Shown here piece after piece: positions 1-64,000 of a stretch of DNA of 64,000 nt. The DNA comes from Paraburkholderia phenazinium (GTDB taxonomy: Bacteria > Pseudomonadota > Gammaproteobacteria > Burkholderiales > Burkholderiaceae): NCBI RefSeq assembly GCF_900142845.1, contig NZ_FSRU01000001.1:3038001-3102000 (forward strand), written 5' to 3'. The stretch's first letter is position 1, and each line of letters begins with the position of its first letter. Made by a program: the position numbers and the translations under genes. Below the pieces are notes generated by a model. That model made no database searches. It was not told where the DNA came from and saw only the letters and a program-made list of their open reading frames with translations.

Positions 1-1
1 G

Positions 2-760
2 GCATTCACGGACAGCATGAAGGACGCCCATGCGGGTCTGCTCGAAACGGATCGCGTCGCGATCGTCGGCGGCGGTGCGGTGGGCGTGGAACTGGCCGGC
101 GAGATCGCGGCGGCGCATCCGCGCAAGCGCGTCACGCTGATATCCGGCGCGCCCACGCTGATGCCCGGTTACCCGGAGAAGCTGGCCCATTCGCTTGAGG
201 CACAACTGCGCGCCAAGGGTGTCGCCCTTCATTTCGACACACGGGTCGCGAATCTCGAATCGACGGAATACCCGTATCTCGGCACGCTGGCGTGCATGCC
301 CGACACGTCCGGTGAGCAACTGATCTTTCCCGCGCTCGGTGCGCGACCTGTCACCGCTGTGTTCCAGCAGATGCCGAACGCCCGCTTCAATCCGCAAGGC
401 AGAGTCAAGGTCGACGCATGGTTGCGGCCGGCGCGTGCACAACGGGTGTTCGCGTTCGGCGACGCCGCGGCCACCGGCGACCCAATGACGATCGTCGCCA
501 TCACCCGCCAGGTGCCATGGCTCGTCAAGGTCGTGGCGGCCATGCTTGACGGGCAGTCAGTGGAGTCGCAGCCTACCTATCTTCCGTGGTCATCCAGGGG
601 CATTCTCGTGCCGCTCGGCCCGCGCGACGGTGCGAGTGTGCTGCCGGTCACGCGCAACGGTGTGCTTGTCGGTAAATGTCCCACGGCATTGATCAAGGGG
701 CGCGACCTGTTCATTCCCCGTTACCGCAAGGACTTCGGCTATTCGGGGCAATTCGCATGA
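2..760 (+). CDS. FAD-dependent pyridine-nucleotide oxidoreductase, 5'-partial
   Basis: The reading frame is already open at the first bases of the window, so the true start lies upstream and the methionine at 17 is internal. The visible part carries a Rossmann nucleotide-binding motif (VAIVGGGAVGVELAGEI) and the late FAD-contact motif VFAFGDAAATGD. This order fits the NAD(P)H-binding half and C-terminal FAD part of AIF/FSP1- or Ndh-2-like quinone oxidoreductases; the N-terminal FAD-binding half is missing here. Its stop overlaps the start of the next gene by four bases (ATGA), so the two are probably co-translated. The substrate cannot be told from the sequence. Confidence 0.75.
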   Translation, partial: AFTDSMKDAHAGLLETDRVAIVGGGAVGVELAGEIAAAHPRKRVTLISGAPTLMPGYPEKLAHSLEAQLRAKGVALHFDTRVANLESTEYPYLGTLACMPDTSGEQLIFPALGARPVTAVFQQMPNARFNPQGRVKVDAWLRPARAQRVFAFGDAAATGDPMTIVAITRQVPWLVKVVAAMLDGQSVESQPTYLPWSSRGILVPLGPRDGASVLPVTRNGVLVGKCPTALIKGRDLFIPRYRKDFGYSGQFA

Positions 761-1632
761 GTACCTCGCAAACCACGCACCGTGTAGCCGGGGCGTCGTG
801 GATCTCGCCCGCGCTCTGGGTTCTGGCGATCGCCAGCGTGGTGTCTCACTTCACGGCCGTGCTGTTGCATCTGCCCCAGGCGGTCGGCGGGGCGATGCTT
901 GCACTGTCGCTACTGCTGTTTGGCCTGCTGCACGGCGCGTCCACTTATGGATGGCGCGGCATTCTGTTTTTTATCGTCGCCTGCCTCGGCATCAGTAACG
1001 CGTTCGAGAATCTGAGCATCGTCACGGGCTTTCCGTTCGGGGCGTATCACTACACCGATGCGATGGGCCCGAAACTATTTCTCGTTCCGCTGCTGATCGG
1101 CCCGGCATACTTTGGCGTCGGGTACCTGTCGTGGACGCTTGCGCGCGCCATTCTGGGCGACGTGTCCGGCAAGCTGCGTGGCGTGCTGTCTGTTGCGACG
1201 CCTGTTATCGCGAGCTTCATCATGGTGAGCTGGGATCTGACCATCGATCCGATGATGTCGACGATCACCGGCAACTGGGTCTGGCATCACGGCGGCGACT
1301 ATTTCGGCGTGCCGTTCGTCAATTTTCTCGGCTGGTATCTGACTGTTTATGTGTTCTACCAGGTGTTTGCGCTATACGCGCGGCGCCTTGACTCACCGCA
1401 CTCGGAGATACCCGGTTACTGGATCAAGCCGTTGCTTGCCTACAGTTCGATGATTGTCGCGCCCGTTTTAAGCTTGCTGTTAGACACGCAGGCGGGGTCG
1501 GTGACCGATCCCGCTGGCACTGTGTGGCAGCTCCATGACATTCGGGCGGTAACAACTCTCGTGGGCCTGTTCACGGTCCTACCATTCTGGCTACTGGCCG
1601 TATTCCTTTCGGTCCGCCGTGTTCGGGAGTAG
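757..1632 (+). CDS. Carotenoid biosynthesis protein (CruF-type membrane hydratase family)
   Basis: About 291 residues, strongly hydrophobic with roughly seven to eight membrane segments. The segment NAFENLSIVTGFPFGAY followed by HYTD is characteristic of the carotenoid-biosynthesis/CruF family, whose studied members hydrate the ends of C40/C50 carotenoids. The ATG at 757 is preferred over an upstream in-frame start at 676 because it overlaps the preceding stop (ATGA) and gives the usual family length. Pairing with an FAD oxidoreductase suggests a small lipid or pigment operon, but no other crt genes are in view. Only about 20 bases separate its stop from the relic integrase sequence, so it lies right at an island boundary. 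Confidence 0.7.
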   Translation: MSTSQTTHRVAGASWISPALWVLAIASVVSHFTAVLLHLPQAVGGAMLALSLLLFGLLHGASTYGWRGILFFIVACLGISNAFENLSIVTGFPFGAYHYTDAMGPKLFLVPLLIGPAYFGVGYLSWTLARAILGDVSGKLRGVLSVATPVIASFIMVSWDLTIDPMMSTITGNWVWHHGGDYFGVPFVNFLGWYLTVYVFYQVFALYARRLDSPHSEIPGYWIKPLLAYSSMIVAPVLSLLLDTQAGSVTDPAGTVWQLHDIRAVTTLVGLFTVLPFWLLAVFLSVRRVRE

Positions 1633-1654
1633 GAGTGCTCCAAGGCGACTCTGG

Positions 1655-1697
1655 CGTGCGGCAGGGCGCTGAGCCGGTGCAATTGTCGTCCTGCCAT
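1655..1697 (-). pseudogene. 5' remnant of a second P4-type integrase gene
   Basis: On the minus strand an ATG at 1697 opens MAGRQLHRLSAL, almost identical to the first residues (MAARQLHRLSAL) of the integrase starting at 34767. Homology is lost after about 14 codons, where the sequence runs into the region downstream of the carotenoid gene. The leader upstream of this ATG also matches the right-hand integrase leader. The simplest reading is that this is the amputated start of another integrase that used the same attachment site. Confidence 0.7.
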
Positions 1698-1805
1698 GTT
1701 GCCCTCCAATCCTACCCACAAGGCGCTTTAAAATCAGCGGTCTACAGGACGTCTACGGAAAATACCGGAATGCCCGGGAAGCCTTGACTGGCGGAAGGCA
1801 GCAGG
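1671..1805. repeat. Left attachment-site repeat (selC 3' end plus integrase leader)
   Basis: This stretch is a near copy of 34741-34954. It contains the integrase leader, the block ggaagccttgactggcggaa, and the final 17 bases of selC (plus-strand tggcggaaggcagcagg, 1789-1805, equal to 34938-34954). Identity stops sharply after 1805, where the real tRNA gene continues at the right end. Relative to the right copy about 70 bases are missing between two ACCCAYAA motifs. Such a tRNA 3'-end duplication is the hallmark of tyrosine-integrase islands. A further TACCCATA at 1878-1885 matches motifs repeated in the right leader and could be an integrase arm-binding site (inference). Confidence 0.8.
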
Positions 1806-1978
1806 CGCCAACAGTCGCCGGCAAAGCCACACCAGGTTTGACTCCCGCACACCCGAACCACGACGTACCTATCATCCTACCCATACAGCAAAATCAATCG
1901 TCTGGACAGGTCAGAAAATGGCACGCAGGCGCTTCCGATCCGGTCCTTGCGAACTGGCCTCGAATCCCCACTCGATCA

Positions 1979-2150
1979 TCAACAGACCACCCAAACCCGC
2001 GTGGTTAAAGGATTTGGCTGTGATCGACACGGGCCTTTAGCCATGAAAACCTTCAGCATGAGTGGAATGAGTGTCACCGCGTCGACTGTCTCACCGTAGG
2101 TCTGCACATGCAACGCGGCGTAGCGATCAAGGTCAGCCTTGAGCGGTGCC
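1979..2150 (-). pseudogene. Fragment of a DUF2274 (conjugation-locus) protein
   Basis: The minus-strand frame reads APLKADLDRYAALHV, then QTYGETVDAVTLIPLMLKV. This resembles the C-terminal part of the small DUF2274 proteins encoded at the end of trb-type conjugation operons in integrative elements. The N-terminus is absent: homology begins about where a histidine-kinase fragment starts on the other strand. It is a relic rather than a working gene. It supports the idea that the left end of the island derives from an integrative conjugative element. Confidence 0.5.
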
Positions 2151-2398
2151 GGACATGCGCCGATGCGGCCCACGAGCTTCACTCGCCGCTTGCAGCGCTG
2201 AAACTACAGTTGCAGGCAGCTACGAGAAGCAGTACGTTGAAGGACGATGGTCAAACGCTTGAACGTATCGACATGCGGCTCAATCGCATCATCCGGCTCT
2301 TACAGCAACTATTGACGCTCGCACGCGACGATGCGCAGGCTGCGATCGAAGGTACAGTGGTCAGTTTGCATCGAATCGGTGACTCTTGGCGACTTTGA
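2150..2398 (+). pseudogene. Sensor histidine kinase fragment (HisKA region)
   Basis: The frame contains DAAHELHSPLAALKLQLQAA, a clear H-box of a two-component sensor kinase (the His after DAA is the phospho-acceptor), followed by the second dimerisation helix ending LLQQLLTLARDDA. There is no membrane sensor part before it and no ATP-binding N/G boxes after it, so only the dimerisation domain survives. The pattern is that of QseC/TctE-like kinases. It is flanked by other remnants and cannot be functional. Confidence 0.7.
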
Positions 2399-2425
2399 CG
2401 CAGCCGATGAGCGTTATCCAAGAAC

Positions 2426-2680
2426 TTATCCGTAAATTATGTTGACGTTCAACGGCACCTTGCGAAAGGCGATGATGGCAGCGGCAAGATGGTTTAGGGC
2501 GATGAAACTACGTTCGAGTTTTTCGTATCGAACGAGCGGTCTGCGAAAGCGGTTGAACCAACTACGACAGCCTTCAACCAGTTCGATTGCAATAAGGCGG
2601 TCGGCTATGATGCGTGGAACAAGATGAACGACTGAAAGCCTGATGAAGACGCTGAATCCAGCCGTGGCTCGCGTGCTCAA
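2426..2680 (-). pseudogene. IS5-type transposase, C-terminal fragment
   Basis: The minus-strand frame ends CRSWFNRFRRPLVRYEKLE, SFIALNHLAAAIIAFRKVP. This is the pattern of the last DDE helix region and C-terminus of IS5-superfamily transposases (the E of the DDE triad normally sits in the motif before the Arg-rich RFRR stretch). The first half of the transposase and recognisable terminal repeats are missing. Its lower GC than the flanks fits imported mobile DNA. The end of its frame overlaps the start of the IS6-like fragment on the other strand, so at least two elements have collided here. Confidence 0.6.
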
Positions 2681-2927
2681 ACGCCCGCATTACCCGCTTG
2701 ATGGAATCCTGACGTGCGTGCGTTGGTACGTGTCTTATGCGCTAAGCCTGCGAAACCTGGAAGAAATGATGGCGGGGCGAGGCATCTCGGTGGATCACTC
2801 AACCGTGCATCGTTGGGCCCTCAAGCTGCTGCCGGTGCTGGAGAAAGCGTTTCGCCGCCACAAACGCCCCGTCGGCAAGAGCCGGCGCGTCGATGAGACC
2901 TACATTAAGGTCCAGAGAGCGTCATGA
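2643..2927 (+). pseudogene. IS6-family (IS26-like) transposase, N-terminal fragment
   Basis: About 94 residues with the order typical of IS6-family enzymes: YPLDGILTCVRWYVSYALSL, then NLEEMMAGRGISVDHSTVHRW (helix-turn-helix region), then RRVDETYIKV, which holds the first catalytic Asp of the DDE triad. The protein stops immediately after this strand, so the remaining Asp and Glu are lost and the copy is inactive. No right terminal repeat was recognised. Confidence 0.75.
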
Positions 2928-3114
2928 TGTTGCCTAGAGAGTAAATCTAACTATTATCTCGGCAAGTTTTCTCCCAAGTCTAGTGTGTTTACCCATGAGC
3001 TTAGACCGTTGACTTGGCCGATACGATTACAAAAATGTGTCGATGATCCCCCTACCCCAAAACGAGTCTCGTGAGCGGGTTCGGCGATGCAGCAAACCGT
3101 CGTCTGTCGAGCGC
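2928..3114. other. Non-coding, AT-richer spacer
   Basis: No convincing gene. It lies between a truncated transposase and the stop of the sulfotransferase gene, and is visibly richer in A and T than the bulk of the window. Probably transposon debris; no terminal repeat or terminator was identified. Confidence 0.4.
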
Positions 3115-4287
3115 CTAGCGCCACTGCTCGGCGACTTCGTCGGCAAGCGCGAGTTTCTCGCGGATAACCTTTGCAATACCTGTCTGCGAGTCCCGCAAAC
3201 CGTCTATTTGCGACAGCGCAAATTTTCCCGCCAACGAGTTCGTGCGCCGTATCAATCGCCCGTCAATTCCCGATATTCGTATGGCTAGTCGCTTTATCTC
3301 GTCGAACTGATTTCTTGCCCCACCAAAGTCTGGTGTGACGTCAGCGCGCGCGCGAAACTGCGCACTCAGTTCGGAGGCGTATTCGGACGACTGTCCAAGC
3401 CGATCCATGTCGATCAGGAGATCCGAACCGTCGACTATCCGCGACGCGCAGAGGCTCCACAACGCCAGGAAGGCCCGGTACGCGTTGCTACTCTCGGCCG
3501 TGCGCGCATACTGTTCGCAAACCGCAGCGTACTCTTCGGCCGATGCATAAACGAACGGCGGCAGGCTCACTCCGAACGTCTCGACAACCTGTTTAACAAC
3601 GGGTTCGACCTGGTTGAGACCAAGGACTCGAAATGGTGCTGCAACAAAGAACGGGTTGCTCCACTCCTGGTTTAGCAGCCACCCAGATGCGAACTGCGCT
3701 GCGGGATTTCGCAATACGACGGCATGCACCGCATGCGGAAAAGCGCTCCGGAGCCACGGCAAACGTCCTGCGGAGCGACAAAACTTGAAGACGGGCAATT
3801 TTCCCAGACCAGTCGACTGGTCCTGGAGATTTTTCAAATAGGTCCGCAATGCTGGAAATTCGTCGTCCGGTGTGTTTCCAAAACGATCGATACTAAAGCG
3901 TTTCCGGTATCCGACCACGCCGTACCCACACTCCTGTATGAATGAACGGTACTCTTCATAGTAAGGCTTACCAAGTGGCGGATGACCCGAATCTGACGTG
4001 GATCGAATGTTGGGTATCTCGGCGACCCTTAGCTCGCCGAGCAAATTGCCCAGTGGTTCGTAAAGGGCGTTCACCGGCTCCAGGGCCCGGAAGCGCGACC
4101 ACACCCATGTTCCTGCGCTCCGCCAGCCGGTGTGCAAAAAGATCGCTTGCGCCAGCTCCTTTTCTTGCCCGGCAACGTACCGGTCGCTGGCAGGACATTT
4201 TGATGTGTCCGCCACACCGTCTCCATGACGCGAGGTAATTTCAAGTAACGTCATCGTCCGCTTTTTCCATGGATTTCTCATTCTCAT
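3115..4287 (-). CDS. Sulfotransferase-family protein
   Basis: About 390 residues. Near residue 50 the motif IFLHTGWRSAGTWVWSRF fits the 5'-phosphosulfate-binding loop of PAPS-dependent sulfotransferases. Around residues 180-205 FPHAVHAVVLRNPAAQFASG fits the 3'-phosphate-binding region (conserved Arg and Ser). The expected role is transfer of sulfate from PAPS to a hydroxyl on a carbohydrate or small molecule. ATGs at 4287, 4281 and 4254 are all possible starts. The gene stands alone, flanked by transposase remnants, is lower in GC than typical neighbours, and was probably acquired horizontally. A carbamoyltransferase fragment lies just beyond, so both may come from one decoration gene cluster. 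Confidence 0.7.
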   Translation of the reverse strand: MRMRNPWKKRTMTLLEITSRHGDGVADTSKCPASDRYVAGQEKELAQAIFLHTGWRSAGTWVWSRFRALEPVNALYEPLGNLLGELRVAEIPNIRSTSDSGHPPLGKPYYEEYRSFIQECGYGVVGYRKRFSIDRFGNTPDDEFPALRTYLKNLQDQSTGLGKLPVFKFCRSAGRLPWLRSAFPHAVHAVVLRNPAAQFASGWLLNQEWSNPFFVAAPFRVLGLNQVEPVVKQVVETFGVSLPPFVYASAEEYAAVCEQYARTAESSNAYRAFLALWSLCASRIVDGSDLLIDMDRLGQSSEYASELSAQFRARADVTPDFGGARNQFDEIKRLAIRISGIDGRLIRRTNSLAGKFALSQIDGLRDSQTGIAKVIREKLALADEVAEQWR

Positions 4288-4878
4288 GTAATTGGGATTG
4301 CAAAATATATATTCTTAACCATCGAAAATCATGCTGACCACGTGCTTTCACCAGTGAAACTAACTTAAGTCTAGATGCCTCGGCTCGCGCTTCTGTTTCA
4401 GGATGATTGCAAATTCCTTACGCTAACTAACGTAGTAATGCGTATTGGTCGATGCTGTTCGGCGAATTCTATGCGTGACATCAGGCGCGAACCGATCCTG
4501 ACCGACACATATGAGACTGTTGCTCAGTTCCGCCGGGCCGAGAGCAGCGCCTACATTTATCGCGTGAGTGGCAGGACTCGGAGCGGCCATAAGAACCGGC
4601 CGCGCTCGCAAGACGAAAACGTCCAGTTCATCGAAATAGAGTCCGAAACCCCTACCGGCCTACGGATAGCACAGGAGCGGCAAGGCCAGCTCGGTTCGGT
4701 CATTCTGGATGGGCGGACCTTGCGGTCCACGTGCGAAAGCAGTTCGCGCGGGGACAACGAACAGGTGCGTGTGTAGGCGGTCAGGCTAGTCAACCAACGT
4801 GGGCCGCGATCATCAGAAGCGCCGTCGCTCGACTTAAGCCTACTCCCTAGGCCAGTAAAATTAATAGCCCGAATCGCA
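4288..4878. other. Degenerate spacer with a possible IS5-type transposase trace
   Basis: No intact gene. On the plus strand around 4700-4770 the translation GSVILDGRTLRSTCESS followed by RGDNEQVRV resembles the first-Asp strand of IS5-group transposases, but the surrounding frame is not recognisable and a stop follows at once. The sulfotransferase promoter must lie at the left edge of this stretch. I see no other structure. Confidence 0.3.
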
Positions 4879-5099
4879 TCAAGCAATCCCTCTTATCAAT
4901 GACGATAAACGTTGTTGCGTTTGCAACGGCCCCTTGCGCACTTTACTCGGCGCTTGGCCGCTGACCAACGGCAAACACCTGCAGTTCAAACTGCGATGAG
5001 GCGGGGGGAGCCTCGACGCAGGCGCGAGCGGGGGCGCTTCCCTCAGGGAGCCAGTCACTCCATTGTGAAGGAGTATCCAAGCGGCAGGATCAACGTAGT
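4879..5099. other. Unassigned sequence after the carbamoyltransferase break
   Basis: The minus-strand frame of the carbamoyltransferase continues open here but its residues no longer look like the family. I could not assign this piece. It may be the end of an inserted element; no terminal repeat was identified. Confidence 0.3.
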
Positions 5100-6024
5100 A
5101 ATCCTCTCTGGAATTCCCCTGCTCCTGCTCAGAAAGTGCCCTGCGCCGGATTCGCGCAACGTCGACAACGAAGAGCATGTAAGGGCTGGGCCGATCAGTC
5201 TCAAACCACGCTGAAACATGCTCCTCCAGAATCGCTGGCGCGAATGGACGGAAAGATTCACGATTCTTGATTTTTAGATTCAGGACACTTTGCATCGTGA
5301 CGTTTCGTGCGTCGCCGAGAATCGCCCGCGCGCCTAAGGACCGAGGGCCGAATTCCATTCGCCCCTGAAACCAGCCGACCACATTCCCTTCCGCGAGAAG
5401 ATCCGCCACCTCGTCGAACATCTCGCTTTCAGCTACCGGTCGGAAAACCGCGCCGCAGGACATCAGCGCGGTTTCTACTTCGTCATTGCTATAGCTCGAT
5501 CCCAACAGCGCGGATTTCATCGAATCGACACCGGTAAACTTCCGCGGCTGTTTCTTTTCCATGTGCCAACCAGCTAATGCCGCACCTAGCGCGCCTCCGC
5601 TGTCGCCGGCCGCCGGCCGGACCCAGATGTCGTCGAAGATTCGCGCCTTGAGCAATTTCCCATTCGCTATGCAATTCAACGAGACTCCGCCCGCCAGACA
5701 CAATGCTGTTTGTCCGGTCTGCACCCTCACGGATTTCGCCAAACGCAACAGGGCATGCTCCAGAACGAGCTGGATCGAGGCGGCGAGATCGAACTCACGC
5801 CCGGTGATCAACGCTTCTGGTTTTCGCCGTGGTCCACCGAATAATTTTTCGAATTTCTCGTTGATCATGCTGTCTCCGACCGCGTAGTCGAAGTACTCCA
5901 TATTCAACCAGAAGCTCCCATCCGGTTTGATATCAATAAGATGGTCGCAGATAGTCTGGAAGTAACGCGGCTCGCCATATGGCGCAAGCCCCATCAGTTT
6001 GTATTCTCCGGAGTCCACCTTGAA
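5100..6024 (-). pseudogene. Carbamoyltransferase (NodU/CmcH family), both ends lost
   Basis: The minus-strand frame holds an uninterrupted core of the family: DSGEYKLMGLAPYGEP, then CLAGGVSLNCIANGKL, PAAGDSGGALGAAL, GWFQGRMEFGPRSLGARAIL and KNRESFRPFAPAILEE. These belong to the ASKHA-fold half that forms carbamoyl-adenylate and transfers carbamoyl groups in NodU/CmcH-type enzymes. About 300 residues survive of a family that is normally about 550-600. The N-terminal part is cut at about 6024, where an IS66 remnant begins, and the C-terminal YrdC-like part is lost near 5100. Relatives carbamoylate Nod factors, cephalosporins or other natural products; the original substrate here is unknown. Confidence 0.8.
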
Positions 6025-6027
6025 CGG

Positions 6028-6233
6028 GCAGGCCAGCGCGCTGCCACCATCATGAGCCTGATACGGTCTGCACAACTTAACGGGCACGACCCGCACGCGT
6101 ATCTGAAGGACATCCTCACGCGGCTGCCGACCCACAAGGCCAGCGACATCTCTGCATTGCTGCCGCATCGCTGGCAGCCGACGGTGATCGTCGGTTAGCC
6201 CAATCCGTCAAGACGGGTTTGCTGGCCACTTAC
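6028..6233 (+). mobile_element. IS66-family right-end remnant
   Basis: On the plus strand RAATIMSLIRSAQLNGHDP followed by AYLKDILTRLPTHKASD is the typical IS66 transposase C-terminal domain, ending at a TAG at 6196-6198 after HRWQP. Downstream the sequence ccgtcaagacgggtttgctg then gccacttac (to 6233) looks like the right terminal inverted repeat of an IS66 element. Only the last 57 or so codons remain. Its inner end abuts the truncated 5' side of the carbamoyltransferase, so it probably caused that truncation. Confidence 0.7.
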
Positions 6234-6297
6234 AGTTTATTGACATGGGCGTCGTAACGGAAATACCGTTCGTGTATCCTCAGCATCGTTTTCAAAT

Positions 6298-6810
6298 ATG
6301 GACATCCGCGTACTTCGCTAATGCGAGACCATCGCCCGCCTCGGCAACATCACCCGCGCGGCAACTAAACTTCACATCGCGCAGCCCGCGTTGAGTGTTG
6401 CCGTGAAAAAGCTCGAGGAGGAAGTGGGCGTCACGCTCTTCACCCGTGGACGCAATCGCCCCGTGACCCTGACACCGGAGGGCGAATTGTTGATGCGCCG
6501 TGCGAAGCGCATCTTTCAGGAACTGGATTCAGCGCGACAGGAAATCGCAGACAGTCAGGAGTTGCGCACCGGTGAAGTCCGGGTGGGTATGCCGCCGATG
6601 TACGGACTGCAGTATTTCCCGCCCCTCATGCGTGCGTTCCATGCCCAGTACCCCGGCATCCGTGTTATTGCAATGCAGGGGAGCGCTGGCGAGGCCCGCT
6701 CGATTCTTGCTATCCTGGAGGGACGGCGCGTCGAGAAAGTGGATCGTTGCAAGGCATTGTCCCGTTCTCACGCACCGTCAGCCAGTGGCGCAATTGACAG
6801 ATTCCGGTAA
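6298..6810 (+). pseudogene. LysR-type transcriptional regulator, degraded
   Basis: From the ATG at 6298 the frame reads MDIRVLR and then hits a TAA. It continues in the same frame as a good LysR N-terminus (IARLGNITRAATKLHIAQ, PALSVAVKKLEEEVGVTLF), including the recognition helix. The start of the effector domain follows (RTGEVRVGMPPM, QYFPPLMRAFHAQYPGIRV). Homology is lost near 6720, well before the effector domain ends. The early stop plus 3' truncation make it a pseudogene, unless the stop is a sequencing error, and even then it would be truncated. Confidence 0.75.
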
Positions 6811-6871
6811 CATCACGCCACCGTGCAGAACCCCAAAAAGCACCCTGTTCACGCCTTCGACGTCACGCTAT

Positions 6872-7927
6872 TCAAGCCACCTCGGGTGATATCTTCGCGG
6901 CGGCAATCCGCGGCACGCTCGTCGATTCACGCACTACCAATTGCGTATCGAGCCGCGCCGACATGACCCGCCGCCCCGCGGTCAGCGCACCCATCAGCGA
7001 ACGCGCCGCATGACGCCCCATCTCCGCGGCCGGAACCGCGATCGTCGTCAATGCGGGAGAAAAAATGGTCGTGTAATCGTCGTCGTCAAAACCGACCACG
7101 GAGATATCCTCGGGCACGCGCAGGCCGAGACGTCGGCATTCCGCAATGGCGCTCAGCGCGAACACATCTGCGTTGCACACCACCGCGGTCACATCGGGGA
7201 ATTCGTAGTAGATCTGCCGCATCGCATCGGCGCCTTGCATCATCGCCGCGCCGTAGCTCTTTTCGATAATGTGGATGCCGTCGTTCAAACCATGCGCCCG
7301 CATGGTTTCCTCGAAGCCGCGCATGCGCGCCTGCTGACGGTCGTTGCCCTGCAGCGGACCGGCGACCATCGCCATATTCCTGTGACCAAGCCGGATCAGA
7401 AACTCCACGGCCTGCTTCGTCGCCGCGTAATTGTCGAAGCCGATGGACGGCACGATCGGATCTTCGTTATACGAATACGTGGTCACACAGGGAATCTGCG
7501 TTTCTTCCAGGTAGCTCCTGAGTCGCGGATCTTCGATCTTGCCGACCAGCAACAGCGCCTCGGCGCCGCGCTCGACGATCTTCTTGACCGCATCGAGCAT
7601 GTTCCGGTTGTCGAACCCGTTCGTCACCACGAACACGCTATACCCCGCGGCCGTGAGTTGTTCCTCGAACGCGTGCGTCATGCGCGCAAACATCGAGTAA
7701 TCGAGCGACGGAATCACTGCGCCGATGATGAACGACTTCTGCAGGCGCAGTGCCTTGGCCGCCGGATTCGGGCTGTAGCCCAATTGCATCGCCGCGTTGA
7801 ATACCTTTTCCCGGGCCTCTGCGCCGACGCGATCGGGAATGTTGAACGCACGGGAGACGGTCGCGACCGAGACGCCCGCAGCCTTCGCAACGTCGAATAC
7901 GTTCGCTTTTGCTTTCTGACTTTTCAT
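6872..7927 (-). CDS. LacI-family transcriptional regulator
   Basis: 351 residues, normal for the family. The N-terminus carries the LacI helix-turn-helix and hinge: VFDVAKAAGVSVATVSRAF, then RVGAEAREKVFNAAMQLGY, PNPAAKAL. The rest is a periplasmic-binding-protein-like effector domain with VSVVGFDDDDY-type ending motifs (DISVVGFDDDDYTTIFSPAL). It lies immediately downstream of the cupin-to-NIPSNAP operon, in the same orientation but with its own upstream gap holding an operator-like half palindrome (8005-8025), which suggests autoregulation. Similar palindromes stand before both transport and catabolic operons (11.66-11.74 kb, 16.13 and 16.25 kb), making it the likely local repressor. Confidence 0.88.
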   Translation of the reverse strand: MKSQKAKANVFDVAKAAGVSVATVSRAFNIPDRVGAEAREKVFNAAMQLGYSPNPAAKALRLQKSFIIGAVIPSLDYSMFARMTHAFEEQLTAAGYSVFVVTNGFDNRNMLDAVKKIVERGAEALLLVGKIEDPRLRSYLEETQIPCVTTYSYNEDPIVPSIGFDNYAATKQAVEFLIRLGHRNMAMVAGPLQGNDRQQARMRGFEETMRAHGLNDGIHIIEKSYGAAMMQGADAMRQIYYEFPDVTAVVCNADVFALSAIAECRRLGLRVPEDISVVGFDDDDYTTIFSPALTTIAVPAAEMGRHAARSLMGALTAGRRVMSARLDTQLVVRESTSVPRIAAAKISPEVA

Positions 7928-8004
7928 GGCTCAGCAAGATGGGAACGGCGGACAGGGTCCGCTATTCCTGTTTTGACGAGCCAAGTGTATCACCGCGAGG
8001 CCGG

Positions 8005-8025
8005 TTGGAAAACGATTACACGCAT
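8005..8025. promoter_or_regulatory. Operator-like site upstream of the LacI gene
   Basis: The sequence ttggaaaacgattacacgca has the same right arm (CGATTACAC) as the palindrome at 16128-16144 and the arm TTACACGCAT of the palindrome at 16252-16275. It sits about 80-100 bases upstream of the regulator's start, between that gene and the preceding operon. Binding by the LacI-family protein is inferred from similarity among sites only. Confidence 0.5.
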
Positions 8026-8082
8026 GCCCGCCGTACCGCGGCGGGGTAATCATCCAGCAATCCGTGGGCGCTCGCGCAGCCA

Positions 8083-8655
8083 TCAGTACGGACCTCTTTC
8101 ACAGGTTTTCGTGGTTCGGTGAACGGCACCGTGCGCTTCGAGCCAGTCCGAAGCAGGCGCCTCGCCGCGATCGCACACATACCACACGGCGTTCGGGTCC
8201 GGCATCTCTTCGGTCCATACGCCGCGCAACCCCAGCGGTCGGGCGGCCGCGACCGCAGAGGCCACCGCTGCGGCCTTGCCGGTTCTGCACCGGATGGTCG
8301 TGAAGACAATCGGCGCGGCGGCGAAATCGTCAATGGCGAACCCGGGCAGCCCGTCGATCGCGTAAGGGGTCAAGATCGTGAGCCGCTGGCTGCTGACCAG
8401 CGCGGCCGCCCCCGGCAAAAAATCGCGCGTCCACCGTTCGACCTGCGCCAACGCGGCACGCTTTGCCGTGCGCTCGACCAACGAGTCGTATTCCCACAGG
8501 TGATAAAACGTCACCACCTCGCCGGGGATCAGCCAGTTGGCCACCAGCCGACCGTAAGCGCTGCCCCGGATCGGCATCGCAAGATCCCTGAACAGGCTGA
8601 AGTAAGCATCCGCGGCCCGTACGTCGATCCGGTACTCGCGCAACTCGTGAATCAT
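8083..8655 (-). CDS. NIPSNAP-family protein
   Basis: About 190 residues starting MIHELREYRID, the typical NIPSNAP opening. A first ferredoxin-like alpha/beta-barrel unit is visible (FYHLWEYDSLVERTAKRAAL) and a second, weaker one in the C-terminal half. The upstream in-frame extension to 9003 is the shadow of the SDR gene, so the ATG at 8655 is chosen, 20 bases after that gene's stop. NIPSNAP domains form dimeric alpha/beta barrels, sometimes binding small hydrophobic ligands; many bacterial copies sit in catabolic operons without assigned activity. It is the last gene of the operon that begins with the cupin gene. Confidence 0.75.
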   Translation of the reverse strand: MIHELREYRIDVRAADAYFSLFRDLAMPIRGSAYGRLVANWLIPGEVVTFYHLWEYDSLVERTAKRAALAQVERWTRDFLPGAAALVSSQRLTILTPYAIDGLPGFAIDDFAAAPIVFTTIRCRTGKAAAVASAVAAARPLGLRGVWTEEMPDPNAVWYVCDRGEAPASDWLEAHGAVHRTTKTCERGPY

Positions 8656-8675
8656 GTCGAAGCACCCCTGGTCTG

Positions 8676-9440
8676 CTATCGGGCGGTATAGCCGCCATCC
8701 ACCGTGAACATTGCGCCCGTGGCGAACGACGACTCGTCTGACGCGAGGAACAGAGCCATCGTCGCAATCTCGTGCGGCTGTCCCATCCGGTTGACCGGCG
8801 CACGCGCCTTCAGTCCGCTGACGAAACCGTCCGGATCGGGCACGGTGCGCAACATCTCTTCGTAATAGCTCGACCAGATCACGCCGGGCGCGATGCTGTT
8901 GATGCGAATGTTCTGCTCCGCGTGATCCAGCGCCATCGAACGCGTCAACGCAGCCACGCCACCCTTCGCCGCGACGTACGCCGCGCGGTCCGGAATGCCG
9001 CACACGGCGGCCGTGGACGAAATATTGACGATGGCCCCTTTGCCACGCCGCGCAATCTCGGGAATTGCATACTTCGAACAGAGAAAAACGCTTTTCAGGT
9101 TGACCTCCATAATGCGGTCCCAGTCGTCTTCCTCCGTGTTCACGACGGTCCCGCGAATCCCCAGCCCCGCGTTGTTGACCAGGATATCAAGACCGCCGAA
9201 CGCACTGATCGTCGCGCCCACCGCATCGCGAATCTGCTGCGACACAACCACGTCGACGCCCACCGCGAGCGCGCGCTCGCCCAGCGTCGCAGCCACGCGC
9301 CGCGCCTGGTCGAGATTGCGGTCCGCTAACACGACCTGTGCACCTTCTTTCACAAAAAGTTCGGCGGTTGCTGCTCCAATGCCTGAAGCCGCGCCCGTCA
9401 CCAGGGCTACTTTTCCTTCGAGTCGCATATCGTTTCTCAT
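8676..9440 (-). CDS. SDR-family NAD(P)-dependent oxidoreductase
   Basis: 254 residues with a complete classical SDR signature: cofactor motif TGAASGIG, NNAG (ILVNNAGLGI), catalytic Ser in VNISSTAAV, and YVAAKGG (Tyr-x3-Lys). The C-terminal PVNRMGQPHEIA and DGGYTAR motifs are typical of dehydrogenases acting on sugars, hydroxy acids or ketoacyl substrates. The ATG at 9440 overlaps the stop of the aspartate-dehydrogenase-like gene (ATGA), showing translational coupling. It probably oxidises or reduces an intermediate of the LacI-regulated pathway; the substrate is unknown. Confidence 0.85.
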   Translation of the reverse strand: MRNDMRLEGKVALVTGAASGIGAATAELFVKEGAQVVLADRNLDQARRVAATLGERALAVGVDVVVSQQIRDAVGATISAFGGLDILVNNAGLGIRGTVVNTEEDDWDRIMEVNLKSVFLCSKYAIPEIARRGKGAIVNISSTAAVCGIPDRAAYVAAKGGVAALTRSMALDHAEQNIRINSIAPGVIWSSYYEEMLRTVPDPDGFVSGLKARAPVNRMGQPHEIATMALFLASDESSFATGAMFTVDGGYTAR

Positions 9441-10291
9441 CTCTGGATTAAATGTTCAAGACGGCGGAAAACCGCTTCTTCGATGCTCATTGCCGCGAGC
9501 CACGAGGTGCGCGGGTTGTCCGGTAAAGGATTGTTTTCGAGGCGGATGAACAGATGCCCGAAGGCACCCTGGGCCTCGACTTCATGAATGTTCCTGTCGA
9601 TGCCGGGATCGGCCGTTAGGACGACCGTCGTTTTGTCGAAGCCGATGCCGGCGAGTGCGACCGCAGCCGTGACATTGGCGTTCTTCGGGTAAAGTCGCGC
9701 CGATTCGCCGGCGCTGCCCTCGAAAATGACTGTCGGCCGATCGATCGCCAGCAGATCGAATTGCGACTCGGCAGGCGATCCGAGCCACGCGTGCAGCGGC
9801 TTTCTGCCGGTGTAGCGCACGAAATCGAGGCCACCTGTGCGCGCCGCATGCAATGCGTCGATACCGCCGATTGCGCCGGACACCAGCGTGACACGCGCGC
9901 CGCCGGCCTTCGCTGCGGCAGCGATCTCCTCGCGCAGCGATGACGAAGCGAGCGCGCCCACCGACACGACGATTGCGTCGACCCCACGCTCGAGCAGCGG
10001 CACCACTGCTTCGTGCACGGCGGCATGACCGGCGCACTCCACTGCGAGAGTCGGCCGCCACGCCACGAGCGTGTCGACATCATGAAAGACCTCGACGCCG
10101 TAAGTCTGCTTCAGCAGATCCGACTCGCCTGCGGCGTCCGGCACAAGGCAGCACCAGTCGAAATTCGCGGTGCCCAGTGTCTGCAACGCGGTGGCGACGC
10201 GCTTTCCCATCGCCCCCATGCCGATGATCAAAATACGTTCGCGAACCTCCGCGGACTCAAGAGGCACTGCAGCTAACTCGCGGACCGTCAT
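9437..10291 (-). CDS. Aspartate-dehydrogenase-like NAD(P) oxidoreductase
   Basis: 284 residues. The N-terminal Rossmann motif is ILIIGMGAMGKRVATAL. The central VVSVGALAS and SGAIGGIDALHAAR blocks, and YPKNANVTAAVALAG with its catalytic-region His/Asn pattern, match the L-aspartate dehydrogenase (NadX/AspDH) family; VVLTADPGIDRNIHEVEA is the usual C-terminal block. AspDH interconverts L-aspartate and iminoaspartate/oxaloacetate. In this operon, without nadA or nadC, a catabolic role on an amino or imino acid is more likely than NAD synthesis (inference). Start and stop overlap both neighbours by four bases. Confidence 0.82.
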   Translation of the reverse strand: MTVRELAAVPLESAEVRERILIIGMGAMGKRVATALQTLGTANFDWCCLVPDAAGESDLLKQTYGVEVFHDVDTLVAWRPTLAVECAGHAAVHEAVVPLLERGVDAIVVSVGALASSSLREEIAAAAKAGGARVTLVSGAIGGIDALHAARTGGLDFVRYTGRKPLHAWLGSPAESQFDLLAIDRPTVIFEGSAGESARLYPKNANVTAAVALAGIGFDKTTVVLTADPGIDRNIHEVEAQGAFGHLFIRLENNPLPDNPRTSWLAAMSIEEAVFRRLEHLIQR

Positions 10292-11067
10292 GCCGCCCTC
10301 CGGTCCAGAAAAGCGGTCACGTGGTCCGCAAACACATCCGGATAAACCTGCGGGAAAAAATGTCCCCCCACAGCGCCGACGAGCATCGCATTGCGGATGC
10401 GGCGCGCGAGATCTTCGGAATGGTGAAACGGAACGATGAAATCGTCTCGCGCGCCGACGATCAGCGCCTCGATATCGAGTGCGGCCAGTTCCTCAGAGCG
10501 CTCATAACCGAGCAGCATCTCGATCCGGCGCAACGCCGTCTGCACATCGAACTCGTCGTCGCCATCGAATCGCAGGCGGTCCGCAGCGAGATGCTGCTCG
10601 TACCAGCGGGCGTCGTAACCGAAGAGCCGCGCGAACGCCGAATAAGCGCGCGTGCCGAGCTTTTCGAGCATCAGGTGACGCAGATCGAACAGATCCCTGA
10701 AGCGGCGATCCGGCTTCGCCCACCCGCCGCTGAGTACGATCTTCGCGCAACGCGAGCGGTGATCGATTGCGAGCGTTTGCGCGACGAGGCTGCCTGTCGA
10801 GTGGCCGATCATATGAGCCACACGCACGTCCTCCACGTCGAGCACCTCGAGCGCCGCCTGCGCAATCAGTGCAATGCGCTGATCCGCGGCCTTCGTACTG
10901 CCGCCGACACCGGGATGATCGAACGCGATCACCCGGAAGCGGTCTGCGAGAAGTTCCGCCACAGGCCGCCAGAACGATGCGTGTCCACCGAGACCTGCGA
11001 TGCAAACAATCGCATCGCCGCGCCCGAGCGCCTCGTAATAGACACCTGAGCTTGTATGCCTGCCCAT
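10288..11067 (-). CDS. Alpha/beta-fold hydrolase
   Basis: 259 residues of the alpha/beta-hydrolase fold. The oxyanion region is IAGLGGHASFWRPVAELL, the FDHPGVGGS block follows, and the nucleophile elbow is GHSTGS (Ser). A plausible catalytic Asp lies in IVGARDDFIVP and the His in VGGHFFPQVYP. This architecture covers C-C bond hydrolases, esterases, lactonases and enol-lactonases (PcaD-like). It starts three bases after the cupin gene and overlaps the aspartate-dehydrogenase-like gene, so it belongs to the same transcript. A ring- or chain-cleavage step is possible, but the substrate cannot be deduced. Confidence 0.83.
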   Translation of the reverse strand: MGRHTSSGVYYEALGRGDAIVCIAGLGGHASFWRPVAELLADRFRVIAFDHPGVGGSTKAADQRIALIAQAALEVLDVEDVRVAHMIGHSTGSLVAQTLAIDHRSRCAKIVLSGGWAKPDRRFRDLFDLRHLMLEKLGTRAYSAFARLFGYDARWYEQHLAADRLRFDGDDEFDVQTALRRIEMLLGYERSEELAALDIEALIVGARDDFIVPFHHSEDLARRIRNAMLVGAVGGHFFPQVYPDVFADHVTAFLDRRAA

Positions 11068-11070
11068 CGC

Positions 11071-11625
11071 TCAGCTCCCATCCCGTGGAGTGGAAAAGAC
11101 CGTGCGTGCTTCGATCTCAGCGACGTTCTCCGGTCGCGCAAACGGTTCGGGAGCAGCTTCGCCCGGCTTGCGTCGACGGCCGATTTGCCGGAAGAAAGTC
11201 TCGAGACCCGAGGGCAGGAAGAACCAGGCCCAGTGCAGATCGACATCGCCGTCGTTGATGAACGTGTGGGTACGCAGCTTGCCGAGAAACAGCGTCATGC
11301 CCGGCTCGAGCCGGTACTCGGCGCCATCCAGAACGGCCTTGCCGTGACCCGCGATGAAATGCAGGACTTCCTCATTGTCGGTATGCGAATGCAGCCTGAC
11401 GACGCCGCCGGGCGGCACCGTCTGGGTTCCCACCGAGAACGGCCGATCCATCGGGACGAGATGCGGCGCCACATGGACAGACGCATAGCCATTGGCCGGC
11501 TGTGGCTGCCAGTAACTCTCTTCGTCGCGTGGATGCACGAGCAGAAACTTGCCGCCCTCGCCTGCGGCGCGTTGCGCCGGCTGCTTCAATCCACCTGTTT
11601 CATCACCATTGCTGCTCATGCTCAC
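11071..11625 (-). CDS. Cupin-domain protein
   Basis: 184 residues with one clear cupin barrel: motif 1 VVRLHSHTDNEEVLHFIAG gives the metal-ligand pattern H-x-H and Glu, and motif 2 is PGMTLFLGKLRTHTFIND with the last His. This metal site fits either a small dioxygenase/isomerase or a non-catalytic binding protein. An Arg/Pro-rich tail follows. It is the first gene of the cupin, hydrolase, AspDH-like, SDR, NIPSNAP operon, and its start lies 35 bases from an operator-like site. Confidence 0.8.
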   Translation of the reverse strand: MSMSSNGDETGGLKQPAQRAAGEGGKFLLVHPRDEESYWQPQPANGYASVHVAPHLVPMDRPFSVGTQTVPPGGVVRLHSHTDNEEVLHFIAGHGKAVLDGAEYRLEPGMTLFLGKLRTHTFINDGDVDLHWAWFFLPSGLETFFRQIGRRRKPGEAAPEPFARPENVAEIEARTVFSTPRDGS

Positions 11626-11657
11626 TCTCCGTACGGAATGACATGTGACCTATAAAT

Positions 11658-11740
11658 ACGAAATCGATTACCGCTCAATGAATCGCGTTATAGCGCTCTA
11701 TTCGTTTGAATTACCTTGTCTTTTGGTAATCGATTTCACC
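11658..11740. promoter_or_regulatory. Promoter region with two inverted operator-like sites
   Basis: Two copies of GGTAATCGATTTC occur in opposite orientation, at 11660-11672 (as gaaatcgattacc) and 11725-11737, about 52 bases apart. They lie directly upstream of the cupin gene (start 11625) and just after the end of the racemase-family gene. The core matches the site at 16131-16142. Two spaced sites would suit looping repression by a LacI-type tetramer or dimer pair (inference). Confidence 0.6.
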
Positions 11741-11778
11741 TTGAGGCTGAGTGTGACGCCTTACGACTCCACGCCGGC

Positions 11779-12807
11779 CTACTCTCTCCAGATGTCGTTT
11801 AACCGATAGCCGGTGGGGAACGGGTCGGACCGATCGAGGACGTACTGATGAAACCCGGTGATCCACGCACTCCCCGTGATCGCGGAACGAATGCCGGGTC
11901 GGCCGCCCACCGTCAGCGTCTCGACGATCTCGCCTGTGAACTCCGTGCCGATAATCGACCGGTTCAAGAACTTCTCGCCCGGCTCGATCAGACCGCGTGC
12001 GTGCAGCACGGCAAGCCGCGCACTGGTGCCGGTGCCGCAAGGCGAGCGATCCAGCCTGCCCGGCGACACGATCACACCGTTTTTCGACGCCAGTCTCGCC
12101 GGGGTACGTTCGAGCGGACCCGCAAACAGCGTCTGATTGATCGTGTGAATCTCCGGCATTTCCGGATGGACTGCCGGAATCTGCTCGGCTGCGGCGGCCT
12201 TGATCGCTTCACCGATCTTCACCATGTCTGCCGCTTCGGACGGCTCAACTGAAAATCCTACGGAAGCCGCATCGACCAGCACATAGATCATCCCGCCGTA
12301 CGCAACGTCCACGGTCAGCGTTCCGAGGCCGGGTACTTCGACGGGAAGATCCAGGCCGAACACGAAACACGGCACATTGGCGAACCGGACATTCAGGCAC
12401 TTGCCGTCCCGACACTCTGCTTGCACCTCCACGAGGCCGCCCGGCGCCTCGAGAACCAGACGCGTATAAGGTTCCTGCATCGGCAACATGCCGGTTTCGA
12501 GCAACGCCGTCACGGTGCAGATCGTGTTGCTGCCGGACATCGGCACGTAGTACTCCGACTCCATGATGACGAACCCCGCGTCCGCCCTGGGATCGCAGGG
12601 CGGCAGCACCAGATTGATACATTGCGTGACACTGCCGCGCGGCTCCTGCAACAGGAACTTGCGCAGATCGTCTGCCTCGCGCTCGAGATATTGCATCTTC
12701 TCGAACATCGTCTTGCCTGGCACGTCGAGCACGCCGCCGGTAATTACATCGTTGCGTTCGCCGGCTGTGTGAACGCCGACCACCGTAATCATTCGCTTCA
12801 TTTCCAT
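11779..12807 (-). CDS. Proline-racemase-superfamily enzyme, Ser/Cys active site (putative hydroxyproline epimerase)
   Basis: 342 residues, normal length. The first active-site position, Cys in proline racemase, is Ser91 in VPMSGSNTICT; the second is the usual Cys257 in RSPCGTGTSA. Published sorting of the superfamily by these two residues assigns Cys/Cys to proline racemases and 4-hydroxyproline epimerases, Cys/Thr to trans-3-hydroxyproline dehydratases, and Ser/Cys to epimerases that can act on 3- and 4-hydroxyprolines. The DVAYGGMIYVLVDA block near the middle is typical. It is the last gene of the transcript that begins with the periplasmic binding protein gene, so its substrate is probably what the importer brings in. 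Confidence 0.85.
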   Translation of the reverse strand: MEMKRMITVVGVHTAGERNDVITGGVLDVPGKTMFEKMQYLEREADDLRKFLLQEPRGSVTQCINLVLPPCDPRADAGFVIMESEYYVPMSGSNTICTVTALLETGMLPMQEPYTRLVLEAPGGLVEVQAECRDGKCLNVRFANVPCFVFGLDLPVEVPGLGTLTVDVAYGGMIYVLVDAASVGFSVEPSEAADMVKIGEAIKAAAAEQIPAVHPEMPEIHTINQTLFAGPLERTPARLASKNGVIVSPGRLDRSPCGTGTSARLAVLHARGLIEPGEKFLNRSIIGTEFTGEIVETLTVGGRPGIRSAITGSAWITGFHQYVLDRSDPFPTGYRLNDIWRE

Positions 12808-12886
12808 GGCCTGATTTCCTGCCTGAGTTCGTGCCTGATCCTCGATCGGAAGCGGCGTCGCCGCCCCTGTCCATGTCCCTGCCCGG

Positions 12887-13546
12887 CTAGAAGCGCTTCA
12901 GCACTTTTCGCTCGATCCTGCCGACGCAGCGCGTGAGCGGAAACGCGACGACGAAGTAGATGAGCGCCGTTGTCGTGAGAACTTCAACTGGACGCGCGCT
13001 CGTATTGGCAATGTTCTGGCCGACGAACATCAGGTCCGCCATGCCGAGCGCGGACACCAGCGCACTCTCCTTGAACAGGCTGACGATGTTCGACAGCAGC
13101 GGCGGCATCGCACGCACGAAAGTCAGCGGCAAGATGACATGGACGATGCGCGTCATCCGGCCAAGACCCAGCGCCACGCACGCGTCGAGCTCTTCCTTGC
13201 GGATCAGCGCGAGGGAGCCGCGGAACGTTTCGCACGTAATCGCGCCCATGTACAAGGACAGCGCCGTCAGCGATGCGACGACGATGCCGACGTCGACGTG
13301 AAGCAGAAGCGGCAGGCAGAAGAAGAACCAGAACAGTTGCACGAGCAACGGTGTGCCGCGGAACAGCTCCACATAGCCGGCCGCCAAAGCGCGCACGGGC
13401 GCGCTGCCGTATGTACGCAACAGGCTCGCAATAAACCCGAGCACGATGCCCGCAATCGATGCGCCGACGGTCAGCTTCAATGTGAGCGCGAGCCCGGCAA
13501 GCAGAGGGTCGATGTATCCCAGAAGAAACAGAAAATTGAATTTCAT
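12887..13546 (-). CDS. Amino-acid ABC transporter permease (HisM/GlnP type)
   Basis: About 219 residues with five or so membrane segments and the conserved permease loop that docks on the ATPase: ELDACVALGLGRMTRIVHVI, LPLTFVRAMPPLL. The N-terminal YVELFRGTPLLVQLFWFFF is the classical polar-amino-acid permease segment. The ATG at 13546 (MKFNFLFLL) is preferred over a longer frame because it follows the partner permease by four bases. It forms the membrane channel with the next permease. Confidence 0.85.
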   Translation of the reverse strand: MKFNFLFLLGYIDPLLAGLALTLKLTVGASIAGIVLGFIASLLRTYGSAPVRALAAGYVELFRGTPLLVQLFWFFFCLPLLLHVDVGIVVASLTALSLYMGAITCETFRGSLALIRKEELDACVALGLGRMTRIVHVILPLTFVRAMPPLLSNIVSLFKESALVSALGMADLMFVGQNIANTSARPVEVLTTTALIYFVVAFPLTRCVGRIERKVLKRF

Positions 13547-13550
13547 ACCG

Positions 13551-14222
13551 TTACACCGAATAGCGCAGCGCACGCCGGCGTTCGACGCCCCGAAGAATCT
13601 GGGCAACGGCCACCGATACGGCCAGGTACAGCAACCCTACTGTCGTAAAGACCTCGAGCGGCCGGTAGGTGTCGGACGCCAGTTCCTTGCCGCGATACAT
13701 CAGTTCCTGAATCGCCACGACGGAAAGCAGTGAGGTCTGCTGCAATGCTGAAATACCGTTCGTCACGAGTACCGGATAGGCGCTTCGGAACGCATGCGGA
13801 AGGACGATGTAGATGGCGCGCTGAAACGGCGACAAGCCGAGCGCGATACCCGCATCATGTTGTTCCCGCGGCACCGACTGAATGCCGGCGCGGTAGGCTT
13901 CCGCGTTGAAGGCCGTGAGATTGAGCGAGATGACGAGAATGCCCATCGTCACCGGTGTCAGAAATACGTTGAAGATGATCGGCACGCAGTAAAAGAACCA
14001 CACCACCTGGACCAGCGCGGGCGTGCAACGAAAAAATTCGACGAATGCCGAAACCAGCATACGGATCAGCCGCGAACGGGCCTGCGACAGCAGGCCAACC
14101 CCGAACCCTGCAACCACGCCGATTGCGTTCGCACACAGCGCGATCAGGAAAGTGATTGCGAGACCCTGACGCAATGCGTCGAGCCCCGACGAGATCGACG
14201 AGAAATCGAAGGAGTAAGTCAC
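13551..14222 (-). CDS. Amino-acid ABC transporter permease (HisQ/GlnP type)
   Basis: About 223 residues from a GTG at 14222, chosen because AGGAG lies seven bases upstream; the longer TTG-initiated frame overlaps the ATPase gene. It has the family motif AFVEFFRCTPALVQVVWFFY and the cytoplasmic loop EQHDAGIALGLSPFQRAIYI, VLPHAFRSAYP. It pairs with the following permease in a heterodimeric importer for a polar amino acid. Confidence 0.83.
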   Translation of the reverse strand: MTYSFDFSSISSGLDALRQGLAITFLIALCANAIGVVAGFGVGLLSQARSRLIRMLVSAFVEFFRCTPALVQVVWFFYCVPIIFNVFLTPVTMGILVISLNLTAFNAEAYRAGIQSVPREQHDAGIALGLSPFQRAIYIVLPHAFRSAYPVLVTNGISALQQTSLLSVVAIQELMYRGKELASDTYRPLEVFTTVGLLYLAVSVAVAQILRGVERRRALRYSV

Positions 14223-14232
14223 GCTGGCACTC

Positions 14233-15096
14233 CTAGTCAATGTGCAGGACGTTGTTCAGAAATTCGCGGGTCCGCTCATGCTGCGGGTTCCTGAACAACT
14301 GCTCGGGCGTACCCGACTCGACGACGACGCCGTCCGCACAGAAGAGAATCCGTGAGGCGACCTTCTTCGCGAACCACATGTCGTGCGTGACCATGATCAT
14401 CGGCATCGCGTTCGCGGCCAGTTCCTGAATCACCAGTTCGACTTCCGCGACCAGTTCCGGGTCGAGTGCCGACGTGACCTCGTCGAACAGCATGAGCTTC
14501 GGGTCGAGCATCAACGCGCGCGCGATCGCCACGCGCTGCTTCTGGCCGCCCGAGAGCTGGGCCGGATAGGCGCGTGCCTTCGCTGCGAGACCGAGCCGTT
14601 CCAGAAGGTGGAGCGCGCGCTGTTCAGCCGAGCTGCGCGACTCCCCTTGTGTCTTGCATGGGGCCAACGTGAGATTACGCAGCACATCCAGATGCGGGAA
14701 AAGCGTGTAGTGCTGAAAGACCATGCCGACCCGCTTGCGAATCGCCAGATCCATGCGGGTTTGCCGGGATTTGGGATCGAAAGACAGATAGCGCTGACCA
14801 TCGAATTCGACGCTGCCGCCGTCGATCGTCTCAAGGCCCATCAGCACGCGCAGCAACGTGCTTTTGCCGCCGCCGCTCGGGCCGATTACGACGAGCCGGT
14901 CGTCGGGTTGCATGTCGAAATCCAGCCCTTTCAACACCTGCAGAGTGGGACTGTATTGCTTGCACAGCCCTCGCATCCGTACCAGCGGTTGCACGCCGCT
15001 GTACGCAGGTGCATCTGCCGGGTTGAAGCCGTCGCGCGACGGTGCTGCATCCCTCTCGTCCATGGTTTGCCGGCCCACCTTCATCACTTGTTCCAT
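14233..15096 (-). CDS. Amino-acid ABC transporter ATP-binding protein (GlnQ/HisP type)
   Basis: About 287 residues. Walker A is GPSGGGKST, the signature is [15 protein letters not shown], Walker B is [16 protein letters not shown], and the H-loop is MIMVTHDM. The [11 protein letters not shown] form is typical of polar-amino-acid ATPases. The ATG at 15096 has GAGGAAA at good spacing; the TTG further upstream is less likely. An extra 40 residues precede the ABC domain, a little longer than usual. It energises the two permeases encoded immediately after it. Confidence 0.9.
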
Positions 15097-15131
15097 TTGC
15101 TTTCCTCGCAACGGCTGCGCGTGTCATCAGC

Positions 15132-16010
15132 TTATTGCTTGACCGACTGCGCAGCCTGCTTGACCGCGGCGTCCACGCTTGTCTTCACGAAACCCGTCCT
15201 GGTCTGCTGCTCGATAAACTGGTTAAGCAGATTCAGGTCGGCAGCAGTGAAACTTTTGTTCAGACCAAACGCGACGTCTTGCAGATTGAACGAAGGGGTC
15301 GCGCGGAAAATCTCGGCCCAGTCGGGATGCGCCGCCTGGAAGATCAGATTCGCGTCGGATTGATCGGCCAGCAGATCGGCGCGATGGGAAATCACTGCAA
15401 GACGCGTGCTGTCTGCATCCGGCAGACGGAGGATTTGCGCCTGTTTGATGGCCGGCGTGATGGCCTTGTCGTCGGTGGTCCCCTGCACCACCGCGATAAC
15501 GATGCCCGGCTTGTCGATGTCGGCCACCGATTTGATCGGCGTCGGCAACTTCGAATCGGTGCGGCTGTACACGAAGTCCGTATCGTTGCGAACCACCGCG
15601 GTCGAGAAGTTGATCACCTGTTCCCGAACCGGCGTACGGTTGATGGCCATCGCCAGGTCCCACTTGTTCGTTTGCAGCCCCGCGACCATGTTGTCCCACG
15701 TCGTATCGACGAAGCGGACTTTCACCTTCAGTACGCTCTCGCCGAACTTGCGGCACAGATCGCTAAAGGCACCGGAGTAATCGCCGGTTTTCGGATCGCG
15801 CACGACGAACGGCGGCGCCAGCGCCGCGCCGCAGCGCAGTTCGCCGGCTTTGCGGATCGACGCAAACGTGGTTTCTTCCGCACTGGCGGGCGCCATCGCG
15901 CTGCCGATTCCGCTCGCGATACACACGCTCAACACAATTGACTTCAGGGTCGAGCGCAGCGTTTTCCGATCGAAAATCGATTGCGCCTCAGCAGGATGCA
16001 TGGTCTTCAT
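15132..16010 (-). CDS. Periplasmic amino-acid-binding protein (ABC importer)
   Basis: About 292 residues from the ATG at 16010. A long N-terminus with basic residues and a hydrophobic core (LKSIVLSVCIASGIGSAM) ends in ASAEE, a good signal-peptidase I site. The mature part begins SIRKAGELRCGAALAPPFV, and WDNMVAGLQTNKWDLAMAIN is the ligand-contact region typical of the SBP_bac_3 family. It heads the operon binding protein, ATPase, two permeases, racemase-family enzyme. The ligand is probably proline-like or another small polar amino acid, given the enzyme (inference). Confidence 0.85.
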   Translation of the reverse strand: MKTMHPAEAQSIFDRKTLRSTLKSIVLSVCIASGIGSAMAPASAEETTFASIRKAGELRCGAALAPPFVVRDPKTGDYSGAFSDLCRKFGESVLKVKVRFVDTTWDNMVAGLQTNKWDLAMAINRTPVREQVINFSTAVVRNDTDFVYSRTDSKLPTPIKSVADIDKPGIVIAVVQGTTDDKAITPAIKQAQILRLPDADSTRLAVISHRADLLADQSDANLIFQAAHPDWAEIFRATPSFNLQDVAFGLNKSFTAADLNLLNQFIEQQTRTGFVKTSVDAAVKQAAQSVKQ

Positions 16011-16127
16011 GATAGTCGTAGGTTCCAAAGAATGAACACAGGGGCACGGGTTTGAAGGCTCTGTATCCGGAACGCGCCGCGCCTTCCCGGCGCGACGCTT
16101 CCAACGTTTTCAGCCTATTCGTCTGAC

Positions 16128-16144
16128 GTGGTAATCGATTACAC
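16128..16144. promoter_or_regulatory. LacI-type operator palindrome upstream of the importer operon
   Basis: gtggtaatcgattacac contains a perfect 12-base palindrome, GTAATCGATTAC (16131-16142), with a central CG as in most LacI-family operators. It lies about 120 bases upstream of the binding-protein start and shares its core with sites at 8005, 11660 and 11725. Confidence 0.65.
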
Positions 16145-16251
16145 AAAATACTGAAAAACACACGATGATCCGCGTGCTCCGCGCTGGTGACCTAGCGCTT
16201 GCTGCTCTTGGCGCATCCGGAGTGCGTAAACCCATGCTAGGTGAAAAAAAA

Positions 16252-16275
16252 ATGCGTGTAAAGGATTACACGCAT
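16252..16275. promoter_or_regulatory. Second palindrome upstream of the importer operon
   Basis: atgcgtgtaa-agga-ttacacgcat is a perfect 10-base inverted repeat with a four-base spacer. Its right arm reappears in the site before the LacI gene at 8016-8025. It may be an auxiliary operator for the same regulator, or the binding site of another factor. The rest of 16276-16498 shows no gene. Confidence 0.5.
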
Positions 16276-16519
16276 CCGTAAATACGAGCATTCGTCGGCG
16301 GTATCGCGAACCGGCTCGACGCCGACCTCGAACGCACGCAAAAACAGCCGTGGCCGGCGCCCGTGCCGCTCCTTGCATCCCAATTACTGGCATATTCAAA
16401 ATCAATTAAACAAACGCCGGCAACGGTCGATAACAAGTTAAGCCGCTTCCCTCCCGCGGTTGGACTTTTCATGCAGAGCTCATACAACTATTTGCTGGTC
16501 ACGATTTCGTTTGTCGTTG

Positions 16520-17627
16520 CGACACTCTGAACGGCGTCTGCGCATTAGCCTCGATCAGCGCCGACTCGGCATCCACCTGCGAGGGATATAACTGCAGATC
16601 GAAGGACAGCCCGAATTCCCTCAGTAGTCTGAAGTGTTCCAACCAGCGCGGCTCGGTCAGATAATCGAGCGCGACATAGTTATACTTGGGATCGCCGTGC
16701 CAGGTTGAGCACCTGGCGAATACCCCGCACGTTACGGTGGGCCACCGCATCGGCCAGCAGCGCACGCGCATCCTCGCGCAACAGGTCGACACCCGCGACG
16801 ATGCCTTCGGGCTTACCCGACGACAGCGGATCGTCGGCGAGCGCCTGCAGCCAGTCGACTTCCGTCGGAGACGTCCACGCGTCATGGATCGCCTCGACGT
16901 GCACGACCTTCAGCACGTCGATCTCCGCGGCGCTGTCGGCGACGTCGTCCGGCTCCCCCAGCCTGCCGAGCGGAATCCGCTGCTCGAAATAGGCGCGCTT
17001 GTCGGACTCGCTCAGGTCGGCCTCGTTGATCTCGGTCCGGATCGTGCCCGGCAAGACCGAATTGCAACGGATCCGGTGCGGCCCCAGCGCAACCGCGCAC
17101 GACTGCATTAGCGCGTGCACGCCGGCCTTGGTCGGCGTGTAGTGAGTCTGCAGCGCACCGCCGACGAGCGCGCTGATCGAGCTCGTCGCGACGATCGCCC
17201 CGCCCCCGCCCTGCCGAACCATCTGTTTCGCCACCGCCTGCGCTACATGGAACGCCCCATGCAGATTGACCTCCATGGTCCGCTGCAATAGCTCGGACGG
17301 CAGATCGAGAAACGCATGGAACGGACAGATGCCGGCGTTGCTCGCAAGCACATCGACTCGCCCGAATGCATCGACCGCGCGAGCCACCAGGTCCACAGCC
17401 GTCTCCGGCCGCGCGATGTCGCCCGGCACGGCGATCGCTTCACGTCCGGTAGCACGGATTTCGTCGAGCAGGCTGTCGATCTGATGGTCGAGCTGTCCCG
17501 GCAACAGCGGATTGCTCCAGTAGTTCAGCGCGACATGGGCGCCGTGCCGCGCACATGCCAGCGCGATCGCGCGCCCGATGCCTCGCGACCCGCCCGTCAC
17601 CACCACGACCTTGTCTTTGAGCAGCAT
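16520..17627 (-). pseudogene. L-rhamnose 1-dehydrogenase-like SDR fused by deletion to a lactonase (amidohydrolase) fragment
   Basis: From the ATG at 17627 the first 230 residues are an SDR: TGGSRGIGRAIALACA, then VLASNAGICPF, SSISALVGG, and Tyr163-x3-Lys167 (HYTPTKAG). The opening MLLKDKVVVVTGGSRGIGRA resembles NAD(P)-dependent L-rhamnose 1-dehydrogenases. After GRLGEPDDVA the expected last 20-25 residues are missing. The frame runs into an amidohydrolase-2 segment (VDVLKVVHVEAIHDAWTSP) of the kind found in L-rhamnono- or L-fuconolactonases. Near 16690 the frame shifts; the lactonase continues in the next frame (WHGDPKYNYVALDYL, FDLQLYPSQVDA) and stops short. A deletion has joined two genes and both look dead. 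Confidence 0.75.
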
Positions 17628-17660
17628 GGATGCCCTCCTGTGGCCTGTCCCGAGCCGGGA

Positions 17661-18189
17661 TCAACGTGCATACGGCCGCTGGGTGTGCACCTCCGGATTC
17701 AGCCTCACGCCGAAACCTGGCGTGTCGGGCACCTTCATCTTGCCGATGACGGCCACGGGCTCATCCAGCAGCAGCGGAGCGAACATCGGGACGACCCGGT
17801 CGGCATCCGGCGCCATCATCAGGAACTCGGAAACGGACTGTTGTGACGCGTCGTCATGAAATGACAGCTGTAGACCGACGAGCCATGCGGGATTACCAGC
17901 ACGCCCGTGCATCCGCCAGCGCCGAGATCTTGATCAGTTCGGTGATACCGCCGCACCAGCCGACGTCAGGCTGGATGATGTCGCAGCACTCCATTTCGAG
18001 CAGCATCCGGAAGCCCCGGCGCGTGGCTTCGTGCTCACCCGTCGTCACCAGCATGCCGTGCGGAACGTTAGCGCGCAGTTGCGCGTAGCCCCAATAATCG
18101 TCGGGAGGCAGGCATTCCTCGACCCACTTGAGACCGAACTCCTGCGCGCGATGCGCGAGCTTCGTCGCGTATGGCAGATCGAGGCTCAA
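17661..18189 (-). pseudogene. L-rhamnonate dehydratase, 5'-truncated and frameshifted
   Basis: In one frame SLDLPYATKLAHRAQEFGLK, WVEECLPPDDYWGYAQLR and CCDIIQPDVGWCGGITELIK form the metal-binding core of an enolase-superfamily acid-sugar dehydratase. Around 17905 the frame is lost, and another frame supplies the C-terminus: SEFLMMAPDADRVVPMF, then LLLDEPVAVIGKMKVPDTPG. This ending is typical of L-rhamnonate dehydratase. The N-terminal capping domain is absent. With the SDR-lactonase relic just downstream, this looks like a decayed non-phosphorylative L-rhamnose pathway. Confidence 0.78.
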
Positions 18190-18262
18190 TATGTCGAATG
18201 GTGGGCATGCTCATGGACGTCACTCCATGTAGGGAAAGCCGGATCGCAGCGGGAGGTCAGGC

Positions 18263-19198
18263 CTAATGCGCCCAGCGCAGCACAAGTGCGTCGAGACGCC
18301 GGGCGATCTCGACAAGGCTCTGCCGGGTAGCCGGATGAAGCGGCGTTAGCGGCCGGCGCGGCGCGTCGGAGGCGATAATCCCACCCTCCTTCATTAAAGC
18401 CTTGCACGCCATCAGGCCCGACTGGCGATTCTCGAAGTTGATCAACGGCAGCCATTTCTCGTAGATACGCACCGCATCCTCACGATTGCCCGCCAGATAT
18501 TCGCGAATGATCGGCTGCAAGCCGTCCGGGTAACCCGCTCCCAGCACACTGCCAGTCGCGCCCGCGTCGAGATCCGCGAGCAGCGTGATCGCTTCTTCAC
18601 CGTCCCACGGCCCTTCGATGGCGTCGCCGCCCAGTTCGATCAGTTCTCTCAGCTTGGCGGCCGACTGGGGTACCTCGATCTTGAAGTAGCTCAGGTTGGG
18701 AATCTCGTGGGCCATCCGCGCAAGAAAAGCGGCCGACACCTGGGTACCGCTCATCGGCGCATCCTGATACATGATAGGAATCTCGATGCGCTCCGATACG
18801 TCGCTGAAGAACGCATGGATCGCCGCTTCGCCACACCGGATCGTGGCGCCGTGATACGGTGGCATGATCATGACCATCGCCGCGCCACGAGCCTGTGCGT
18901 CACGGCTGCGCTCCGCGCAGATGCGCGGGTTGAAATGCGTCGTGGTCACAATCACCGGCACGCGCCCGGCCACATGATCGAGTATCGTCGCGGTCAGGCG
19001 CTCCCGTTCGGGGTCCGACAGGGAAAACTGTTCCGAGTAGTTTGCGAGGATGCAAAGACCATCCGCACCGGCGTCGATGATGAAATCGATGCAGCGTTTC
19101 TGGCCCTCGAGATCGAGGTTCCCCTGTTCGGTAAAGATCGTCGGAGCGACGGAATACGCTCCTGTGTAACGGCGTCCGCCGGGCGATACTCGGTTCAT
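18263..19198 (-). CDS. DHDPS-family lyase (2-keto-3-deoxy-acid-sugar aldolase/dehydratase type)
   Basis: 311 residues, normal for the dihydrodipicolinate synthase family. GADGLCILANYSEQFSLS is the substrate-loop region, Tyr in PIMYQDAPMSG is the catalytic-type tyrosine, and Lys in LSYFKIEVP is the Schiff-base lysine. True DapA would carry GTTGE; its absence (ANYSE) points to a sugar-acid branch, such as 2-keto-3-deoxy-arabonate dehydratase or a keto-deoxy-sugar aldolase. Lying directly upstream of the broken rhamnonate dehydratase on the same strand, it could have handled 2-keto-3-deoxy-L-rhamnonate (inference). It appears intact although its pathway neighbours are broken. Confidence 0.8.
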   Translation of the reverse strand: MNRVSPGGRRYTGAYSVAPTIFTEQGNLDLEGQKRCIDFIIDAGADGLCILANYSEQFSLSDPERERLTATILDHVAGRVPVIVTTTHFNPRICAERSRDAQARGAAMVMIMPPYHGATIRCGEAAIHAFFSDVSERIEIPIMYQDAPMSGTQVSAAFLARMAHEIPNLSYFKIEVPQSAAKLRELIELGGDAIEGPWDGEEAITLLADLDAGATGSVLGAGYPDGLQPIIREYLAGNREDAVRIYEKWLPLINFENRQSGLMACKALMKEGGIIASDAPRRPLTPLHPATRQSLVEIARRLDALVLRWAH

Positions 19199-19303
19199 TA
19201 CGGCTCCTTAATTTTAATTAGCATTACAGATTTATTTATACAATCATATCCATCAAATATCATATTGAAGATTCACAACAGGAAAGAACAGTTCCGGCGA
19301 ACG

Positions 19304-20188
19304 TCAGACTCGACCGTACCGCCCGCGCAACCCGTCGGTCACACCACACAGGATCGCCTGCAATTTCCTGCGCTTTTCCTTGGCGTGAAGTAAAACGAAC
19401 GCGACATGTTTCAACGTGATCAGATTGATCAGCAACATTGCCGGATAGCGGCGCCAGTAATCGCGTGCCACCAGAATGCAATTGCGTGCCGCGTAATAGT
19501 GGCGCAGGGCGCTCTGATCGAAGATATCGACCTGTGGCCAATGCTGGGGCGCCGGCGGCTTGCCGAGCTCATGCGGTAGCGACACGTCCGCGTTCACGCA
19601 CACCGGCACGCCGTGAGCCTGCGCGCGCATGCAGTATTCAGCGTCGACGTGGTCGATGAAAAAATCCTCGCGGAACTGTCCTAGCTCCCGGTACGCTTCC
19701 AGCGAGATGGCGGTTCCCGACGAGATGATCACCGAGCAGCGCAGCAGGCCGTGCGCGCCGTCGTTGATCCGCTTGATCTGCGCCGACCAGCGGCGCACCG
19801 TGAAGAGCGGCAGATCGCGATTGAAGTTCAGGTTGAATATCCGCGGCCCGACCAGGAACCGGGAATCGCCCACCTCGGCGCATCCTTCCAGCATGCGGTC
19901 GAAATAATCGTCCGGGATATAGGAGTCCTGGTCGAAAATGAAAAAGACATCACAGCCGCGATCGATCAGAAACTGAACGCCCGCATTGAACGCTCCGGCG
20001 ATGCCGCCGCGATTCTGGTTGACGACCACGTCGACGCCATGCGCTCTTAGCCGCGTGTGCAGTTGCTCGTCCACGCTCGGGGAGTTGTCGACAGCCACGA
20101 CCACAGGACTCAATCGTGGCAAATCCACCAGATGATCGACCTGCTCCTGGGTCGGTTTGTAAAGCGTGATCAGTGTGCCATGCTTCAT
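19304..20188 (-). CDS. GT2-family glycosyltransferase, rhamnosyltransferase-like
   Basis: About 294 residues from the ATG at 20188 (MKHGTLITLYKP); the upstream extension of the frame is not protein-like. It has the family-2 order: VVVAVDNSPSVDEQL, then NQNRGGIAGAFNAGVQFLI, and the metal/nucleotide DXD-type motif FIFDQDSYIPDDYFD. The later IDHVDAEYCMRA supplies the catalytic-base-type acidic residue. DQDS and VDAEYC are common in bacterial rhamnosyltransferases using dTDP-L-rhamnose. A C-terminal stretch (YPAMLLINLITLKHVAFVLL) could be membrane-associated. A full set of dTDP-L-rhamnose genes (rmlACDB) lies 9.5 kb away in the same island. Confidence 0.82.
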   Translation of the reverse strand: MKHGTLITLYKPTQEQVDHLVDLPRLSPVVVAVDNSPSVDEQLHTRLRAHGVDVVVNQNRGGIAGAFNAGVQFLIDRGCDVFFIFDQDSYIPDDYFDRMLEGCAEVGDSRFLVGPRIFNLNFNRDLPLFTVRRWSAQIKRINDGAHGLLRCSVIISSGTAISLEAYRELGQFREDFFIDHVDAEYCMRAQAHGVPVCVNADVSLPHELGKPPAPQHWPQVDIFDQSALRHYYAARNCILVARDYWRRYPAMLLINLITLKHVAFVLLHAKEKRRKLQAILCGVTDGLRGRYGRV

Positions 20189-20331
20189 GACGGCGCCTCG
20201 TTGCGAAGAGATGATGGTCTCTCGCCCCTGCATGCGGGCGAGCCCGTCCTCCTGTCGGTCGACTGCGTCCCGTACCGGCGCGGTGCGCTGCGGCGCTTCC
20301 CCACTTGTCTGGAAACCCCGCGGCCCGCCCG

Positions 20332-21045
20332 TTATTTCGCGTACAGCTTGATCACGCTCGCATGCACGACGCGCGTGATCTCTTCCATTCGCCAGCGGAT
20401 ATGCGTATCCGTTAGCGCCATACAGCGCTCGACGTCGCGCGCCGCCAGCGCATCGAGGATATGCAGATGCTCGGTGAACGCCTCGTTGCGCCGCTGGTCG
20501 ACATCCACCCATCGCACGTAGTGGATCCGCGCGTTAATACCCTGCAGCACCCGGCCGATTTCCGCGTTGCCCGACAGCGCGGCCAGCTCGAGGTGAAACG
20601 TCTCGTCCTTGACGACGAGCTCGTCGGACGGCATCCGCTCCGCGCTCTTCATCACCTGCTTCCACGACCTGCGCAACGTCTTGATGTCGTTGTCCGACGC
20701 CCGTTCGCAAGCCAGCATCACCGCGGTCGATTCGATCGTGCGGCGCAACTCGAAAAGATCGAACACTTCTTTCCCATCCAGTTCCCGAATGAAAAAACCC
20801 CGGTTCGGCACGAAGGTCAACAGGTTCTCCGCCACCAGCCGGTTAAGCGCCTCGCGAATCGGCGTACGGCTGACGTCGAAGCGCTCCGCCAGTTCCAGTT
20901 CGTTGACCCGCTCGCCGGGGCGGATCTTGTACAGCACCGCCATCTGCTTCAACTGCTCGTAAATCTCGTTTACCGTCAGTCCTGCCCGCTTGGGCGCGCT
21001 GGTTTCCCGCGCCCCCGGACGCACCATCACGGAATTCGCAGCCAT
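20332..21045 (-). CDS. GntR-family regulator, FadR/FCD subfamily
   Basis: 237 residues. The winged helix-turn-helix is visible in IRPGERVNELELAERFDVSR, TPIREALNRLVAENLL. The all-alpha FCD ligand domain follows, with its metal-binding pattern in DETFHLELAALSGN (Asp/His), EHLHILDALAARD (His) and TDTHIRWRME (His). It ends the run ridA, FAD oxidase, racemase-like gene, on the same strand 81 bases after the last of them. It is therefore the likely regulator of that operon and of the divergent importer. TGTATACA at 23579-23586 and TGTATATC at 23783-23790 are candidate binding sites. Confidence 0.87.
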   Translation of the reverse strand: MAANSVMVRPGARETSAPKRAGLTVNEIYEQLKQMAVLYKIRPGERVNELELAERFDVSRTPIREALNRLVAENLLTFVPNRGFFIRELDGKEVFDLFELRRTIESTAVMLACERASDNDIKTLRRSWKQVMKSAERMPSDELVVKDETFHLELAALSGNAEIGRVLQGINARIHYVRWVDVDQRRNEAFTEHLHILDALAARDVERCMALTDTHIRWRMEEITRVVHASVIKLYAK

Positions 21046-21126
21046 CGTGTCTCCTGGTTCATTTCGCTACAACTCATTATCGACTACACCTGCCGGCCGC
21101 CCGGTGGCCGCCGCCTGCACATTCGT

Positions 21127-21918
21127 TCAAATCGTAAACAGCCGGCCAAACTGCGGCAAGCGGTCTTCGACACCGCCGAGCCGCAACGCATGCCAGGCCA
21201 GTGCATGATTACTCGACAAAACCGGCTTGCCCAGCTTTGCTTCGATCTCGGCGATGGCGTCGACGAGCCGCAGACTCGTGCAGGAAACGAACACCGCGTC
21301 GACGTCCGGATCGCGGCCCAGTTCGAGTACCGCGTATTCGAGCGAGGCGCGATCGATGCGGGCCACTTCGTTATCGTCGCGATGCTCGAACGAGCCGACA
21401 CTGACGACGTCGACGCCGCGCGCCTTGAGGTAATGGCTCATCGCGTCGTTGATCGGGCGCTCATACGGTGTCAGCAATGCCACCCGCTGGGCGCCGAGCG
21501 CGTCGAGCGCGATGCGCGCGGCAGTGATGGGGGTCGTACAGGCGACACCCGGGCGCGCCTCGCGGATACGTTCGAATACCCGCTCCTCGCCCAGCACCAT
21601 CGAAGCCGACGTGCAACCGAACGCGACCACATCGAGATGCTCGCCCGGGCGAATCAGCTCCACCGCAGCCGCGATCCGGCCGTCCATCTCGGCAAGCGTC
21701 TCAGCCGTGATCTCGGCCGAATTGGCAACCCGGCTTTCATAGAACGCCACACCGTCGAGCGACAGCATGCGCCGCCATTCAAACTCGATCGTATGATCGG
21801 TCGCCAGCACGACGAGGCCGATCGCCGCGCGCCCCGCGATCCCGTCGTCCAGCGAAAAGCCGAAGCGCGCGTATGCGCCCGGAGGAGAGTCGATAGGGCT
21901 CGATTGAAGTTCGCTCAC
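21127..21918 (-). CDS. Asp/Glu-racemase-superfamily enzyme (maleate isomerase/EutA-like)
   Basis: About 263 residues from a GTG at 21918 that overlaps the stop of the FAD oxidase gene (GTGA). Two conserved cysteines stand in VAFGCTSASMVLGE and VFVSCTSLRLVDAI, the two-Cys arrangement of aspartate/glutamate racemases, maleate cis-trans isomerases and the ectoine-utilisation protein EutA. C-terminal LSSNHALAWHALRLGG is typical of the maleate isomerase/EutA branch. It probably racemises or isomerises a small dicarboxylic or amino acid handled by the adjacent oxidase and RidA. No doeA/doeB-type ectoine genes are nearby, so ectoine use is only one option. Confidence 0.75.
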   Translation of the reverse strand: MSELQSSPIDSPPGAYARFGFSLDDGIAGRAAIGLVVLATDHTIEFEWRRMLSLDGVAFYESRVANSAEITAETLAEMDGRIAAAVELIRPGEHLDVVAFGCTSASMVLGEERVFERIREARPGVACTTPITAARIALDALGAQRVALLTPYERPINDAMSHYLKARGVDVVSVGSFEHRDDNEVARIDRASLEYAVLELGRDPDVDAVFVSCTSLRLVDAIAEIEAKLGKPVLSSNHALAWHALRLGGVEDRLPQFGRLFTI

Positions 21919-23159
21919 TGCAGTGTCATCCCTGTGATGTCGATGTCGGGGCGGCGGCCACTCATCAGGTCGACGAGTATCTTCGCGGTGCCGCACGACA
22001 TGGTCCAGCCCATATGGCCGTGCCCGGTGTTGAAGAACAGGTTGCGATGCCGGGTCGGGCCGATCAGCGGTGTGCCTTCAGGCGTCATTGGCCGCAGGCC
22101 CGCCCAGTACGACGGACGTTGATAATCCGCGCCGTTCGGAAACAGCGCCTTCGACGTCTGCAGCATGTGCGAGAAATCCGCCGGCGAATGGTTCGTGTCG
22201 TAGCCACAGAACTCTGCTGTCGCCGTCAGCCTCAAGCGTTGCCCGAACCGCGCCCATGCGACCAGCTGGCTCTCCTCAACGCCACCGAGCATCGGCGGCT
22301 CGTGCGACTCGTCGATCGGCAGCGTGACCGAATAGCCCTTGACCGGGTAGATCGGCAGGCGATAGCCGAGCCGGCGTGCGAGGAACGGCGAATATGAACC
22401 TAGCGCGAGTACGTAACGATCGCCGCTTACCCGGCCTCGCGATGTGTCGACGTAGTCGATCTGGTCCGCGCTCGCGCGCACCTCGCGGATCGTCGTGCCC
22501 AACTGGAACTCGACACCGAGTTCCCGGCACCGTCGTTCGAGTTCGCGAGTAAACAAATGCGCGTCGCCGCTTTCGTCGGACGGGCAATAGATGGCGCCTT
22601 CTATGCTGCTCGCCGAAGCCGCGAGCGCCGGTTCGCGCGCAATCACCGCGTGCCGGTCCAGCGTCTGGAGGGGCAGCCCGTTGTCGGCCAGGATCGACAT
22701 GTTCGACACGCCGCGCTCGAACGACACAGGATCACGGTACAGATACAGCAATCCATGGCTGATGCGGTCGTACGTCAGCCGCTCGTCCTGGGTCGTCTGC
22801 TGCAGCAGTTGCTGCGAATAGCGGCACAGGCGCACCTTGCGCGACGTGTTCAGACGCGAACGTTCCACCGTGCAGTTGCGCAGGAACAGCCAGCACCAGG
22901 CCCACATCCGCCAGTCCGCATTCAACTTGAGCCGCAACGCCTGCCCCTCCGCGAAGAGCGACTTCAACAGGATCTTCGGCGCACGCGGCGAAGCCCACGT
23001 ATACGAGTGGCCCGGCGCGATCAAGCCCGCGTTGGCAAAACTGGTTTCGAGCGCGACGCCTTCACACCGATCGACCACGACGACTTCGTCGCCCGCTTTC
23101 GCGAGGAAATAAGCTGTGGTCACACCAACGATGCCGCCGCCCAGAACGACCGTTTTCAT
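21915..23159 (-). CDS. FAD-dependent D-amino-acid dehydrogenase-like protein (DadA family)
   Basis: About 414 residues from the ATG at 23159, chosen because the FAD motif begins at once: MKTVVLGGGIVGVTTAYFLA. The DAO-fold features follow: PGHSYTWASPRAPKIL near residue 50, YLYRDPVSFERG, SDESGDAHLFTRELERRCRE, and the C-terminal FAD block FFNTGHGHMGWTMSCGTAKI. The last block is diagnostic of DadA-type quinone-linked D-amino acid dehydrogenases. It should oxidise a D-amino acid (or related amine) to an imino acid, which the adjacent RidA could hydrolyse. Gene order is ridA, this gene, racemase-like, gntR. Confidence 0.85.
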   Translation of the reverse strand: MKTVVLGGGIVGVTTAYFLAKAGDEVVVVDRCEGVALETSFANAGLIAPGHSYTWASPRAPKILLKSLFAEGQALRLKLNADWRMWAWCWLFLRNCTVERSRLNTSRKVRLCRYSQQLLQQTTQDERLTYDRISHGLLYLYRDPVSFERGVSNMSILADNGLPLQTLDRHAVIAREPALAASASSIEGAIYCPSDESGDAHLFTRELERRCRELGVEFQLGTTIREVRASADQIDYVDTSRGRVSGDRYVLALGSYSPFLARRLGYRLPIYPVKGYSVTLPIDESHEPPMLGGVEESQLVAWARFGQRLRLTATAEFCGYDTNHSPADFSHMLQTSKALFPNGADYQRPSYWAGLRPMTPEGTPLIGPTRHRNLFFNTGHGHMGWTMSCGTAKILVDLMSGRRPDIDITGMTLQ

Positions 23160-23170
23160 CCGCCTCGCTC

Positions 23171-23518
23171 CTATAGCGCAGCAATCGCCGCGATTTCCAC
23201 CGTGTACTCGGGAAACGCGAGCTTCGATTCCACGCAGGCGCGCGCCGGCGCATCGCCTTTGGGAACCCACGCGTCCCAGATCCGGTTCATGTCCGCGAAG
23301 CTGCGGTAGTCGGCCAGCCAGATGCTGGCCGACACGATCCGGCGTTTGTCCGCGCCTACGCTGTCGAGCAGGCTGTCGATCTTGTCGAGGATCTGACGCG
23401 TCTGACCGGCGACATCGAGACTGCTGTCGCCGGCAACCTGGCCGGCGATGAATACCAGCCCGCCGGCCACGACCATCTGACTCATCCTGTCTCCCGCCCC
23501 ATAGCGCTTGATGTCCAT
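23171..23518 (-). CDS. RidA-family imine/enamine deaminase
   Basis: About 115 residues from the ATG at 23518, preceded by GGAGG at good spacing. LVFIAGQVAGDSSLDVAGQT and ARACVESKLAFPEYTVEI are the family's conserved blocks; the Arg in the second is the carboxylate-binding residue. RidA proteins hydrolyse reactive imino acids to keto acids and ammonia. As first gene before a DadA-like oxidase, a dedicated role on the oxidase product is likely. It ends 11 bases before the oxidase gene starts. Confidence 0.85.
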   Translation of the reverse strand: MDIKRYGAGDRMSQMVVAGGLVFIAGQVAGDSSLDVAGQTRQILDKIDSLLDSVGADKRRIVSASIWLADYRSFADMNRIWDAWVPKGDAPARACVESKLAFPEYTVEIAAIAAL

Positions 23519-23824
23519 CTTCCGAGCCTCCGTCAATCGATTCAGGTTGAACGCATTCTAGCCATCAAAATTCAGCACTGTATACACTTTTTTAATCAAA
23601 TTATATCGATTCCCCATTTCGATTCGCGATCCTGATCGTGGTGCAACGGATTTCTCAGTCTCTGTGCAAAAATGCTTTAAAACAGTGAATTATGCGAAAA
23701 AACCGCATGCCTGAAAATTCCTGCCGCAGCCGTTTAAAAAAATTCCCAAACGTTTTTTGTTCTGTGATTCTGTCGACACTTCTGTATATCAACCACCACT
23801 TATTGATGCTTTTGGAGAACGACA
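23519..23824. promoter_or_regulatory. Divergent promoter region with GntR-type palindromes
   Basis: This AT-rich spacer separates ridA (minus strand) from the importer operon (plus strand). TGTATACA at 23579-23586 is a perfect palindrome, about 60 bases upstream of ridA. TGTATATC at 23783-23790 lies about 35 bases upstream of the binding-protein gene. FCD-type GntR regulators often bind short palindromes of this kind, so the local GntR protein may control both directions (inference). No gene is seen inside. Confidence 0.5.
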
Positions 23825-24928
23825 ATGAAGCTGCGTCGCTGGGGAATCGAAGCATTCGTGACACTGTGTTTCGGCCTGTCTCACCTGCCTGATGCGCACG
23901 CCGACGCAAGCGTTGGCGCCGTGTTGCCGCTCACGGGATCGAGCGCGTCGATCGGCGAGGATCAGCGCCGCGGCATCGAACTCGCCGTCGCAAAGATCAA
24001 CGCTCAGGGCGGCGTGCTCGGCCAGAAACTGCAGGTCAGGATCGAGGATTCAGGGGGCGGTGCGAACACTGCGCTGGACGCTGCCCGCAAGCTCGCCACG
24101 GTCGACCACGTACCGGTCGTGCTCGGTGAATTCTCGTCGTCGATCACGATTCCGGTTGGTCAGTTCCTGGTGCGTCAGGGCGACGTGCACGTGAATATCG
24201 GTTCGTCGAGCCAGCAGATTCGCAAGATCGGTCCTGGCTCGTTCAGCGTGATCGGCCTCGACAACCTGTCCGCGCGCTTCGCCGCGCAGGACGTGTTCGA
24301 CCGGAAGCTGCGCCGCGTCGCGTTCATCGCGCCCAACAACGGCTACGGCCAGGGCATCGCCGACGAATTCAAGAAGCGCTTCGAGGCGCTGGGCGGTACG
24401 GTCGCGGCCCTCGTGCTCTATACCGAAGGACAATCGACCTATCGCCGCGAACTGGAGCAGATGGCGCGCGCCAACCCCGACGCCTACGTCTATAGCGCGT
24501 ATGGCCAGGAAGCGGCCACCATCAATCGCCAGGCGTATGACATGCAGCTGAACAGGAGCCCGTGGTACGGCATCTACCTGACGATGTGCACGAGCGATAC
24601 GCCGCCGCAGATCGCGCGCGGGCAGATCGGTCTCGAAGTGGCCTCGGGTGGCGCGGGCGCAAAGGCGTACGAAGAAGCGTACGAGGCCGCCTACAAGGAA
24701 GCGCCGCGTTCCGCCTTCGGCAGCTACGCCTATGACGCGACGATGCTGTCGGCCGCGGCGATCAACTATGCGCACTCAACCGATCCGGCCAAAATCCGCT
24801 TGGCGTTCGACGCCCTCGGCGAGAAGTATGCGGGTGTAACAGGCACGATTTCATTCGATAGCGACGGCCAGCGCATTGCCCAGCCCTACGAGAAGGTGTC
24901 GTTCAAGCAAACCGTCGCCGCGCAGTAA
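23825..24928 (+). CDS. Branched-chain-amino-acid-type ABC substrate-binding protein
   Basis: 367 residues. An N-terminal signal peptide (basic start, hydrophobic core, cleavage near DAHADAS) leads into VGAVLPLTGSSASIGEDQRR, the classical opening of LivJ-type proteins. AVAKINAQGGVLGQKLQVRI and PNNGYGQGIADEFKKRF also match. These proteins bind branched-chain amino acids, amides, aromatic acids or other small molecules. It is the first gene of an importer operon continuing into two permeases and two ATPases. Divergence from the ridA/oxidase operon suggests that the substrate feeds that oxidase. Confidence 0.9.
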   Translation: MKLRRWGIEAFVTLCFGLSHLPDAHADASVGAVLPLTGSSASIGEDQRRGIELAVAKINAQGGVLGQKLQVRIEDSGGGANTALDAARKLATVDHVPVVLGEFSSSITIPVGQFLVRQGDVHVNIGSSSQQIRKIGPGSFSVIGLDNLSARFAAQDVFDRKLRRVAFIAPNNGYGQGIADEFKKRFEALGGTVAALVLYTEGQSTYRRELEQMARANPDAYVYSAYGQEAATINRQAYDMQLNRSPWYGIYLTMCTSDTPPQIARGQIGLEVASGGAGAKAYEEAYEAAYKEAPRSAFGSYAYDATMLSAAAINYAHSTDPAKIRLAFDALGEKYAGVTGTISFDSDGQRIAQPYEKVSFKQTVAAQ

Positions 24929-24954
24929 AGGCAGCGGCGCTACCGGAGCCCATC

Positions 24955-25848
24955 ATGCTGCAGTTTCTTCTCGACGTCCTGATCCGCACGTCCGATCTGC
25001 TGCTCGTCTCGGTCGGCCTGTCGACGCTCTATTCGCTGATCCGTTTCCCGAATGTCGCACACGTGCAGTACGCCATGCTGGGCGCGTTCCTGTCGCTCGC
25101 CGGACAACGCGCGGGTCTGCCCCTCGGGCTCGCGGCCGCGCTGTCGTGCGTGCTCGTCGGTTGCCTCGCGGTGCTGCTGAACATCTTCGTCTTCATGCGA
25201 CTGTTGCGCTCCGGCAGCGCGGTCGCGATGATCGGCTCGCTCGCGGTCTCGCTGATTGCGGTCGCGCTCGTACTCAGCACGGCGGGTTCCCGACCGCTGC
25301 AATACACGCAGGACATCAGCGCGCCCCTGACGCTCGACGGGGTAGCGGTGTCGTCCGCGCAGGCGGGCTCGATCGCCTGCGGTGCGCTCACGCTGCTGAT
25401 CTTTTCCGTGCTGCTGTACCGAACCAACCTCGGCCGTTCGATGCGCGCGCTGGCATCGAACCGGGCGCTCGCGCTCGCCTCCGGCATCGACGCGAACCGG
25501 GTAACGAACCTGATCACATTCGCGAGCGGCGTGCTGGCGGCACTGGGCGGCACGATGCTCGGCCTCACCGAAAGCGTGCACGTCAATCTCGGCAACAACC
25601 TGTTGATTCCGGTGTTCTCGGCCGCCATCCTCGGCGGCCTCGGCAACCCGCTCGGCGCTGCCGCCGGGGCGCTCCTGATTGCGCTTGCCGAGACGCTCGT
25701 CATCAACGTCGATTTCGGTTCGCTGGTGGGCCGCTCGATGCAGTTCTTCCCGGTTGCCTACGTGAGCGCGGTCTCGTTCCTGATCCTGCTCGTCACGCTG
25801 ATGGTCCGTCCGTACGGCATCTTCGACCGGGAGGTGCGGCGTGTCTAG
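24955..25848 (+). CDS. Branched-chain-type ABC permease (LivH family)
   Basis: 297 residues, about eight membrane segments. SLIRFPNVAHVQYAMLGAFL and the cytoplasmic loop RTNLGRSMRALASNRALAL followed by SGIDANRV, and FSAAILGGLGNPLGAAAGAL, are the family's conserved positions. In usual LivH the sequence after the first helix is NFAHG; here it is NVAHV. It overlaps the next permease gene by eight bases. Confidence 0.87.
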   Translation: MLQFLLDVLIRTSDLLLVSVGLSTLYSLIRFPNVAHVQYAMLGAFLSLAGQRAGLPLGLAAALSCVLVGCLAVLLNIFVFMRLLRSGSAVAMIGSLAVSLIAVALVLSTAGSRPLQYTQDISAPLTLDGVAVSSAQAGSIACGALTLLIFSVLLYRTNLGRSMRALASNRALALASGIDANRVTNLITFASGVLAALGGTMLGLTESVHVNLGNNLLIPVFSAAILGGLGNPLGAAAGALLIALAETLVINVDFGSLVGRSMQFFPVAYVSAVSFLILLVTLMVRPYGIFDREVRRV

Positions 25849-26728
25849 CTTCCTGATCCATCTGCTGACCCTGGTCTGCCTGTACGCGATGATGGCGCTG
25901 GGCCTGAATCTGCAAGCCGGCTACGCCGGAATGGTCAACTTCGGCTTCATCGCGTTCGCGGGCCTCGGCGCCTATGCCGCCGGCATTGCGTCGCAGCTGG
26001 GCTGGCCGCTGCCCGCCGCACTGCTGCTGGCTCTCGCCGCAGCCGCCGTGCTCGCCGTCGCGACCGCCCGGCTCGGCCGTCAGCTCTCGTCCGACTACTG
26101 GGGCATCGCGACGCTCGCGATCGCGGAGATTCTGCGCACGGTCGCTCTCAACGAGTCGTGGTTGACGGGTGGCGCGCAAGGCATCGGCGGCATCCGCCCG
26201 CTGTTCGCGGATCTTCCCTCACCGTGGCGCGACCTTGCGTTTCTTGCGCTCGCCGCGCTGTGCCTCGCGCTCGTCTACGGCGGCTACGCACGCATCATCC
26301 ACAGCCGCTTCGGACGCGCGCTGAAGGTGATGCGGGAAGAGACGTCGCTTGCGGTGTGCTTCGGCTACGACCCCGTGTCGCTGAAGATGCGCGCGTCGGT
26401 CGCCGCCGCGCTTCCCGCCGCGCTCGCCGGCGGGCTGCTCACCTACTACATCAGTTACGTCGGCCCTGACGTGATGGTGCCCTCCGAAACCTTCGCGCTC
26501 TGGACCATCGTGATGGTGGGCGGCCTCGGCAGCAACCTCGGCGTGCTGCTCGGCGGGCTGCTGGTGCAGTCCGTGTATTCGTTCGCGCCGTTCCTGAAAG
26601 ACTGGCTCGGCGTCAGCAGCGATCTGGCCGGCGCGGTGCGCCTCGGGCTGGTCGGTCTGATGTTGCTTGCCTGCCTGTTGTGGCGGCCGCGCGGCTTGCT
26701 GCCGGAACGCCTGGAGGCGCTCTCATGA
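25841..26728 (+). CDS. Branched-chain-type ABC permease (LivM family)
   Basis: 295 residues, hydrophobic. NLQAGYAGMVNFGFIAFAGL is the LivM signature near the N-terminus; RFGRALKVMREETSLAVCFG and VMVGGLGSNLGVLLGGLLV are the ATPase-docking and C-terminal blocks. It begins with GTG at 25841 overlapping LivH and ends overlapping the LivG start (ATGA). It forms the channel with the preceding protein. Confidence 0.87.
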   Translation: MSSFLIHLLTLVCLYAMMALGLNLQAGYAGMVNFGFIAFAGLGAYAAGIASQLGWPLPAALLLALAAAAVLAVATARLGRQLSSDYWGIATLAIAEILRTVALNESWLTGGAQGIGGIRPLFADLPSPWRDLAFLALAALCLALVYGGYARIIHSRFGRALKVMREETSLAVCFGYDPVSLKMRASVAAALPAALAGGLLTYYISYVGPDVMVPSETFALWTIVMVGGLGSNLGVLLGGLLVQSVYSFAPFLKDWLGVSSDLAGAVRLGLVGLMLLACLLWRPRGLLPERLEALS

Positions 26729-27510
26729 CGTCCCTACTCGAACTGGACGGCATCGCCATTCGCTACGGCGGCAACACCGTGCTGTCGGGTCTCACCCTGT
26801 CGATCGACAGCGGCGAGATCGTCGGCCTGCTCGGGCCGAACGGCTCCGGCAAGAGCACGGTGCTGAACGCGGTCACCGGCTTCACGCCGCTCGCGAGCGG
26901 ATCGATCCGCTTCGACGGGCGGCGCATCGATCCGCTCGCGCCGCACCGCATCGCGCAACGCGGGATTCGCCGCACTTTTCAATTGCCGTCGATGCCCACC
27001 CGGATGTCGGTACTCGAACTGACGATGACCGCGTCGTCCGAGCATCATCAACTGTGCGCAGCGCTGCTGCGCGGCCGCGCGACGCGCCGCATCGAACACG
27101 CCACCCATGCGCGTGCCAGCGCCCTTCTCGAGCAGTTGAAGCTTACCGCGGTCGCCCACCTGCCCGCCGCGTCGATTTCGGGTGGGCAGAAAAAACTCCT
27201 CAGCATCGCCTGCGCGATGATGACCGAGCCCAAGCTACTGCTGCTCGACGAACCGACCGCGGGGGTTCACCCCAACCTGCGCGGCGAACTGATTGACGAG
27301 CTGCGGCGCATTCACGGCCTGGGCGTGACGCTTGTCGTGATCGAGCACGACATGCACTTCATCCGCGAGCTATGCGAGCGCTGCGTGGTGCTCGACCGGG
27401 GTGCCGCGATCGCGAACTGCAAACCCGCCGAGCTCGACAAGAACCGCCGCGTACTCGATGCGTACCTGGGCCGCGCGCATCGCACCGCCCGACCGCTGGA
27501 GGCGCCATGA
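26725..27510 (+). CDS. Branched-chain-type ABC ATPase (LivG family)
   Basis: About 261 residues from the ATG at 26725. Walker A is GPNGSGKST, the signature region is ISGGQKKLLSIACAM, Walker B is PKLLLLDEPTAGVHPN, and the H-loop is LVVIEHDM. The FDGRRIDPLAPHRIAQRGIR block and the long helical insert before the signature are typical of LivG. The signature reads SGGQKK, whereas LivG usually has SGGQQR/SYGQQR, a mild variation. Coupled on both sides by ATGA overlaps. Confidence 0.88.
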   Translation: MTSLLELDGIAIRYGGNTVLSGLTLSIDSGEIVGLLGPNGSGKSTVLNAVTGFTPLASGSIRFDGRRIDPLAPHRIAQRGIRRTFQLPSMPTRMSVLELTMTASSEHHQLCAALLRGRATRRIEHATHARASALLEQLKLTAVAHLPAASISGGQKKLLSIACAMMTEPKLLLLDEPTAGVHPNLRGELIDELRRIHGLGVTLVVIEHDMHFIRELCERCVVLDRGAAIANCKPAELDKNRRVLDAYLGRAHRTARPLEAP

Positions 27511-28226
27511 TCGAGGTCCGGGATCTGTTTGCAGGCTACACGCCGGAAGTTGACATCCTGCACGGTGTATCGCTGCGCACCGGACCGATCGACATCGTGA
27601 CGATCCTCGGTCCGAACGGCTGCGGGAAATCGACGCTGCTCAAGGCGATCGCGGGCTTCCTGCTGCCGCGCTCGGGAAGCGTCACGATGCAGGGCAGGGA
27701 TCTCGCGTGCGTCCCCGTCAATCGCAAGGTCCGCGAGCATGGCATCGGCTTCGTGCCGCAGACCGACAACGTATTCGGCGCGCTCACTGTGCGCGAGAAC
27801 CTGATGCTGGGCGGCCACGCGATGTCGTCGTTCCCGCGCGAGGCACGCATCGAGGAGCTGTGCGAGCAGTATCCCGTGTTGCGCCGGCGCTATCGCTCCC
27901 CCGCTTCGGCATTGTCGGGCGGCGAGCGCCAGATCGTGTCGCTCGCGCGCGCGCTGATGCCGAGGCCCGTGATGCTATTGCTCGACGAACCGTCGGCGGG
28001 CTTGTCGCCAAAAATGGTCGACGAAGTGTTCGACGCCATCGTTCAGATGCGCGACGCGGAACACATCGGCGTCCTGATGGTCGAGCAGAACGCGATCGAG
28101 GCACTGCGTATCGCCGACCGCGGCGTCGTGCTGACGATGGGACGCGTGGCGCTCGCCGGGCCCGCCGCAGAGCTGCTGGAGAGCGACGAGATGCGCCGGC
28201 TGTATCTGGGCGGGAGAGCCGCATGA
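27507..28226 (+). CDS. Branched-chain-type ABC ATPase (LivF family)
   Basis: 239 residues from the ATG at 27507. Walker A is GPNGCGKST, the signature is [15 protein letters not shown], Walker B is [17 protein letters not shown], and the H-loop region is [19 protein letters not shown] and the short length identify the LivF type. It completes the importer that begins at 23825. It overlaps the LivG-type gene before it and the MFS gene after it by four bases each, so all six genes are probably one transcript. Confidence 0.9.
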
Positions 28227-29605
28227 ACCCTCCAGCCGTGGATGCCGCCCCCGCTGGAACCGGCGCCGCCCGCGCCCGGCCGGCTACGATCATGATCGCG
28301 GTCGCGTCGGGCTTCGTGATGGCGATGCTCGACGTCACCATCGTCAACGTCGCGCTGAAGGCGATGCAGGACAGCCTGTCCCTGTCGCTGACCGCGCTGG
28401 TCTGGGTCGTCGACGCCTACACGCTGAGCTTCGCTGCGCTGCTGCTGTGGGGCGGCGCGCTCGCCAACCGCTTCGGTTCCAGAACGATCTATCAGACCGG
28501 TCTCGTCATCTTCGTGACGGCGTCGCTGCTGTGCGCGGCGGCATCGACTCCGACCATCCTGATCGCGGCCCGGTTGCTGCAAGGCGTCGGCGCGGCGCTC
28601 TTCATGCCGAGCTCGTTGAGCCTGCTGACGCTCGCGTTTCCGCCCGGGCCGCTGCGCGTGCGGATGATCGGTATCTGGGGCGCGCTGGTGTCCGCAGCGA
28701 TGGCGTTCGGCCCGTTCGTGGGCGGCGTGCTCGTGAACGCCATCGGCTGGCGCGGCATCTTCTGGGTCAATCTGCCGGTGGGTCTGATCGGCCTGTGGCT
28801 GACGCACCGTCATGTCGCGCGCTCGCCACGCCATGCCGGTCCGCTGAACGGCGGCGGCCATCTGTTCGGCGCGGCCGCGCTGGCCGCGCTCAGCTTCACG
28901 CTGATCCAGGGGCCGAGCACCGGCTGGACGTCGCCGGCGATCGTCGGCTGCGCGCTCGCGACGCTCTGTGCCGTCGCCGCGTTCGTCGTGCGCGAACGGC
29001 GCACGCGCCACCGGATCCTGTCGCAAGCCCTGCTCGGAAATCCGCAATTCGTGACGGGCAGCCTGCTCGGGCTCGCGATCAATTTCGCGATCCTCGCCGA
29101 GATTTTCCTGATCAGTCTCTACCTGCAACAGCAACGCGGCGAGAACCCGCTGCAGACAGGTTTTCACCTGTTTCCGCTGATGGCGATGTTCGGCGCCGGC
29201 AATCTCGCGTCGGCACGCGTCAGCGCCCGTCTGGGCGCGCGCGGCACGCTGCTCTCGGGGCTCGGGCTCGCGACGCTCGGCGCGGTGGCGCTGATCGACG
29301 TCGCGCAGATGCCGTACTGGATACTCGCGCTCGCGATCGGCATCTCCAATTTCGGCGCCGGACAGGCGATTCCCGCGATGAACCTCACGGTGATGCAGTC
29401 GGCAGGGCCGGCGGACGCCAATCTTGCCGCTGCATCGCTCAACGCCAGCCGGCAAATCGGCTCGTTGCTGGGCGTCGCGATCGCCTCGGTGATCCTGCAT
29501 TCGATCGTCGACCAGCAACTCGCGACGGCCATGGGTTTCGCCGTGATCGCGGCCGCTTACGCGGGCGGCTTCGGACTCGTGTTCAAGGCATTGCGGCCGG
29601 ATTGA
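28223..29605 (+). CDS. MFS drug/metabolite exporter (DHA2 family)
   Basis: About 460 residues, predicted 14 membrane segments. [15 protein letters not shown] is the DHA2 motif D1 in helix 1; [20 protein letters not shown] and [16 protein letters not shown] give motif [17 protein letters not shown] and [21 protein letters not shown] give motif C. The start overlaps the LivF stop (ATGA), so an exporter is tightly coupled to an importer operon. It may expel a toxic intermediate or exchange product; drug resistance is not implied by sequence alone. Confidence 0.87.
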
Positions 29606-29688
29606 GGCGGATCGCGCGCTGTCTGTGCGTGAAGCGCCCCGCGACGGACGTTTCCATTTTCGAAAGTTTCGATCACATCGAGGATTTC

Positions 29689-30585
29689 ATGAACACAGCA
29701 ACTGCCCGGAAAGGACTCATCCTCGCGGGCGGGTCCGGTACCCGCCTCCACCCGCTCACGCATTCGGTATCCAAGCAGTTGATGCCCGTGTACGACAAGC
29801 CGATGATCTACTATCCGCTCAGCACGATCATGCTGGCCGGCATCCGCGACGTGCTGATCATCTCGACGCCGCGCGATCTCGACGCGTTCCAGCAACTGCT
29901 AGGCGACGGCGGCCAATGGGGCATGAACTTCTCCTATGCGGTTCAACCGCACCCGGACGGCCTCGCGCAGGCATTCGTGATCGGCGCGCCATTCATTGGA
30001 CACGACGCCGCCACGCTGGTGCTGGGCGATAACATCTATCACGGCCCGGCGCTGTCGGCCTTACTGCAGCGGGTCGCCGCACGCCCGGAGGGCGCGACCG
30101 TGTTCGGCTACTACGTTCGCGATCCGCAGCGCTACGGCGTCGTGTCGTTCGACGCAACGGGCCGCGCCATCGATCTCGAGGAGAAACCCAGGCAGCCCAA
30201 ATCGAACTATGCGGTAACCGGGCTCTATTTCTACGACAACGATGTTGTCGATCTGGCGAAGGACGTGCGCCCATCGGCGCGCGGCGAGCTCGAGATCACC
30301 GATCTGAATCGCGCCTATCTCGAACGCGGCACGCTGAATGTCGAGATTCTCGGGCGCGGCTATGCATGGCTCGATACCGGTACGCACGAGTCGCTGCTCG
30401 ACGCCGCCAACTTCATCCAGGTCATGCAGGCGCGGCAGGGCTTGCAGATCGCCTGCCCGGAAGAGATCGCGTTCCGGCTTGGGTGGATCGGAGCAGATCG
30501 TCTCGAAGCACTTGCCCACAAACTCGCGAAGAGCGGCTACGGCCAGTACCTGCTCGACATCCTGCGCAAGGAGGTGGTCGCGTGA
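29689..30585 (+). CDS. rmlA: Glucose-1-phosphate thymidylyltransferase
   Basis: 298 residues, family length. [20 protein letters not shown] is the nucleotidyltransferase signature with the catalytic Arg; [20 protein letters not shown] and VLGDNIYHG (metal-binding Asp), then [12 protein letters not shown], follow in order. It makes dTDP-glucose from dTTP and glucose-1-phosphate, the first step to dTDP-L-rhamnose. It starts 83 bases after the MFS gene and overlaps rmlC. Confidence 0.95.
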
Positions 30586-31151
30586 ATATCGTCGAGACAC
30601 CCTTGCCGGGCGTGCTGCTGTTCGAGCCGAGCGTCTTCGGCGACTCACGCGGATTTTTTGTCGAGAGTTTTCGCGCAAGCTGGCTTGCCCAGGCCGGCAT
30701 CGATGCCACCTTTGTGCAGGATAACCAGTCCCGCTCGCGGCGCGGCGTACTGCGCGGCCTCCATTACCAGCGCGTCAATCCGCAAGGCAAGCTGGTGCGC
30801 GCCGCACGCGGCGAAGTCTACGACGTGGCGGTCGACATCCGGCGCGACTCTCCGTATTTCGGCCAGTGGTTCGGCACCCGACTCGACGACGTGTCGCACC
30901 GGCTGCTGTGGATTCCACCCGGCTTCGCGCACGGCTTCTGCGTACTGTCGGACGAAGCCGATTTCGCCTATAAGTGCACGCAATACTACGACGCGGCTTC
31001 GGATGCCGGCGTGCGCTGGGACGACCCGGCGCTCGGCATCGACTGGCCCGCGCTCGAGGTCGCGCCGCAACTGTCCGACAAGGATTTGCAGCATCCGTGC
31101 CTCGCGGAGCGGACACCGCAATCTCTTCCTTCCTATCGGCTGGCGCGATGA
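30582..31151 (+). CDS. rmlC: dTDP-4-dehydrorhamnose 3,5-epimerase
   Basis: 189 residues from a GTG at 30582, with a strong AAGGAGGT 7-8 bases upstream and a GTGA overlap with rmlA; the longer frame opening at 30366 is out of register with any family. [33 protein letters not shown] (catalytic His), and [20 protein letters not shown] are the conserved cupin-barrel blocks. It epimerises dTDP-4-keto-6-deoxyglucose at C3 and C5. Confidence 0.95.
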
Positions 31152-32032
31152 CGATTCTCGTGACAGGCGCGGGCGGCCAGGTCGGACGCGAGCTCGTGAT
31201 GCGGGCCGGACAACGTGCGCTGGTCGGGCTCGACCGCTCGCAACTCGACATCACCGATGCCGGCGCGCTTGCAGCGGCGCTGTCCGCGCACCGCGTCAGG
31301 CTCGTGATCAACGCCGCAGCCTGGACTGCCGTGGATCGGGCGGAAAGCGAACCGGACGCCGCCTGGCGCGTCAACTGCGACGGCCCGGCCGCGCTCGCCG
31401 CCGCGTGTGCTGCGGCCGCCATTCCACTTCTGCATATTTCGACTGACTATGTGTTCGACGGACGTTCGGCGCGCCCGTACGACGAGACCTCGGCCGTCGC
31501 CCCCCTCGGCGTGTATGGCCGCAGCAAATGGGCGGGTGAACAGGCGATCCGCGAGACGTTGCCCAAGCGGCATGTGATCCTGCGGGTCGCATGGGTGTTC
31601 GGCGCGCATGGCGGCAATTTCGTGCGCACAATGCTGCGTCTCGGGCGGGAGCGCGAAGCGCTGAGCGTAGTCGCCGATCAGTACGGCGCACCGACCCATG
31701 CGGGCGCCATCGCCGCCGCGCTGCTGTCGATCGCGGACCGGTACGGCGCGCAAGCGACGCTGCCATGGGGCACCTATCACCTGAGCGGCACGCCCGTCAC
31801 CACCTGGCACGGCTTCGCGGAGTCGATCTTCGCCGAAGCGTGCGCCGCCGGCCTGCTGGCGCGCGCGCCGCTCGTTCATCCGATCCCGACCGAAGCCTAT
31901 CCGTTGCCGGCGGCACGTCCGGCGCATTCTGCCCTCGACTGCACCTTGATCCGCACGCGCCTCGGCATCGAACCGACGCCGTGGATCGCAGGTCTGCGTG
32001 AAGTCCTCAACACCTGGAAACGAACCCCATGA
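31148..32032 (+). CDS. rmlD: dTDP-4-dehydrorhamnose reductase
   Basis: About 294 residues. The Rossmann motif is ILVTGAGGQVGRELV; ALAAALSAHRVRLVINAAAWT, TDYVFDG and the catalytic YGRSKWAGEQ (Tyr-x3-Lys) follow. HIST preceding DYVFDG is the usual active-site Thr segment. It reduces the 4-keto group to give dTDP-L-rhamnose. Start and stop overlap rmlC and rmlB by four bases each. Confidence 0.95.
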   Translation: MTILVTGAGGQVGRELVMRAGQRALVGLDRSQLDITDAGALAAALSAHRVRLVINAAAWTAVDRAESEPDAAWRVNCDGPAALAAACAAAAIPLLHISTDYVFDGRSARPYDETSAVAPLGVYGRSKWAGEQAIRETLPKRHVILRVAWVFGAHGGNFVRTMLRLGREREALSVVADQYGAPTHAGAIAAALLSIADRYGAQATLPWGTYHLSGTPVTTWHGFAESIFAEACAAGLLARAPLVHPIPTEAYPLPAARPAHSALDCTLIRTRLGIEPTPWIAGLREVLNTWKRTP

Positions 32033-33054
32033 GCTATCGATCCAAACAGGTCCTCGTCACGGGCGGCGCCGGTTTCATTGGCGCCAACTACGTCCGCCAC
32101 CTGCTCGCCAGCGATCCGCAGGTCCGCATCATCAATCTCGACCTGCTGACCTATGCCGGCAGCCTCGACAATCTGAACGGCCTGCCCGACGACAGCCGCC
32201 ATACGTTCGTACACGGCGACATTGCCGATCAGCCGCTCGTCGAATCCGTGCTGCGCGAGCATGCGATCGACACGATCGTGCACTTTGCCGCCGAAAGCCA
32301 CGTGGACCGGTCGATCACGGGACCCGGCGAGTTCGTGCGGACCAACGTCGTCGGCACCTGGACGTTGCTCGAGGCCGCGCGGCAATACTGGTTGAACGAA
32401 CAGCGTCTGAGCGCGGCCGATGCCCAGGCACAGCGGCGCTTTCACCATATCAGCACCGACGAGGTATTCGGCACGCTCGGGCCGGACGACGACGCCTTCT
32501 CCGAACGCACACGCTATGCGCCCAATTCGCCCTATTCGTCGAGCAAGGCGAGTTCCGATCACCTCGTGCGAGCGTACTTTCATACGTATGGCCTGCCGGT
32601 ATCGACCACTCACTGTTCGAACAACTACGGCCCCTATCAGCACAGCGAGAAATTCATCCCGACTGTCGTCAGAAGCTGCCTTGAAGGCGCCGACATCCCG
32701 GTGTACGGCAACGGATCCAACATCCGTGACTGGCTATACGTCGAAGACCACTGCCGTGCGATCGAGGCCGTCATCGCCCGCGGCACCGTGGGGGAAACCT
32801 ACAACGTCGGCGGTTGCAATGAATGGAAGAACATCGATATCGTGGCGCTTATTTGCACGTTGATGGACCGGCACCGGCCTGACGCCGCGCCACACACGCG
32901 CCTCGTGACATTCGTTGCCGACCGCCCCGGTCACGATTGGCGTTACGCGATCAATGCCGCGAAAATGCTGAGCGAATTGCAATGGCGTCCGATCGAGAGC
33001 TTCGAGACGGGAATCGCAAAAACGCTGGAGTGGCTGGTGCGAAGGCCATCATGA
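32029..33054 (+). CDS. rmlB: dTDP-glucose 4,6-dehydratase
   Basis: 341 residues. VLVTGGAGFIGANYVRHLL is the NAD-binding motif; HFAAESHVDRSI, HISTDEVFGTLG (catalytic Thr-Asp-Glu) and YSSSKASSDHLVRAY (Tyr-x3-Lys) are all present. It makes dTDP-4-keto-6-deoxyglucose, the second step. The order rmlA-C-D-B places this second-step gene last; in many Burkholderiaceae clusters rmlB is first. No glycosyltransferase follows, and the cluster ends here at disordered sequence. Confidence 0.95.
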   Translation: MSYRSKQVLVTGGAGFIGANYVRHLLASDPQVRIINLDLLTYAGSLDNLNGLPDDSRHTFVHGDIADQPLVESVLREHAIDTIVHFAAESHVDRSITGPGEFVRTNVVGTWTLLEAARQYWLNEQRLSAADAQAQRRFHHISTDEVFGTLGPDDDAFSERTRYAPNSPYSSSKASSDHLVRAYFHTYGLPVSTTHCSNNYGPYQHSEKFIPTVVRSCLEGADIPVYGNGSNIRDWLYVEDHCRAIEAVIARGTVGETYNVGGCNEWKNIDIVALICTLMDRHRPDAAPHTRLVTFVADRPGHDWRYAINAAKMLSELQWRPIESFETGIAKTLEWLVRRPS

Positions 33055-33265
33055 CAGGACCGGCCTTCGACATCCGAGGCCCGATCCAACGCATATAGCG
33101 AACCAGCCGGGACGCCGAGCGTTGTTACGTCCCCTGAAGCACGGCACGTCGCTCCGCAATGGCCGCCAAGTCGGCGTCGCCAGCTCCATCGCCCACCATC
33201 TCGGTAAACGCGTGCCCAATCGGAATGCCCGCTAAAACCAGGTAGTCGGGTGTTTGCGCGATCTC
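33055..33265. other. Spacer after rmlB with an unassigned coding-like trace
   Basis: On the minus strand around 33120-33250 the translation LVLAGIPIGHAFTEMVGDGA, then AAIAERRAVLQGT with a stop, looks protein-like but has no start in view and I cannot name it. It may be the tail of a gene destroyed by rearrangement. No terminator was recognised after rmlB. Confidence 0.3.
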
Positions 33266-33759
33266 TCAATCGGCTGCTGGACCCAGGACATAGCAAATCC
33301 AACCGGTTTTGTCGGGCGCCATATTAAAGAGTTCGACAAATTTCTGCGGATCCCGATGGATCGCTACGACGCAAAACCCGCTGTTGCGCACCGATCTGTC
33401 GCACCGGACGACGAGCGGCCCCGCATCAGTCATCGGGCACTGCCCCCGACCAATCCGCATAGCGCCCGCACGCATATCAACGTGCCGCATGTAGGTCCAA
33501 TCTGGGTAAGCGCCGTTTACTCTGAGGGAGACGCGCTTCTGCTCCGATACGACTCGCTGACCTCTGGGATCCCTTATCCGCCATACGCCGGGATGCCAGA
33601 AGTCGACGAAGTTCCCCTTCCAGAACGAACCGCTGCTCGGCTCGTCGCGGGCAACGATCCTGTTGCGAGTAAATGGCGGATAAAAATTGATATTCTCACT
33701 CGGTAAGGAGTCGTCAAGTCCCAACCAGTAAGGCTCCACGCGATCCCAAGTTGGCCCTG
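33266..33759 (-). pseudogene. Unidentified protein fragment joined to the broken integrase
   Basis: The minus-strand frame from the AAC repeat to a stop at 33266 reads like real protein: WDRVEPYWLGLDDSLPSEN, then GSFWKGNFVDFWHPGVWRI and AGPLVVRCDRSVRNSGFCVV. Its base composition is lower in GC than its neighbours. I do not recognise the family. The open frame extends through the triplet repeat as a poly-Cys run into the integrase DNA, so its true N-terminus is missing or lies elsewhere. Best treated as the C-terminal part of an acquired gene whose start was lost at the repeat junction. Confidence 0.4.
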
Positions 33760-33789
33760 AACAACAACAACAACAACAACAACAACAAC
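33760..33789. repeat. Perfect (AAC)10 microsatellite
   Basis: Ten uninterrupted AAC triplets lie exactly where recognisable integrase sequence ends and the unidentified fragment begins. Pure triplet tracts of this length are unusual in high-GC bacterial chromosomes. It may have taken part in the rearrangement, or be a slippage-prone tract. Confidence 0.95.
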
Positions 33790-34767
33790 TACGCAGCGAA
33801 CACTCCTGATACAGACTCCGTACATTCGGCCACCCAGTCGCGGAACGTCGACCGGAAACCATGCACGGTGATCCCCGGGCGGGACATGCGTCTCAGGAGA
33901 GTCAGCATTGCCATATTCGACAGTGGGAGTACGGTCGCCGGGAATTGACCAGACGCGGGTGTCCAGATCGAATTCCTCTGGCCGCGCAAAACGCACCTCG
34001 TTCGTACGAGTTGCCGTGAAGATGAGCAGGTGCAGGACCCGTGCCGCGCGACGGGGACGTTGCTCCAGATCGCGTACGAAACTCGGGATATCTTCCCACG
34101 GCAGCGCCGCATGGTGTCTCACTTGCGAGCGCTTCTTCGACCGCGGCAACACGAGTTGCAGATGGTCAACGTACCGTGCCGGGTTGCTGCCCGTGCGGTG
34201 GCCCATCACGGTCTCCGCGTCGAGGATGGCCTTGATACGACCGCGCACCCGGCGCGCGGTCTCCGCCTTTTTAGTCCAGATCGGTTGCAGAATTCGCACG
34301 ATCATCGCGGTGTCGATGTCACGCACCCGGACATCGCCGATCACAGGAAACGCGTACGTTTTAAGCGTGTTGCTCCACTGCTGGGCATGCTTGCGATTGC
34401 GCCACTCAGGTTCCTGCGCCCGGATGTACGCTTCGGCCGCCTCACGGAACGTCACGTTGGCATCCCCCGATATATTGAGCAATTGCCTGCGCTGCTGCTC
34501 CCGCCGCGCGAGGATGGGATCGATCTGATCCCTGACCATTTCACGGTACCCGGTGGCCAATTTCCGCGCTTCGCCAAGCGAGACTCGCGAAAGCGGACCG
34601 AGGCCCATTTCTCGCACACGCTTATTGAGCTTAAAGCGAAATACCCACGAACGCGCGCCACTGTCCGCGATCTGCATGTAGAGACCACCGCCGTCGGCAT
34701 AATGACCGGGTGCTATCTCTTTGGCGATCCGCAGCGCGCTGAGCCGGTGCAACTGTCTTGCTGCCAT
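33790..34767 (-). pseudogene. P4-type tyrosine integrase, internally deleted and 3'-truncated
   Basis: The start is the ATG at 34767 (MAARQLHRLSALRIAKEIAP) with GGAGG just upstream. The N-terminal arm-binding DUF4102 region (GGLYMQIADSGARSWVFRFK) and core-binding domain are intact, and the first catalytic Arg is in FTATRTNEVRFARPEEFDLD. After WSIPGDR about 40-50 codons normally present are missing and the frame changes. The other frame continues PLSNMAMLTLLRRMSRPGIT, VHGFRSTFRDWVAE (the His-x2-Arg box) and then stops at the AAC repeat, before the catalytic Tyr. The recombinase is therefore inactive and the island cannot excise with its own integrase. Confidence 0.85.
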
Positions 34768-34954
34768 GTTGCCCTCCAATCCTACCCACAAAACCCATGT
34801 CGCTACCCATACTTCATGCGGAAATTGTGCGGGACAGTAGTGGAAGCCGCAAGCACGTCGTTACCCATAAGGCACCTTAAAATCAGCGGTCTATAGGACG
34901 TCTACGGAAAATACCGAAATGCCTGGGAAGCCTTGACTGGCGGAAGGCAGCAGG
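34741..34954. repeat. Right attachment-site repeat (integrase leader to selC 3' end)
   Basis: Partner of 1671-1805. The 17 bases 34938-34954 are the selC 3' end and match 1789-1805 exactly; the leader between tRNA and integrase matches apart from a 70-base segment present only here. Within it TACCCA(C/T)A recurs (around 34783, 34804 and 34862), which resembles clustered arm-type binding sites. This junction marks the right end of the island. Confidence 0.8.
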
Positions 34955-35033
34955 AGTCGAACCTACCAGAGAGTGTCTGACACCCCCTACTGGGTTTGAA
35001 GCCCAGCCGCACCACCGGATGCGAATGCCTTCC
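34938..35033 (-). tRNA. selC: tRNA-Sec (UCA anticodon)
   Basis: The minus strand begins GGAAGGCA and ends TGCCTTCC-G-CCA, giving a perfect 8-bp acceptor stem, one pair longer than ordinary tRNAs as required for tRNA-Sec. The anticodon arm is GCTGGGCTTCAAACCCAGT with anticodon TCA, which reads UGA. A long variable arm (GGGGGTGTCAGACACTCTC) and a T-arm GTAGG-TTCGACT-CCTGC follow. At about 96 nt it matches the size of known selC genes. It lies 42 bases downstream of selB on the same strand and is the integration target of the adjacent island, which left the gene intact. Confidence 0.95.
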
Positions 35034-35075
35034 TTCGTGAGAAGCAGGTGACGCGCGAAGCAAGCGAGGATGTAT

Positions 35076-36998
35076 TCAAAGCGTCTCGAGCAAACGGCTG
35101 TCGGCGCGCACGAGGCGTAGATCGCGCTGAAACCGAGTATACCCAACGCGGTCGAAGAACTCCAAAATCTGGATCGCGCGTTTGCGGCCCAGGCCGCTCG
35201 CGTCGCGGAACGCAGACGCCCCCAATACACCCTCATGCTCTTGCGCAAGCGACGCCACCAGGCCCGCCAGTTCGCGCACCACGTCAGGGTGATAAAACAG
35301 ATCCCGCACCACCTGATAGACCTCGCCGCGCCGTGCGAGCTTGCGCAAAAGTTGCCGCACCCGCTCTTCCGGCGCCTGCAGCGCGCTCGCCAGATCGCGC
35401 ACCCACGGCGGATCGAAACGGCCTTGCGCAAGCAAGGGCAACAGTTGCGCCGCCAACTCCTGTTCGCCCGCATCGAGCGACACCGAATGCTCGGGAAGAT
35501 GCAGCCACGCGCCGCTGCGCGTCACCGCACCTTCGGCGATCAACGCATCGAGCAGCGCACGCCACAATGTCTCCGTGACGAGCGGCGCTGCGATACGCCG
35601 CAAACGCGCGGCATCGGGGCCCTGCTCGTCCGGCATGCGAGCGTGAAACTGCTGCAACGCGCTCACAATCTGCGCGTGCATCTGTTCCCAATGAGCGCGC
35701 AGCACGATAAGCGCATCGTCCGCAGCCTTGCCGTGCAATGCGATGGTCAACGCCGTTGCCGGCACACTTGGCAAGGACGCCGGCAGTCCCGTCAGATGCA
35801 GCAACGTCGAGCGCAGCATGCCGCGCGGCGCCTGCTCGAGCAGCGGCTCGAGCAGGCGCTCGTCGAGCCAGGCTCGCAGGGCATCGAGCCATGCGCGCCG
35901 CTCAGGTGTACGACGCTTGCGCGCCGGTCCAAATGGATCGAGCACGCGGCCACCGCCGACCGTGCGCGTCGCCTGGGCGTTACGCATGATGAAGCGATCG
36001 CCCGGCAATGCGCAGACCGGTACGTCGAACACGAGTTGCACGCGGGCCGCTTCACCCGCTGACAGGGTATCGCCTTCCAGCAAGGCCACATGCGCGACCC
36101 GATGCAAGGTACCGATATGCACATGCACCGGCGTCCAATGCTGCAGTGTGAGGCCTGCATCGGCCAACAGCGTGAGTTCGACATCGAGCCGCTCCGACGA
36201 CCCGGCCAGAGCCGCATCGACGATCCAGTCGCCTCGCGCGATCGCATCCTTGTCGATGCCGGCGAGATTGAGTGCACAACGCTGTCCGGCATGTCCCGTC
36301 TCAGCCGCGCGATTCTGGGCGTGAATGCTGCGCACGCGCACCGGCGTCGCGGCCGGAGCCAGCATCAGCGTGGCGCCGGTCGTCACGCGCCCGGCGAATA
36401 CGGTGCCGGTCACGACCGTGCCCTGCCCCGCCAGCGTAAAGACGCGATCGATCGCGAGACGAAACAGCCCGTCATCGCGACGTCCGTGCCATCGCAGTGC
36501 GGCTTCGTGCAGATGCGCCTTCAGATGTTCAACGCCCGCATCGCCGGGCTGCGTCGCGTGGGTTTCGAACAGCGGCGCATCGGCAAGTGCGGTTGACGCG
36601 AGCCACGCCTGAATCTCTGCGCGCACTTGAGCAAGACGCGCCGCGTCGACGCGATCGGTCTTGGTCAACGCCACGGCACCATGCGTCACGCCAAGCAGTT
36701 GCAGGATCGCCAGATGTTCGCGCGTTTGCGTCATCACGCCGTCGTCGGCGGCGATCACCAGCAACGCGAAGTCGATCCCGCAAGCACCCGCGACCATCGT
36801 GTGCACCAGCTTCTCGTGACCGGGCACGTCGATCATGCCCAGCACCTCGCCGTTTTCCAGCGGCGTATAGGCATAACCCAGTTCAATCGAAATGCCGCGC
36901 GCCTTTTCTTCCTTGAGCCTGTCCGTATCGACACCCGTCAGCGCGCGCACGAGGGTCGTCTTGCCATGATCGATATGGCCGGCGGTGCCGACGATCAT
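35076..36998 (-). CDS. selB: Selenocysteine-specific translation elongation factor
   Basis: 640 residues from the ATG at 36998, which overlaps the selA stop (ATGA); a start 18 bases upstream is less likely. The GTPase motifs are [22 protein letters not shown] and ALTKTD; beta-barrel domains follow, and the C-terminal third has winged-helix repeats ([20 protein letters not shown] near the end). SelB carries Sec-tRNA-Sec to ribosomes paused at UGA by binding the SECIS hairpin. The matching SECIS and UGA are in fdoG at 44.35 kb. Confidence 0.96.
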
Positions 36999-38596
36999 GC
37001 GCGCACCTCTTCGCACTGCGCGAGGAACGCGGCTTCGTCGACCGCTTCGAGACAGCGCAGATCGAGCCGCAATGCATCGTCGGCGATGCGGCCGATGACC
37101 GGGCGCGGCAAGTCGCGCAATGCTTTCTCAAGCTTCATCAAGGCACGGCCGTTCCGCTTGCCCGTTGCATGACGCACGACGAGTCCATAGCTCGGCAGTT
37201 GTTCGACGGGTAGCGCGCCGCTGCCGATCTGGCTGAACATCGGTTCGGCGCTCACCGCGAAGTGCTCCCCGAGGGCACGCTGCAAGACCGGTAAAGCACG
37301 CTCGGCAAAGACCCGCATTTCCGCGGCTGGGCGGGTCAGCAGACGCAGCGTCGTGAGGCGTTCGCGCAGAAATTCGGGCGCCCGGTAAAGTCGCAGGACC
37401 GGTTCGAGCGCGGCGAGAGTGAGCTTGCCGACACGCAGCGCGCGTTTCAGAGGATGCTTCTTGATCTTGCGAATCAACTCAGCGCGCCCGACGATCAGTC
37501 CGGCCTGCGGACCGCCCAGCAGCTTGTCGCCGCTAAAGGTCACGAGGTCGGCGCCTGCGGCGACGTTCTCGCGCACGGTCGGCTCGCGCGGCAGGCCCCA
37601 TTGCGTCAGATCGACCAGCGTGCCGCTGCCCAGGTCCACCACCACCGGCAAGCCGTGCCTTTGTGCGAGGGGCGCCAGTTCATCGAGTTCGACGCTTTTC
37701 GTGAAACCGCTGATGACATAGTTGCTGCAATGGACCTTCATCAGCAACGCGGTCCGCGGACCGATGGCTTCCTCATAGTCTTTCAGATGCGTGCGATTGG
37801 TGGTACCGACTTCATGTAGCCTTGCGCCTGCCCGGGACATGATGTCAGGAATCCGAAACGCGCCGCCGATCTCGACCAGCTCTCCGCGCGACACGATGAC
37901 ATCCTTCTTCGCGGCCAGCGCCGACAGCGTCAGCAACACGGCCGCAGCGTTGTTATTGACCACGGTGGCCGCCTCCGCGCCGGTCAATTCGCAGATGAGC
38001 TCGTCGATCAGATCGTCGCGGTCGCCGCGGCTGCCGGTCGCCAGATCGAACTCGAGATTCATCGGACGCGTCAGAGCTTCGACTACGGCGCTGACGGCTT
38101 CGTCCGGCAACAGGGCTCGGCCAAGGTTGGTGTGCAATACGGTGCCGGTGAGATTGAAGACGCTGCGCAGAGGGCTTTGCGCGCGCTGCGCCAGCAGAAC
38201 GGCGGCTTGCCTGGCGATATGGGCTTCGTCGCAAGCAGTGGCGAACGGCGAGGCTGCGCCGCGCAGTGCGGCGTCTGGCGGCTGAGAAACAGCGGGCGTC
38301 TCGAACGGGGTAGAGAGACCGCTTGCGAGACATGTCCCGTCCGGCCCGGTGGTTTGAGCCTCTGCTTTCGCGGCTGTTTGCGTTTGCGTTGTCGCAGCGC
38401 CGTGGGAGTCACCCTGCACGATGGTGGTTTGCAGCGTGCACCGCAGCGTGTCGAGGGTGGCGCGCACGGCGGCGAGGACCTGGGTGCGGCCGTATTCGGC
38501 CAGCAGCGGCTGCACTGCTGCGGACGACATGACCCGTTCCACGGCTGGCACGCGCGCCAGCAGCGTGTTCAACTGATTCCCCTGTACTTCGCTCAC
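36995..38596 (-). CDS. selA: L-seryl-tRNA(Sec) selenium transferase with an N-terminal insertion
   Basis: 533 residues against about 463 in E. coli. The PLP-enzyme core is complete: [40 protein letters not shown], and the PLP lysine in [14 protein letters not shown]. It converts Ser-tRNA-Sec to Sec-tRNA-Sec using selenophosphate. The extra length is a segment of about 60 residues (roughly 60-120), rich in Thr, Gln, Ala and Pro, between the N-terminal domain and the core; it looks unstructured. Selenophosphate synthase (selD) is not in the window. The gene follows fdhE by 16 bases. Confidence 0.95.
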
Positions 38597-38612
38597 GCCG
38601 CGTGTCTCCTGC

Positions 38613-39545
38613 TTATGCGTCTGATGGTGCTTCGGGCCATAGCAGCGGATTGGGTCCGCTGCGTTGATAGCCTGCTTCGTTCATTAACAGATCGAGTGTG
38701 AGGCTCGCGAGGTCATCGGCGAGCGGTTCGAACTCGAAATCCTTCTCCTGATAGCCGATCTTGCGATAGGTATGGCATTCATCGCAGGATTCGGCCTTGA
38801 GGGCTTCGCTGCCGCCTTCGATGCCATGATAGGCGATCCCTTTGGTGGAATCGCAATTCGAGCACTTGGTGCGGACCATATGCCATTCATTGGCGCACAG
38901 ACCGCATTGCAGATAGCGATACCCTTGATACTGGCCGCCGACGCGCACGATGCTGGCAACGGGCAGGCTCCCGCAGACGGGGCAGACGCCGGGCGTGTCG
39001 AGATAGGGAATATCGCTCGAATCGAGCCGGCTCGCAAGGTCGGTCCAGACAACCTGGAGGGCCGCCATGATAAACGGCGCGGTGGCGGGGTCGATTTCGT
39101 TGTAGCGGTGGGCGAGGATGGCGTCGGCTTGCGCGTCGAGTGTTTGCGGGGTTTGCAGGCGTAGCGAGTCGAGGACTTTACCGAGCGTTGGGGTGACGGC
39201 GCCGGCGGCTTCGACTTTGTCCAGCAGACGGTGGAGGATGTCGCGCCAGGTGGGGTCCCGGTTTGGCGAGAGCGCAGGGATCAGGGGCAGCGAGTTTTGT
39301 TGGGATTTTTTTATTGCCTCCGGCTGTGGAGGGGGTGCTGTGAAGCTGGTTTGCAAGGTGTGTTGGGCGGTGGCTACTGTTGACATTAGTCTTAGGTAGG
39401 CGGCTATTGGGTTGGTGGTGGCCAGGTGTTTTAATCGCGCTGCGCGCGCGGCGAAAACCGTCGCCCGGTCAGGCAGGCGGATGCGAGGGATCACCGAGTG
39501 GTCCAGGGATTCTATCTGCGATGCTTCCATGATTTTTTGGGGCAT
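38613..39545 (-). CDS. fdhE: Formate dehydrogenase accessory protein FdhE
   Basis: 310 residues, as in E. coli. Four CxxC pairs form two rubredoxin-like metal sites: [30 protein letters not shown] and [11 protein letters not shown]. FdhE acts in the cytoplasm on Tat-exported respiratory formate dehydrogenase and is needed for its activity. Its place between the structural fdo genes and selA fits. The ATG at 39545 has AGGAAC upstream; a second Met 15 bases inside is possible. Confidence 0.93.
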
Positions 39546-39643
39546 TGATCAGGTTCCTTCTGTTTTTTGCTGCGTATGCTTTGGTACTTGCTGGTGGTTT
39601 TTTGGGGTTTTTGCCTGCGGCGCCTTGTATTTGGCTGTGTTCC

Positions 39644-39783
39644 TACGGTGTTGGCCTTTCCTTGCTTTCTTAGCGGTCTATTAGCTTCGCCCCTGTGCGG
39701 GGCGGCACTTACTTTCTTTGCCGCCGCAAAGAAAGTAAGCAAAGAAAGCGGGCTGCCACCGCTAGCCCGTAGTGAGCCATCCC
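39644..39783 (+). repeat. Hairpin-bearing repeat, left copy
   Basis: The core CTTACTTTCTTTGC-cgcc-GCAAAGAAAGTAAG (39708-39739) is a perfect 14-bp stem with a four-base loop. The whole stretch is repeated in inverted orientation at 40105-40245, and weaker similarity continues into the DNA between. Small open frames here (FFAAAKKVSKESG) are by-products of the repeat. I recall similar blocks as common intergenic repeats in Paraburkholderia; function unknown. Confidence 0.85.
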
Positions 39784-40104
39784 GGTCTGCCAGTGGGAAC
39801 GGCCCAAGACGAGACCCGCCCTCGCACCACACGCCCTGGTGACAAGGCACTCATCCGTTCCAGCGTCGCGCTTCGCGCCCCGCCGTCAGGCATAACGGAT
39901 CTTCGGCTTGCTCTCCTGTGTTTTGCATGATTAGGCATCCAAACATTCGTCACACATACTCCAGGCGTTCGCACCCGCATCCCACCGTAAGCGGACCCAA
40001 TCCGCCGCGCACGCAGTGTGCGGGCGGGAAGAATGAGCCCTGTGTCACGAACGCGGGTGGTGCGAGAGATGATCTTGTCTCGGACCACTCTGCGGTGATA
40101 CGGG
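39784..40104. other. Interior of the inverted repeat pair, no gene
   Basis: The two halves show residual inverted similarity (cgcaccac followed by a gtgac block on each side), so each repeat copy is probably about 250 bases long. No credible coding frame, terminator or promoter was identified. Confidence 0.5.
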
Positions 40105-40245
40105 GGGTGGCTCACTACGGGCTGGCGGTTGCAGCCCGCTTTCTTTGCTTACTTTCTTTGCGGCGGCAAAGAAAGTAAGTGCCGCCCCGCACAGGGGCAA
40201 CACAAATAGACCACTAAGAAAGCAAGGAAAGGCCAACACCATAGA
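40105..40245 (-). repeat. Hairpin-bearing repeat, right copy (inverted)
   Basis: Reverse complement of the left copy with a few differences; its hairpin lies at 40148-40179 with the loop ggcg. The two copies flank about 320 bases holding diverged extensions of the same element and no gene. They separate fdoI from fdhE on the same strand, so they would lie within a transcript if the seven genes are one operon. Confidence 0.85.
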
Positions 40246-40311
40246 GAAAACAGCCAAAACCAAGGCGCCGCAGGCAAAAAGGGCCGCCAGCAAGGCAAAA
40301 AAAACCAACCC

Positions 40312-40938
40312 TTATTTAACCCCCTCCCGAAACCACTTAGGATGATGCTTCCTGGCCCACCCGAGGGTAACGGTGCCACGCACCATAGCGCCGATGGACC
40401 CTTTGATCCAAAGCGCAGCATAAACATGAACCACGATCCCGACAATGAGCACAAACGCGGCAGCAGCATGCACAACCACCGCGAAGCGAATCACAGAAAC
40501 AGGAAAGTAAACCGAAAAATACCGCCGCCAAATCACAACACCGCTGCAAAGCAACAAAAGCAGGCACAGCACCATGGTAAAAAACAGCAACTTCTGCCCC
40601 GCGTTATACCGCCCAATCTCCGGCAACTTCTCCTCGCGATTGGCAAGCACATCGTCAATCTGCCGCAGCCACTGCACATCGTCGCGATCCAGATAGTTGT
40701 GATGCCAGAACCGCACCGCCAGAATGAAGAACGACACAAACATCACCACACCCACAAACGGATGCAAAATCCGCGTCCACTGCCCGCCGCCGAACAGCGC
40801 CGTCAGCCAGAACATCGACGGATGAAACAGCGCCAGCCCCGACAGCGCCAGCAACACAAACGTAATCGCCATAATCCAGTGATTCGTCCGCTCGTTCGCC
40901 GTATAACGCACAATCAGATTCGGATCATTTGACTTCAT
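40312..40938 (-). CDS. fdoI: Formate dehydrogenase cytochrome b556 (gamma) subunit
   Basis: 208 residues from the ATG at 40938 ([20 protein letters not shown]); a longer frame overlaps too far into fdoH. There are four membrane helices, with haem-ligand-type histidines in [20 protein letters not shown] and [20 protein letters not shown]. It anchors the enzyme in the inner membrane and passes electrons to quinone. Its start overlaps the fdoH stop by 14 bases. Confidence 0.93.
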
Positions 40939-41857
40939 CGCCCTGCTCCCCTTCATCCCTGATGCGTCGTGCCTCATCCCGCGCCGCCAGCTCATCCTCT
41001 TCCGTCACCTCGTTCGGTCCAATCCGCGTGTAATGGAAGAACCCCGACAGCGCCGCCAATGCAATGCCCGCCACCGCCAGCGGTTTCGCAATACCCTTCC
41101 ACAAGCGCACCATCGGGCTGATGCGCGGATTGTCCGGCAAGCCGTGGTAAAGCGACGGTTGATCCGCGTGGTGCAGCACATACATCACATGTGTACCGCT
41201 CACGCCCGGCGGATCGTACAGCCCCGCATGCTCAAAGCCGCGTTCCTTCAGATCCTCGATGCGCTCCGCCGCGTGCTGCTTCATGTCCTCCTTGGTGCCG
41301 AACACGATCGCGCCGGTCGGGCACGTCTTCACGCAAGCCGGCTCCTGTCCCACCGCCACGCGGTCGGAACACAGCGTGCACTTGTAGGCCCGGTTGTCCT
41401 GCTTCGAAATGCGCGGCACGTTGAACGGACAACCCGTCACGCAGTACCCGCAGCCAATGCAGTTCTCCTCATGGAAATCCACGATGCCGTTCGTGTACTG
41501 CACAATCGCGCCCGGCGAAGGACACGCCTTCAGGCAGCCCGGGTCCTCGCAGTGCATGCAGCCGTCCTTGCGGATCAGCCATTCAAGGTTGCCGTTCGGA
41601 TTCTCGTACTCCGAGAAGCGCATCACGGTCCACGAATGCTCGCTGAGATCCATCGGATTGTCGTACACGCCATGGTTGATCCCCACCACGTCGCGCAGAT
41701 CGTTCCACTCCATGCACGCCGTCTGGCACGCCTTGCAGCCAATGCATTTGCTGACGTCGATCAGCTTCGCCACCGTGCCGGTCACCGGCTCGCGTACCGC
41801 CGGAGGCTGCACGGTGGTGGCCGACATTCGCTTGATATCCAGTGATTGCAGTGCCAT
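40925..41857 (-). CDS. fdoH: Formate dehydrogenase iron-sulfur (beta) subunit
   Basis: 310 residues. Four cysteine clusters bind four [4Fe-4S] centres: [43 protein letters not shown], and CTLCSDR with [11 protein letters not shown] single C-terminal membrane helix ([17 protein letters not shown]) tethers it to the membrane. It relays electrons from the catalytic subunit to cytochrome b. It starts 10 bases after the fdoG stop. Confidence 0.95.
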
Positions 41858-41867
41858 CGCGCCTCCC

Positions 41868-44800
41868 CTAGGCCTTCTCGACTTTCACCAGGAACGACTT
41901 GAATTCCGGTGTCTGCGAATTGCCGTCGCCCACCACCGGCGTCAACGTATTGCTCAGGTAACCCGGCTTCGTCTGCCCTTTGAAGCCCCAATGCAGCGGA
42001 ATGCCGACCGTCTGCACCTTCTTGCCGTCGATCATCAACGGCTTGATGCGCTTGGTCACCACCGCCACCGCGATCAGGTAGCCACGGTTGGACGACACCT
42101 TCACGCGCTCGCCCGCCACCACGCCCACCTCCTTCGCAAGGTCTTCGCCAATCTCGACGAACTGCTGCGGCTGAATAATCGAGTTCAGCCGCGCATGCTT
42201 GGTCCAGAAGTGGAAGTGCTCGGTCAGACGATACGTGGTCGCGGTATGCGGAAACTCCGGCGCCTTGCCGAAAGCCGCCCGGTCGTCCGGAAACACGCGC
42301 GCGGCCGGATTGCTGGTAGCGAGCGCATTGTGCGGATGCAGCGTGTTATAGCCCAACGGATTCTCGAACGGCTCGTAATGCTCGGGGAACGGGCCTTCGT
42401 TCATCTCGTCGCGCGCGAAGAAACGCGCGACGCCTTCTGGATTCATGATGAATGGCCCCATGCCGTTTTCCGGCGGTTCATCCACCTTGAAGTCGGGAAC
42501 GTCCGGCCCGGTCCACGCCGAGCCGTTCCAGCCAATCAGCTTGCGGGTGGGGTCGAACGGCTTGCCGTTCAGGTCGCACGAGGCGCGGTTGTAGAGAATC
42601 CGCCGGTTCACCGGCCACGCCCATGCCCAGTTCAGGGTCTGGCCGATGCCGGTCGGGTCGTCGTTGTCGCGCCGTCCCATCTGGTTGCCTTCCTCGGTCC
42701 ATGCGCCGCAGAAGATCCAGCAACCGCTCGAGGTCGAACCGTCGTCCTTCAGCTGGGCAAAGCCGGCGAGCTGCTGGCCCTTCTTCAGCAGCACCTTCGC
42801 GGCGTCATTAGGATCGTTCAGGTCGGTCACGGCCTTGCCGTTGAACTCCATCGCCAGTTCTTCCGGCGTCGGGCTTTCCGGGTCCGCGTACGGCCAGTCC
42901 AGCTTGACGATCGGATCGGGGTATTTGCCGCCCTGCTCCTGATACGCCTTGCGCATGCGCAGGAAAATCCCGGACATGATCTCCAGGTCGCTCTTCGCTT
43001 CGCCTGGGCCGTCCGCGCCCTTCCAGTGCCACTGCAGCACCCGGCTCGAACTCACCAGCGAGCCGCGTTCCTCCGCGAACAGCGTGGTTGGCAACCGGAA
43101 CACTTCGGTCTGGATCTTCGCGGCATCGACGTCGTTGTAGTCGCCATGGTTCTTCCAGAACTCGGCGGTTTCGATGGCAAGCGGGTCCATCACCACGAGC
43201 CACTTCAGCTTGCCGAGCGCCGAGCTCGTCTTCGCCTTGTTCGGCGAGGACGCGAGCACGTTGAAGCCCTGCGCGATATAGCCGTTCATCTTGCCCTGAT
43301 CCATCAGCTCAATGGCCTGCAGCAAATCGTAGGGCTTATCGAGCTTGGGCAGATAGTCGTAGCCCCAGTTGTTGTCGGCGGTGGCGGCATCGCCCCACCA
43401 CGACTTCATGAAGCTCACGAAGAACGCGCCGTAGTTCTTCCAGTAACTGAGCTGGTTGGGCCGCAACTGCTGGGTCGCGCGTTTCTTGATGTATGCGCCG
43501 TAGTCCTGCTCGTCCTCCATCGGCAAGGTCATGTAGCCCGGCAGCAGGTTCGACATCAGCCCGAGATCCGTCAGCCCTTGGATGTTCGAGTGACCGCGCA
43601 GCGCATTCATGCCGCCGCCGGCGATGCCGATATTGCCAAGCAGTAGCTGTACCATCGCGCCGGTGCGGATCATCTGCGCGCCGACCGAGTGATGCGTCCA
43701 GCCGAGCGCGTACAGGATCGTCCCGGCGCGGCCGGGCACCGCGGTCGTGGCCAGCATTTCGCAGACCTTGAGGAATTTGTCCTTCGGCGTGCCGCAGGTC
43801 TTCTCGACCATCTCGGGCGTATAGCGCGAGTAGTGCTGTTTCAGCAGGTTGTAGACGCAGCGCGGATCCTGCAGCGTCATGTCGACCTTCACGAAGCCGT
43901 CGTCGCCGCGCTCGTAATCCCACGACGCCTTGTCCGGATACGCGTGCTTCTCCGCGTCGTAGCCCGAATAGATGCCGTCGTCGAACGCGAAATCCTCGCG
44001 CACGATGAACGCGAAGTCCGTGTAGTTCTTCACATACTCGTGCTGGATCTTGTCATTCGTCAGCAGATAGTGGATCACCCCGCCGAGGAACACGATGTCC
44101 GTACCGGTGCGAATCGGCGCGTAGAAGTCGGCCACGGACGCGGTGCGCGTAAAGCGCGGATCGACCACGATCAGGCGCGCCTTGCGATGCGCCTTCGCTT
44201 CGGCCACCCATTTGAAGCCGCATGGGTGGGCCTCGGCGGCATTGCCGCCCATCACCAGGATCACGTCCGCGTTCTTGATGTCGACCCAATGGTTCGTCAT
44301 CGCTCCACGGCCAAACGTCGGGGCAAGACCTGCCACCGTCGGACCGTGTCAGACACGCGCCTGGTTGTCGAACGCAAGCATCCCCATGCTGCGCACTGTC
44401 TTGTGCGTCAGATACCCCACCTCGTTGCTACCCGCCGATGCAGCGAGCATACCGGTGGTCAGCCAGCGGTTGACCTTCTTGCCGTCCGCGGTGGTTTCGA
44501 CGAAGTTGGCGTCGCGGTCGGCCTTCATCAGTTTCGCGATGCGGTCGAGCGCGTCATCCCACGAAATGCGCTGCCACTGCTCGGCACCGGCGGCGCGATA
44601 CTCGGGATACTTCAGGCGGCTCGGGCTGTGAATGAAGTCGATCAGGCTGGCGCCCTTCGGGCACAGCGTGCCGCGATTGACCGGGTGGTCGGGATCGCCT
44701 TCAATATGGATGATGCTGGCGGTGGCGTTCTTCGCGCCGTCACCCAGGCCGTACATGAGGATCCCGCAGCCCACCGAGCAATACGGGCAGGTGTTGCGGG

Positions 44801-44939
44801 TTTCAGTGGTGCGCGCCAGCTTGTACTGTCGGACCTCGGCGAGCGCGTTGTCCGGCGAGAAGCCCAGCAGGGCCAAGCTCGATCCGGCTAGCGTAGACGC
44901 CGTCACCTTCAGGAACTGACGCCGGGACATTTGCAGCAT
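41868..44939 (-). CDS. fdoG: Formate dehydrogenase major subunit, selenocysteine-containing (read through TGA at 44349-44351)
   Basis: 1023 residues when the in-frame TGA is read as selenocysteine; the two halves appear as separate frames otherwise. The N-terminus has a twin-arginine signal ([20 protein letters not shown]) for Tat export. [15 protein letters not shown] with a distal TLCPKG binds [4Fe-4S]. NQARV-U-HGP puts Sec at codon 197, matching FdnG/FdoG. A molybdopterin-binding dehydrogenase body and C-terminal dinucleotide-binding domain follow. Expected reaction: periplasmic oxidation of formate to CO2, with electrons passed to FdoH and FdoI. The length match and a SECIS-like hairpin rule against a nonsense mutation. 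An alternative ATG lies 15 bases upstream. Confidence 0.96.
44311..44351 (-). promoter_or_regulatory. Selenocysteine codon and SECIS-like hairpin in fdoG
   Basis: The TGA occupies 44351-44349 (minus strand). Thirteen bases further, GG-T-GGCA-GGTCT-TGCC-CC can form a small hairpin with GGTCT in the loop and a bulged T in the stem. The E. coli fdnG SECIS has the same GGUCU loop and bulged U, the parts contacted by SelB. Position and loop both fit a bacterial SECIS. Confidence 0.85.
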
Positions 44940-45155
44940 GGTCGCCCTCGGCATGGATGTTGTGGGGGTACTTAAAAGTATAAGACGTTTCCTTAATAGT
45001 TTCGTTGCGCCAGCATCGAGTCTGTACAGGACATACCCTGACTCGGAAACGTCCTTGTTATAGTGACAGGCATGGTGCTTGCGGCAGCTTGCCCACCCGT
45101 GCCGCAACGGCATAGAGGCGCAGAGGCCGGCGCCGCGATCCCGCACAGAGATCTC
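44940..45155. promoter_or_regulatory. Divergent promoter region of fdoG and the YihY-type gene
   Basis: This AT-richer spacer must hold the start signals of both operons. No clear FNR- or NarL-type site was recognised by eye. Confidence 0.4.
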
Positions 45156-46505
45156 ATGGAAATCGACACGCTATCCGCCGACAATCTGCAACGCGCCGCC
45201 CGCCACCAGGCCTCGTGGGCGATGGGCGCTTTCACGAAATTCGCGGAAGACCGCTGCGCGGCCATGGCTGCAAGCATCGCGTTTTACGCGGCGTTTTCGC
45301 TTGCGCCCACGCTCGTCATGGTGATCGCCGTGGCTGGCTGGTTCTTCGGCGCCCAGGCGGTACGCGGAGAGTTGTTCGCCCATATCCACGGGCTGCTTGG
45401 CGACGAAGCCGCGGCCGGTGTGCAGACCATCGTGCTGAACGCCCGACATGCGGGCAGTGCCGGCGGCATCGCGGCAATTATTTCGTTCGCCTTACTGGCG
45501 ATCGGCGCGTCGGCCACTTTCTCGTCGCTCAATTCCGCGCTCAATATCGTCTGGCCGCTCACGGGCCCACGCTCCTCGAGCGTGATCGCTCTGGTACGGG
45601 TGCGGCTGATTTCGTTTGGACTCGTGCTCGGCGTGGCGTTCCTGCTGATCGTGTCGCTGGTGCTCGATACGGCCATCACCTTCGTCGGCAAGTGGCTGTG
45701 GGGCAACTCGCCCTATGTCGTGATCGGCAATCTGCTGCAGTTGCTGGTCGCCCTGCTGGTGCTGGCGTTCGCCTTCGCTGCGCTGCTGAAGTTCCTGCCC
45801 GATGCCGTGGTCCGCTGGCGCGACGCCTTCGTGGGCGGCGTGGTCGCGGCCGTGCTGTTTTCCGCCGGCAAGAAACTCTTCGCCCTCTATCTGGCCCATG
45901 CGGGCATGGCCAATTCGTTCGGCGCGGCCGGTTCACTGGCCGTGCTGCTGATGTGGCTGTACTTCTCGGCAGCGGTGCTGCTGCTCGGTGCGGAGTTCTC
46001 CGCGGCTCGCGGACGCCTGCACGATCCGCGCGGCGCATGGGGGCAACTCGAGGAAGCGCCGCCGGGCAGCCGCGCGAAGATGGCCTCGGTGTTCGCCGCT
46101 TCAACGATGCCGGCGCGCGCGCCGGGCAGCGCTGCGCCCGGCACGAAGCTCGCCGCGGCCATGGCGGTCGCGAGTCCGGCAAGCGGTACGGGAAGCGCGA
46201 CGGACACGCTCGCTGACCAGCCCGCGTCGGCGACCGCTGGTGCGGCCGCGCCGTCTTCAGGCGCACGCACGGCGGCCAGCATCGGTCGCAAAGTGATTCG
46301 CGCGGAAGACCACGCCACGCGCGCCGCCGCCTCCACGCTGCTGGAGGCCGGCCGCAAGGCTGCGGCCGCCGACCGCTACGTCAAGCGTCATCCTTGGGGA
46401 TCGATGTTGCTGGCCGCCGGCGCGGCCCTGCTGGTCACGGCCGTGGCGGGCCGCCGCCGCGGCGACGGCGCAGCCGCCCCGGAAAGCGCCGATGACATCC
46501 GTTGA
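45156..46505 (+). CDS. YihY/BrkB-family membrane protein with DUF883-like C-terminal extension
   Basis: About 449 residues from the ATG at 45156; the frame is open further upstream, so the start is uncertain. The first 280 residues are a YihY/BrkB domain with six membrane helices: AAMAASIAFYAAFSLAPTLV, AFVGGVVAAVLFSAGKKLFA, GSLAVLLMWLYFSAAVLLLG. A low-complexity Ala/Ser/Pro-rich linker follows. The end (KAAAADRYVKRHPWGSMLLA, followed by a hydrophobic helix and RRRG) resembles the C-terminal anchor of ElaB/YqjD/DUF883 proteins. BrkB was first linked to serum resistance but the biochemical role of the family is unsettled. It is divergent from fdoG. Confidence 0.82.
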   Translation: MEIDTLSADNLQRAARHQASWAMGAFTKFAEDRCAAMAASIAFYAAFSLAPTLVMVIAVAGWFFGAQAVRGELFAHIHGLLGDEAAAGVQTIVLNARHAGSAGGIAAIISFALLAIGASATFSSLNSALNIVWPLTGPRSSSVIALVRVRLISFGLVLGVAFLLIVSLVLDTAITFVGKWLWGNSPYVVIGNLLQLLVALLVLAFAFAALLKFLPDAVVRWRDAFVGGVVAAVLFSAGKKLFALYLAHAGMANSFGAAGSLAVLLMWLYFSAAVLLLGAEFSAARGRLHDPRGAWGQLEEAPPGSRAKMASVFAASTMPARAPGSAAPGTKLAAAMAVASPASGTGSATDTLADQPASATAGAAAPSSGARTAASIGRKVIRAEDHATRAAASTLLEAGRKAAAADRYVKRHPWGSMLLAAGAALLVTAVAGRRRGDGAAAPESADDIR

Positions 46506-46890
46506 TGCCATTTTCGCGTCGCATACCAGGGAGAACACCCACACTCGGGGGCAACTGTCCAGCACGCATATCAACATGATGGCGATGTAACGGGTAATTA
46601 GGCACGCACTACGACGCCATCGCCATAGACAACAAAATTACATAACGCCTTCAAAAGTGTGTCCAAATGACGAATGCCCACACTTCCACTATCAACGAAA
46701 CAACAATAATGCGATTTTCGGCATTCAATGTTGCCACATCAGCAATAATGCCAGGTACGCTTGATAAATAAGCGTTTTCGGCCAGTGTCACGTTTACGAG
46801 ACACTCATTTTTTTTCAGTATTACCCTTCAGACACCCTGCGCTATTCTCCTTTCCGCAACAACGAAACCAATCATCGCGTGGAGAAATGG
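46506..46890. promoter_or_regulatory. Porin leader and promoter region, no gene
   Basis: About 385 bases of AT-rich sequence without a credible gene. An upstream region of this length before a general porin is a natural place for promoters, regulator sites or a small RNA target. GGAGA five bases before the ATG at 46891 is the ribosome-binding site and decides the start against a GTG at 46879. I see no terminator for the preceding gene. Confidence 0.45.
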
Positions 46891-48063
46891 ATGAAAAAAT
46901 TCGCACTGTCTAGCCTCTCGCTGGCACTGCTGGGTGCAGCAGGTGCAGCTCATGCTCAAAGCAGCGTTACTCTGTACGGCGTGCTCGATGACTCGATCCA
47001 GTACGTGCACAACGTGACCACGAAAGCGGATCCGCTGACCAACAACAACCTGTTCGGCCTCGCTGCCGGTAACCTGCAGGGCAACCGTTGGGGCTTGAAG
47101 GGCACGGAAGATCTGGGCGGTGGCCTGAAGGCTGTCTTCCAGTTGGAAAACGGCTTTAATCCGAACAACGGCGCGCTGGGTCAAGGCGGCAAGATGTTCG
47201 GTCGTCAGGCATTCGTTGGCCTGCAAAGCGACCAGTTCGGTACGGTTACCCTCGGCCGCCAGTATGACCCGGTCGTCGACCTGGTCCAGGCAGTCACGGC
47301 TGACAACTACTGGGGCTCCACATTCACGACGCCGGGCGACGTTGACAACAACGACAACAGCTCGCGTACGAACAACGCAATCAAGTACACGTCGCAAACG
47401 TACGCTGGCTTCCAGTTCGAAGCCCTGTATGCATTCGGCGGCGTAGCAGGTTCGACGGGTTCGGGCCAAACCTGGTCGGGCGCGGCAACGTACTCGAACG
47501 GTCCGATCAGCGTCGCAGCCGGCTACATCCGTATGGACAACGCCAGCACGGCAGCTGGCCGCGGTGCCACGGCAACCACGAGCGCAGGCTGGGCGAGCGG
47601 TGCGACCTCGGACGCGACGTTTGACGGTGCAATCAACACGCAATTCGCTTCCGCGAAGTCGATCGGTATCGCTTCGATCGGCGCGCAGTACGTAGTTGGC
47701 CCGATCACGGCCGGCCTGCGTTACAGCAACGCACAGTACAAGCCGGACGCATTCTCGACGTTCACTTCGACCGAGCGTTACAACGTCGGCGCTGGCTTCG
47801 TGAACTACCAACTGACGCCGGCAGCATTGCTGGGTCTGGGCTACACGTTCACGCACGGTTCCGGCTACGGCCCGTCGGCAACGTATAACCAGGTCTCGCT
47901 GGGTGGCGACTACAACCTGTCGAAGCGCACGGACATCTACCTGGTCGGCGCGTATCAAAAGGCGTCGGGCACGGACGTGACCGCATCGGTGGCCGACTAC
48001 GGCAACACGTCGAACTCGACGGCGCAGGAAATCGTCAGCCTCGGTATCCGTCACAAGTTCTAA
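46891..48063 (+). CDS. Gram-negative general porin (Burkholderia OpcP/OmpC type)
   Basis: 390 residues. A signal peptide (MKKFALSSLSLALLGAAGAA) is cleaved after AHAQS. The mature protein opens SSVTLYGVLDDSIQYVHNVT and has WGLKGTEDLGGGLKAVFQLE and VTLGRQYDPVVDLVQAV, the conserved strand and constriction-loop blocks. It ends IVSLGIRHKF with the C-terminal Phe needed for outer-membrane assembly. It should form a 16-stranded trimeric channel. Codon use is markedly biased, as expected for a highly expressed gene, and a strong terminator follows. Confidence 0.95.
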   Translation: MKKFALSSLSLALLGAAGAAHAQSSVTLYGVLDDSIQYVHNVTTKADPLTNNNLFGLAAGNLQGNRWGLKGTEDLGGGLKAVFQLENGFNPNNGALGQGGKMFGRQAFVGLQSDQFGTVTLGRQYDPVVDLVQAVTADNYWGSTFTTPGDVDNNDNSSRTNNAIKYTSQTYAGFQFEALYAFGGVAGSTGSGQTWSGAATYSNGPISVAAGYIRMDNASTAAGRGATATTSAGWASGATSDATFDGAINTQFASAKSIGIASIGAQYVVGPITAGLRYSNAQYKPDAFSTFTSTERYNVGAGFVNYQLTPAALLGLGYTFTHGSGYGPSATYNQVSLGGDYNLSKRTDIYLVGAYQKASGTDVTASVADYGNTSNSTAQEIVSLGIRHKF

Positions 48064-48100
48064 TCGACTTGACGGACAGCTAAAGCAGGACGCTGTTCGA

Positions 48101-48140
48101 AAGCCAGCCACAGGCGATAAGCCGGTGGCTGGCTTTTTTT
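48101..48140 (+). terminator. Rho-independent terminator of the porin gene
   Basis: An 11-bp stem, AAGCCAGCCAC with GTGGCTGGCTT, encloses a 13-base loop and ends in a T run. It begins 38 bases after the porin stop. Confidence 0.92.
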
Positions 48141-48213
48141 ATGGCTGAAGGGAATTGCGCTGCTACGGGAGGCGCAACCAGGCGCCTCCCGTAGCGCGCC
48201 AGGCGGTCCAGGT

Positions 48214-49092
48214 CTAGCGCTGTGCCTTGTTCTTCTCGGCCTGCGCCAGGGTCTGAGCCGGCTTGGCGGCCGCCGCTTCATCGCTCGCCACCGGCGCACG
48301 GTGCAGCACCAGCGCCCGCTCAAGGCGCTGCATCGGCACATTCGCCGATTCCTGCCAGTCGGGATCGGGAATCTCCGAGAACACCTGACGCAGGCGTTCG
48401 CCCCACGTCCGATGGATCATTTCGAAGTACGCATTGTCGTGATCGACCGAGACGAAACGCGTCACCCGCAACGCGTCCTTTTCGTAGACCAGCAGATCGA
48501 GCGGCAGGCCCACCGACAGATTCGAGCGCAGCGTCGAGTCCATCGAGATCAGCGCGCACTTGGCGGCTTCGTCGAGCGGCGTGGTGGGGGTTAGCACGCG
48601 GTCGATGATCGGCTTGCCGTACTTCGACTCGCCGATCTGGAAATACGGGTTCACCGCCGACGATTCGATGAAATTGCCCGCCGCGTAAATCATGAACAGA
48701 TGCGGCCGGCCGCCGTTCGGCTTGGCGGGCGCGGCGATCTGCCCACCCAGGATGAAGCTGCAGTTGAAGTCGACGCCGAACTCCTGCAGCGCCTGAGCTT
48801 CCCGGTGATGCACGTCGCGCACCGCCTGCCCCACCACGCGCGCCGCGTCCGCCATGGTGGGTGCGCTCCACAGGGTGGGCCGCTCGGGATCGGTCGGTTC
48901 GCTCAGTTCCTGCAGCACGGCCTGGGTCAGCGACAGATTGCCGGCGCCAAGCAGCACCAGCACGCGCTCGCCCGGCAATTCGAACACCGTCATCTTGCGC
49001 GCCGTGCTGATGTGATCGACGCCGGCATTGGTGCGGGTATCGGACAGGAACACCAGCCCGTCGTCCACGCACATCGCCACACAGTAAGTCAT
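48214..49092 (-). CDS. Anbu-type proteasome-like peptidase (bacterial proteasome homologue)
   Basis: About 292 residues from the ATG at 49092. The protein begins M-T-Y-C-V-A-M, so removal of Met exposes Thr as N-terminal nucleophile, and GLVFLSDTRTNAGVDHIST is the Anbu signature. RVLVLLGAGNLSLTQAVLQE and FILGGQI continue the Ntn-hydrolase fold. Anbu proteins form open helical assemblies; their natural substrate is unsettled. The next three genes (transglutaminase, alpha-E, ATP-grasp) are its usual companions and lie upstream on the same strand. Alternative name: BPH. Confidence 0.88.
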   Translation of the reverse strand: MTYCVAMCVDDGLVFLSDTRTNAGVDHISTARKMTVFELPGERVLVLLGAGNLSLTQAVLQELSEPTDPERPTLWSAPTMADAARVVGQAVRDVHHREAQALQEFGVDFNCSFILGGQIAAPAKPNGGRPHLFMIYAAGNFIESSAVNPYFQIGESKYGKPIIDRVLTPTTPLDEAAKCALISMDSTLRSNLSVGLPLDLLVYEKDALRVTRFVSVDHDNAYFEMIHRTWGERLRQVFSEIPDPDWQESANVPMQRLERALVLHRAPVASDEAAAAKPAQTLAQAEKNKAQR

Positions 49093-49164
49093 AAAAGTTA
49101 TCCAGAAGACCCGCAAACGCCGCTATTGTAATGCCGCCGCGCCACGTCTTTCGTACGATGCCTC

Positions 49165-49965
49165 TTATTGCGGCGCCTGCGCGCTCACCGTGACCGAGAC
49201 GTTCAGCTTCTCTTCCAGACCGCCGATGCGCCGGCCGCGCACAGGCGCCGCGGCTTCGTAGTCGCGCGCCGCCGCGAGCCGGCAGTAGATTTCGCTGGCA
49301 AAGGCCGCGCGCGTGACGTCGACGGAAATCCAGCCCTGCCCGTCGAGCCAGACGTCGACCCACGCGTGGCTCGCACCGTTCGGCGCGTCGCCCGGCGCGA
49401 GATAGCCGCTCACGTAGCGCGCCGGAATGCCCCGTAGGCGGCAGCACGCCAGCATCAGGTGCGCATGGTCCTGGCACACGCCCTTGCCGAGCGCGAGCGC
49501 CTCAGACGCCGTGCTGGTCGCTTCCGTGACGCCTGGCTGGTAGGTCACGCGCTGCACGATCGCCTCGGACAGTTTGATCAGTCCTTGAGGCGAGCCGAGC
49601 GACGCCACCGCTTGCGCCAGTTCACGCACCGCGCCATCCGCCTCGGTGAGACGCGTGGCACAGGTATAGTGTTCGAGCGGAATGGGGCCCACTGCGTCGC
49701 GCAGAAGCCCGTCGGCGAGCGGAATCGTATCGATCTCCCCCGACACATGCAGACGGATCTCGCTATGCGGCTTGTTCAGCACCAGCGTATGCAGCACATT
49801 GCCGTAGGCGTCGAAGGTGGCGTCGAGCTTGCCGGGCGCGTCGATGGTCCAGCGTCGCACCACCTGGGAGGCGCCGCTCGACGGCGTAAGACGCAACTGC
49901 TGGATCGAATAGTGAACCGTCGTTTCGTAGCGATAGGCGGTGTCGTGGCGGATCGTCAGGTACAT
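49165..49965 (-). CDS. Transglutaminase-like cysteine protease-fold protein
   Basis: 266 residues. A bacterial N-terminal beta domain (MYLTIRHDTAYRYETTVHYS) precedes the transglutaminase core. The catalytic triad is Cys in GKGVCQDHAHLML, His in NGASHAWVDVWL and Asp in WISVDVTR. Such enzymes may hydrolyse or form amide bonds. It is separated from the Anbu gene by 72 bases and from the alpha-E gene by 13. Confidence 0.9.
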   Translation of the reverse strand: MYLTIRHDTAYRYETTVHYSIQQLRLTPSSGASQVVRRWTIDAPGKLDATFDAYGNVLHTLVLNKPHSEIRLHVSGEIDTIPLADGLLRDAVGPIPLEHYTCATRLTEADGAVRELAQAVASLGSPQGLIKLSEAIVQRVTYQPGVTEATSTASEALALGKGVCQDHAHLMLACCRLRGIPARYVSGYLAPGDAPNGASHAWVDVWLDGQGWISVDVTRAAFASEIYCRLAAARDYEAAAPVRGRRIGGLEEKLNVSVTVSAQAPQ

Positions 49966-49978
49966 AAAGAAAACTCCG

Positions 49979-50929
49979 TCAGGCCACTGGCAGCATCAGA
50001 TAGGTCCGCGCCACCAGATTGCCGAGTTCGAACACCCGGGCAAGGAACTGGGTCAGATAGGCATGCAGGCCCGCTTCGAAGATCTGCCGGATGTCGGAGT
50101 ACACCAGCTCGGCGCGCAGCTTGCCGGCGAATCGCTCGCACTGGTTGGACCCCGAGGTGCGCAGCATCGCCAGATTGACGCACACGCCCTCCAGCGAGGC
50201 CAGCAGCGAGCGCGGCATCTGCTGGTTCAGGATCATCAGTTCAACCACCCGGGCCGGCGTCACGACGTCGCGATACACCTTGCGGTAGATCTCCAGCGCC
50301 GACACCGAACTGAGAATCGACGTCCAGTAGTAAAAGTCTTCGAGCTGGCGGGCTGCGTCGCGCGAGTTCGGTTCGACGTCGGCGAAGCGCACGTCGAGAA
50401 TCCGCGCGGTGTTGTCCGCGCGCTCCAGGTACGTGCCGAGCTGCGTGAAGAAGAACGCGTCGTCCTGCAGCGCGGTGCCGATCGTCACGCCGCGCGAAAG
50501 ATGCGAGCGGAACTTGACCCACTCGAACAGCTCATCCGGGTTCGCGGTGAGCTGACCGGCCGCCGTGCGTTCGTTGAACTCGAGCCAGGTGTCGTTGATG
50601 GTCTCCCACCATTCGGTCGTCAACGTGCCGCGCACGGCACGGGCGTTTTCACGCGCGGCCTGCAGGCAGGAGTGAATGCTCGACGGATTGGTCGAGTCCG
50701 CCACCATGAAATCGAGTACGTGTTCGCGCGTCGGTTCGTCGTAGCGTTGCGCAAAGGCGGCTTCGAGTTCGGAGATCCGCAGCACCGAACGCTGCGCGCG
50801 GGCCTCCTGCTCCGGCGTCTGCGGCAACAGCAGCGCCTTCAGGTTGATATCGAGCATGCGCGCGGTGTTCTCGGCGCGCTCCATGTAACGGGCCATCCAG
50901 AAGAGGTGGTCGGCAGTGCGGCTTAGCAT
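49979..50929 (-). CDS. Alpha-E domain protein
   Basis: 316 residues from the ATG at 50929; the longer frame upstream is not family-like. MLSRTADHLFWMARYMERAE, NTARMLDINL is the standard opening, and FFFTQLGTYLERADNTARIL repeats the motif in the second half. The fold is all-helical with many conserved Glu. It always accompanies the circularly permuted ATP-grasp protein, and a joint role in peptide or amide synthesis has been suggested from context (not shown). Confidence 0.88.
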   Translation of the reverse strand: MLSRTADHLFWMARYMERAENTARMLDINLKALLLPQTPEQEARAQRSVLRISELEAAFAQRYDEPTREHVLDFMVADSTNPSSIHSCLQAARENARAVRGTLTTEWWETINDTWLEFNERTAAGQLTANPDELFEWVKFRSHLSRGVTIGTALQDDAFFFTQLGTYLERADNTARILDVRFADVEPNSRDAARQLEDFYYWTSILSSVSALEIYRKVYRDVVTPARVVELMILNQQMPRSLLASLEGVCVNLAMLRTSGSNQCERFAGKLRAELVYSDIRQIFEAGLHAYLTQFLARVFELGNLVARTYLMLPVA

Positions 50930-50982
50930 GACGGCTTTCCATGTTTGTGATGAACGCGATGGCGGTACAACCCGCAACCCCC

Positions 50983-52392
50983 TCAGTCGACCATCCAGGT
51001 GTCTTTGGTGCCGCCTCCCTGCGATGAATTGACCACCAGCGACCCTTCCTGCAACGCGACACGGGTCAATCCGCCTGCGCACATCGTCACGGTCTTGCCG
51101 GACAGCACGAACGGGCGCAGATCGATATGGCGCGGCGCGATGCCGGCCTCGACAAAGGTTGGACACGCCGACAACGCAAGCGTGGGCTGCGCGATATAGC
51201 CCGCCGGCCGCGCGATCAAACGCTCGCGGAACGCTTCGATTTCGGCGCTGGTCGACGCCGGCCCAACCAGCATCCCATAGCCGCCGGCGCCGTGCACTTC
51301 CTTGACCACCAGTTCGGACAGATGCGCGAGCGTGTAGGCGAGATCGTCCGGCTTGCGGCACTGAAACGTCGGCACGTTGTTGAGGATCGGCTTCTCGCCG
51401 AGGTAAAACTCGATCATCTCCGGCACATACGGATAGATCGATTTGTCGTCGGCAATGCCGGTGCCCATCGCATTGGCGAGCGCCACTCGCCCTGCCCGAT
51501 ACGCGGTCAGCAGGCCCGGTACGCCGAGCGCCGAATCGGTGCGGAACGCGAGTGGATCGAGAAAGTCGTCGTCCACCCGGCGATAGATCACATCGACGCG
51601 CTTGGGCCCCTGGGTCGTACGCATGAAGACGTAGTTGTCGTCGACGAACAGATCCTTGCCTTCCACCAGTTCAACGCCCATCTGCTGGGCAAGGAAGGTG
51701 TGCTCGAAATACGCCGAGTTGTACATGCCCGGCGTGAGCACCACCACCACCGGATCGTCGACGCCCTCAGGCGCAACCGAGCGCAAGGTATCGAGCAGCA
51801 GGTCGGGGTAATGCGCCACCGGCGCAATCCGGTTCTGCACGAACAGCTCGGGAAACAAGCGCATCATCATCTTGCGGTTCTCGAGCATGTAAGACACGCC
51901 GGAGGGCACCCGCAGGTTATCTTCGAGCACGTAGAACGCGCCGTCTTCGCCGGCTCGCACCACGTCGACGCCCGCAATATGCGCATACACGCCGAGCGGC
52001 ACGTTGACGCCCTGCATCTCGGGACGGTACTGCGCATTGGTATAGACCTGCTCGGCCGGAACGATGCCGGCGCGCACGATGTTGCGGTCGTGATAGACGT
52101 CGTGGATAAACAGATTGAGCGCCTGGACGCGCTGCCGCAGCCCGGCTTCGAGGGTCTGCCATTCGCTGCGTGGGATGATGCGCGGGATCAGATCGAAGGG
52201 GATGAGCCGTTCCGTGCCGGACAGATCGCCGTTGACCGCGAAGGTAATCCCCACCCGGCGAAACAGCAGATCCGCCTCCGCGCGCTTGCGCGCGATTGCC
52301 TCGTTACCCTGCTTTGCCAGCCAGCGTTCGAAGCGTGCGTAATGAGGCCGCACGACTTCGTCATGATGACGCATCTCGTCATAGCATCGCAT
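50983..52392 (-). CDS. Circularly permuted ATP-grasp (type 2) protein
   Basis: 469 residues from the ATG at 52392 (MRCYDEMRHHDEVVRPHYAR). IPRIIPRSEWQTLEAGLRQR and LNLFIHDVYHDRNIV are the family's N-terminal blocks; VLEDNLRVPSGVSYMLENR, VVVLTPGMYNSAYFEHTFLA and VKEVHGAGGYGMLVGP (glycine-rich ATP loop) follow. ATP-grasp enzymes ligate carboxylates to amines via acyl-phosphates. It is the first gene of the four-gene Anbu cluster, whose product is unknown. Confidence 0.9.
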   Translation of the reverse strand: MRCYDEMRHHDEVVRPHYARFERWLAKQGNEAIARKRAEADLLFRRVGITFAVNGDLSGTERLIPFDLIPRIIPRSEWQTLEAGLRQRVQALNLFIHDVYHDRNIVRAGIVPAEQVYTNAQYRPEMQGVNVPLGVYAHIAGVDVVRAGEDGAFYVLEDNLRVPSGVSYMLENRKMMMRLFPELFVQNRIAPVAHYPDLLLDTLRSVAPEGVDDPVVVVLTPGMYNSAYFEHTFLAQQMGVELVEGKDLFVDDNYVFMRTTQGPKRVDVIYRRVDDDFLDPLAFRTDSALGVPGLLTAYRAGRVALANAMGTGIADDKSIYPYVPEMIEFYLGEKPILNNVPTFQCRKPDDLAYTLAHLSELVVKEVHGAGGYGMLVGPASTSAEIEAFRERLIARPAGYIAQPTLALSACPTFVEAGIAPRHIDLRPFVLSGKTVTMCAGGLTRVALQEGSLVVNSSQGGGTKDTWMVD

Positions 52393-52674
52393 GTCACGCC
52401 CCGCTCTTTGTGTCGGATAGAAGGCGAATGCGCTGCGCATTCGGTGTTCGACTAGCATCAAAGCAAGCGCTATGCCATTGGCTTTCCGCACGCAAACCCA
52501 TTGGATGCACACGAACGGCGCATAGCCTCGGTACGGCTTCTGCACCATCGTACTGCGGCGGCTCGCAATGCGCCACTCCGGTGCAGCTCACGCTGGCTCA
52601 CGGCGTATTTCCGGGCCTCGGTGGGGCAGCGGCGGATCCATCGAGACGATCGGCACGCATTCGCGGCGGCCATA
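52393..52674. promoter_or_regulatory. Upstream region of the ATP-grasp operon
   Basis: About 280 bases with no gene. The operon's promoter must lie in the left part. Nothing else distinctive was seen. Confidence 0.4.
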
Positions 52675-52710
52675 AAAAATCCCCGCGGATTCGCACCCGC
52701 GGGGATTTTT
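52675..52710 (-). terminator. Bidirectional-looking terminator after the HU-type gene
   Basis: AAAAATCCCCGCGG and CCGCGGGGATTTTT form a 14-bp stem around an eight-base loop, A-rich on one side and T-rich on the other. It lies about 80 bases after the stop of the HU-type gene (minus strand) and could serve both strands. Confidence 0.9.
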
Positions 52711-52792
52711 GCACTGCCTGGACATTCAGCGCTTCAGTTCGCGCATGGCGCGGGCCGTCGTTCGAAAACGAACGGTGCAGCGCCGTGCACGC

Positions 52793-53242
52793 TTACGCTG
52801 CTGCTGCGTCCTTCAGCTTCTTCAGCGGACGTGCCTTGATGCGCACGCTAGCCGGCTTGGCCGGGAACCAACGCTCTTCGCCCGTGAACGGGTCTTTGCC
52901 GAAGCGCTTCTTCTTCGCCGGGACAGCTTGCACGACGATCTTCAGAAGACCCGACAGCGTGAATTCGCCAGCACCCTTCTTGTGGACTGCGCCGAGGATC
53001 GTGTCTTCGAGCGCGGCCAGCACAGCCTTGGCAGCCTTCGGTTCAACAGCAGCACGTTCTGCGACGTGTGCAGCCAGCGAGGCCTTCGTGAAGGTGTCCT
53101 TGATCGGCGACGGTGCGCCGGACGCCTTCACGGCGACCTTCTTAGCTGCGACGACTTTCTTCGCAGGAACTTTCTTCGCAGCAACCTTTTTGGTCGGTAC
53201 CGTAGCAGCCTTCTTGGCCACCTTTTTTGCGGAAGTCGGCAT
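52793..53242 (-). CDS. HU-family DNA-binding protein with Lys/Ala-rich N-terminal tail
   Basis: 149 residues. The first 45 are a histone-H1-like tail of KKVA/AKK repeats; the rest is an HU/IHF-type domain (FTKASLAAHVAERAAVEPKA, GEFTLSGLLKIVVQAVPAKK, DPFTGEERWFPAKPASVRIK). It lacks the exact RxGRNPxTG arm sequence: here the arm reads KRFGKDPFTGEERW, a divergent form. It probably compacts DNA as a nucleoid protein. Such tailed HU proteins are typical of Burkholderiaceae. Confidence 0.9.
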   Translation of the reverse strand: MPTSAKKVAKKAATVPTKKVAAKKVPAKKVVAAKKVAVKASGAPSPIKDTFTKASLAAHVAERAAVEPKAAKAVLAALEDTILGAVHKKGAGEFTLSGLLKIVVQAVPAKKKRFGKDPFTGEERWFPAKPASVRIKARPLKKLKDAAAA

Positions 53243-53588
53243 GTTTCTCCTACCTGTTGTTGGTCAGTGAATGCAAGAAGCGCCCGCGGTATGCGCACGC
53301 TTCAAGGCCGGATTCTACAAGCGCTACGGCGTTTTGCGCGACTCTTTTGTGTGTAAGCGTTACGGTTTGTTGCGTCGTGCCGACTCCGCAACACTTTTTA
53401 ACCCGTATTTCAGGGGGTAAACGTGAAAAGGCGGGTGCCGGCGCCGGGTTACTTTGCTCGCCGCATTGAACCTCAAGATAGGGCAAACCCGTTGCCAGGT
53501 ACCTGTTTTTAGCTGCTTTAGCGGCACTCCATGCGTTCGATCGCGGCGGCGCGGCGACCGTTTGCCGCATAAGCGGCGGGTCCGATGC
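53243..53588. promoter_or_regulatory. HU-gene upstream region, no gene
   Basis: About 345 bases between the HU-type start and the end of the MocR-type gene, on the same strand. An open frame at 53250-53570 has no family resemblance. The HU promoter is expected here; AGGAGAAAC just before the ATG is a good ribosome-binding site. Confidence 0.45.
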
Positions 53589-55061
53589 TCAGCGTGCGAG
53601 GCGCGGCATCAGCTTGGCGAGCGTGTTCAGCGCGGCGTCGATCTGCTCGACGGCGATGCCGCCGTAGCCGAACATCAGGCCCGGTTGTGCCCTCGCCCGC
53701 AGATGAAATCGGCCGAGGCCGTAGAGCCCGATCGACGCCTCGCGCGCCGCCGCGATCACTGCTGCTTCGGTCAGCGGCGCCTTGAGATAGGCGGCCAAAT
53801 GGATGCCGGCGGTCGGCACCACGGCGTCGAACCACGGCGCGAGTCCGCCGCGGAGATGCTCGAGCAGACACGCGCGACGCGCGCCATAGAGCTTGTGCAT
53901 GCGCCGCAGATGCTTGGCGAAATCGCCATTCAGCATGAATGACGCAAGCGCCGTCTGGGTCAGCGTGCAGCCGTGCCAGTCCGTCACCTGCCGTGCCGTG
54001 CACAGCGGCCCGAGCAGCGATGCGGGCGGCACCGCATAACCCACCCGTAACTCGGGAAAGATCGTTTTGGAAAACGTGCCGATATAGGCGACCAGGCCGG
54101 CGCGATCGAGACTTTTCAACGGCTCCATGGGCCGCCCTTCGAAACGGTATTCGCTGTCGTAGTCGTCTTCGATGATGACCGCGCCGCGCTTTTGCGCCCA
54201 TTCCAGCAACGCGACGCGCCGCTCGAGACTCATCGGCATGCCGAGCGGAAACTGGTGCGACGGCGTCACATAGACGAGCCGCGCATGGTCCGGCAGCTTG
54301 TGGACGATCAGGCCGTCCGCATCGACCGGCACCGGCACGACCTTGGCACCGGCCGCCGCGAGGCTGGCCAGCGCGGGTGGATAGCCTGGATCTTCGATGG
54401 CGGCCACGTCGCCGGGACGCAGCGTGACGCGTGCGATCAGATCGAGCGCGTGCTGCGCGCCTTGCGTCACGATCACCTCATCCCAGTTGCACACCACCGC
54501 GCGGTTGAAGCCAAGATAGCGCGCGACGGCAAGACGCAATTCGGGCTCGCCGGCCGCTTCGCGATAGGTGCCGGGACTGCGCGACTGCGCCCGCACGGCC
54601 TGATTGATGCAGCGGCGCCAGACGTCGAATGGGAACGGCGCCTTGTCCGTCTTGCCGCCGATGAAATCGTGCGCCAAAGCGGGCATCGGCCCAGGTAAGG
54701 ACAGCCCGTGAGGCATCTGCTGCCAGAGCGGTTGCGCGCGCGCTTTCGATTTCGCTTTCGCCTGCACGCGCGCCGCTTCCACTGCCCGGACGTAGCCGGA
54801 GCGCTGCGCGGGCAGCCGCTGCAAACCTTCCGCGACAAACGTCCCCGAGCCTGAACGCGCGCTGAGATAACCTTCGGCAAGCAGGCGCTCGAAGACATCG
54901 AGCGTGGTCTTGCGCGAGACGCCGAGTTGCACCGCGAGATCGCGCGTGGACGGCAAACGCGTGCCGCCTGTCAGGCGCCCTTCGACGATGCCCTCGCGCA
55001 ACTGCCGGTAGATCTGCCCCGCGAGGTCGTGACGTCCCTCGACTACGATGTGGATCTCCAT
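53589..55061 (-). CDS. MocR/PdxR-type GntR regulator with aminotransferase domain
   Basis: 490 residues. The N-terminal winged helix (GRLTGGTRLPSTRDLAVQLG, VSRKTTLDVFERLLAEGYL) is joined to a fold-type I aminotransferase domain. The PLP lysine lies in IGTFSKTIFPELRVGY and the cofactor aspartate in IIEDDYDSEYRFEG. MocR regulators sense PLP or PLP adducts; PdxR members control vitamin B6 genes, others control transport or catabolism. It is divergent from the AhpD-like gene at 55173, which is the likely target. Confidence 0.9.
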   Translation of the reverse strand: MEIHIVVEGRHDLAGQIYRQLREGIVEGRLTGGTRLPSTRDLAVQLGVSRKTTLDVFERLLAEGYLSARSGSGTFVAEGLQRLPAQRSGYVRAVEAARVQAKAKSKARAQPLWQQMPHGLSLPGPMPALAHDFIGGKTDKAPFPFDVWRRCINQAVRAQSRSPGTYREAAGEPELRLAVARYLGFNRAVVCNWDEVIVTQGAQHALDLIARVTLRPGDVAAIEDPGYPPALASLAAAGAKVVPVPVDADGLIVHKLPDHARLVYVTPSHQFPLGMPMSLERRVALLEWAQKRGAVIIEDDYDSEYRFEGRPMEPLKSLDRAGLVAYIGTFSKTIFPELRVGYAVPPASLLGPLCTARQVTDWHGCTLTQTALASFMLNGDFAKHLRRMHKLYGARRACLLEHLRGGLAPWFDAVVPTAGIHLAAYLKAPLTEAAVIAAAREASIGLYGLGRFHLRARAQPGLMFGYGGIAVEQIDAALNTLAKLMPRLAR

Positions 55062-55172
55062 CGAAGTGGCTACCTGAAATAATCGATAAATGGCTATTTT
55101 ATACGACCACTCCAGGACCTAAGCTGACGTCTGCGGTCCCGTCTCGCGGACACTTTCAAACAGGAGCAAGCT

Positions 55173-55610
55173 ATGCAATCCCGTCTCGACTTCTACAAGG
55201 CCACGCCCAGCGGCACGCGCGCGATGATTGCGCTGGAGCAGGCCGTCAGCCAGTGTGGGATCGAAAAATCGCTGATGGAACTGGTGCGTTTGCGCGCCTC
55301 GCAGTTGAACGGCTGCGCGTTCTGCGTCGATATGCACGTCGCCGATGCGCGCAAAGGCGGCGAAACGGAGCGGCGTCTCGCGTCCGTGGTGGTCTGGCGC
55401 GAAGCGCCCTTCTTCACAGAACGCGAACGGGCGGCGCTCGAATGGACCGAGGCCGTCACGCTGGTCGCCCAGACGCATGTGCCCGACGCCGTTTGGGAAG
55501 CGGTCAAGCCGCATTTCAGCGAGCAGGAGATCGCCGACCTGACCATGCTGGTGGTGGCGATCAACGGCTGGAACCGGATCTCGGTAGCGTTCCGCAAGAT
55601 CCCGGAGTGA
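55173..55610 (+). CDS. Carboxymuconolactone-decarboxylase-family protein (AhpD-like)
   Basis: 145 residues. The redox pair and proton relay are in NGCAFCVDMHVADARK (CxxC with His three residues on), the AhpD-type pattern. The typical TERERAALEWTEAVTLVA helix follows. Most relatives are small thiol peroxidase partners or alkylhydroperoxidases. The stop is separated by one base from the stop of the convergent peptide transporter gene, leaving no room for terminators. Confidence 0.88.
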   Translation: MQSRLDFYKATPSGTRAMIALEQAVSQCGIEKSLMELVRLRASQLNGCAFCVDMHVADARKGGETERRLASVVVWREAPFFTERERAALEWTEAVTLVAQTHVPDAVWEAVKPHFSEQEIADLTMLVVAINGWNRISVAFRKIPE

Positions 55611-55611
55611 G

Positions 55612-57138
55612 TTACTCTGCCGCCGCCGGCGAGAGTCCATTCGCCGCGTGCGCGGCATCGCGCGCCTCGCTCGCGCAACGATGATGTTCGCGCGACAGGC
55701 GATTCATCAGCGGCAGCAGTAGCACGGCCACCAGGGCGCCGAGCGCGGCCAGCCAGCCGAGCCCCATGAACAGCTTCGTATAGAGCGGCAAAGACTGCAG
55801 CGGACCGAGATCGCCGGACGGCATCTGCGCGAAGTTCGCCACCACGCTGCCCAGATAACCGGACACACCGCTCGCGACGAAATACGCGCCCATCAGGAAG
55901 CCGCTCATGCGGGCCGGCACGTAACGCGCAATCATCGCGAGACCGAGGCCGCTCACCAGCAGCTCGCCGAGCGAATACAGCCCGTAGCCGCCCACCATGA
56001 ACCACGACGACACCCGGCCGTCGACCGCATAGCGGCCGCTCACCGCATACACGAAGAAACCCGCCGCGACGACCACGAAGCCGATCGCATACTTCACCGC
56101 CACCGACACGTCATTGCCGCTCTTCGAGAGTTTCGTATACAGCACCGCGAGAATCGGGCTCAGCAGCATGATCCAGATCGGATTGAGCGCCTGAAACTGC
56201 GCCGCGCTCCAGGTGAAGAGCGACACGCCGAACAGCGAGAAATGCGGATCGACGTTGCGCACCGCGAACAGCGTGAGCGAGGTCGACATCTGCTGATAGA
56301 ACACGAAGAACAGGATGGCCTGCAACGTCAGCACCAGTGCCGCGATCAGTCCCGCGCGTTCCGAGTGTTCGCATTTGGCGAGCATGTAGCCGAAGATCGC
56401 CAGAATCGCGACGCCCGCCGTGTACACGCAAGCCACCGCGATAGCCTTGTGCTGCAGCACGAACATCGTCGCCACGCACAATGCGGCGCCGCCCAGCACC
56501 ACGGCACCCACCCGCGCCCAGCGGACCGGCTCGGCATCCGGTGCGGAGCCCACATGCGCCAGCGTGCGGAACATGATGAAGTAGTTCAGCACGGCGAGCA
56601 GCATGCCCGCGCAGCACACGGCAAACGCCGCATGCCAGCCCCAGTGGTCCTTGATCCACGGCGTGGCGAGCATCGACACTGTCGAGCCGATGTTGACCGC
56701 CATGTAGTAGATCGTAAACGCGCTGTCGATCCGGGCGTCGTCGCCTTCATAGATGCGGCGCACCAGATTCGCGGCATTTGCCTTGAACAGGCCGTTGCCC
56801 ACCACGACCACGCCGAGCGAGGCGTACATGTAGGTGAGCTGGTCGTTCGGCACGGCGAGCATCAGATAGCCCGCGGACAGCACCAATGCGCCGAACACCA
56901 TCGTGCGGCGCGTCCCGAGGATCTTGTCGCCGATCCAGCCGCCTACCGACGGTGCGGCATACACGAGCGCCGTGAATGCGCCCCACGTGAGCGTGGCGTG
57001 GCTATCGGTGAAGCCGAGCTTGTCGATCATGAACAGGACCAGCAGCGCGGCCATCCCGTAGTAGCCGAAACGCTCCCACATCTCGATCAGGAAGACCGTC
57101 GAAAACGATCGAGTCTGGGATACGGTTGAATTCATCAT
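55612..57138 (-). CDS. POT-family proton-dependent peptide transporter
   Basis: 508 residues, 14 helices. FLIEMWERFGYYGMAALLVL carries the ExxER-type proton-coupling motif of POT proteins (here EMWERFGYY), GGWIGDKILGTRRTMVFG is the PTR2 signature 1, and FTIYYMAVNIGSTVS is signature 2. It imports di- and tripeptides with protons. The length and sequence agree with DtpA/DtpD-like transporters. Confidence 0.93.
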   Translation of the reverse strand: MMNSTVSQTRSFSTVFLIEMWERFGYYGMAALLVLFMIDKLGFTDSHATLTWGAFTALVYAAPSVGGWIGDKILGTRRTMVFGALVLSAGYLMLAVPNDQLTYMYASLGVVVVGNGLFKANAANLVRRIYEGDDARIDSAFTIYYMAVNIGSTVSMLATPWIKDHWGWHAAFAVCCAGMLLAVLNYFIMFRTLAHVGSAPDAEPVRWARVGAVVLGGAALCVATMFVLQHKAIAVACVYTAGVAILAIFGYMLAKCEHSERAGLIAALVLTLQAILFFVFYQQMSTSLTLFAVRNVDPHFSLFGVSLFTWSAAQFQALNPIWIMLLSPILAVLYTKLSKSGNDVSVAVKYAIGFVVVAAGFFVYAVSGRYAVDGRVSSWFMVGGYGLYSLGELLVSGLGLAMIARYVPARMSGFLMGAYFVASGVSGYLGSVVANFAQMPSGDLGPLQSLPLYTKLFMGLGWLAALGALVAVLLLPLMNRLSREHHRCASEARDAAHAANGLSPAAAE

Positions 57139-57961
57139 GTGCCTCGTGTTCTTGCGATTGCGGCGGCGCGCGTTTGAATGAGCGTGCCGCTGAAAACTGG
57201 GTCTGGAAATATCAGGCCGCCGTGACGCACAAAAGTGCCGGCATGCGCATGCTCATCCGCGCAACACAGCGGAGCGACCAGGCAGTGGGAAAAGGAATGA
57301 GTTCGACATAAATCGCGCCATATCGACGCCGGACGCTAGCAAGCGAAACGGCTCCAATGATAAAGCATGAGGTGGGCGAAGCAGCCGGAGGGCGGCAGGC
57401 AGCGGCCCGTGCGAGCGGGCTGCGAGAGAAACGCGGCGGTAGGCATCAACGATGGCAGTCATCTCAAGTTAGCAGCGCAGTTGGGGTAAACCGCGCTGCT
57501 TGTCGTTCCGCGCACAGGATCGCTGCGCACGGGATAGGAAACAGCATGCGGGCCGAAAGTGTGGATCGGCTCGTAAGCGCACGCGATTGTCCGGAGCGTG
57601 GGCCATGCCGTCACTCAGGGAATTCACTGATGCGCGCCACGCTACCCAGGGCAATTGCAAATTTTTCTGCGGCTTGCCGCGCGATATCATCCATGAACCC
57701 GAAATGCATCAATTTATTTAAGCACCCGATGCGGTAATGGTTCGAATTCAAAATAGCGCGATTTTTAACGTCTATTTCACGTTCGAACCTCAGCGGCCCG
57801 TCGAGCAACCTGCAAACGGGGTTGGGCTTCTGGCAACATAGCGGGCTGGTTTCGAAAAAAAATGCCCCACAGGCATACTCACGCTTTTCCGATGGCCTTC
57901 GAGGCTATCAAACTTTGTTTACTTAAATCAAACATATTTTGACGGGCTGATTCATCCTGCT
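57139..57961. other. Long intergenic region without a recognised gene
   Basis: About 820 bases. The left part precedes the peptide transporter gene and should hold its promoter; the right end (57850-57960) is AT-rich and precedes the XRE-cupin gene. Small open frames here have no family resemblance. I see no RNA gene, repeat or terminator that I can support. Confidence 0.5.
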
Positions 57962-58534
57962 ATGGTTACGAAAACTGAAAACAAAAATCCGGCCCTTGAG
58001 CTGGGTAGCAAGATACGCGCGCTCCGGCAACGTCTGAAGCGCACGCTCGATGACACAGCTACGGCGGCGCGCATTTCGAAGCCTTTCCTGTCGCAAGTAG
58101 AACGGGGCCTTGCGACACCGTCTCTCACGTCGCTCGCGGGCATTGCCAGCGCGCTCGGCGTGACCGTGCAGTATTTCGTCGATACCCCGAGCGAAGAACG
58201 TTCGGTAAGCCGTGGCGACCAGTTGAAATTTTTCGGCTTCGCGGATTCCGCGAACCTGTTCGCACGTCTGACGAATCTGACTGGGGGACGTCAACTGGAA
58301 GCGATTCTCGTCAAGATGCCCCCGGGGCAGAAGCGCTCCGAAGTGAACACCCATGCCGGCGAAGAGTTTTTGTATGTGATCAGCGGCAAGGTCTCGCTGA
58401 CCCTGGAAGGCAAAACCTTTTCGCTGCAGGCGGGGGACAGCGCGCATTACGAATCGACCGTGCCGCATAGCTGGGCCAATACGGCGCGCGGCGAGTCGCT
58501 CGTGGTCTGGGTCGGGACGCCGCGCCTGTTCTAA
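57962..58534 (+). CDS. XRE-family regulator with C-terminal cupin domain
   Basis: 190 residues. An N-terminal helix-turn-helix (LGSKIRALRQRLKRTLDDTA, ISKPFLSQVERGLATPSLTS) is joined to a cupin barrel (HAGEEFLYVISGKVSLTLEG, DSAHYESTVPHSWAN). The architecture matches PuuR-type and related regulators, which bind small effectors. It lies 95 bases from the end of the convergently placed iclR-type gene. Given the polyamine/opine-type importer beyond, a role in amine metabolism is possible (inference). Confidence 0.9.
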   Translation: MVTKTENKNPALELGSKIRALRQRLKRTLDDTATAARISKPFLSQVERGLATPSLTSLAGIASALGVTVQYFVDTPSEERSVSRGDQLKFFGFADSANLFARLTNLTGGRQLEAILVKMPPGQKRSEVNTHAGEEFLYVISGKVSLTLEGKTFSLQAGDSAHYESTVPHSWANTARGESLVVWVGTPRLF

Positions 58535-58629
58535 ACGGCACGGCATGATTCTTATGGAGTGCGTTTTCGGCTGGAGACAGCCTTTGCACATTCATCAGGA
58601 TTGCTATGGATTCGCGGTGACCTCGCCGC

Positions 58630-59508
58630 TCAGGTAATCCGCTCCGTCGTCAGGGCGCGCGAGAGACCGTGCATGGGCCGGCGCAATGCGACATCGAATG
58701 GGTTGGTTTGCGGCCCGAGCGCCAAGGCCTGGCGGCGCAGCAGTTCCACCACCATCGGCAAGCGGTCGTCGCCGAGGCGCGCGGCCAGCGTGCCCACGCT
58801 GAGCGCCGCCACCGCCACGCCAGTGCGGTCCAGAATCGGCACCGCCACCCCCGCCATGCCGTCGAGTACGCCGCTATTGCGCCCCGCGTAGCCCAGTTGC
58901 CGCACCCGCTCGATCTCGGTGCGCAGATACACCTCGTCCAGCACGCCGTAGCCGCGAATTCGCGGCACGTTAAAGCGGATGATCTCCTCGCGCTCGGCTT
59001 CCGGCAGGAACGCCAGAATCGCGAGACTCCCCTGGCCGACGCCCAGCGCCACCCGTCCGCCAATGTCGCCGGTGAACGAGCGAATCGGGAACGGGCCTTC
59101 GCAGATGTCGAGGCAGACCGCGTCGAAGCTGCTTTTGACCAGCAGGAAGATCGTGTCGCCAAGGCTCGCACACAGGCGCAGCAATGCCGGGCGGCACAGC
59201 GTACGCATGCCGCTCGGGTTGCCTGCTTGCGCCGCGAGCGCAAAAAACTCGACGCTCAACCGATACAGCTTCGAGCTTTCGTCCTGCTCGACCATGCCCT
59301 CGGCGATCAGGGCGTGCAGGATCCGGTGCACCGTGCCCTGGGTCAGCCCCACCGCCTTGGCGAGCCGCGTGACGCGTCCGCCGTCCGGTTGCGCTTCGGC
59401 CAGCGCGCGAATCACGGCAAACGAGCGCTGCAGCATGCCCGTGCCGGGCGCCTCGGGGGACGCGGCCGGATCGGCAGCGGCAGTTCCCCGTTTTGCAGCA
59501 GCATTCAT
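58630..59508 (-). CDS. IclR-family transcriptional regulator
   Basis: 292 residues. After a disordered Ala-rich start, LQRSFAVIRALAEAQ and VTRLAKAVGLTQGTVHRILH form the winged helix-turn-helix. The effector domain has DTIFLLVKSSFDAVCLDICE and VAVPILDRTGVAVAALSVGT. It is divergent from an ABC importer/dehydrogenase operon at 59812. The intervening DNA has five related TTCC(A/G)(T/C)-type half-sites, so it is the likely local regulator. Confidence 0.9.
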   Translation of the reverse strand: MNAAAKRGTAAADPAASPEAPGTGMLQRSFAVIRALAEAQPDGGRVTRLAKAVGLTQGTVHRILHALIAEGMVEQDESSKLYRLSVEFFALAAQAGNPSGMRTLCRPALLRLCASLGDTIFLLVKSSFDAVCLDICEGPFPIRSFTGDIGGRVALGVGQGSLAILAFLPEAEREEIIRFNVPRIRGYGVLDEVYLRTEIERVRQLGYAGRNSGVLDGMAGVAVPILDRTGVAVAALSVGTLAARLGDDRLPMVVELLRRQALALGPQTNPFDVALRRPMHGLSRALTTERIT

Positions 59509-59811
59509 GATTTTCCCTCAAACTTATTCCACTGATCGGAACACTATAGTGTGTTTTATTCATCAATGGAATAGCTGCAGCACGCTTCGCTGTACCAGTC
59601 TTATCCCGATCGATTAGGGATTTCTCGCACATCACGCAGTGGAACAAAACAGCCCCGTCTCCCTCTACTGATTTCACTCAACGGAATTTTTTATATTCTT
59701 ATACCGCCAAGCGGAATTTGCATTTGACGCCATGCAATTTGGCTAGCTAGAGTCGGCCCCATCAGACGTTTTGTCGATTCAGCCGGTGTCCATGCACCGA
59801 AAGGCCAGACC
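59509..59811. promoter_or_regulatory. Divergent promoter region with repeated CARYGGAA half-sites
   Basis: CAATGGAA at 59564-59571, CAGTGGAA at 59637-59644, CAACGGAA at 59679-59686 and AAGCGGAA at 59709-59716 face one way, and TTCCACTG at 59527-59534 is inverted. TATTCCA (59525-59531) and TGGAATA (59567-59573) form a perfect spaced inverted repeat near the iclR start. IclR-type proteins often bind palindromes with GGAA/TTCC cores, so these are candidate operators (inference). Confidence 0.55.
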
Positions 59812-60903
59812 ATGTCGTTCCTCACGCTCACGGACGTAGCGAAATCGTTCGGCGATCTGCAGGCCGTCGCCGATGTGAACCTCTCCGTCGAAAAAGGCGA
59901 GTTCGTTTCGCTGCTCGGTCCGTCCGGTTGCGGCAAGACCACCACGCTGCAGATGATCGCGGGCTTCGTCGAGACCACGCGCGGGCGCATCACGCTCGAC
60001 GGCCGCGACATCACCCACACCAAGCCGAACCAGCGCGGCCTCGGCATCGTGTTCCAGAGCTATGCGCTGTTTCCGCACATGAGCGTGGCGCAGAACGTCG
60101 GCTTCGGCCTCGAGATGCGCGGCATCGACAAGGCCGAACGCAACGAGCGGGTGCGCGAAGCGCTCGCACTGGTGCGGCTCGATACGCTCGCGCATCGCTT
60201 TCCGCGCGAACTCTCCGGCGGCCAGCGGCAACGCGTAGCGATTGCGCGCGCCATCGTCATCGCGCCGCCGGTGCTGCTGCTCGACGAACCGATGTCGAAT
60301 CTCGACGCCAAGCTGCGCGAAGACATGCAATTCGAACTGCGCTCGATCCAGCGCAAGATCGGCACCACCACCATCATGGTCACGCACGACCAGTCGGAAG
60401 CGCTCTCCATCAGCGACCGCGTAGTGGTGATGGAAGCCGGCCGCATCACGCAGATCGATACGCCCTACCGCGCGTACGAACGCCCCGAAAACCACTTCGT
60501 TTCGCAGTTCATCGGCAAGGCCAACATGCTGCCGGGCACGATCGTCGCGCGCGACGGCGACGCCATCCGCATCGACCTCGGCCATGACGTCGCCGAAACC
60601 GGCCACACCGCGCAACTGCCGCAGAAGGAACGCGTGGTGAAGATCGGCGACGCCGTCACGCTATGCATTCGCCCCGAAAAACTGCGGCTCTGCGCACCGG
60701 GCGCTGGACGTCTGGCCGCTACCGTCGCAAGCCGCTTCTTCCTCGGCAGCCAGTGGCTCTACCGGGTCGATTCGAAGCTCGGCGAGGTCATGGTGTGCTG
60801 TCAGAACGAAGGCACGGAGCCGCTGGCGGAAGGCGCGGCGGTTGGCGTCGACTGGAACAGCGACGCGATCCGTTTCGTGCAACGGGAGGCACGTCATGGC
60901 TAG
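59812..60903 (+). CDS. PotA-type ABC transporter ATPase
   Basis: 363 residues. Walker A is GPSGCGKTT, the signature is [15 protein letters not shown], Walker B is PPVLLLDEPMSNLDAKL, and the H-loop is IMVTHDQSEAL. The C-terminal TOBE region (LCIRPEKLRLCAPGAGRLAA) is typical of spermidine/putrescine, iron and opine importers. It is the first gene of the operon; no periplasmic binding protein gene precedes it, so that gene must lie elsewhere, perhaps beyond the window. Confidence 0.9.
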   Translation: MSFLTLTDVAKSFGDLQAVADVNLSVEKGEFVSLLGPSGCGKTTTLQMIAGFVETTRGRITLDGRDITHTKPNQRGLGIVFQSYALFPHMSVAQNVGFGLEMRGIDKAERNERVREALALVRLDTLAHRFPRELSGGQRQRVAIARAIVIAPPVLLLDEPMSNLDAKLREDMQFELRSIQRKIGTTTIMVTHDQSEALSISDRVVVMEAGRITQIDTPYRAYERPENHFVSQFIGKANMLPGTIVARDGDAIRIDLGHDVAETGHTAQLPQKERVVKIGDAVTLCIRPEKLRLCAPGAGRLAATVASRFFLGSQWLYRVDSKLGEVMVCCQNEGTEPLAEGAAVGVDWNSDAIRFVQREARHG

Positions 60904-61885
60904 CACGCTGCCCCTCGGCAAGGAAGCCGGCAAAAAACCGGGCAAAGAACAAGGCGAAGACGGCCACACCCACGAGAGCGACAACGGCGGCAGCGGCCCC
61001 CGCGACGACAGCACCCGCAGCACGCGGCGCGCGCCGTGGCAGGCGTTCCTGCCTCTGTGGCTGATGTGCGCGCCGGCCTTCCTGCTATTCGCGGCGCTGG
61101 TGCTGATTCCGCTTGCGATGACGCTGGTACTGAGCTTCTACCGCTTCGATCCCGCGAGCGGTCCGATCGCCGCCTTCCAGTTCGGCAATTACGCGGAGGT
61201 GCTGAAGTCCAGCTACTTCCATACGATCTTTTTGCGCACCTTCGGCATTGCCTTCCTGACCACCTTGCTGTGCGTCGTGATCGGCACGCCCGAAGCCTAC
61301 GTGCTCTCGCGCATGCGCGATCCGTGGCGCTCGCTCTTTCTGCTGGTGATCCTCGCACCCTTGCTGGTCTCGGTGGTGGTGCGCGCGTTCGGCTGGAGCA
61401 TGCTGCTCAACCCGAATGGCCTCGTGAACCAGGCCTTCGCGCTGGTGGGTCTCGGCCCCTACAAGCTCGAATACACGACCTTCGCGATCGTCATTGCACT
61501 GGTCCACGTGATGCTGCCGTTCATGGTGATTCCCGTGTGGACTGCCCTGCAAAAGCTCGATCCGCAAACCGAAAACGCCGCCCTCTCGTTGATGGCTTCG
61601 CCCGCCACCACGCTGCGCCGCATCGTATTGCCGCAACTGACGCCGGGCATCCTTTCCGGCAGCCTGATGGTGTTCGGCCTGTCGGCGAGCGCCTTTGCGA
61701 TTCCCGGCCTGCTCGGCGGACGGCGCCTGAAAGTCGCCGCCACTGCCGTCTACGACGAATTCCTCAGTTCGCTGAACTGGCCGCTCGGCGCCACCATCGC
61801 CCTGCTGTTGCTGCTCGCGAACCTGATCGTGATGCTCACCTACTACCGGCTGCTGGAACGCAAGTACGCCCGGAGCATCGGCTAA
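60896..61885 (+). CDS. ABC permease (PotB type) with charged N-terminal extension
   Basis: 329 residues from the ATG at 60896, overlapping the ATPase gene by eight bases. Residues 1-45 form a hydrophilic Lys/Glu/Asp/Gly-rich leader not usual in PotB. Six membrane helices follow (LWLMCAPAFLLFAALVLIPL onwards). The ATPase-docking loop is NAALSLMASPATTLRRIVLP. It pairs with the next permease. Confidence 0.85.
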   Translation: MASTLPLGKEAGKKPGKEQGEDGHTHESDNGGSGPRDDSTRSTRRAPWQAFLPLWLMCAPAFLLFAALVLIPLAMTLVLSFYRFDPASGPIAAFQFGNYAEVLKSSYFHTIFLRTFGIAFLTTLLCVVIGTPEAYVLSRMRDPWRSLFLLVILAPLLVSVVVRAFGWSMLLNPNGLVNQAFALVGLGPYKLEYTTFAIVIALVHVMLPFMVIPVWTALQKLDPQTENAALSLMASPATTLRRIVLPQLTPGILSGSLMVFGLSASAFAIPGLLGGRRLKVAATAVYDEFLSSLNWPLGATIALLLLLANLIVMLTYYRLLERKYARSIG

Positions 61886-61911
61886 CCCGACGCGAACACG
61901 AGAACCCCAAG

Positions 61912-62706
61912 ATGAGAAAAAACGGCCCTCTCGCGCTGATCTTTCATGCGCTCGTGATCCTGTTCGTGCTCGCGCCGCTGGCGATCGTGGTGCTGGTCGC
62001 CTTCACGCCGGACGAGACCCTGACGCTGCCCACGCATGGCTTTTCGTTGCGCTGGTTTCGCGCGATCCTCGACTATCCCGACTTCATCTCGGCCTTCTTC
62101 AACAGCCTGAAACTCGCCTTCGCCTCGGCGACGCTGTCGCTGATCGTTGCGCTGCCGGCGGCGCTCGCCATCGGCAGGGCACGGTTTCCGGGGCGTGGGT
62201 TTTTGAACGGACTGCTGCTCTCGCCGCTGGTGATTCCCGGCCTCGTGCTGGGCATTGCCTTGCTGCGCTTCTTTGCGCTGATCGGCGCCACGGGTTCGTT
62301 CGCGTGGCTGGTCCTCGCGCACATGATCATCATCACGCCGTTCGTGATGCGGCTGGTGCTCGCCTCGGTGAGCGGCCTCGACCGCAGCGTCGAACATGCG
62401 GCCGCCTCGCTCGGCGCCGATGCGTGGACCACCTTCCGCCGCATCACCTTTCCGATGATCCTGCCCGGCATCACGGGCGGCTGGCTGCTCGCCTTCATCA
62501 ACAGCTTCGACGAGCTGACCATGTCGATCTTCGTCACCTCGCCGCAAACCGTCACGCTGCCGGTGCGCATGTACATGTACGCCACCGAATCGATCGATCC
62601 GATGATGGCCTCCGTCTCCGCGCTGGTGATCTTCATCACGGCCGGCGCGATGCTGCTGCTCGACCGCGTGTATGGACTCAACCGCATTCTGATCGGCCAG
62701 CACTGA
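61912..62706 (+). CDS. ABC permease (PotC type)
   Basis: 264 residues. HALVILFVLAPLAIVVLVAF is the first membrane helix and HAAASLGADAWTTFRRITFP the ATPase-docking loop; SFDELTMSIFVTSPQTVTLP is the characteristic PotC motif. Its stop shares one base with the start of the [2Fe-2S] protein gene. Confidence 0.88.
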   Translation: MRKNGPLALIFHALVILFVLAPLAIVVLVAFTPDETLTLPTHGFSLRWFRAILDYPDFISAFFNSLKLAFASATLSLIVALPAALAIGRARFPGRGFLNGLLLSPLVIPGLVLGIALLRFFALIGATGSFAWLVLAHMIIITPFVMRLVLASVSGLDRSVEHAAASLGADAWTTFRRITFPMILPGITGGWLLAFINSFDELTMSIFVTSPQTVTLPVRMYMYATESIDPMMASVSALVIFITAGAMLLLDRVYGLNRILIGQH

Positions 62707-63149
62707 TGACTTCCCCTGACCTGCCCCGTATGACACGCCCTCCGCATGCGCCTGATGCTGCGTCCGTCAGCCCCGCTGCGCTTGCCGAACCCGGTCCGCA
62801 ATTCGTTAGGGTTGCTGAGTTGCATCGTGAGCCGCTCGCTTTCGTTCTGGATGGCAGGGACGCCACGGCGCTCGCAGGCGACACCGTACTGACCGCGATC
62901 CTGATGCAGCAACGCAGCGTGCGCCACAGCGAATTCAGCGGCGAGCCGCGCGCCGGGTTTTGCCTGATCGGCGCCTGCCAGGACTGCTGGGTACGCAGCG
63001 AAGACGGCACGCGCCTGCGCGCCTGTTCGACCTTGCTCGCCGCCGGCATGCGCATCGTCACGCGTAATGCTGTCGTAGTCGTAGCCGCCAACGCCTCAAT
63101 GGACCCGATGGCTTCGGCATCCCCCGCATCCGACGGAGTCGCGCCATGA
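62706..63149 (+). CDS. [2Fe-2S] small subunit of an opine/hydroxyproline-type dehydrogenase
   Basis: 147 residues. A ferredoxin-like fold has cysteines in GFCLIGACQDCWVRS and LRACSTLL, four positions that fit one [2Fe-2S] cluster. This is the pattern of the small subunits (OoxA-C/HcnA-like) in octopine/nopaline oxidases, hydrogen cyanide synthase and D-hydroxyproline dehydrogenase. The N-terminus has a Pro/Ala-rich leader of about 30 residues. It overlaps the FAD-subunit gene by four bases (ATGA), as subunits of one enzyme. Confidence 0.85.
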   Translation: MTSPDLPRMTRPPHAPDAASVSPAALAEPGPQFVRVAELHREPLAFVLDGRDATALAGDTVLTAILMQQRSVRHSEFSGEPRAGFCLIGACQDCWVRSEDGTRLRACSTLLAAGMRIVTRNAVVVVAANASMDPMASASPASDGVAP

Positions 63150-64000
63150 ACGACCAACGCCGCGTCGTGATTGTCGGCGCTGGACCGGCCGGCGTGCGCG
63201 CCGCCGAAACGCTCGTCGCGGCGGGAATCAAACCCGTCGTGCTCGACGAGAACGCCCGCTGGGGCGGCCAGATCTATCGGCAGCCGCCCGCCGATGCCGG
63301 CTTCGAGCGCTCGAAGCAGACTCTCTACGGTTTCGAAGCCCGCAAGGCCGATGCGCTGCATGCGACCATGGCCGCCCTGCTGCCGCATCTCGACTACCGT
63401 CCCGACACGCTAGCCTGGGCCTGCGCGCCCGGCCGACTCGATACGCTGCACGCAGGACGCGAAACCGGCGTGCCGTTCTCGCATCTGATCATCGCCAGCG
63501 GCGCGACCGATCGCATTCTGCCGGTGCCCGGCTGGACGCTGCCGGGCGTCTACACGTTAGGCGGCGCGCAGGTCGCGCTGAAGTCGCAAGGCTGCGCGAT
63601 CGGCCGGCGCGTCGTGCTGGCCGGCACCGGACCGCTGCTCTACCTCGTTGCTTACCAATACGTCAAAGCCGGGGCACATGTCGCCGCCGTCCTCGACACC
63701 AGCGCGCTCTCGCAACAGATGGCCGCGGCGCCGAAACTCGCGCTCCAGCCGGCCACCTTTGCGAAAGGACTCTACTACGTCGGGTGGCTGAAGACACGTG
63801 GCGTGCGAATCGAGCGCAACGTGACGCTCGTCGGCATCAAGGGCGGGCGCCACGTCAGCGGCATTACCTGGCAAGGTGCGCGCAGCGGCGCGCCGAACGA
63901 GACGCTCGACTGCGATGCCGTGGGCCTCGGCTTCGGTCTGCGTCCGGAAACCCAGCTCGCCGATCTGGCCGGCTGCCGTTTCCGCTTCGATGCGCAAAAC
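63146..64000 (+). CDS. FAD/NAD(P)-binding subunit of an opine/hydroxyproline-type dehydrogenase, 3'-partial
   Basis: At least 285 residues, cut by the window end. VVIVGAGPAGVRAAETLVAA is the FAD-binding motif, RWGGQIYRQPP is characteristic of the OoxA/HcnB family, and LIIASGATDRILPVPGWTLP, GVYTLGGAQ and VVLAGTGPLLYLVAYQ continue it. With the [2Fe-2S] protein it should form an amine or imino-acid dehydrogenase. A third, DAO-type catalytic subunit gene is expected just beyond the window. Confidence 0.87.
   Translation, partial: MNDQRRVVIVGAGPAGVRAAETLVAAGIKPVVLDENARWGGQIYRQPPADAGFERSKQTLYGFEARKADALHATMAALLPHLDYRPDTLAWACAPGRLDTLHAGRETGVPFSHLIIASGATDRILPVPGWTLPGVYTLGGAQVALKSQGCAIGRRVVLAGTGPLLYLVAYQYVKAGAHVAAVLDTSALSQQMAAAPKLALQPATFAKGLYYVGWLKTRGVRIERNVTLVGIKGGRHVSGITWQGARSGAPNETLDCDAVGLGFGLRPETQLADLAGCRFRFDAQN

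Follow-up and report, generated by a model that had tools for sequence, protein, structure and literature searches.

Acireductone dioxygenase and quercetinase are cupins that bind their metal through three histidines and one glutamate and act as dioxygenases, and isomerases also exist among single-domain cupins. The gene order PA3504–PA3511 is presumably that of the aspartate dehydrogenase (AspDH) cluster of P. aeruginosa. A solved Ser/Cys member of the proline racemase family, 4LB0, is a 4-hydroxyproline epimerase with the residues Ser93/Cys255 (PMC4113996). Arg148, Arg192 and Arg214 of the SDR L-KDFDH contact the carboxylate, C2 hydroxyl and O5 of the substrate, and cis-4-hydroxy-L-proline is oxidised both by L-KDFDH, which prefers its sugar acid about 760-fold over this compound, and by BDH2 (PMC11199699). 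The origin of 4-oxoproline has been called unclear (PMC8914325). Among the listings and excerpts of open-access literature examined, we recognised no paper on the cluster described below or on a conversion of 4-oxoproline to N-formylaspartate.

The cluster lies in the soil bacterium Paraburkholderia phenazinium within a stretch of 64,000 nucleotides, the whole of which is called the window here; its eleven genes are all on the reverse strand. Its genes and sites, their co-occurrence and the conservation of residues are read directly from the DNA. The importer operon encodes a family-3 solute-binding protein of the amino acid type (15132–16028; Pfam SBP_bac_3), an ABC ATPase of the polar amino acid type (14233–15111; EhuA 295.8 bits, cut-off 345), two permeases and a proline-racemase-superfamily enzyme of the Ser91/Cys257 type (11779–12807; Pfam 419 bits). 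One permease (12887–13606; Pfam BPD_transp_1; EhuC 161.8 bits, cut-off 197) may have an internal start codon; the second (13551–14240, from the list of open reading frames) has an uncertain one and is 98.6% identical in P. fungorum, where it shares 33% identity with the other permease. An ectoine importer or pathway was considered, the Ehu models being nearest to the ABC proteins, and was rejected on scores under the Ehu cut-offs. The cupin operon comprises a metal-binding cupin (11071–11625; Pfam and motif alignment), an alpha/beta hydrolase with Ser90-Asp209-His236 (10288–11067; best NCBIfam model RutD, 146 bits, cut-off 238.5), a member of the L-aspartate dehydrogenase family (9437–10291), an SDR predicted to be NAD-dependent (8676–9440; Pfam, NCBIfam and residue alignment) and a NIPSNAP-domain protein (8122–8655; Pfam NIPSNAP 50 bits) that is absent from some relatives. 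A LacI-family regulator (6872–7927; Pfam LacI and Peripla_BP_3) completes the set. A sequence-only reading of this DNA had placed eleven genes and five operator-like sites here and had paired an amino acid-type importer with the racemase-family enzyme; open reading frames, Pfam matches and site scan bear out both the positions and the pairing.

Operator-like sites were defined as matches to KGTAAWCGWTTACM with at most two mismatches, and the expectation came from first-order Markov sequence modelled on the 13-kb stretch, which has five sites where 0.2 are expected. One site precedes lacI (8007–8020, one mismatch) and suggests that the regulator probably controls its own gene; two precede the cupin operon (11659–11672, two mismatches, and 11725–11738, one mismatch), one precedes the importer operon (16130–16143, no mismatch), and one (16257–16270, one mismatch) overlaps the −35-like box (16262–16257) of the only sigma-70-like match in 6700–16500. 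This match lies ahead of the importer operon, and as 2.4 are expected in shuffles it says little for a promoter. A looser scan of the whole window (GGTAATCGATTACC, up to three mismatches) gave five matches against 1.28 expected, with five or more in 1 of 100 shuffles; it lacks the site at 16257 and includes one match inside the hydrolase gene, at 10758, which is probably due to chance. A strict 16-base pattern built from the sites occurs at five places in the 8.5-Mb genome, three of them in the cluster, and the reversed-pattern control at none; as the cluster matches arise by construction, this result speaks for rarity elsewhere.

The LacI protein is 99% identical to that of P. fungorum, 82% to those of three Burkholderia/Caballeronia loci and 41–44% to those of rhizobial and Paracoccus loci. 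All 13 scanned loci with this LacI have two to five operator matches (0.0–0.4 expected), counting L050, where the LacI gene (69%) lies just beyond the scanned stretch, while five loci without it, or with a LacI of merely 32% identity, have none. A single self-contained LacI regulon, as first proposed in the sequence-only reading, is well supported by these palindromic sites before the regulated operons and by their conservation along with the regulator.

The same reading had suggested a genome search for co-occurrence of the genes, and the set does recur. Among other Burkholderiaceae, the LacI, the ABC importer and five enzymes (racemase family, cupin, hydrolase, AspDH, SDR) are found together in four named records: P. 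fungorum and, lacking NIPSNAP, Burkholderia sp. S171, a Caballeronia MAG and C. udeis. Plasmids of Rhizobium, Shinella and Paracoccus carry the LacI and the enzyme set but a different importer. Searches with the cupin, whose family has 1234 database matches at E 0.001, found it in at least 12 of 398, at least 2 of 369 and at least 2 of 398 genomes, own genome included, with 8–9 candidates at most scored per genome. Across 27 cupin loci, hydrolase was present in 22, AspDH in 21, the racemase family in 18, SDR in 17 and NIPSNAP in 11, and the order cupin–hydrolase–AspDH was found in 17 of the 21 loci having all three, spanning beta- and alphaproteobacteria. This count leaves out same-place duplicates (L033, L034, L037, L038 and L059, plus L001, L004 and L005, which are short AspDH loci), includes L056 and L065, whose contigs are short or end close by, and comprises two loci from one contig (L049 and L052) and two from one genome (L054 and L061). 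We consider it well supported by this distribution that the gene set is a conserved module. Rhizobial and Paucimonas versions have an additional GMC oxidoreductase and aldehyde dehydrogenase (ALDH); L054, L060, L074 and L079 have DAAO-, DHDPS- and ALDH-family genes beside cupin, hydrolase and AspDH; and L066 and L078 have genes for a KstD-like flavoprotein, a B12-binding protein and pyruvate-dehydrogenase-like proteins (L066 by eye), and no racemase-family match.

We tentatively favour, at somewhat less than even confidence, a scheme where a hydroxyproline-type ring amino acid is imported and broken down to aspartate via the SDR, the cupin and the hydrolase; its substrate, every reaction and the order of steps are what we infer from the genes. 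The ABC importer would take up a 4-hydroxyproline-type substrate, the C2 epimers of which would be interconverted by the Ser/Cys racemase-family enzyme, and the SDR would oxidise the ring hydroxyl with NAD+ to give 4-oxoproline. The cupin, a putative ring-cleaving dioxygenase, would then use O2 at its metal site to cut the C4–C5 bond and yield N-formylaspartate, a step modelled on other cupin dioxygenases that cleave enols beside a carbonyl, and the alpha/beta hydrolase, a candidate N-formyl hydrolase, would release aspartate and formate. AspDH would convert aspartate to oxaloacetate and ammonia, and the aspartase of relatives would convert it to fumarate and ammonia, while LacI would repress both operons and its own gene until substrate or an intermediate appears. 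That this amounts to a new O2-dependent hydroxyproline catabolism, with 4-oxoproline cut by the cupin to N-formylaspartate and leaving as formate and aspartate, is possible but doubtful, and the GMC oxidoreductase and ALDH of the rhizobial and Paucimonas versions have no use in it. The sequence-only reading had envisaged a cyclic or modified amino acid that is imported, epimerised, opened and deaminated; this outline is retained, and the SDR residues, racemase family, cupin contexts and aspartase make it specific as to a 4-hydroxyproline-type substrate and aspartate as product.

The end of the pathway is indicated by two enzymes. The gene at 9437–10291 scores 283.8 bits against a cut-off of 226 (PRK13303.1-2), is also over the -3 and -4 subfamily cut-offs and falls short of two others (264.9 bits where the -1 model asks for 479, and 181 of 207 for NadX), and His236, which we take to be the catalytic histidine, is kept in 21 of 21 aligned rows; by curated cut-off and histidine it is a predicted L-aspartate dehydrogenase. 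An aspartase gene is present in 5 of the 27 cupin loci. All four aspartases scored in full exceed the aspartase subfamily cut-off and two the equivalog cut-off, the rhizobial ones being under the latter (aspA, 604 and 631 vs 681). Because of AspDH and the recurrent aspartase gene, which in L049, L050 and L051 is divergent from the cupin with an operator in between, aspartate is likely to be the product.

With respect to the substrate, the SDR is predicted to oxidise, with NAD, a ring alcohol of the 4-hydroxyproline type that carries a carboxylate. Its R152 (Tyr155−3), found in 17 of 17 cluster SDRs, and R213, present in 17 cluster rows of the alignment (by eye), match the Arg148 and Arg214 positions of L-KDFDH and BDH2, although the second match crosses an unequal loop, about 5 residues shorter here (Tyr+58 vs Tyr+63). 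At the Arg192 position, where loop length differs, the window SDR has R198 and relatives have K or other residues. A motif-based choice of control SDRs gave two, then four non-cluster proteins and was replaced by the 29 best of 106 own-genome paralogues; 27 were aligned at the catalytic Tyr (two were dropped), and just 2 of them have both arginines. One of the two, L093, is orthologous to L-KDFDH, with a score of 358 bits, and reaches 267 bits to BDH2. Neither L-KDFDH nor BDH2 is among the best 60 solved matches of the window SDR. In view of the sugar-acid preference of L-KDFDH, the arginines indicate a carboxylated ring alcohol and not hydroxyproline alone; as they match L-KDFDH and as related cupins occur in hydroxyproline-type clusters, the substrate is probably hydroxyproline-like. 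The racemase-family enzyme is a predicted hydroxyproline-type 2-epimerase, having in Ser91/Cys257 the two proton-transfer residues (Cys/Cys or Ser/Cys) of 4-hydroxyproline 2-epimerase. It scores below the cut-off of each of the six NCBIfam models that it matches, the 4-hydroxyproline 2-epimerase equivalog (263 bits vs 376, NF010578), two others (164/450 and 123/442), proline racemase (311 vs 556, and with Cys/Cys in place of Ser/Cys) and a further racemase-family model (430 vs 550; window residue Cys257) among them, so that its substrate may differ.

It is unlikely, though worth weighing, that the same regulon and aspartate end serve another ring substrate, such as hydroxypipecolate, dihydroxyproline or an iminosugar-like hydroxymethylpyrrolidine, with GMC and ALDH in rhizobia first turning a CH2OH arm into the carboxylate required by the racemase-family enzyme and the SDR. 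The scores under the hydroxyproline cut-offs would fit, as would the sugar-type importer (SBP_bac_1 in L075), GMC and ALDH of the Rhizobium, Shinella and Paracoccus versions and a plasmid variant in two Mimosa-associated Paraburkholderia with 3-hydroxyacyl-CoA-dehydrogenase-like, FAD oxidoreductase, DHDPS and ALDH genes. Aspartate as product would, however, demand that C3 be unsubstituted and that C4 bear oxygen; from a six-membered ring an N-substituent would remain, for whose removal none of the genes here is an obvious candidate; and the window cluster has neither GMC nor ALDH in the 27-locus table. An own-genome search for a GMC partner gave at best 48% identity and no close orthologue.

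For the oxidative ring cleavage that we prefer, the cupin has both motifs, HxH(X4)E and H(X3)N (H79, H81, E86, H120 and N124), with all five residues invariant in 28 of 28 rows. This complete 3-His/1-Glu site, and the position of the cupin next to the hydrolase in most loci, make it rather improbable that the cupin acts as an isomerase or in an accessory capacity and that the ring is broken in some other way, such as C–C or lactone hydrolysis by the hydrolase, the remainder of the scheme being unchanged. Yet the nearest cupins of solved structure are remote in sequence (best E 1e-6, with a quercetinase at E 0.0066), and the cupin is found in L061 and L062 with canonical-type hydroxyproline genes and without hydrolase and AspDH, and in L052 with racemase and GMC only, so that it may have another role. 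In L061 a cupin of the same family forms a fusion with an aldehyde dehydrogenase; the epimerase of that cluster passes the 4-hydroxyproline epimerase cut-off, and D-amino-acid-dehydrogenase-like and DHDPS-family genes are also present there.

A 3-hydroxyproline route, in which trans-3-hydroxy-L-proline would lose water on the racemase-family enzyme to give Pyr2C and this imine would be reduced to proline by the AspDH-like enzyme, is very improbable. Some Ser/Thr family members are dehydratases (PMC4113996), but all copies that lie beside a cupin have Cys in place of Thr as the second catalytic residue, a complete dehydratase and Pyr2C reductase pair passes cut-offs at L072 in the same genome, and cupin, hydrolase, SDR and aspartase would be left without a role. 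That unrelated catabolic genes simply gathered under the control of one repressor, with no single pathway, is scarcely credible, as the co-occurrence, the gene order kept across two proteobacterial classes and the conserved operators contradict it, common as the gene families are and variable as NIPSNAP, GMC, ALDH and importer type are among loci.

If the favoured scheme is true, the route would both supply and consume 4-oxoproline in bacteria and would add to amino acid catabolism an aspartate-yielding branch, a breakdown route that is probably outside the textbooks. It would assign a role to an uncharacterised cupin family, a Ser/Cys proline racemase subfamily and the AspDH-aspartase pairing, and explain the purpose of these genes on some plant-associated Paraburkholderia, Rhizobium and Shinella replicons. 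An orphan gene set thereby becomes a testable pathway, with a named candidate substrate and product for each enzyme.

The canonical trans-4-hydroxy-L-proline pathway (4HypE, D-Hyp oxidase, Pyr4H2C deaminase and KGSA dehydrogenase) resembles the cluster in its racemase-superfamily epimerase and amino acid importer. It differs in that its last three enzymes are absent here, with no DAAO, HAD, DHDPS or ALDH match at the thresholds in 1000–21500 of the window, in that the racemase-family enzyme is under all curated cut-offs, and in its end product, 2-oxoglutarate, in place of the predicted aspartate. A distant DHDPS-family gene (18263–19198), with no DHDPS match at the same place in the P. fungorum relative, and a DadA-like gene (21915–23270), both seen by eye and outside the regulon, could in principle supply canonical steps. 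Key genes are located elsewhere in the genome, a 4-hydroxyproline epimerase at L073 and a trans-3-hydroxyproline dehydratase with Pyr2C reductase at L072, in agreement with the earlier view that this is not the known hydroxyproline pathway. The trans-3-hydroxy-L-proline pathway, with its own genes at L072, shares the racemase superfamily, whereas the window cluster has no such reductase and Cys for Thr. In the own-genome counterpart of the PA3504–PA3511-type cluster (L003), AspDH, hydrolase, cupin and SDR families also stand together, but its cupin and hydrolase are weakly similar and so do not give the pathway; L003, which further has a TPP enzyme, ALDH, Rieske protein and IclR (by eye) and no racemase-family match, was rejected as a template. 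Acireductone dioxygenase and quercetinase have little sequence similarity to the window cupin and share its metal motif. Compared with BDH2, the 4-oxo-L-proline reductase, and bacterial L-KDFDH, the window SDR is distant in sequence, with a shorter loop and no clear invariant equivalent of the third arginine, but it has in common with them the SDR fold, Asp at the NAD-type position (D40) and arginines at Tyr−3 and at the Arg214 position.

The cluster at 6872–16275 is almost certainly one real, conserved and self-contained LacI regulon, as the sequence-only reading had proposed. All of the genes named there are present where it placed them, and its five operator-like sites were recovered as five matches to the pattern KGTAAWCGWTTACM, two upstream of the importer operon (16130 and 16257), two upstream of the cupin operon (11659 and 11725) and one upstream of lacI (8007). 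Site 16257 shares bases with a -35-like hexamer ahead of the importer operon, as a repressor site is expected to; the promoter match itself is at chance level.

Conservation was followed over 27 cupin loci, the full collection gathered here after removal of duplicates. LacI is found in 13 of them (once at 32% identity; that of L050, a relative's locus, lies just beyond its stretch). Each of the 13 loci that carry the LacI, the 32% copy not counted, has 2–5 operator matches at up to two mismatches versus 0.0–0.4 expected, while none was found at this threshold in five loci without the LacI or with the 32% LacI; judged by sequence, the operators travel together with the regulator. Three matches within genes of relatives (L047 1659, L076 8750, L077 11629) are probably due to chance. 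In the relative's locus L055, sites lie upstream of lacI (906), of GMC-SDR-NIPSNAP-ALDH-racemase, of a dienelactone-hydrolase-family gene and of the cupin, and also in the NIPSNAP/ALDH gap. At L049, L050 and L051 a site separates the cupin from a divergent aspartase gene; L049 has two further sites upstream of an NCS1-type permease, and L051 an additional one between ALDH and lacI. More operator-like matches occur beyond the LacI gene in L050's genome (L123 of G411; 1585, 6854 and 7946).

The earlier suggestion that these genes be sought together elsewhere proved fruitful, as the set recurs in four Burkholderiaceae records, and LacI with the enzymes on Rhizobium, Shinella and Paracoccus plasmids. 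A cupin profile scan of named genomes gave 13 loci, four of which (P. fungorum, Burkholderia sp. S171, a Caballeronia MAG and C. udeis) have the order SBP-ATPase-permease-permease-racemase-cupin-hydrolase-AspDH-SDR together with LacI. Of the named copies found, the one in Paraburkholderia fungorum LMG 16225 is the nearest (94 to 99.5% identity, protein by protein); in the other three loci lacI is reversed and no NIPSNAP was found. On plasmids of Rhizobium sp. 11515TR, Shinella zoogloeoides and Paracoccus versutus, genes for LacI, racemase, GMC, cupin, hydrolase, AspDH, SDR and NIPSNAP occur with an aldehyde dehydrogenase and a different ABC importer; the importer scanned, that of L075, is of sugar type. 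The racemase-family enzymes of these plasmids are 70–72% identical to that of the window. A search of 144 genomes of the genus turned up AspDH orthologues with 60% identity or more in only 3, and any AspDH-family match in 104, mostly at 44–52%. By this measure the cluster is sparse in the genus and, since several relatives lie on plasmids, it is perhaps mobile.

Of the 27 loci, 22 have the hydrolase, 21 AspDH, 18 a racemase-family enzyme, 17 the SDR, 11 NIPSNAP and five aspartase. The order cupin-hydrolase-AspDH is kept in 17 of the 21 loci having all three; AspDH precedes the hydrolase in L066 and L078, and is separated in L058 and L060. Around cupin, AspDH and hydrolase, L066 (by eye) and L078 have a KstD-like flavoprotein, a ~580–610 aa B12-binding-domain protein and pyruvate-dehydrogenase-like genes, L066 also hydantoinase-like genes (by eye). 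These two loci are so different that they may serve another function.

The window AspDH scores above curated NCBIfam cut-offs. Aspartase scores cover four of the five copies (all but L050's): L051 and L034, which covers the same place as L049, have copies that exceed the aspA cut-off (701 bits, cut-off 681). The Rhizobium and Shinella copies, at 604 and 631 bits, fall between that cut-off and the 510 bits set for the aspartase subfamily. The latter two genes adjoin ALDH at the far end of the importer genes, and Paracoccus has a short aspartase-like ORF in the matching position. A HAD-like phosphatase gene (by eye) also recurs near aspartase (L120 5519–6223, L034 14692–15360, L059 12134–12847); the two that were scanned gave no NCBIfam match. 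The occurrence of two distinct enzymes that use up aspartate around the same cupin and hydrolase suggests aspartate as the likely product of the pathway, the recurring aspartase being a stronger hint than AspDH.

We propose a scheme in which the SDR would oxidise 4-hydroxyproline to 4-oxoproline with NAD+, the cupin would convert this with O2 to N-formylaspartate, and the hydrolase would release aspartate and formate. AspDH would then yield oxaloacetate and ammonia or, in relatives, aspartase fumarate and ammonia, while GMC and ALDH of the rhizobia and L055 could carry out an earlier oxidation of an alcohol precursor. The scheme would employ SDR, cupin, hydrolase and AspDH/aspartase once each and terminate at aspartate; NIPSNAP has no step in it. 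The cupin motif (H79, H81, E86, H120, N124) is kept in 28/28 rows and the hydrolase triad nearly throughout (Ser 22/23, Asp 23/23, His 23/23); the cupin and hydrolase reactions are inferred by analogy, and the full cupin/N-formylaspartate scheme is tentative and less likely than not. Given the proposed formate release, formate-dehydrogenase-like ORFs at 34938–45146 are of interest, a region that also holds tRNA-Sec and selA/selB-like ORFs (ORF names by eye).

Relatives of the cupin were found beside hydroxyproline-type genes. In the relative's locus L061 the fused gene 9592–11715 encodes an aldehyde dehydrogenase with a cupin of the window's family at its C-terminus. Next to it lie a 4-hydroxyproline epimerase gene scoring 581.8 bits against a cut-off of 376, a D-amino-acid-dehydrogenase-like gene that with 205.9 bits stays below its cut-off of 383, and two DHDPS-family genes. 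Plasmids of P. phenoliruptrix and P. sabiae, as well as P. aspalathi, have 3-hydroxyacyl-CoA-dehydrogenase-like, FAD-oxidoreductase, racemase-family, cupin, hydrolase, AspDH, DHDPS and ALDH genes. That the substrate is of 4-hydroxyproline type seems to us an evenly balanced proposition.

Several neighbouring and paralogous genes were named by eye. The stretch 16500–19200 looks like what is left of a sugar-acid locus: the end of an SDR ORF there passes into amidohydrolase-like sequence, and a DHDPS-family gene and a short fragment resembling the enolase family are also present. Between 21915 and 27510, a branched-chain-type ABC importer occurs with genes for a DadA-like FAD amino acid dehydrogenase and a RidA-like protein, possibly forming a second amino acid catabolic operon. 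A separate cluster of the same genome (L003) has ALDH, AspDH (48%), TPP enzyme, SDR, IclR, hydrolase, cupin and Rieske genes, in an order that we take to resemble PA3504–PA3511.

For the sugar-acid dehydrogenase L-KDFDH, PMC11199699 describes Arg148, Arg192 and Arg214 as recognising the carboxylate, C2 hydroxyl and O5 of the ring-form substrate, and reports that cis-4-hydroxy-L-proline is oxidised by both L-KDFDH and human BDH2, L-KDFDH being far better on its sugar acid. Arg148 lies three residues before the catalytic Tyr, as does R152 before Y155 in the window SDR, and Arg is found there in 17/17 cluster-type SDRs; all 17 cluster rows also have Arg in the R213 column (by eye), a mapping to Arg214 that is alignment-dependent, as the window SDR has a shorter loop. 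The remaining one, Arg192, is not clearly conserved. Among the 29 best SDR paralogues of the same genome, 27 being alignable at Tyr, three have Arg at the R152 position, six at the R213 position and two at both; one of these two, L093, proved to be the orthologue of L-KDFDH, scoring 358 bits against the solved enzyme, and the other (L105) has the same sequence pattern.

The racemase-family enzyme has a Ser/Cys pair, as does the solved 4-hydroxyproline epimerase of Agrobacterium vitis described in PMC4113996, and scores under the cut-off in all six matched models. Elsewhere, the same genome (8.5 Mb, three contigs) encodes a 4-hydroxyproline epimerase, a trans-3-hydroxyproline dehydratase and a Pyr2C reductase, all above their cut-offs. 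For both reasons the racemase-family enzyme looks like a separate subfamily, and the view that the cluster is not the known hydroxyproline route is borne out, with the genes for that epimerase, dehydratase and reductase encoded outside it.
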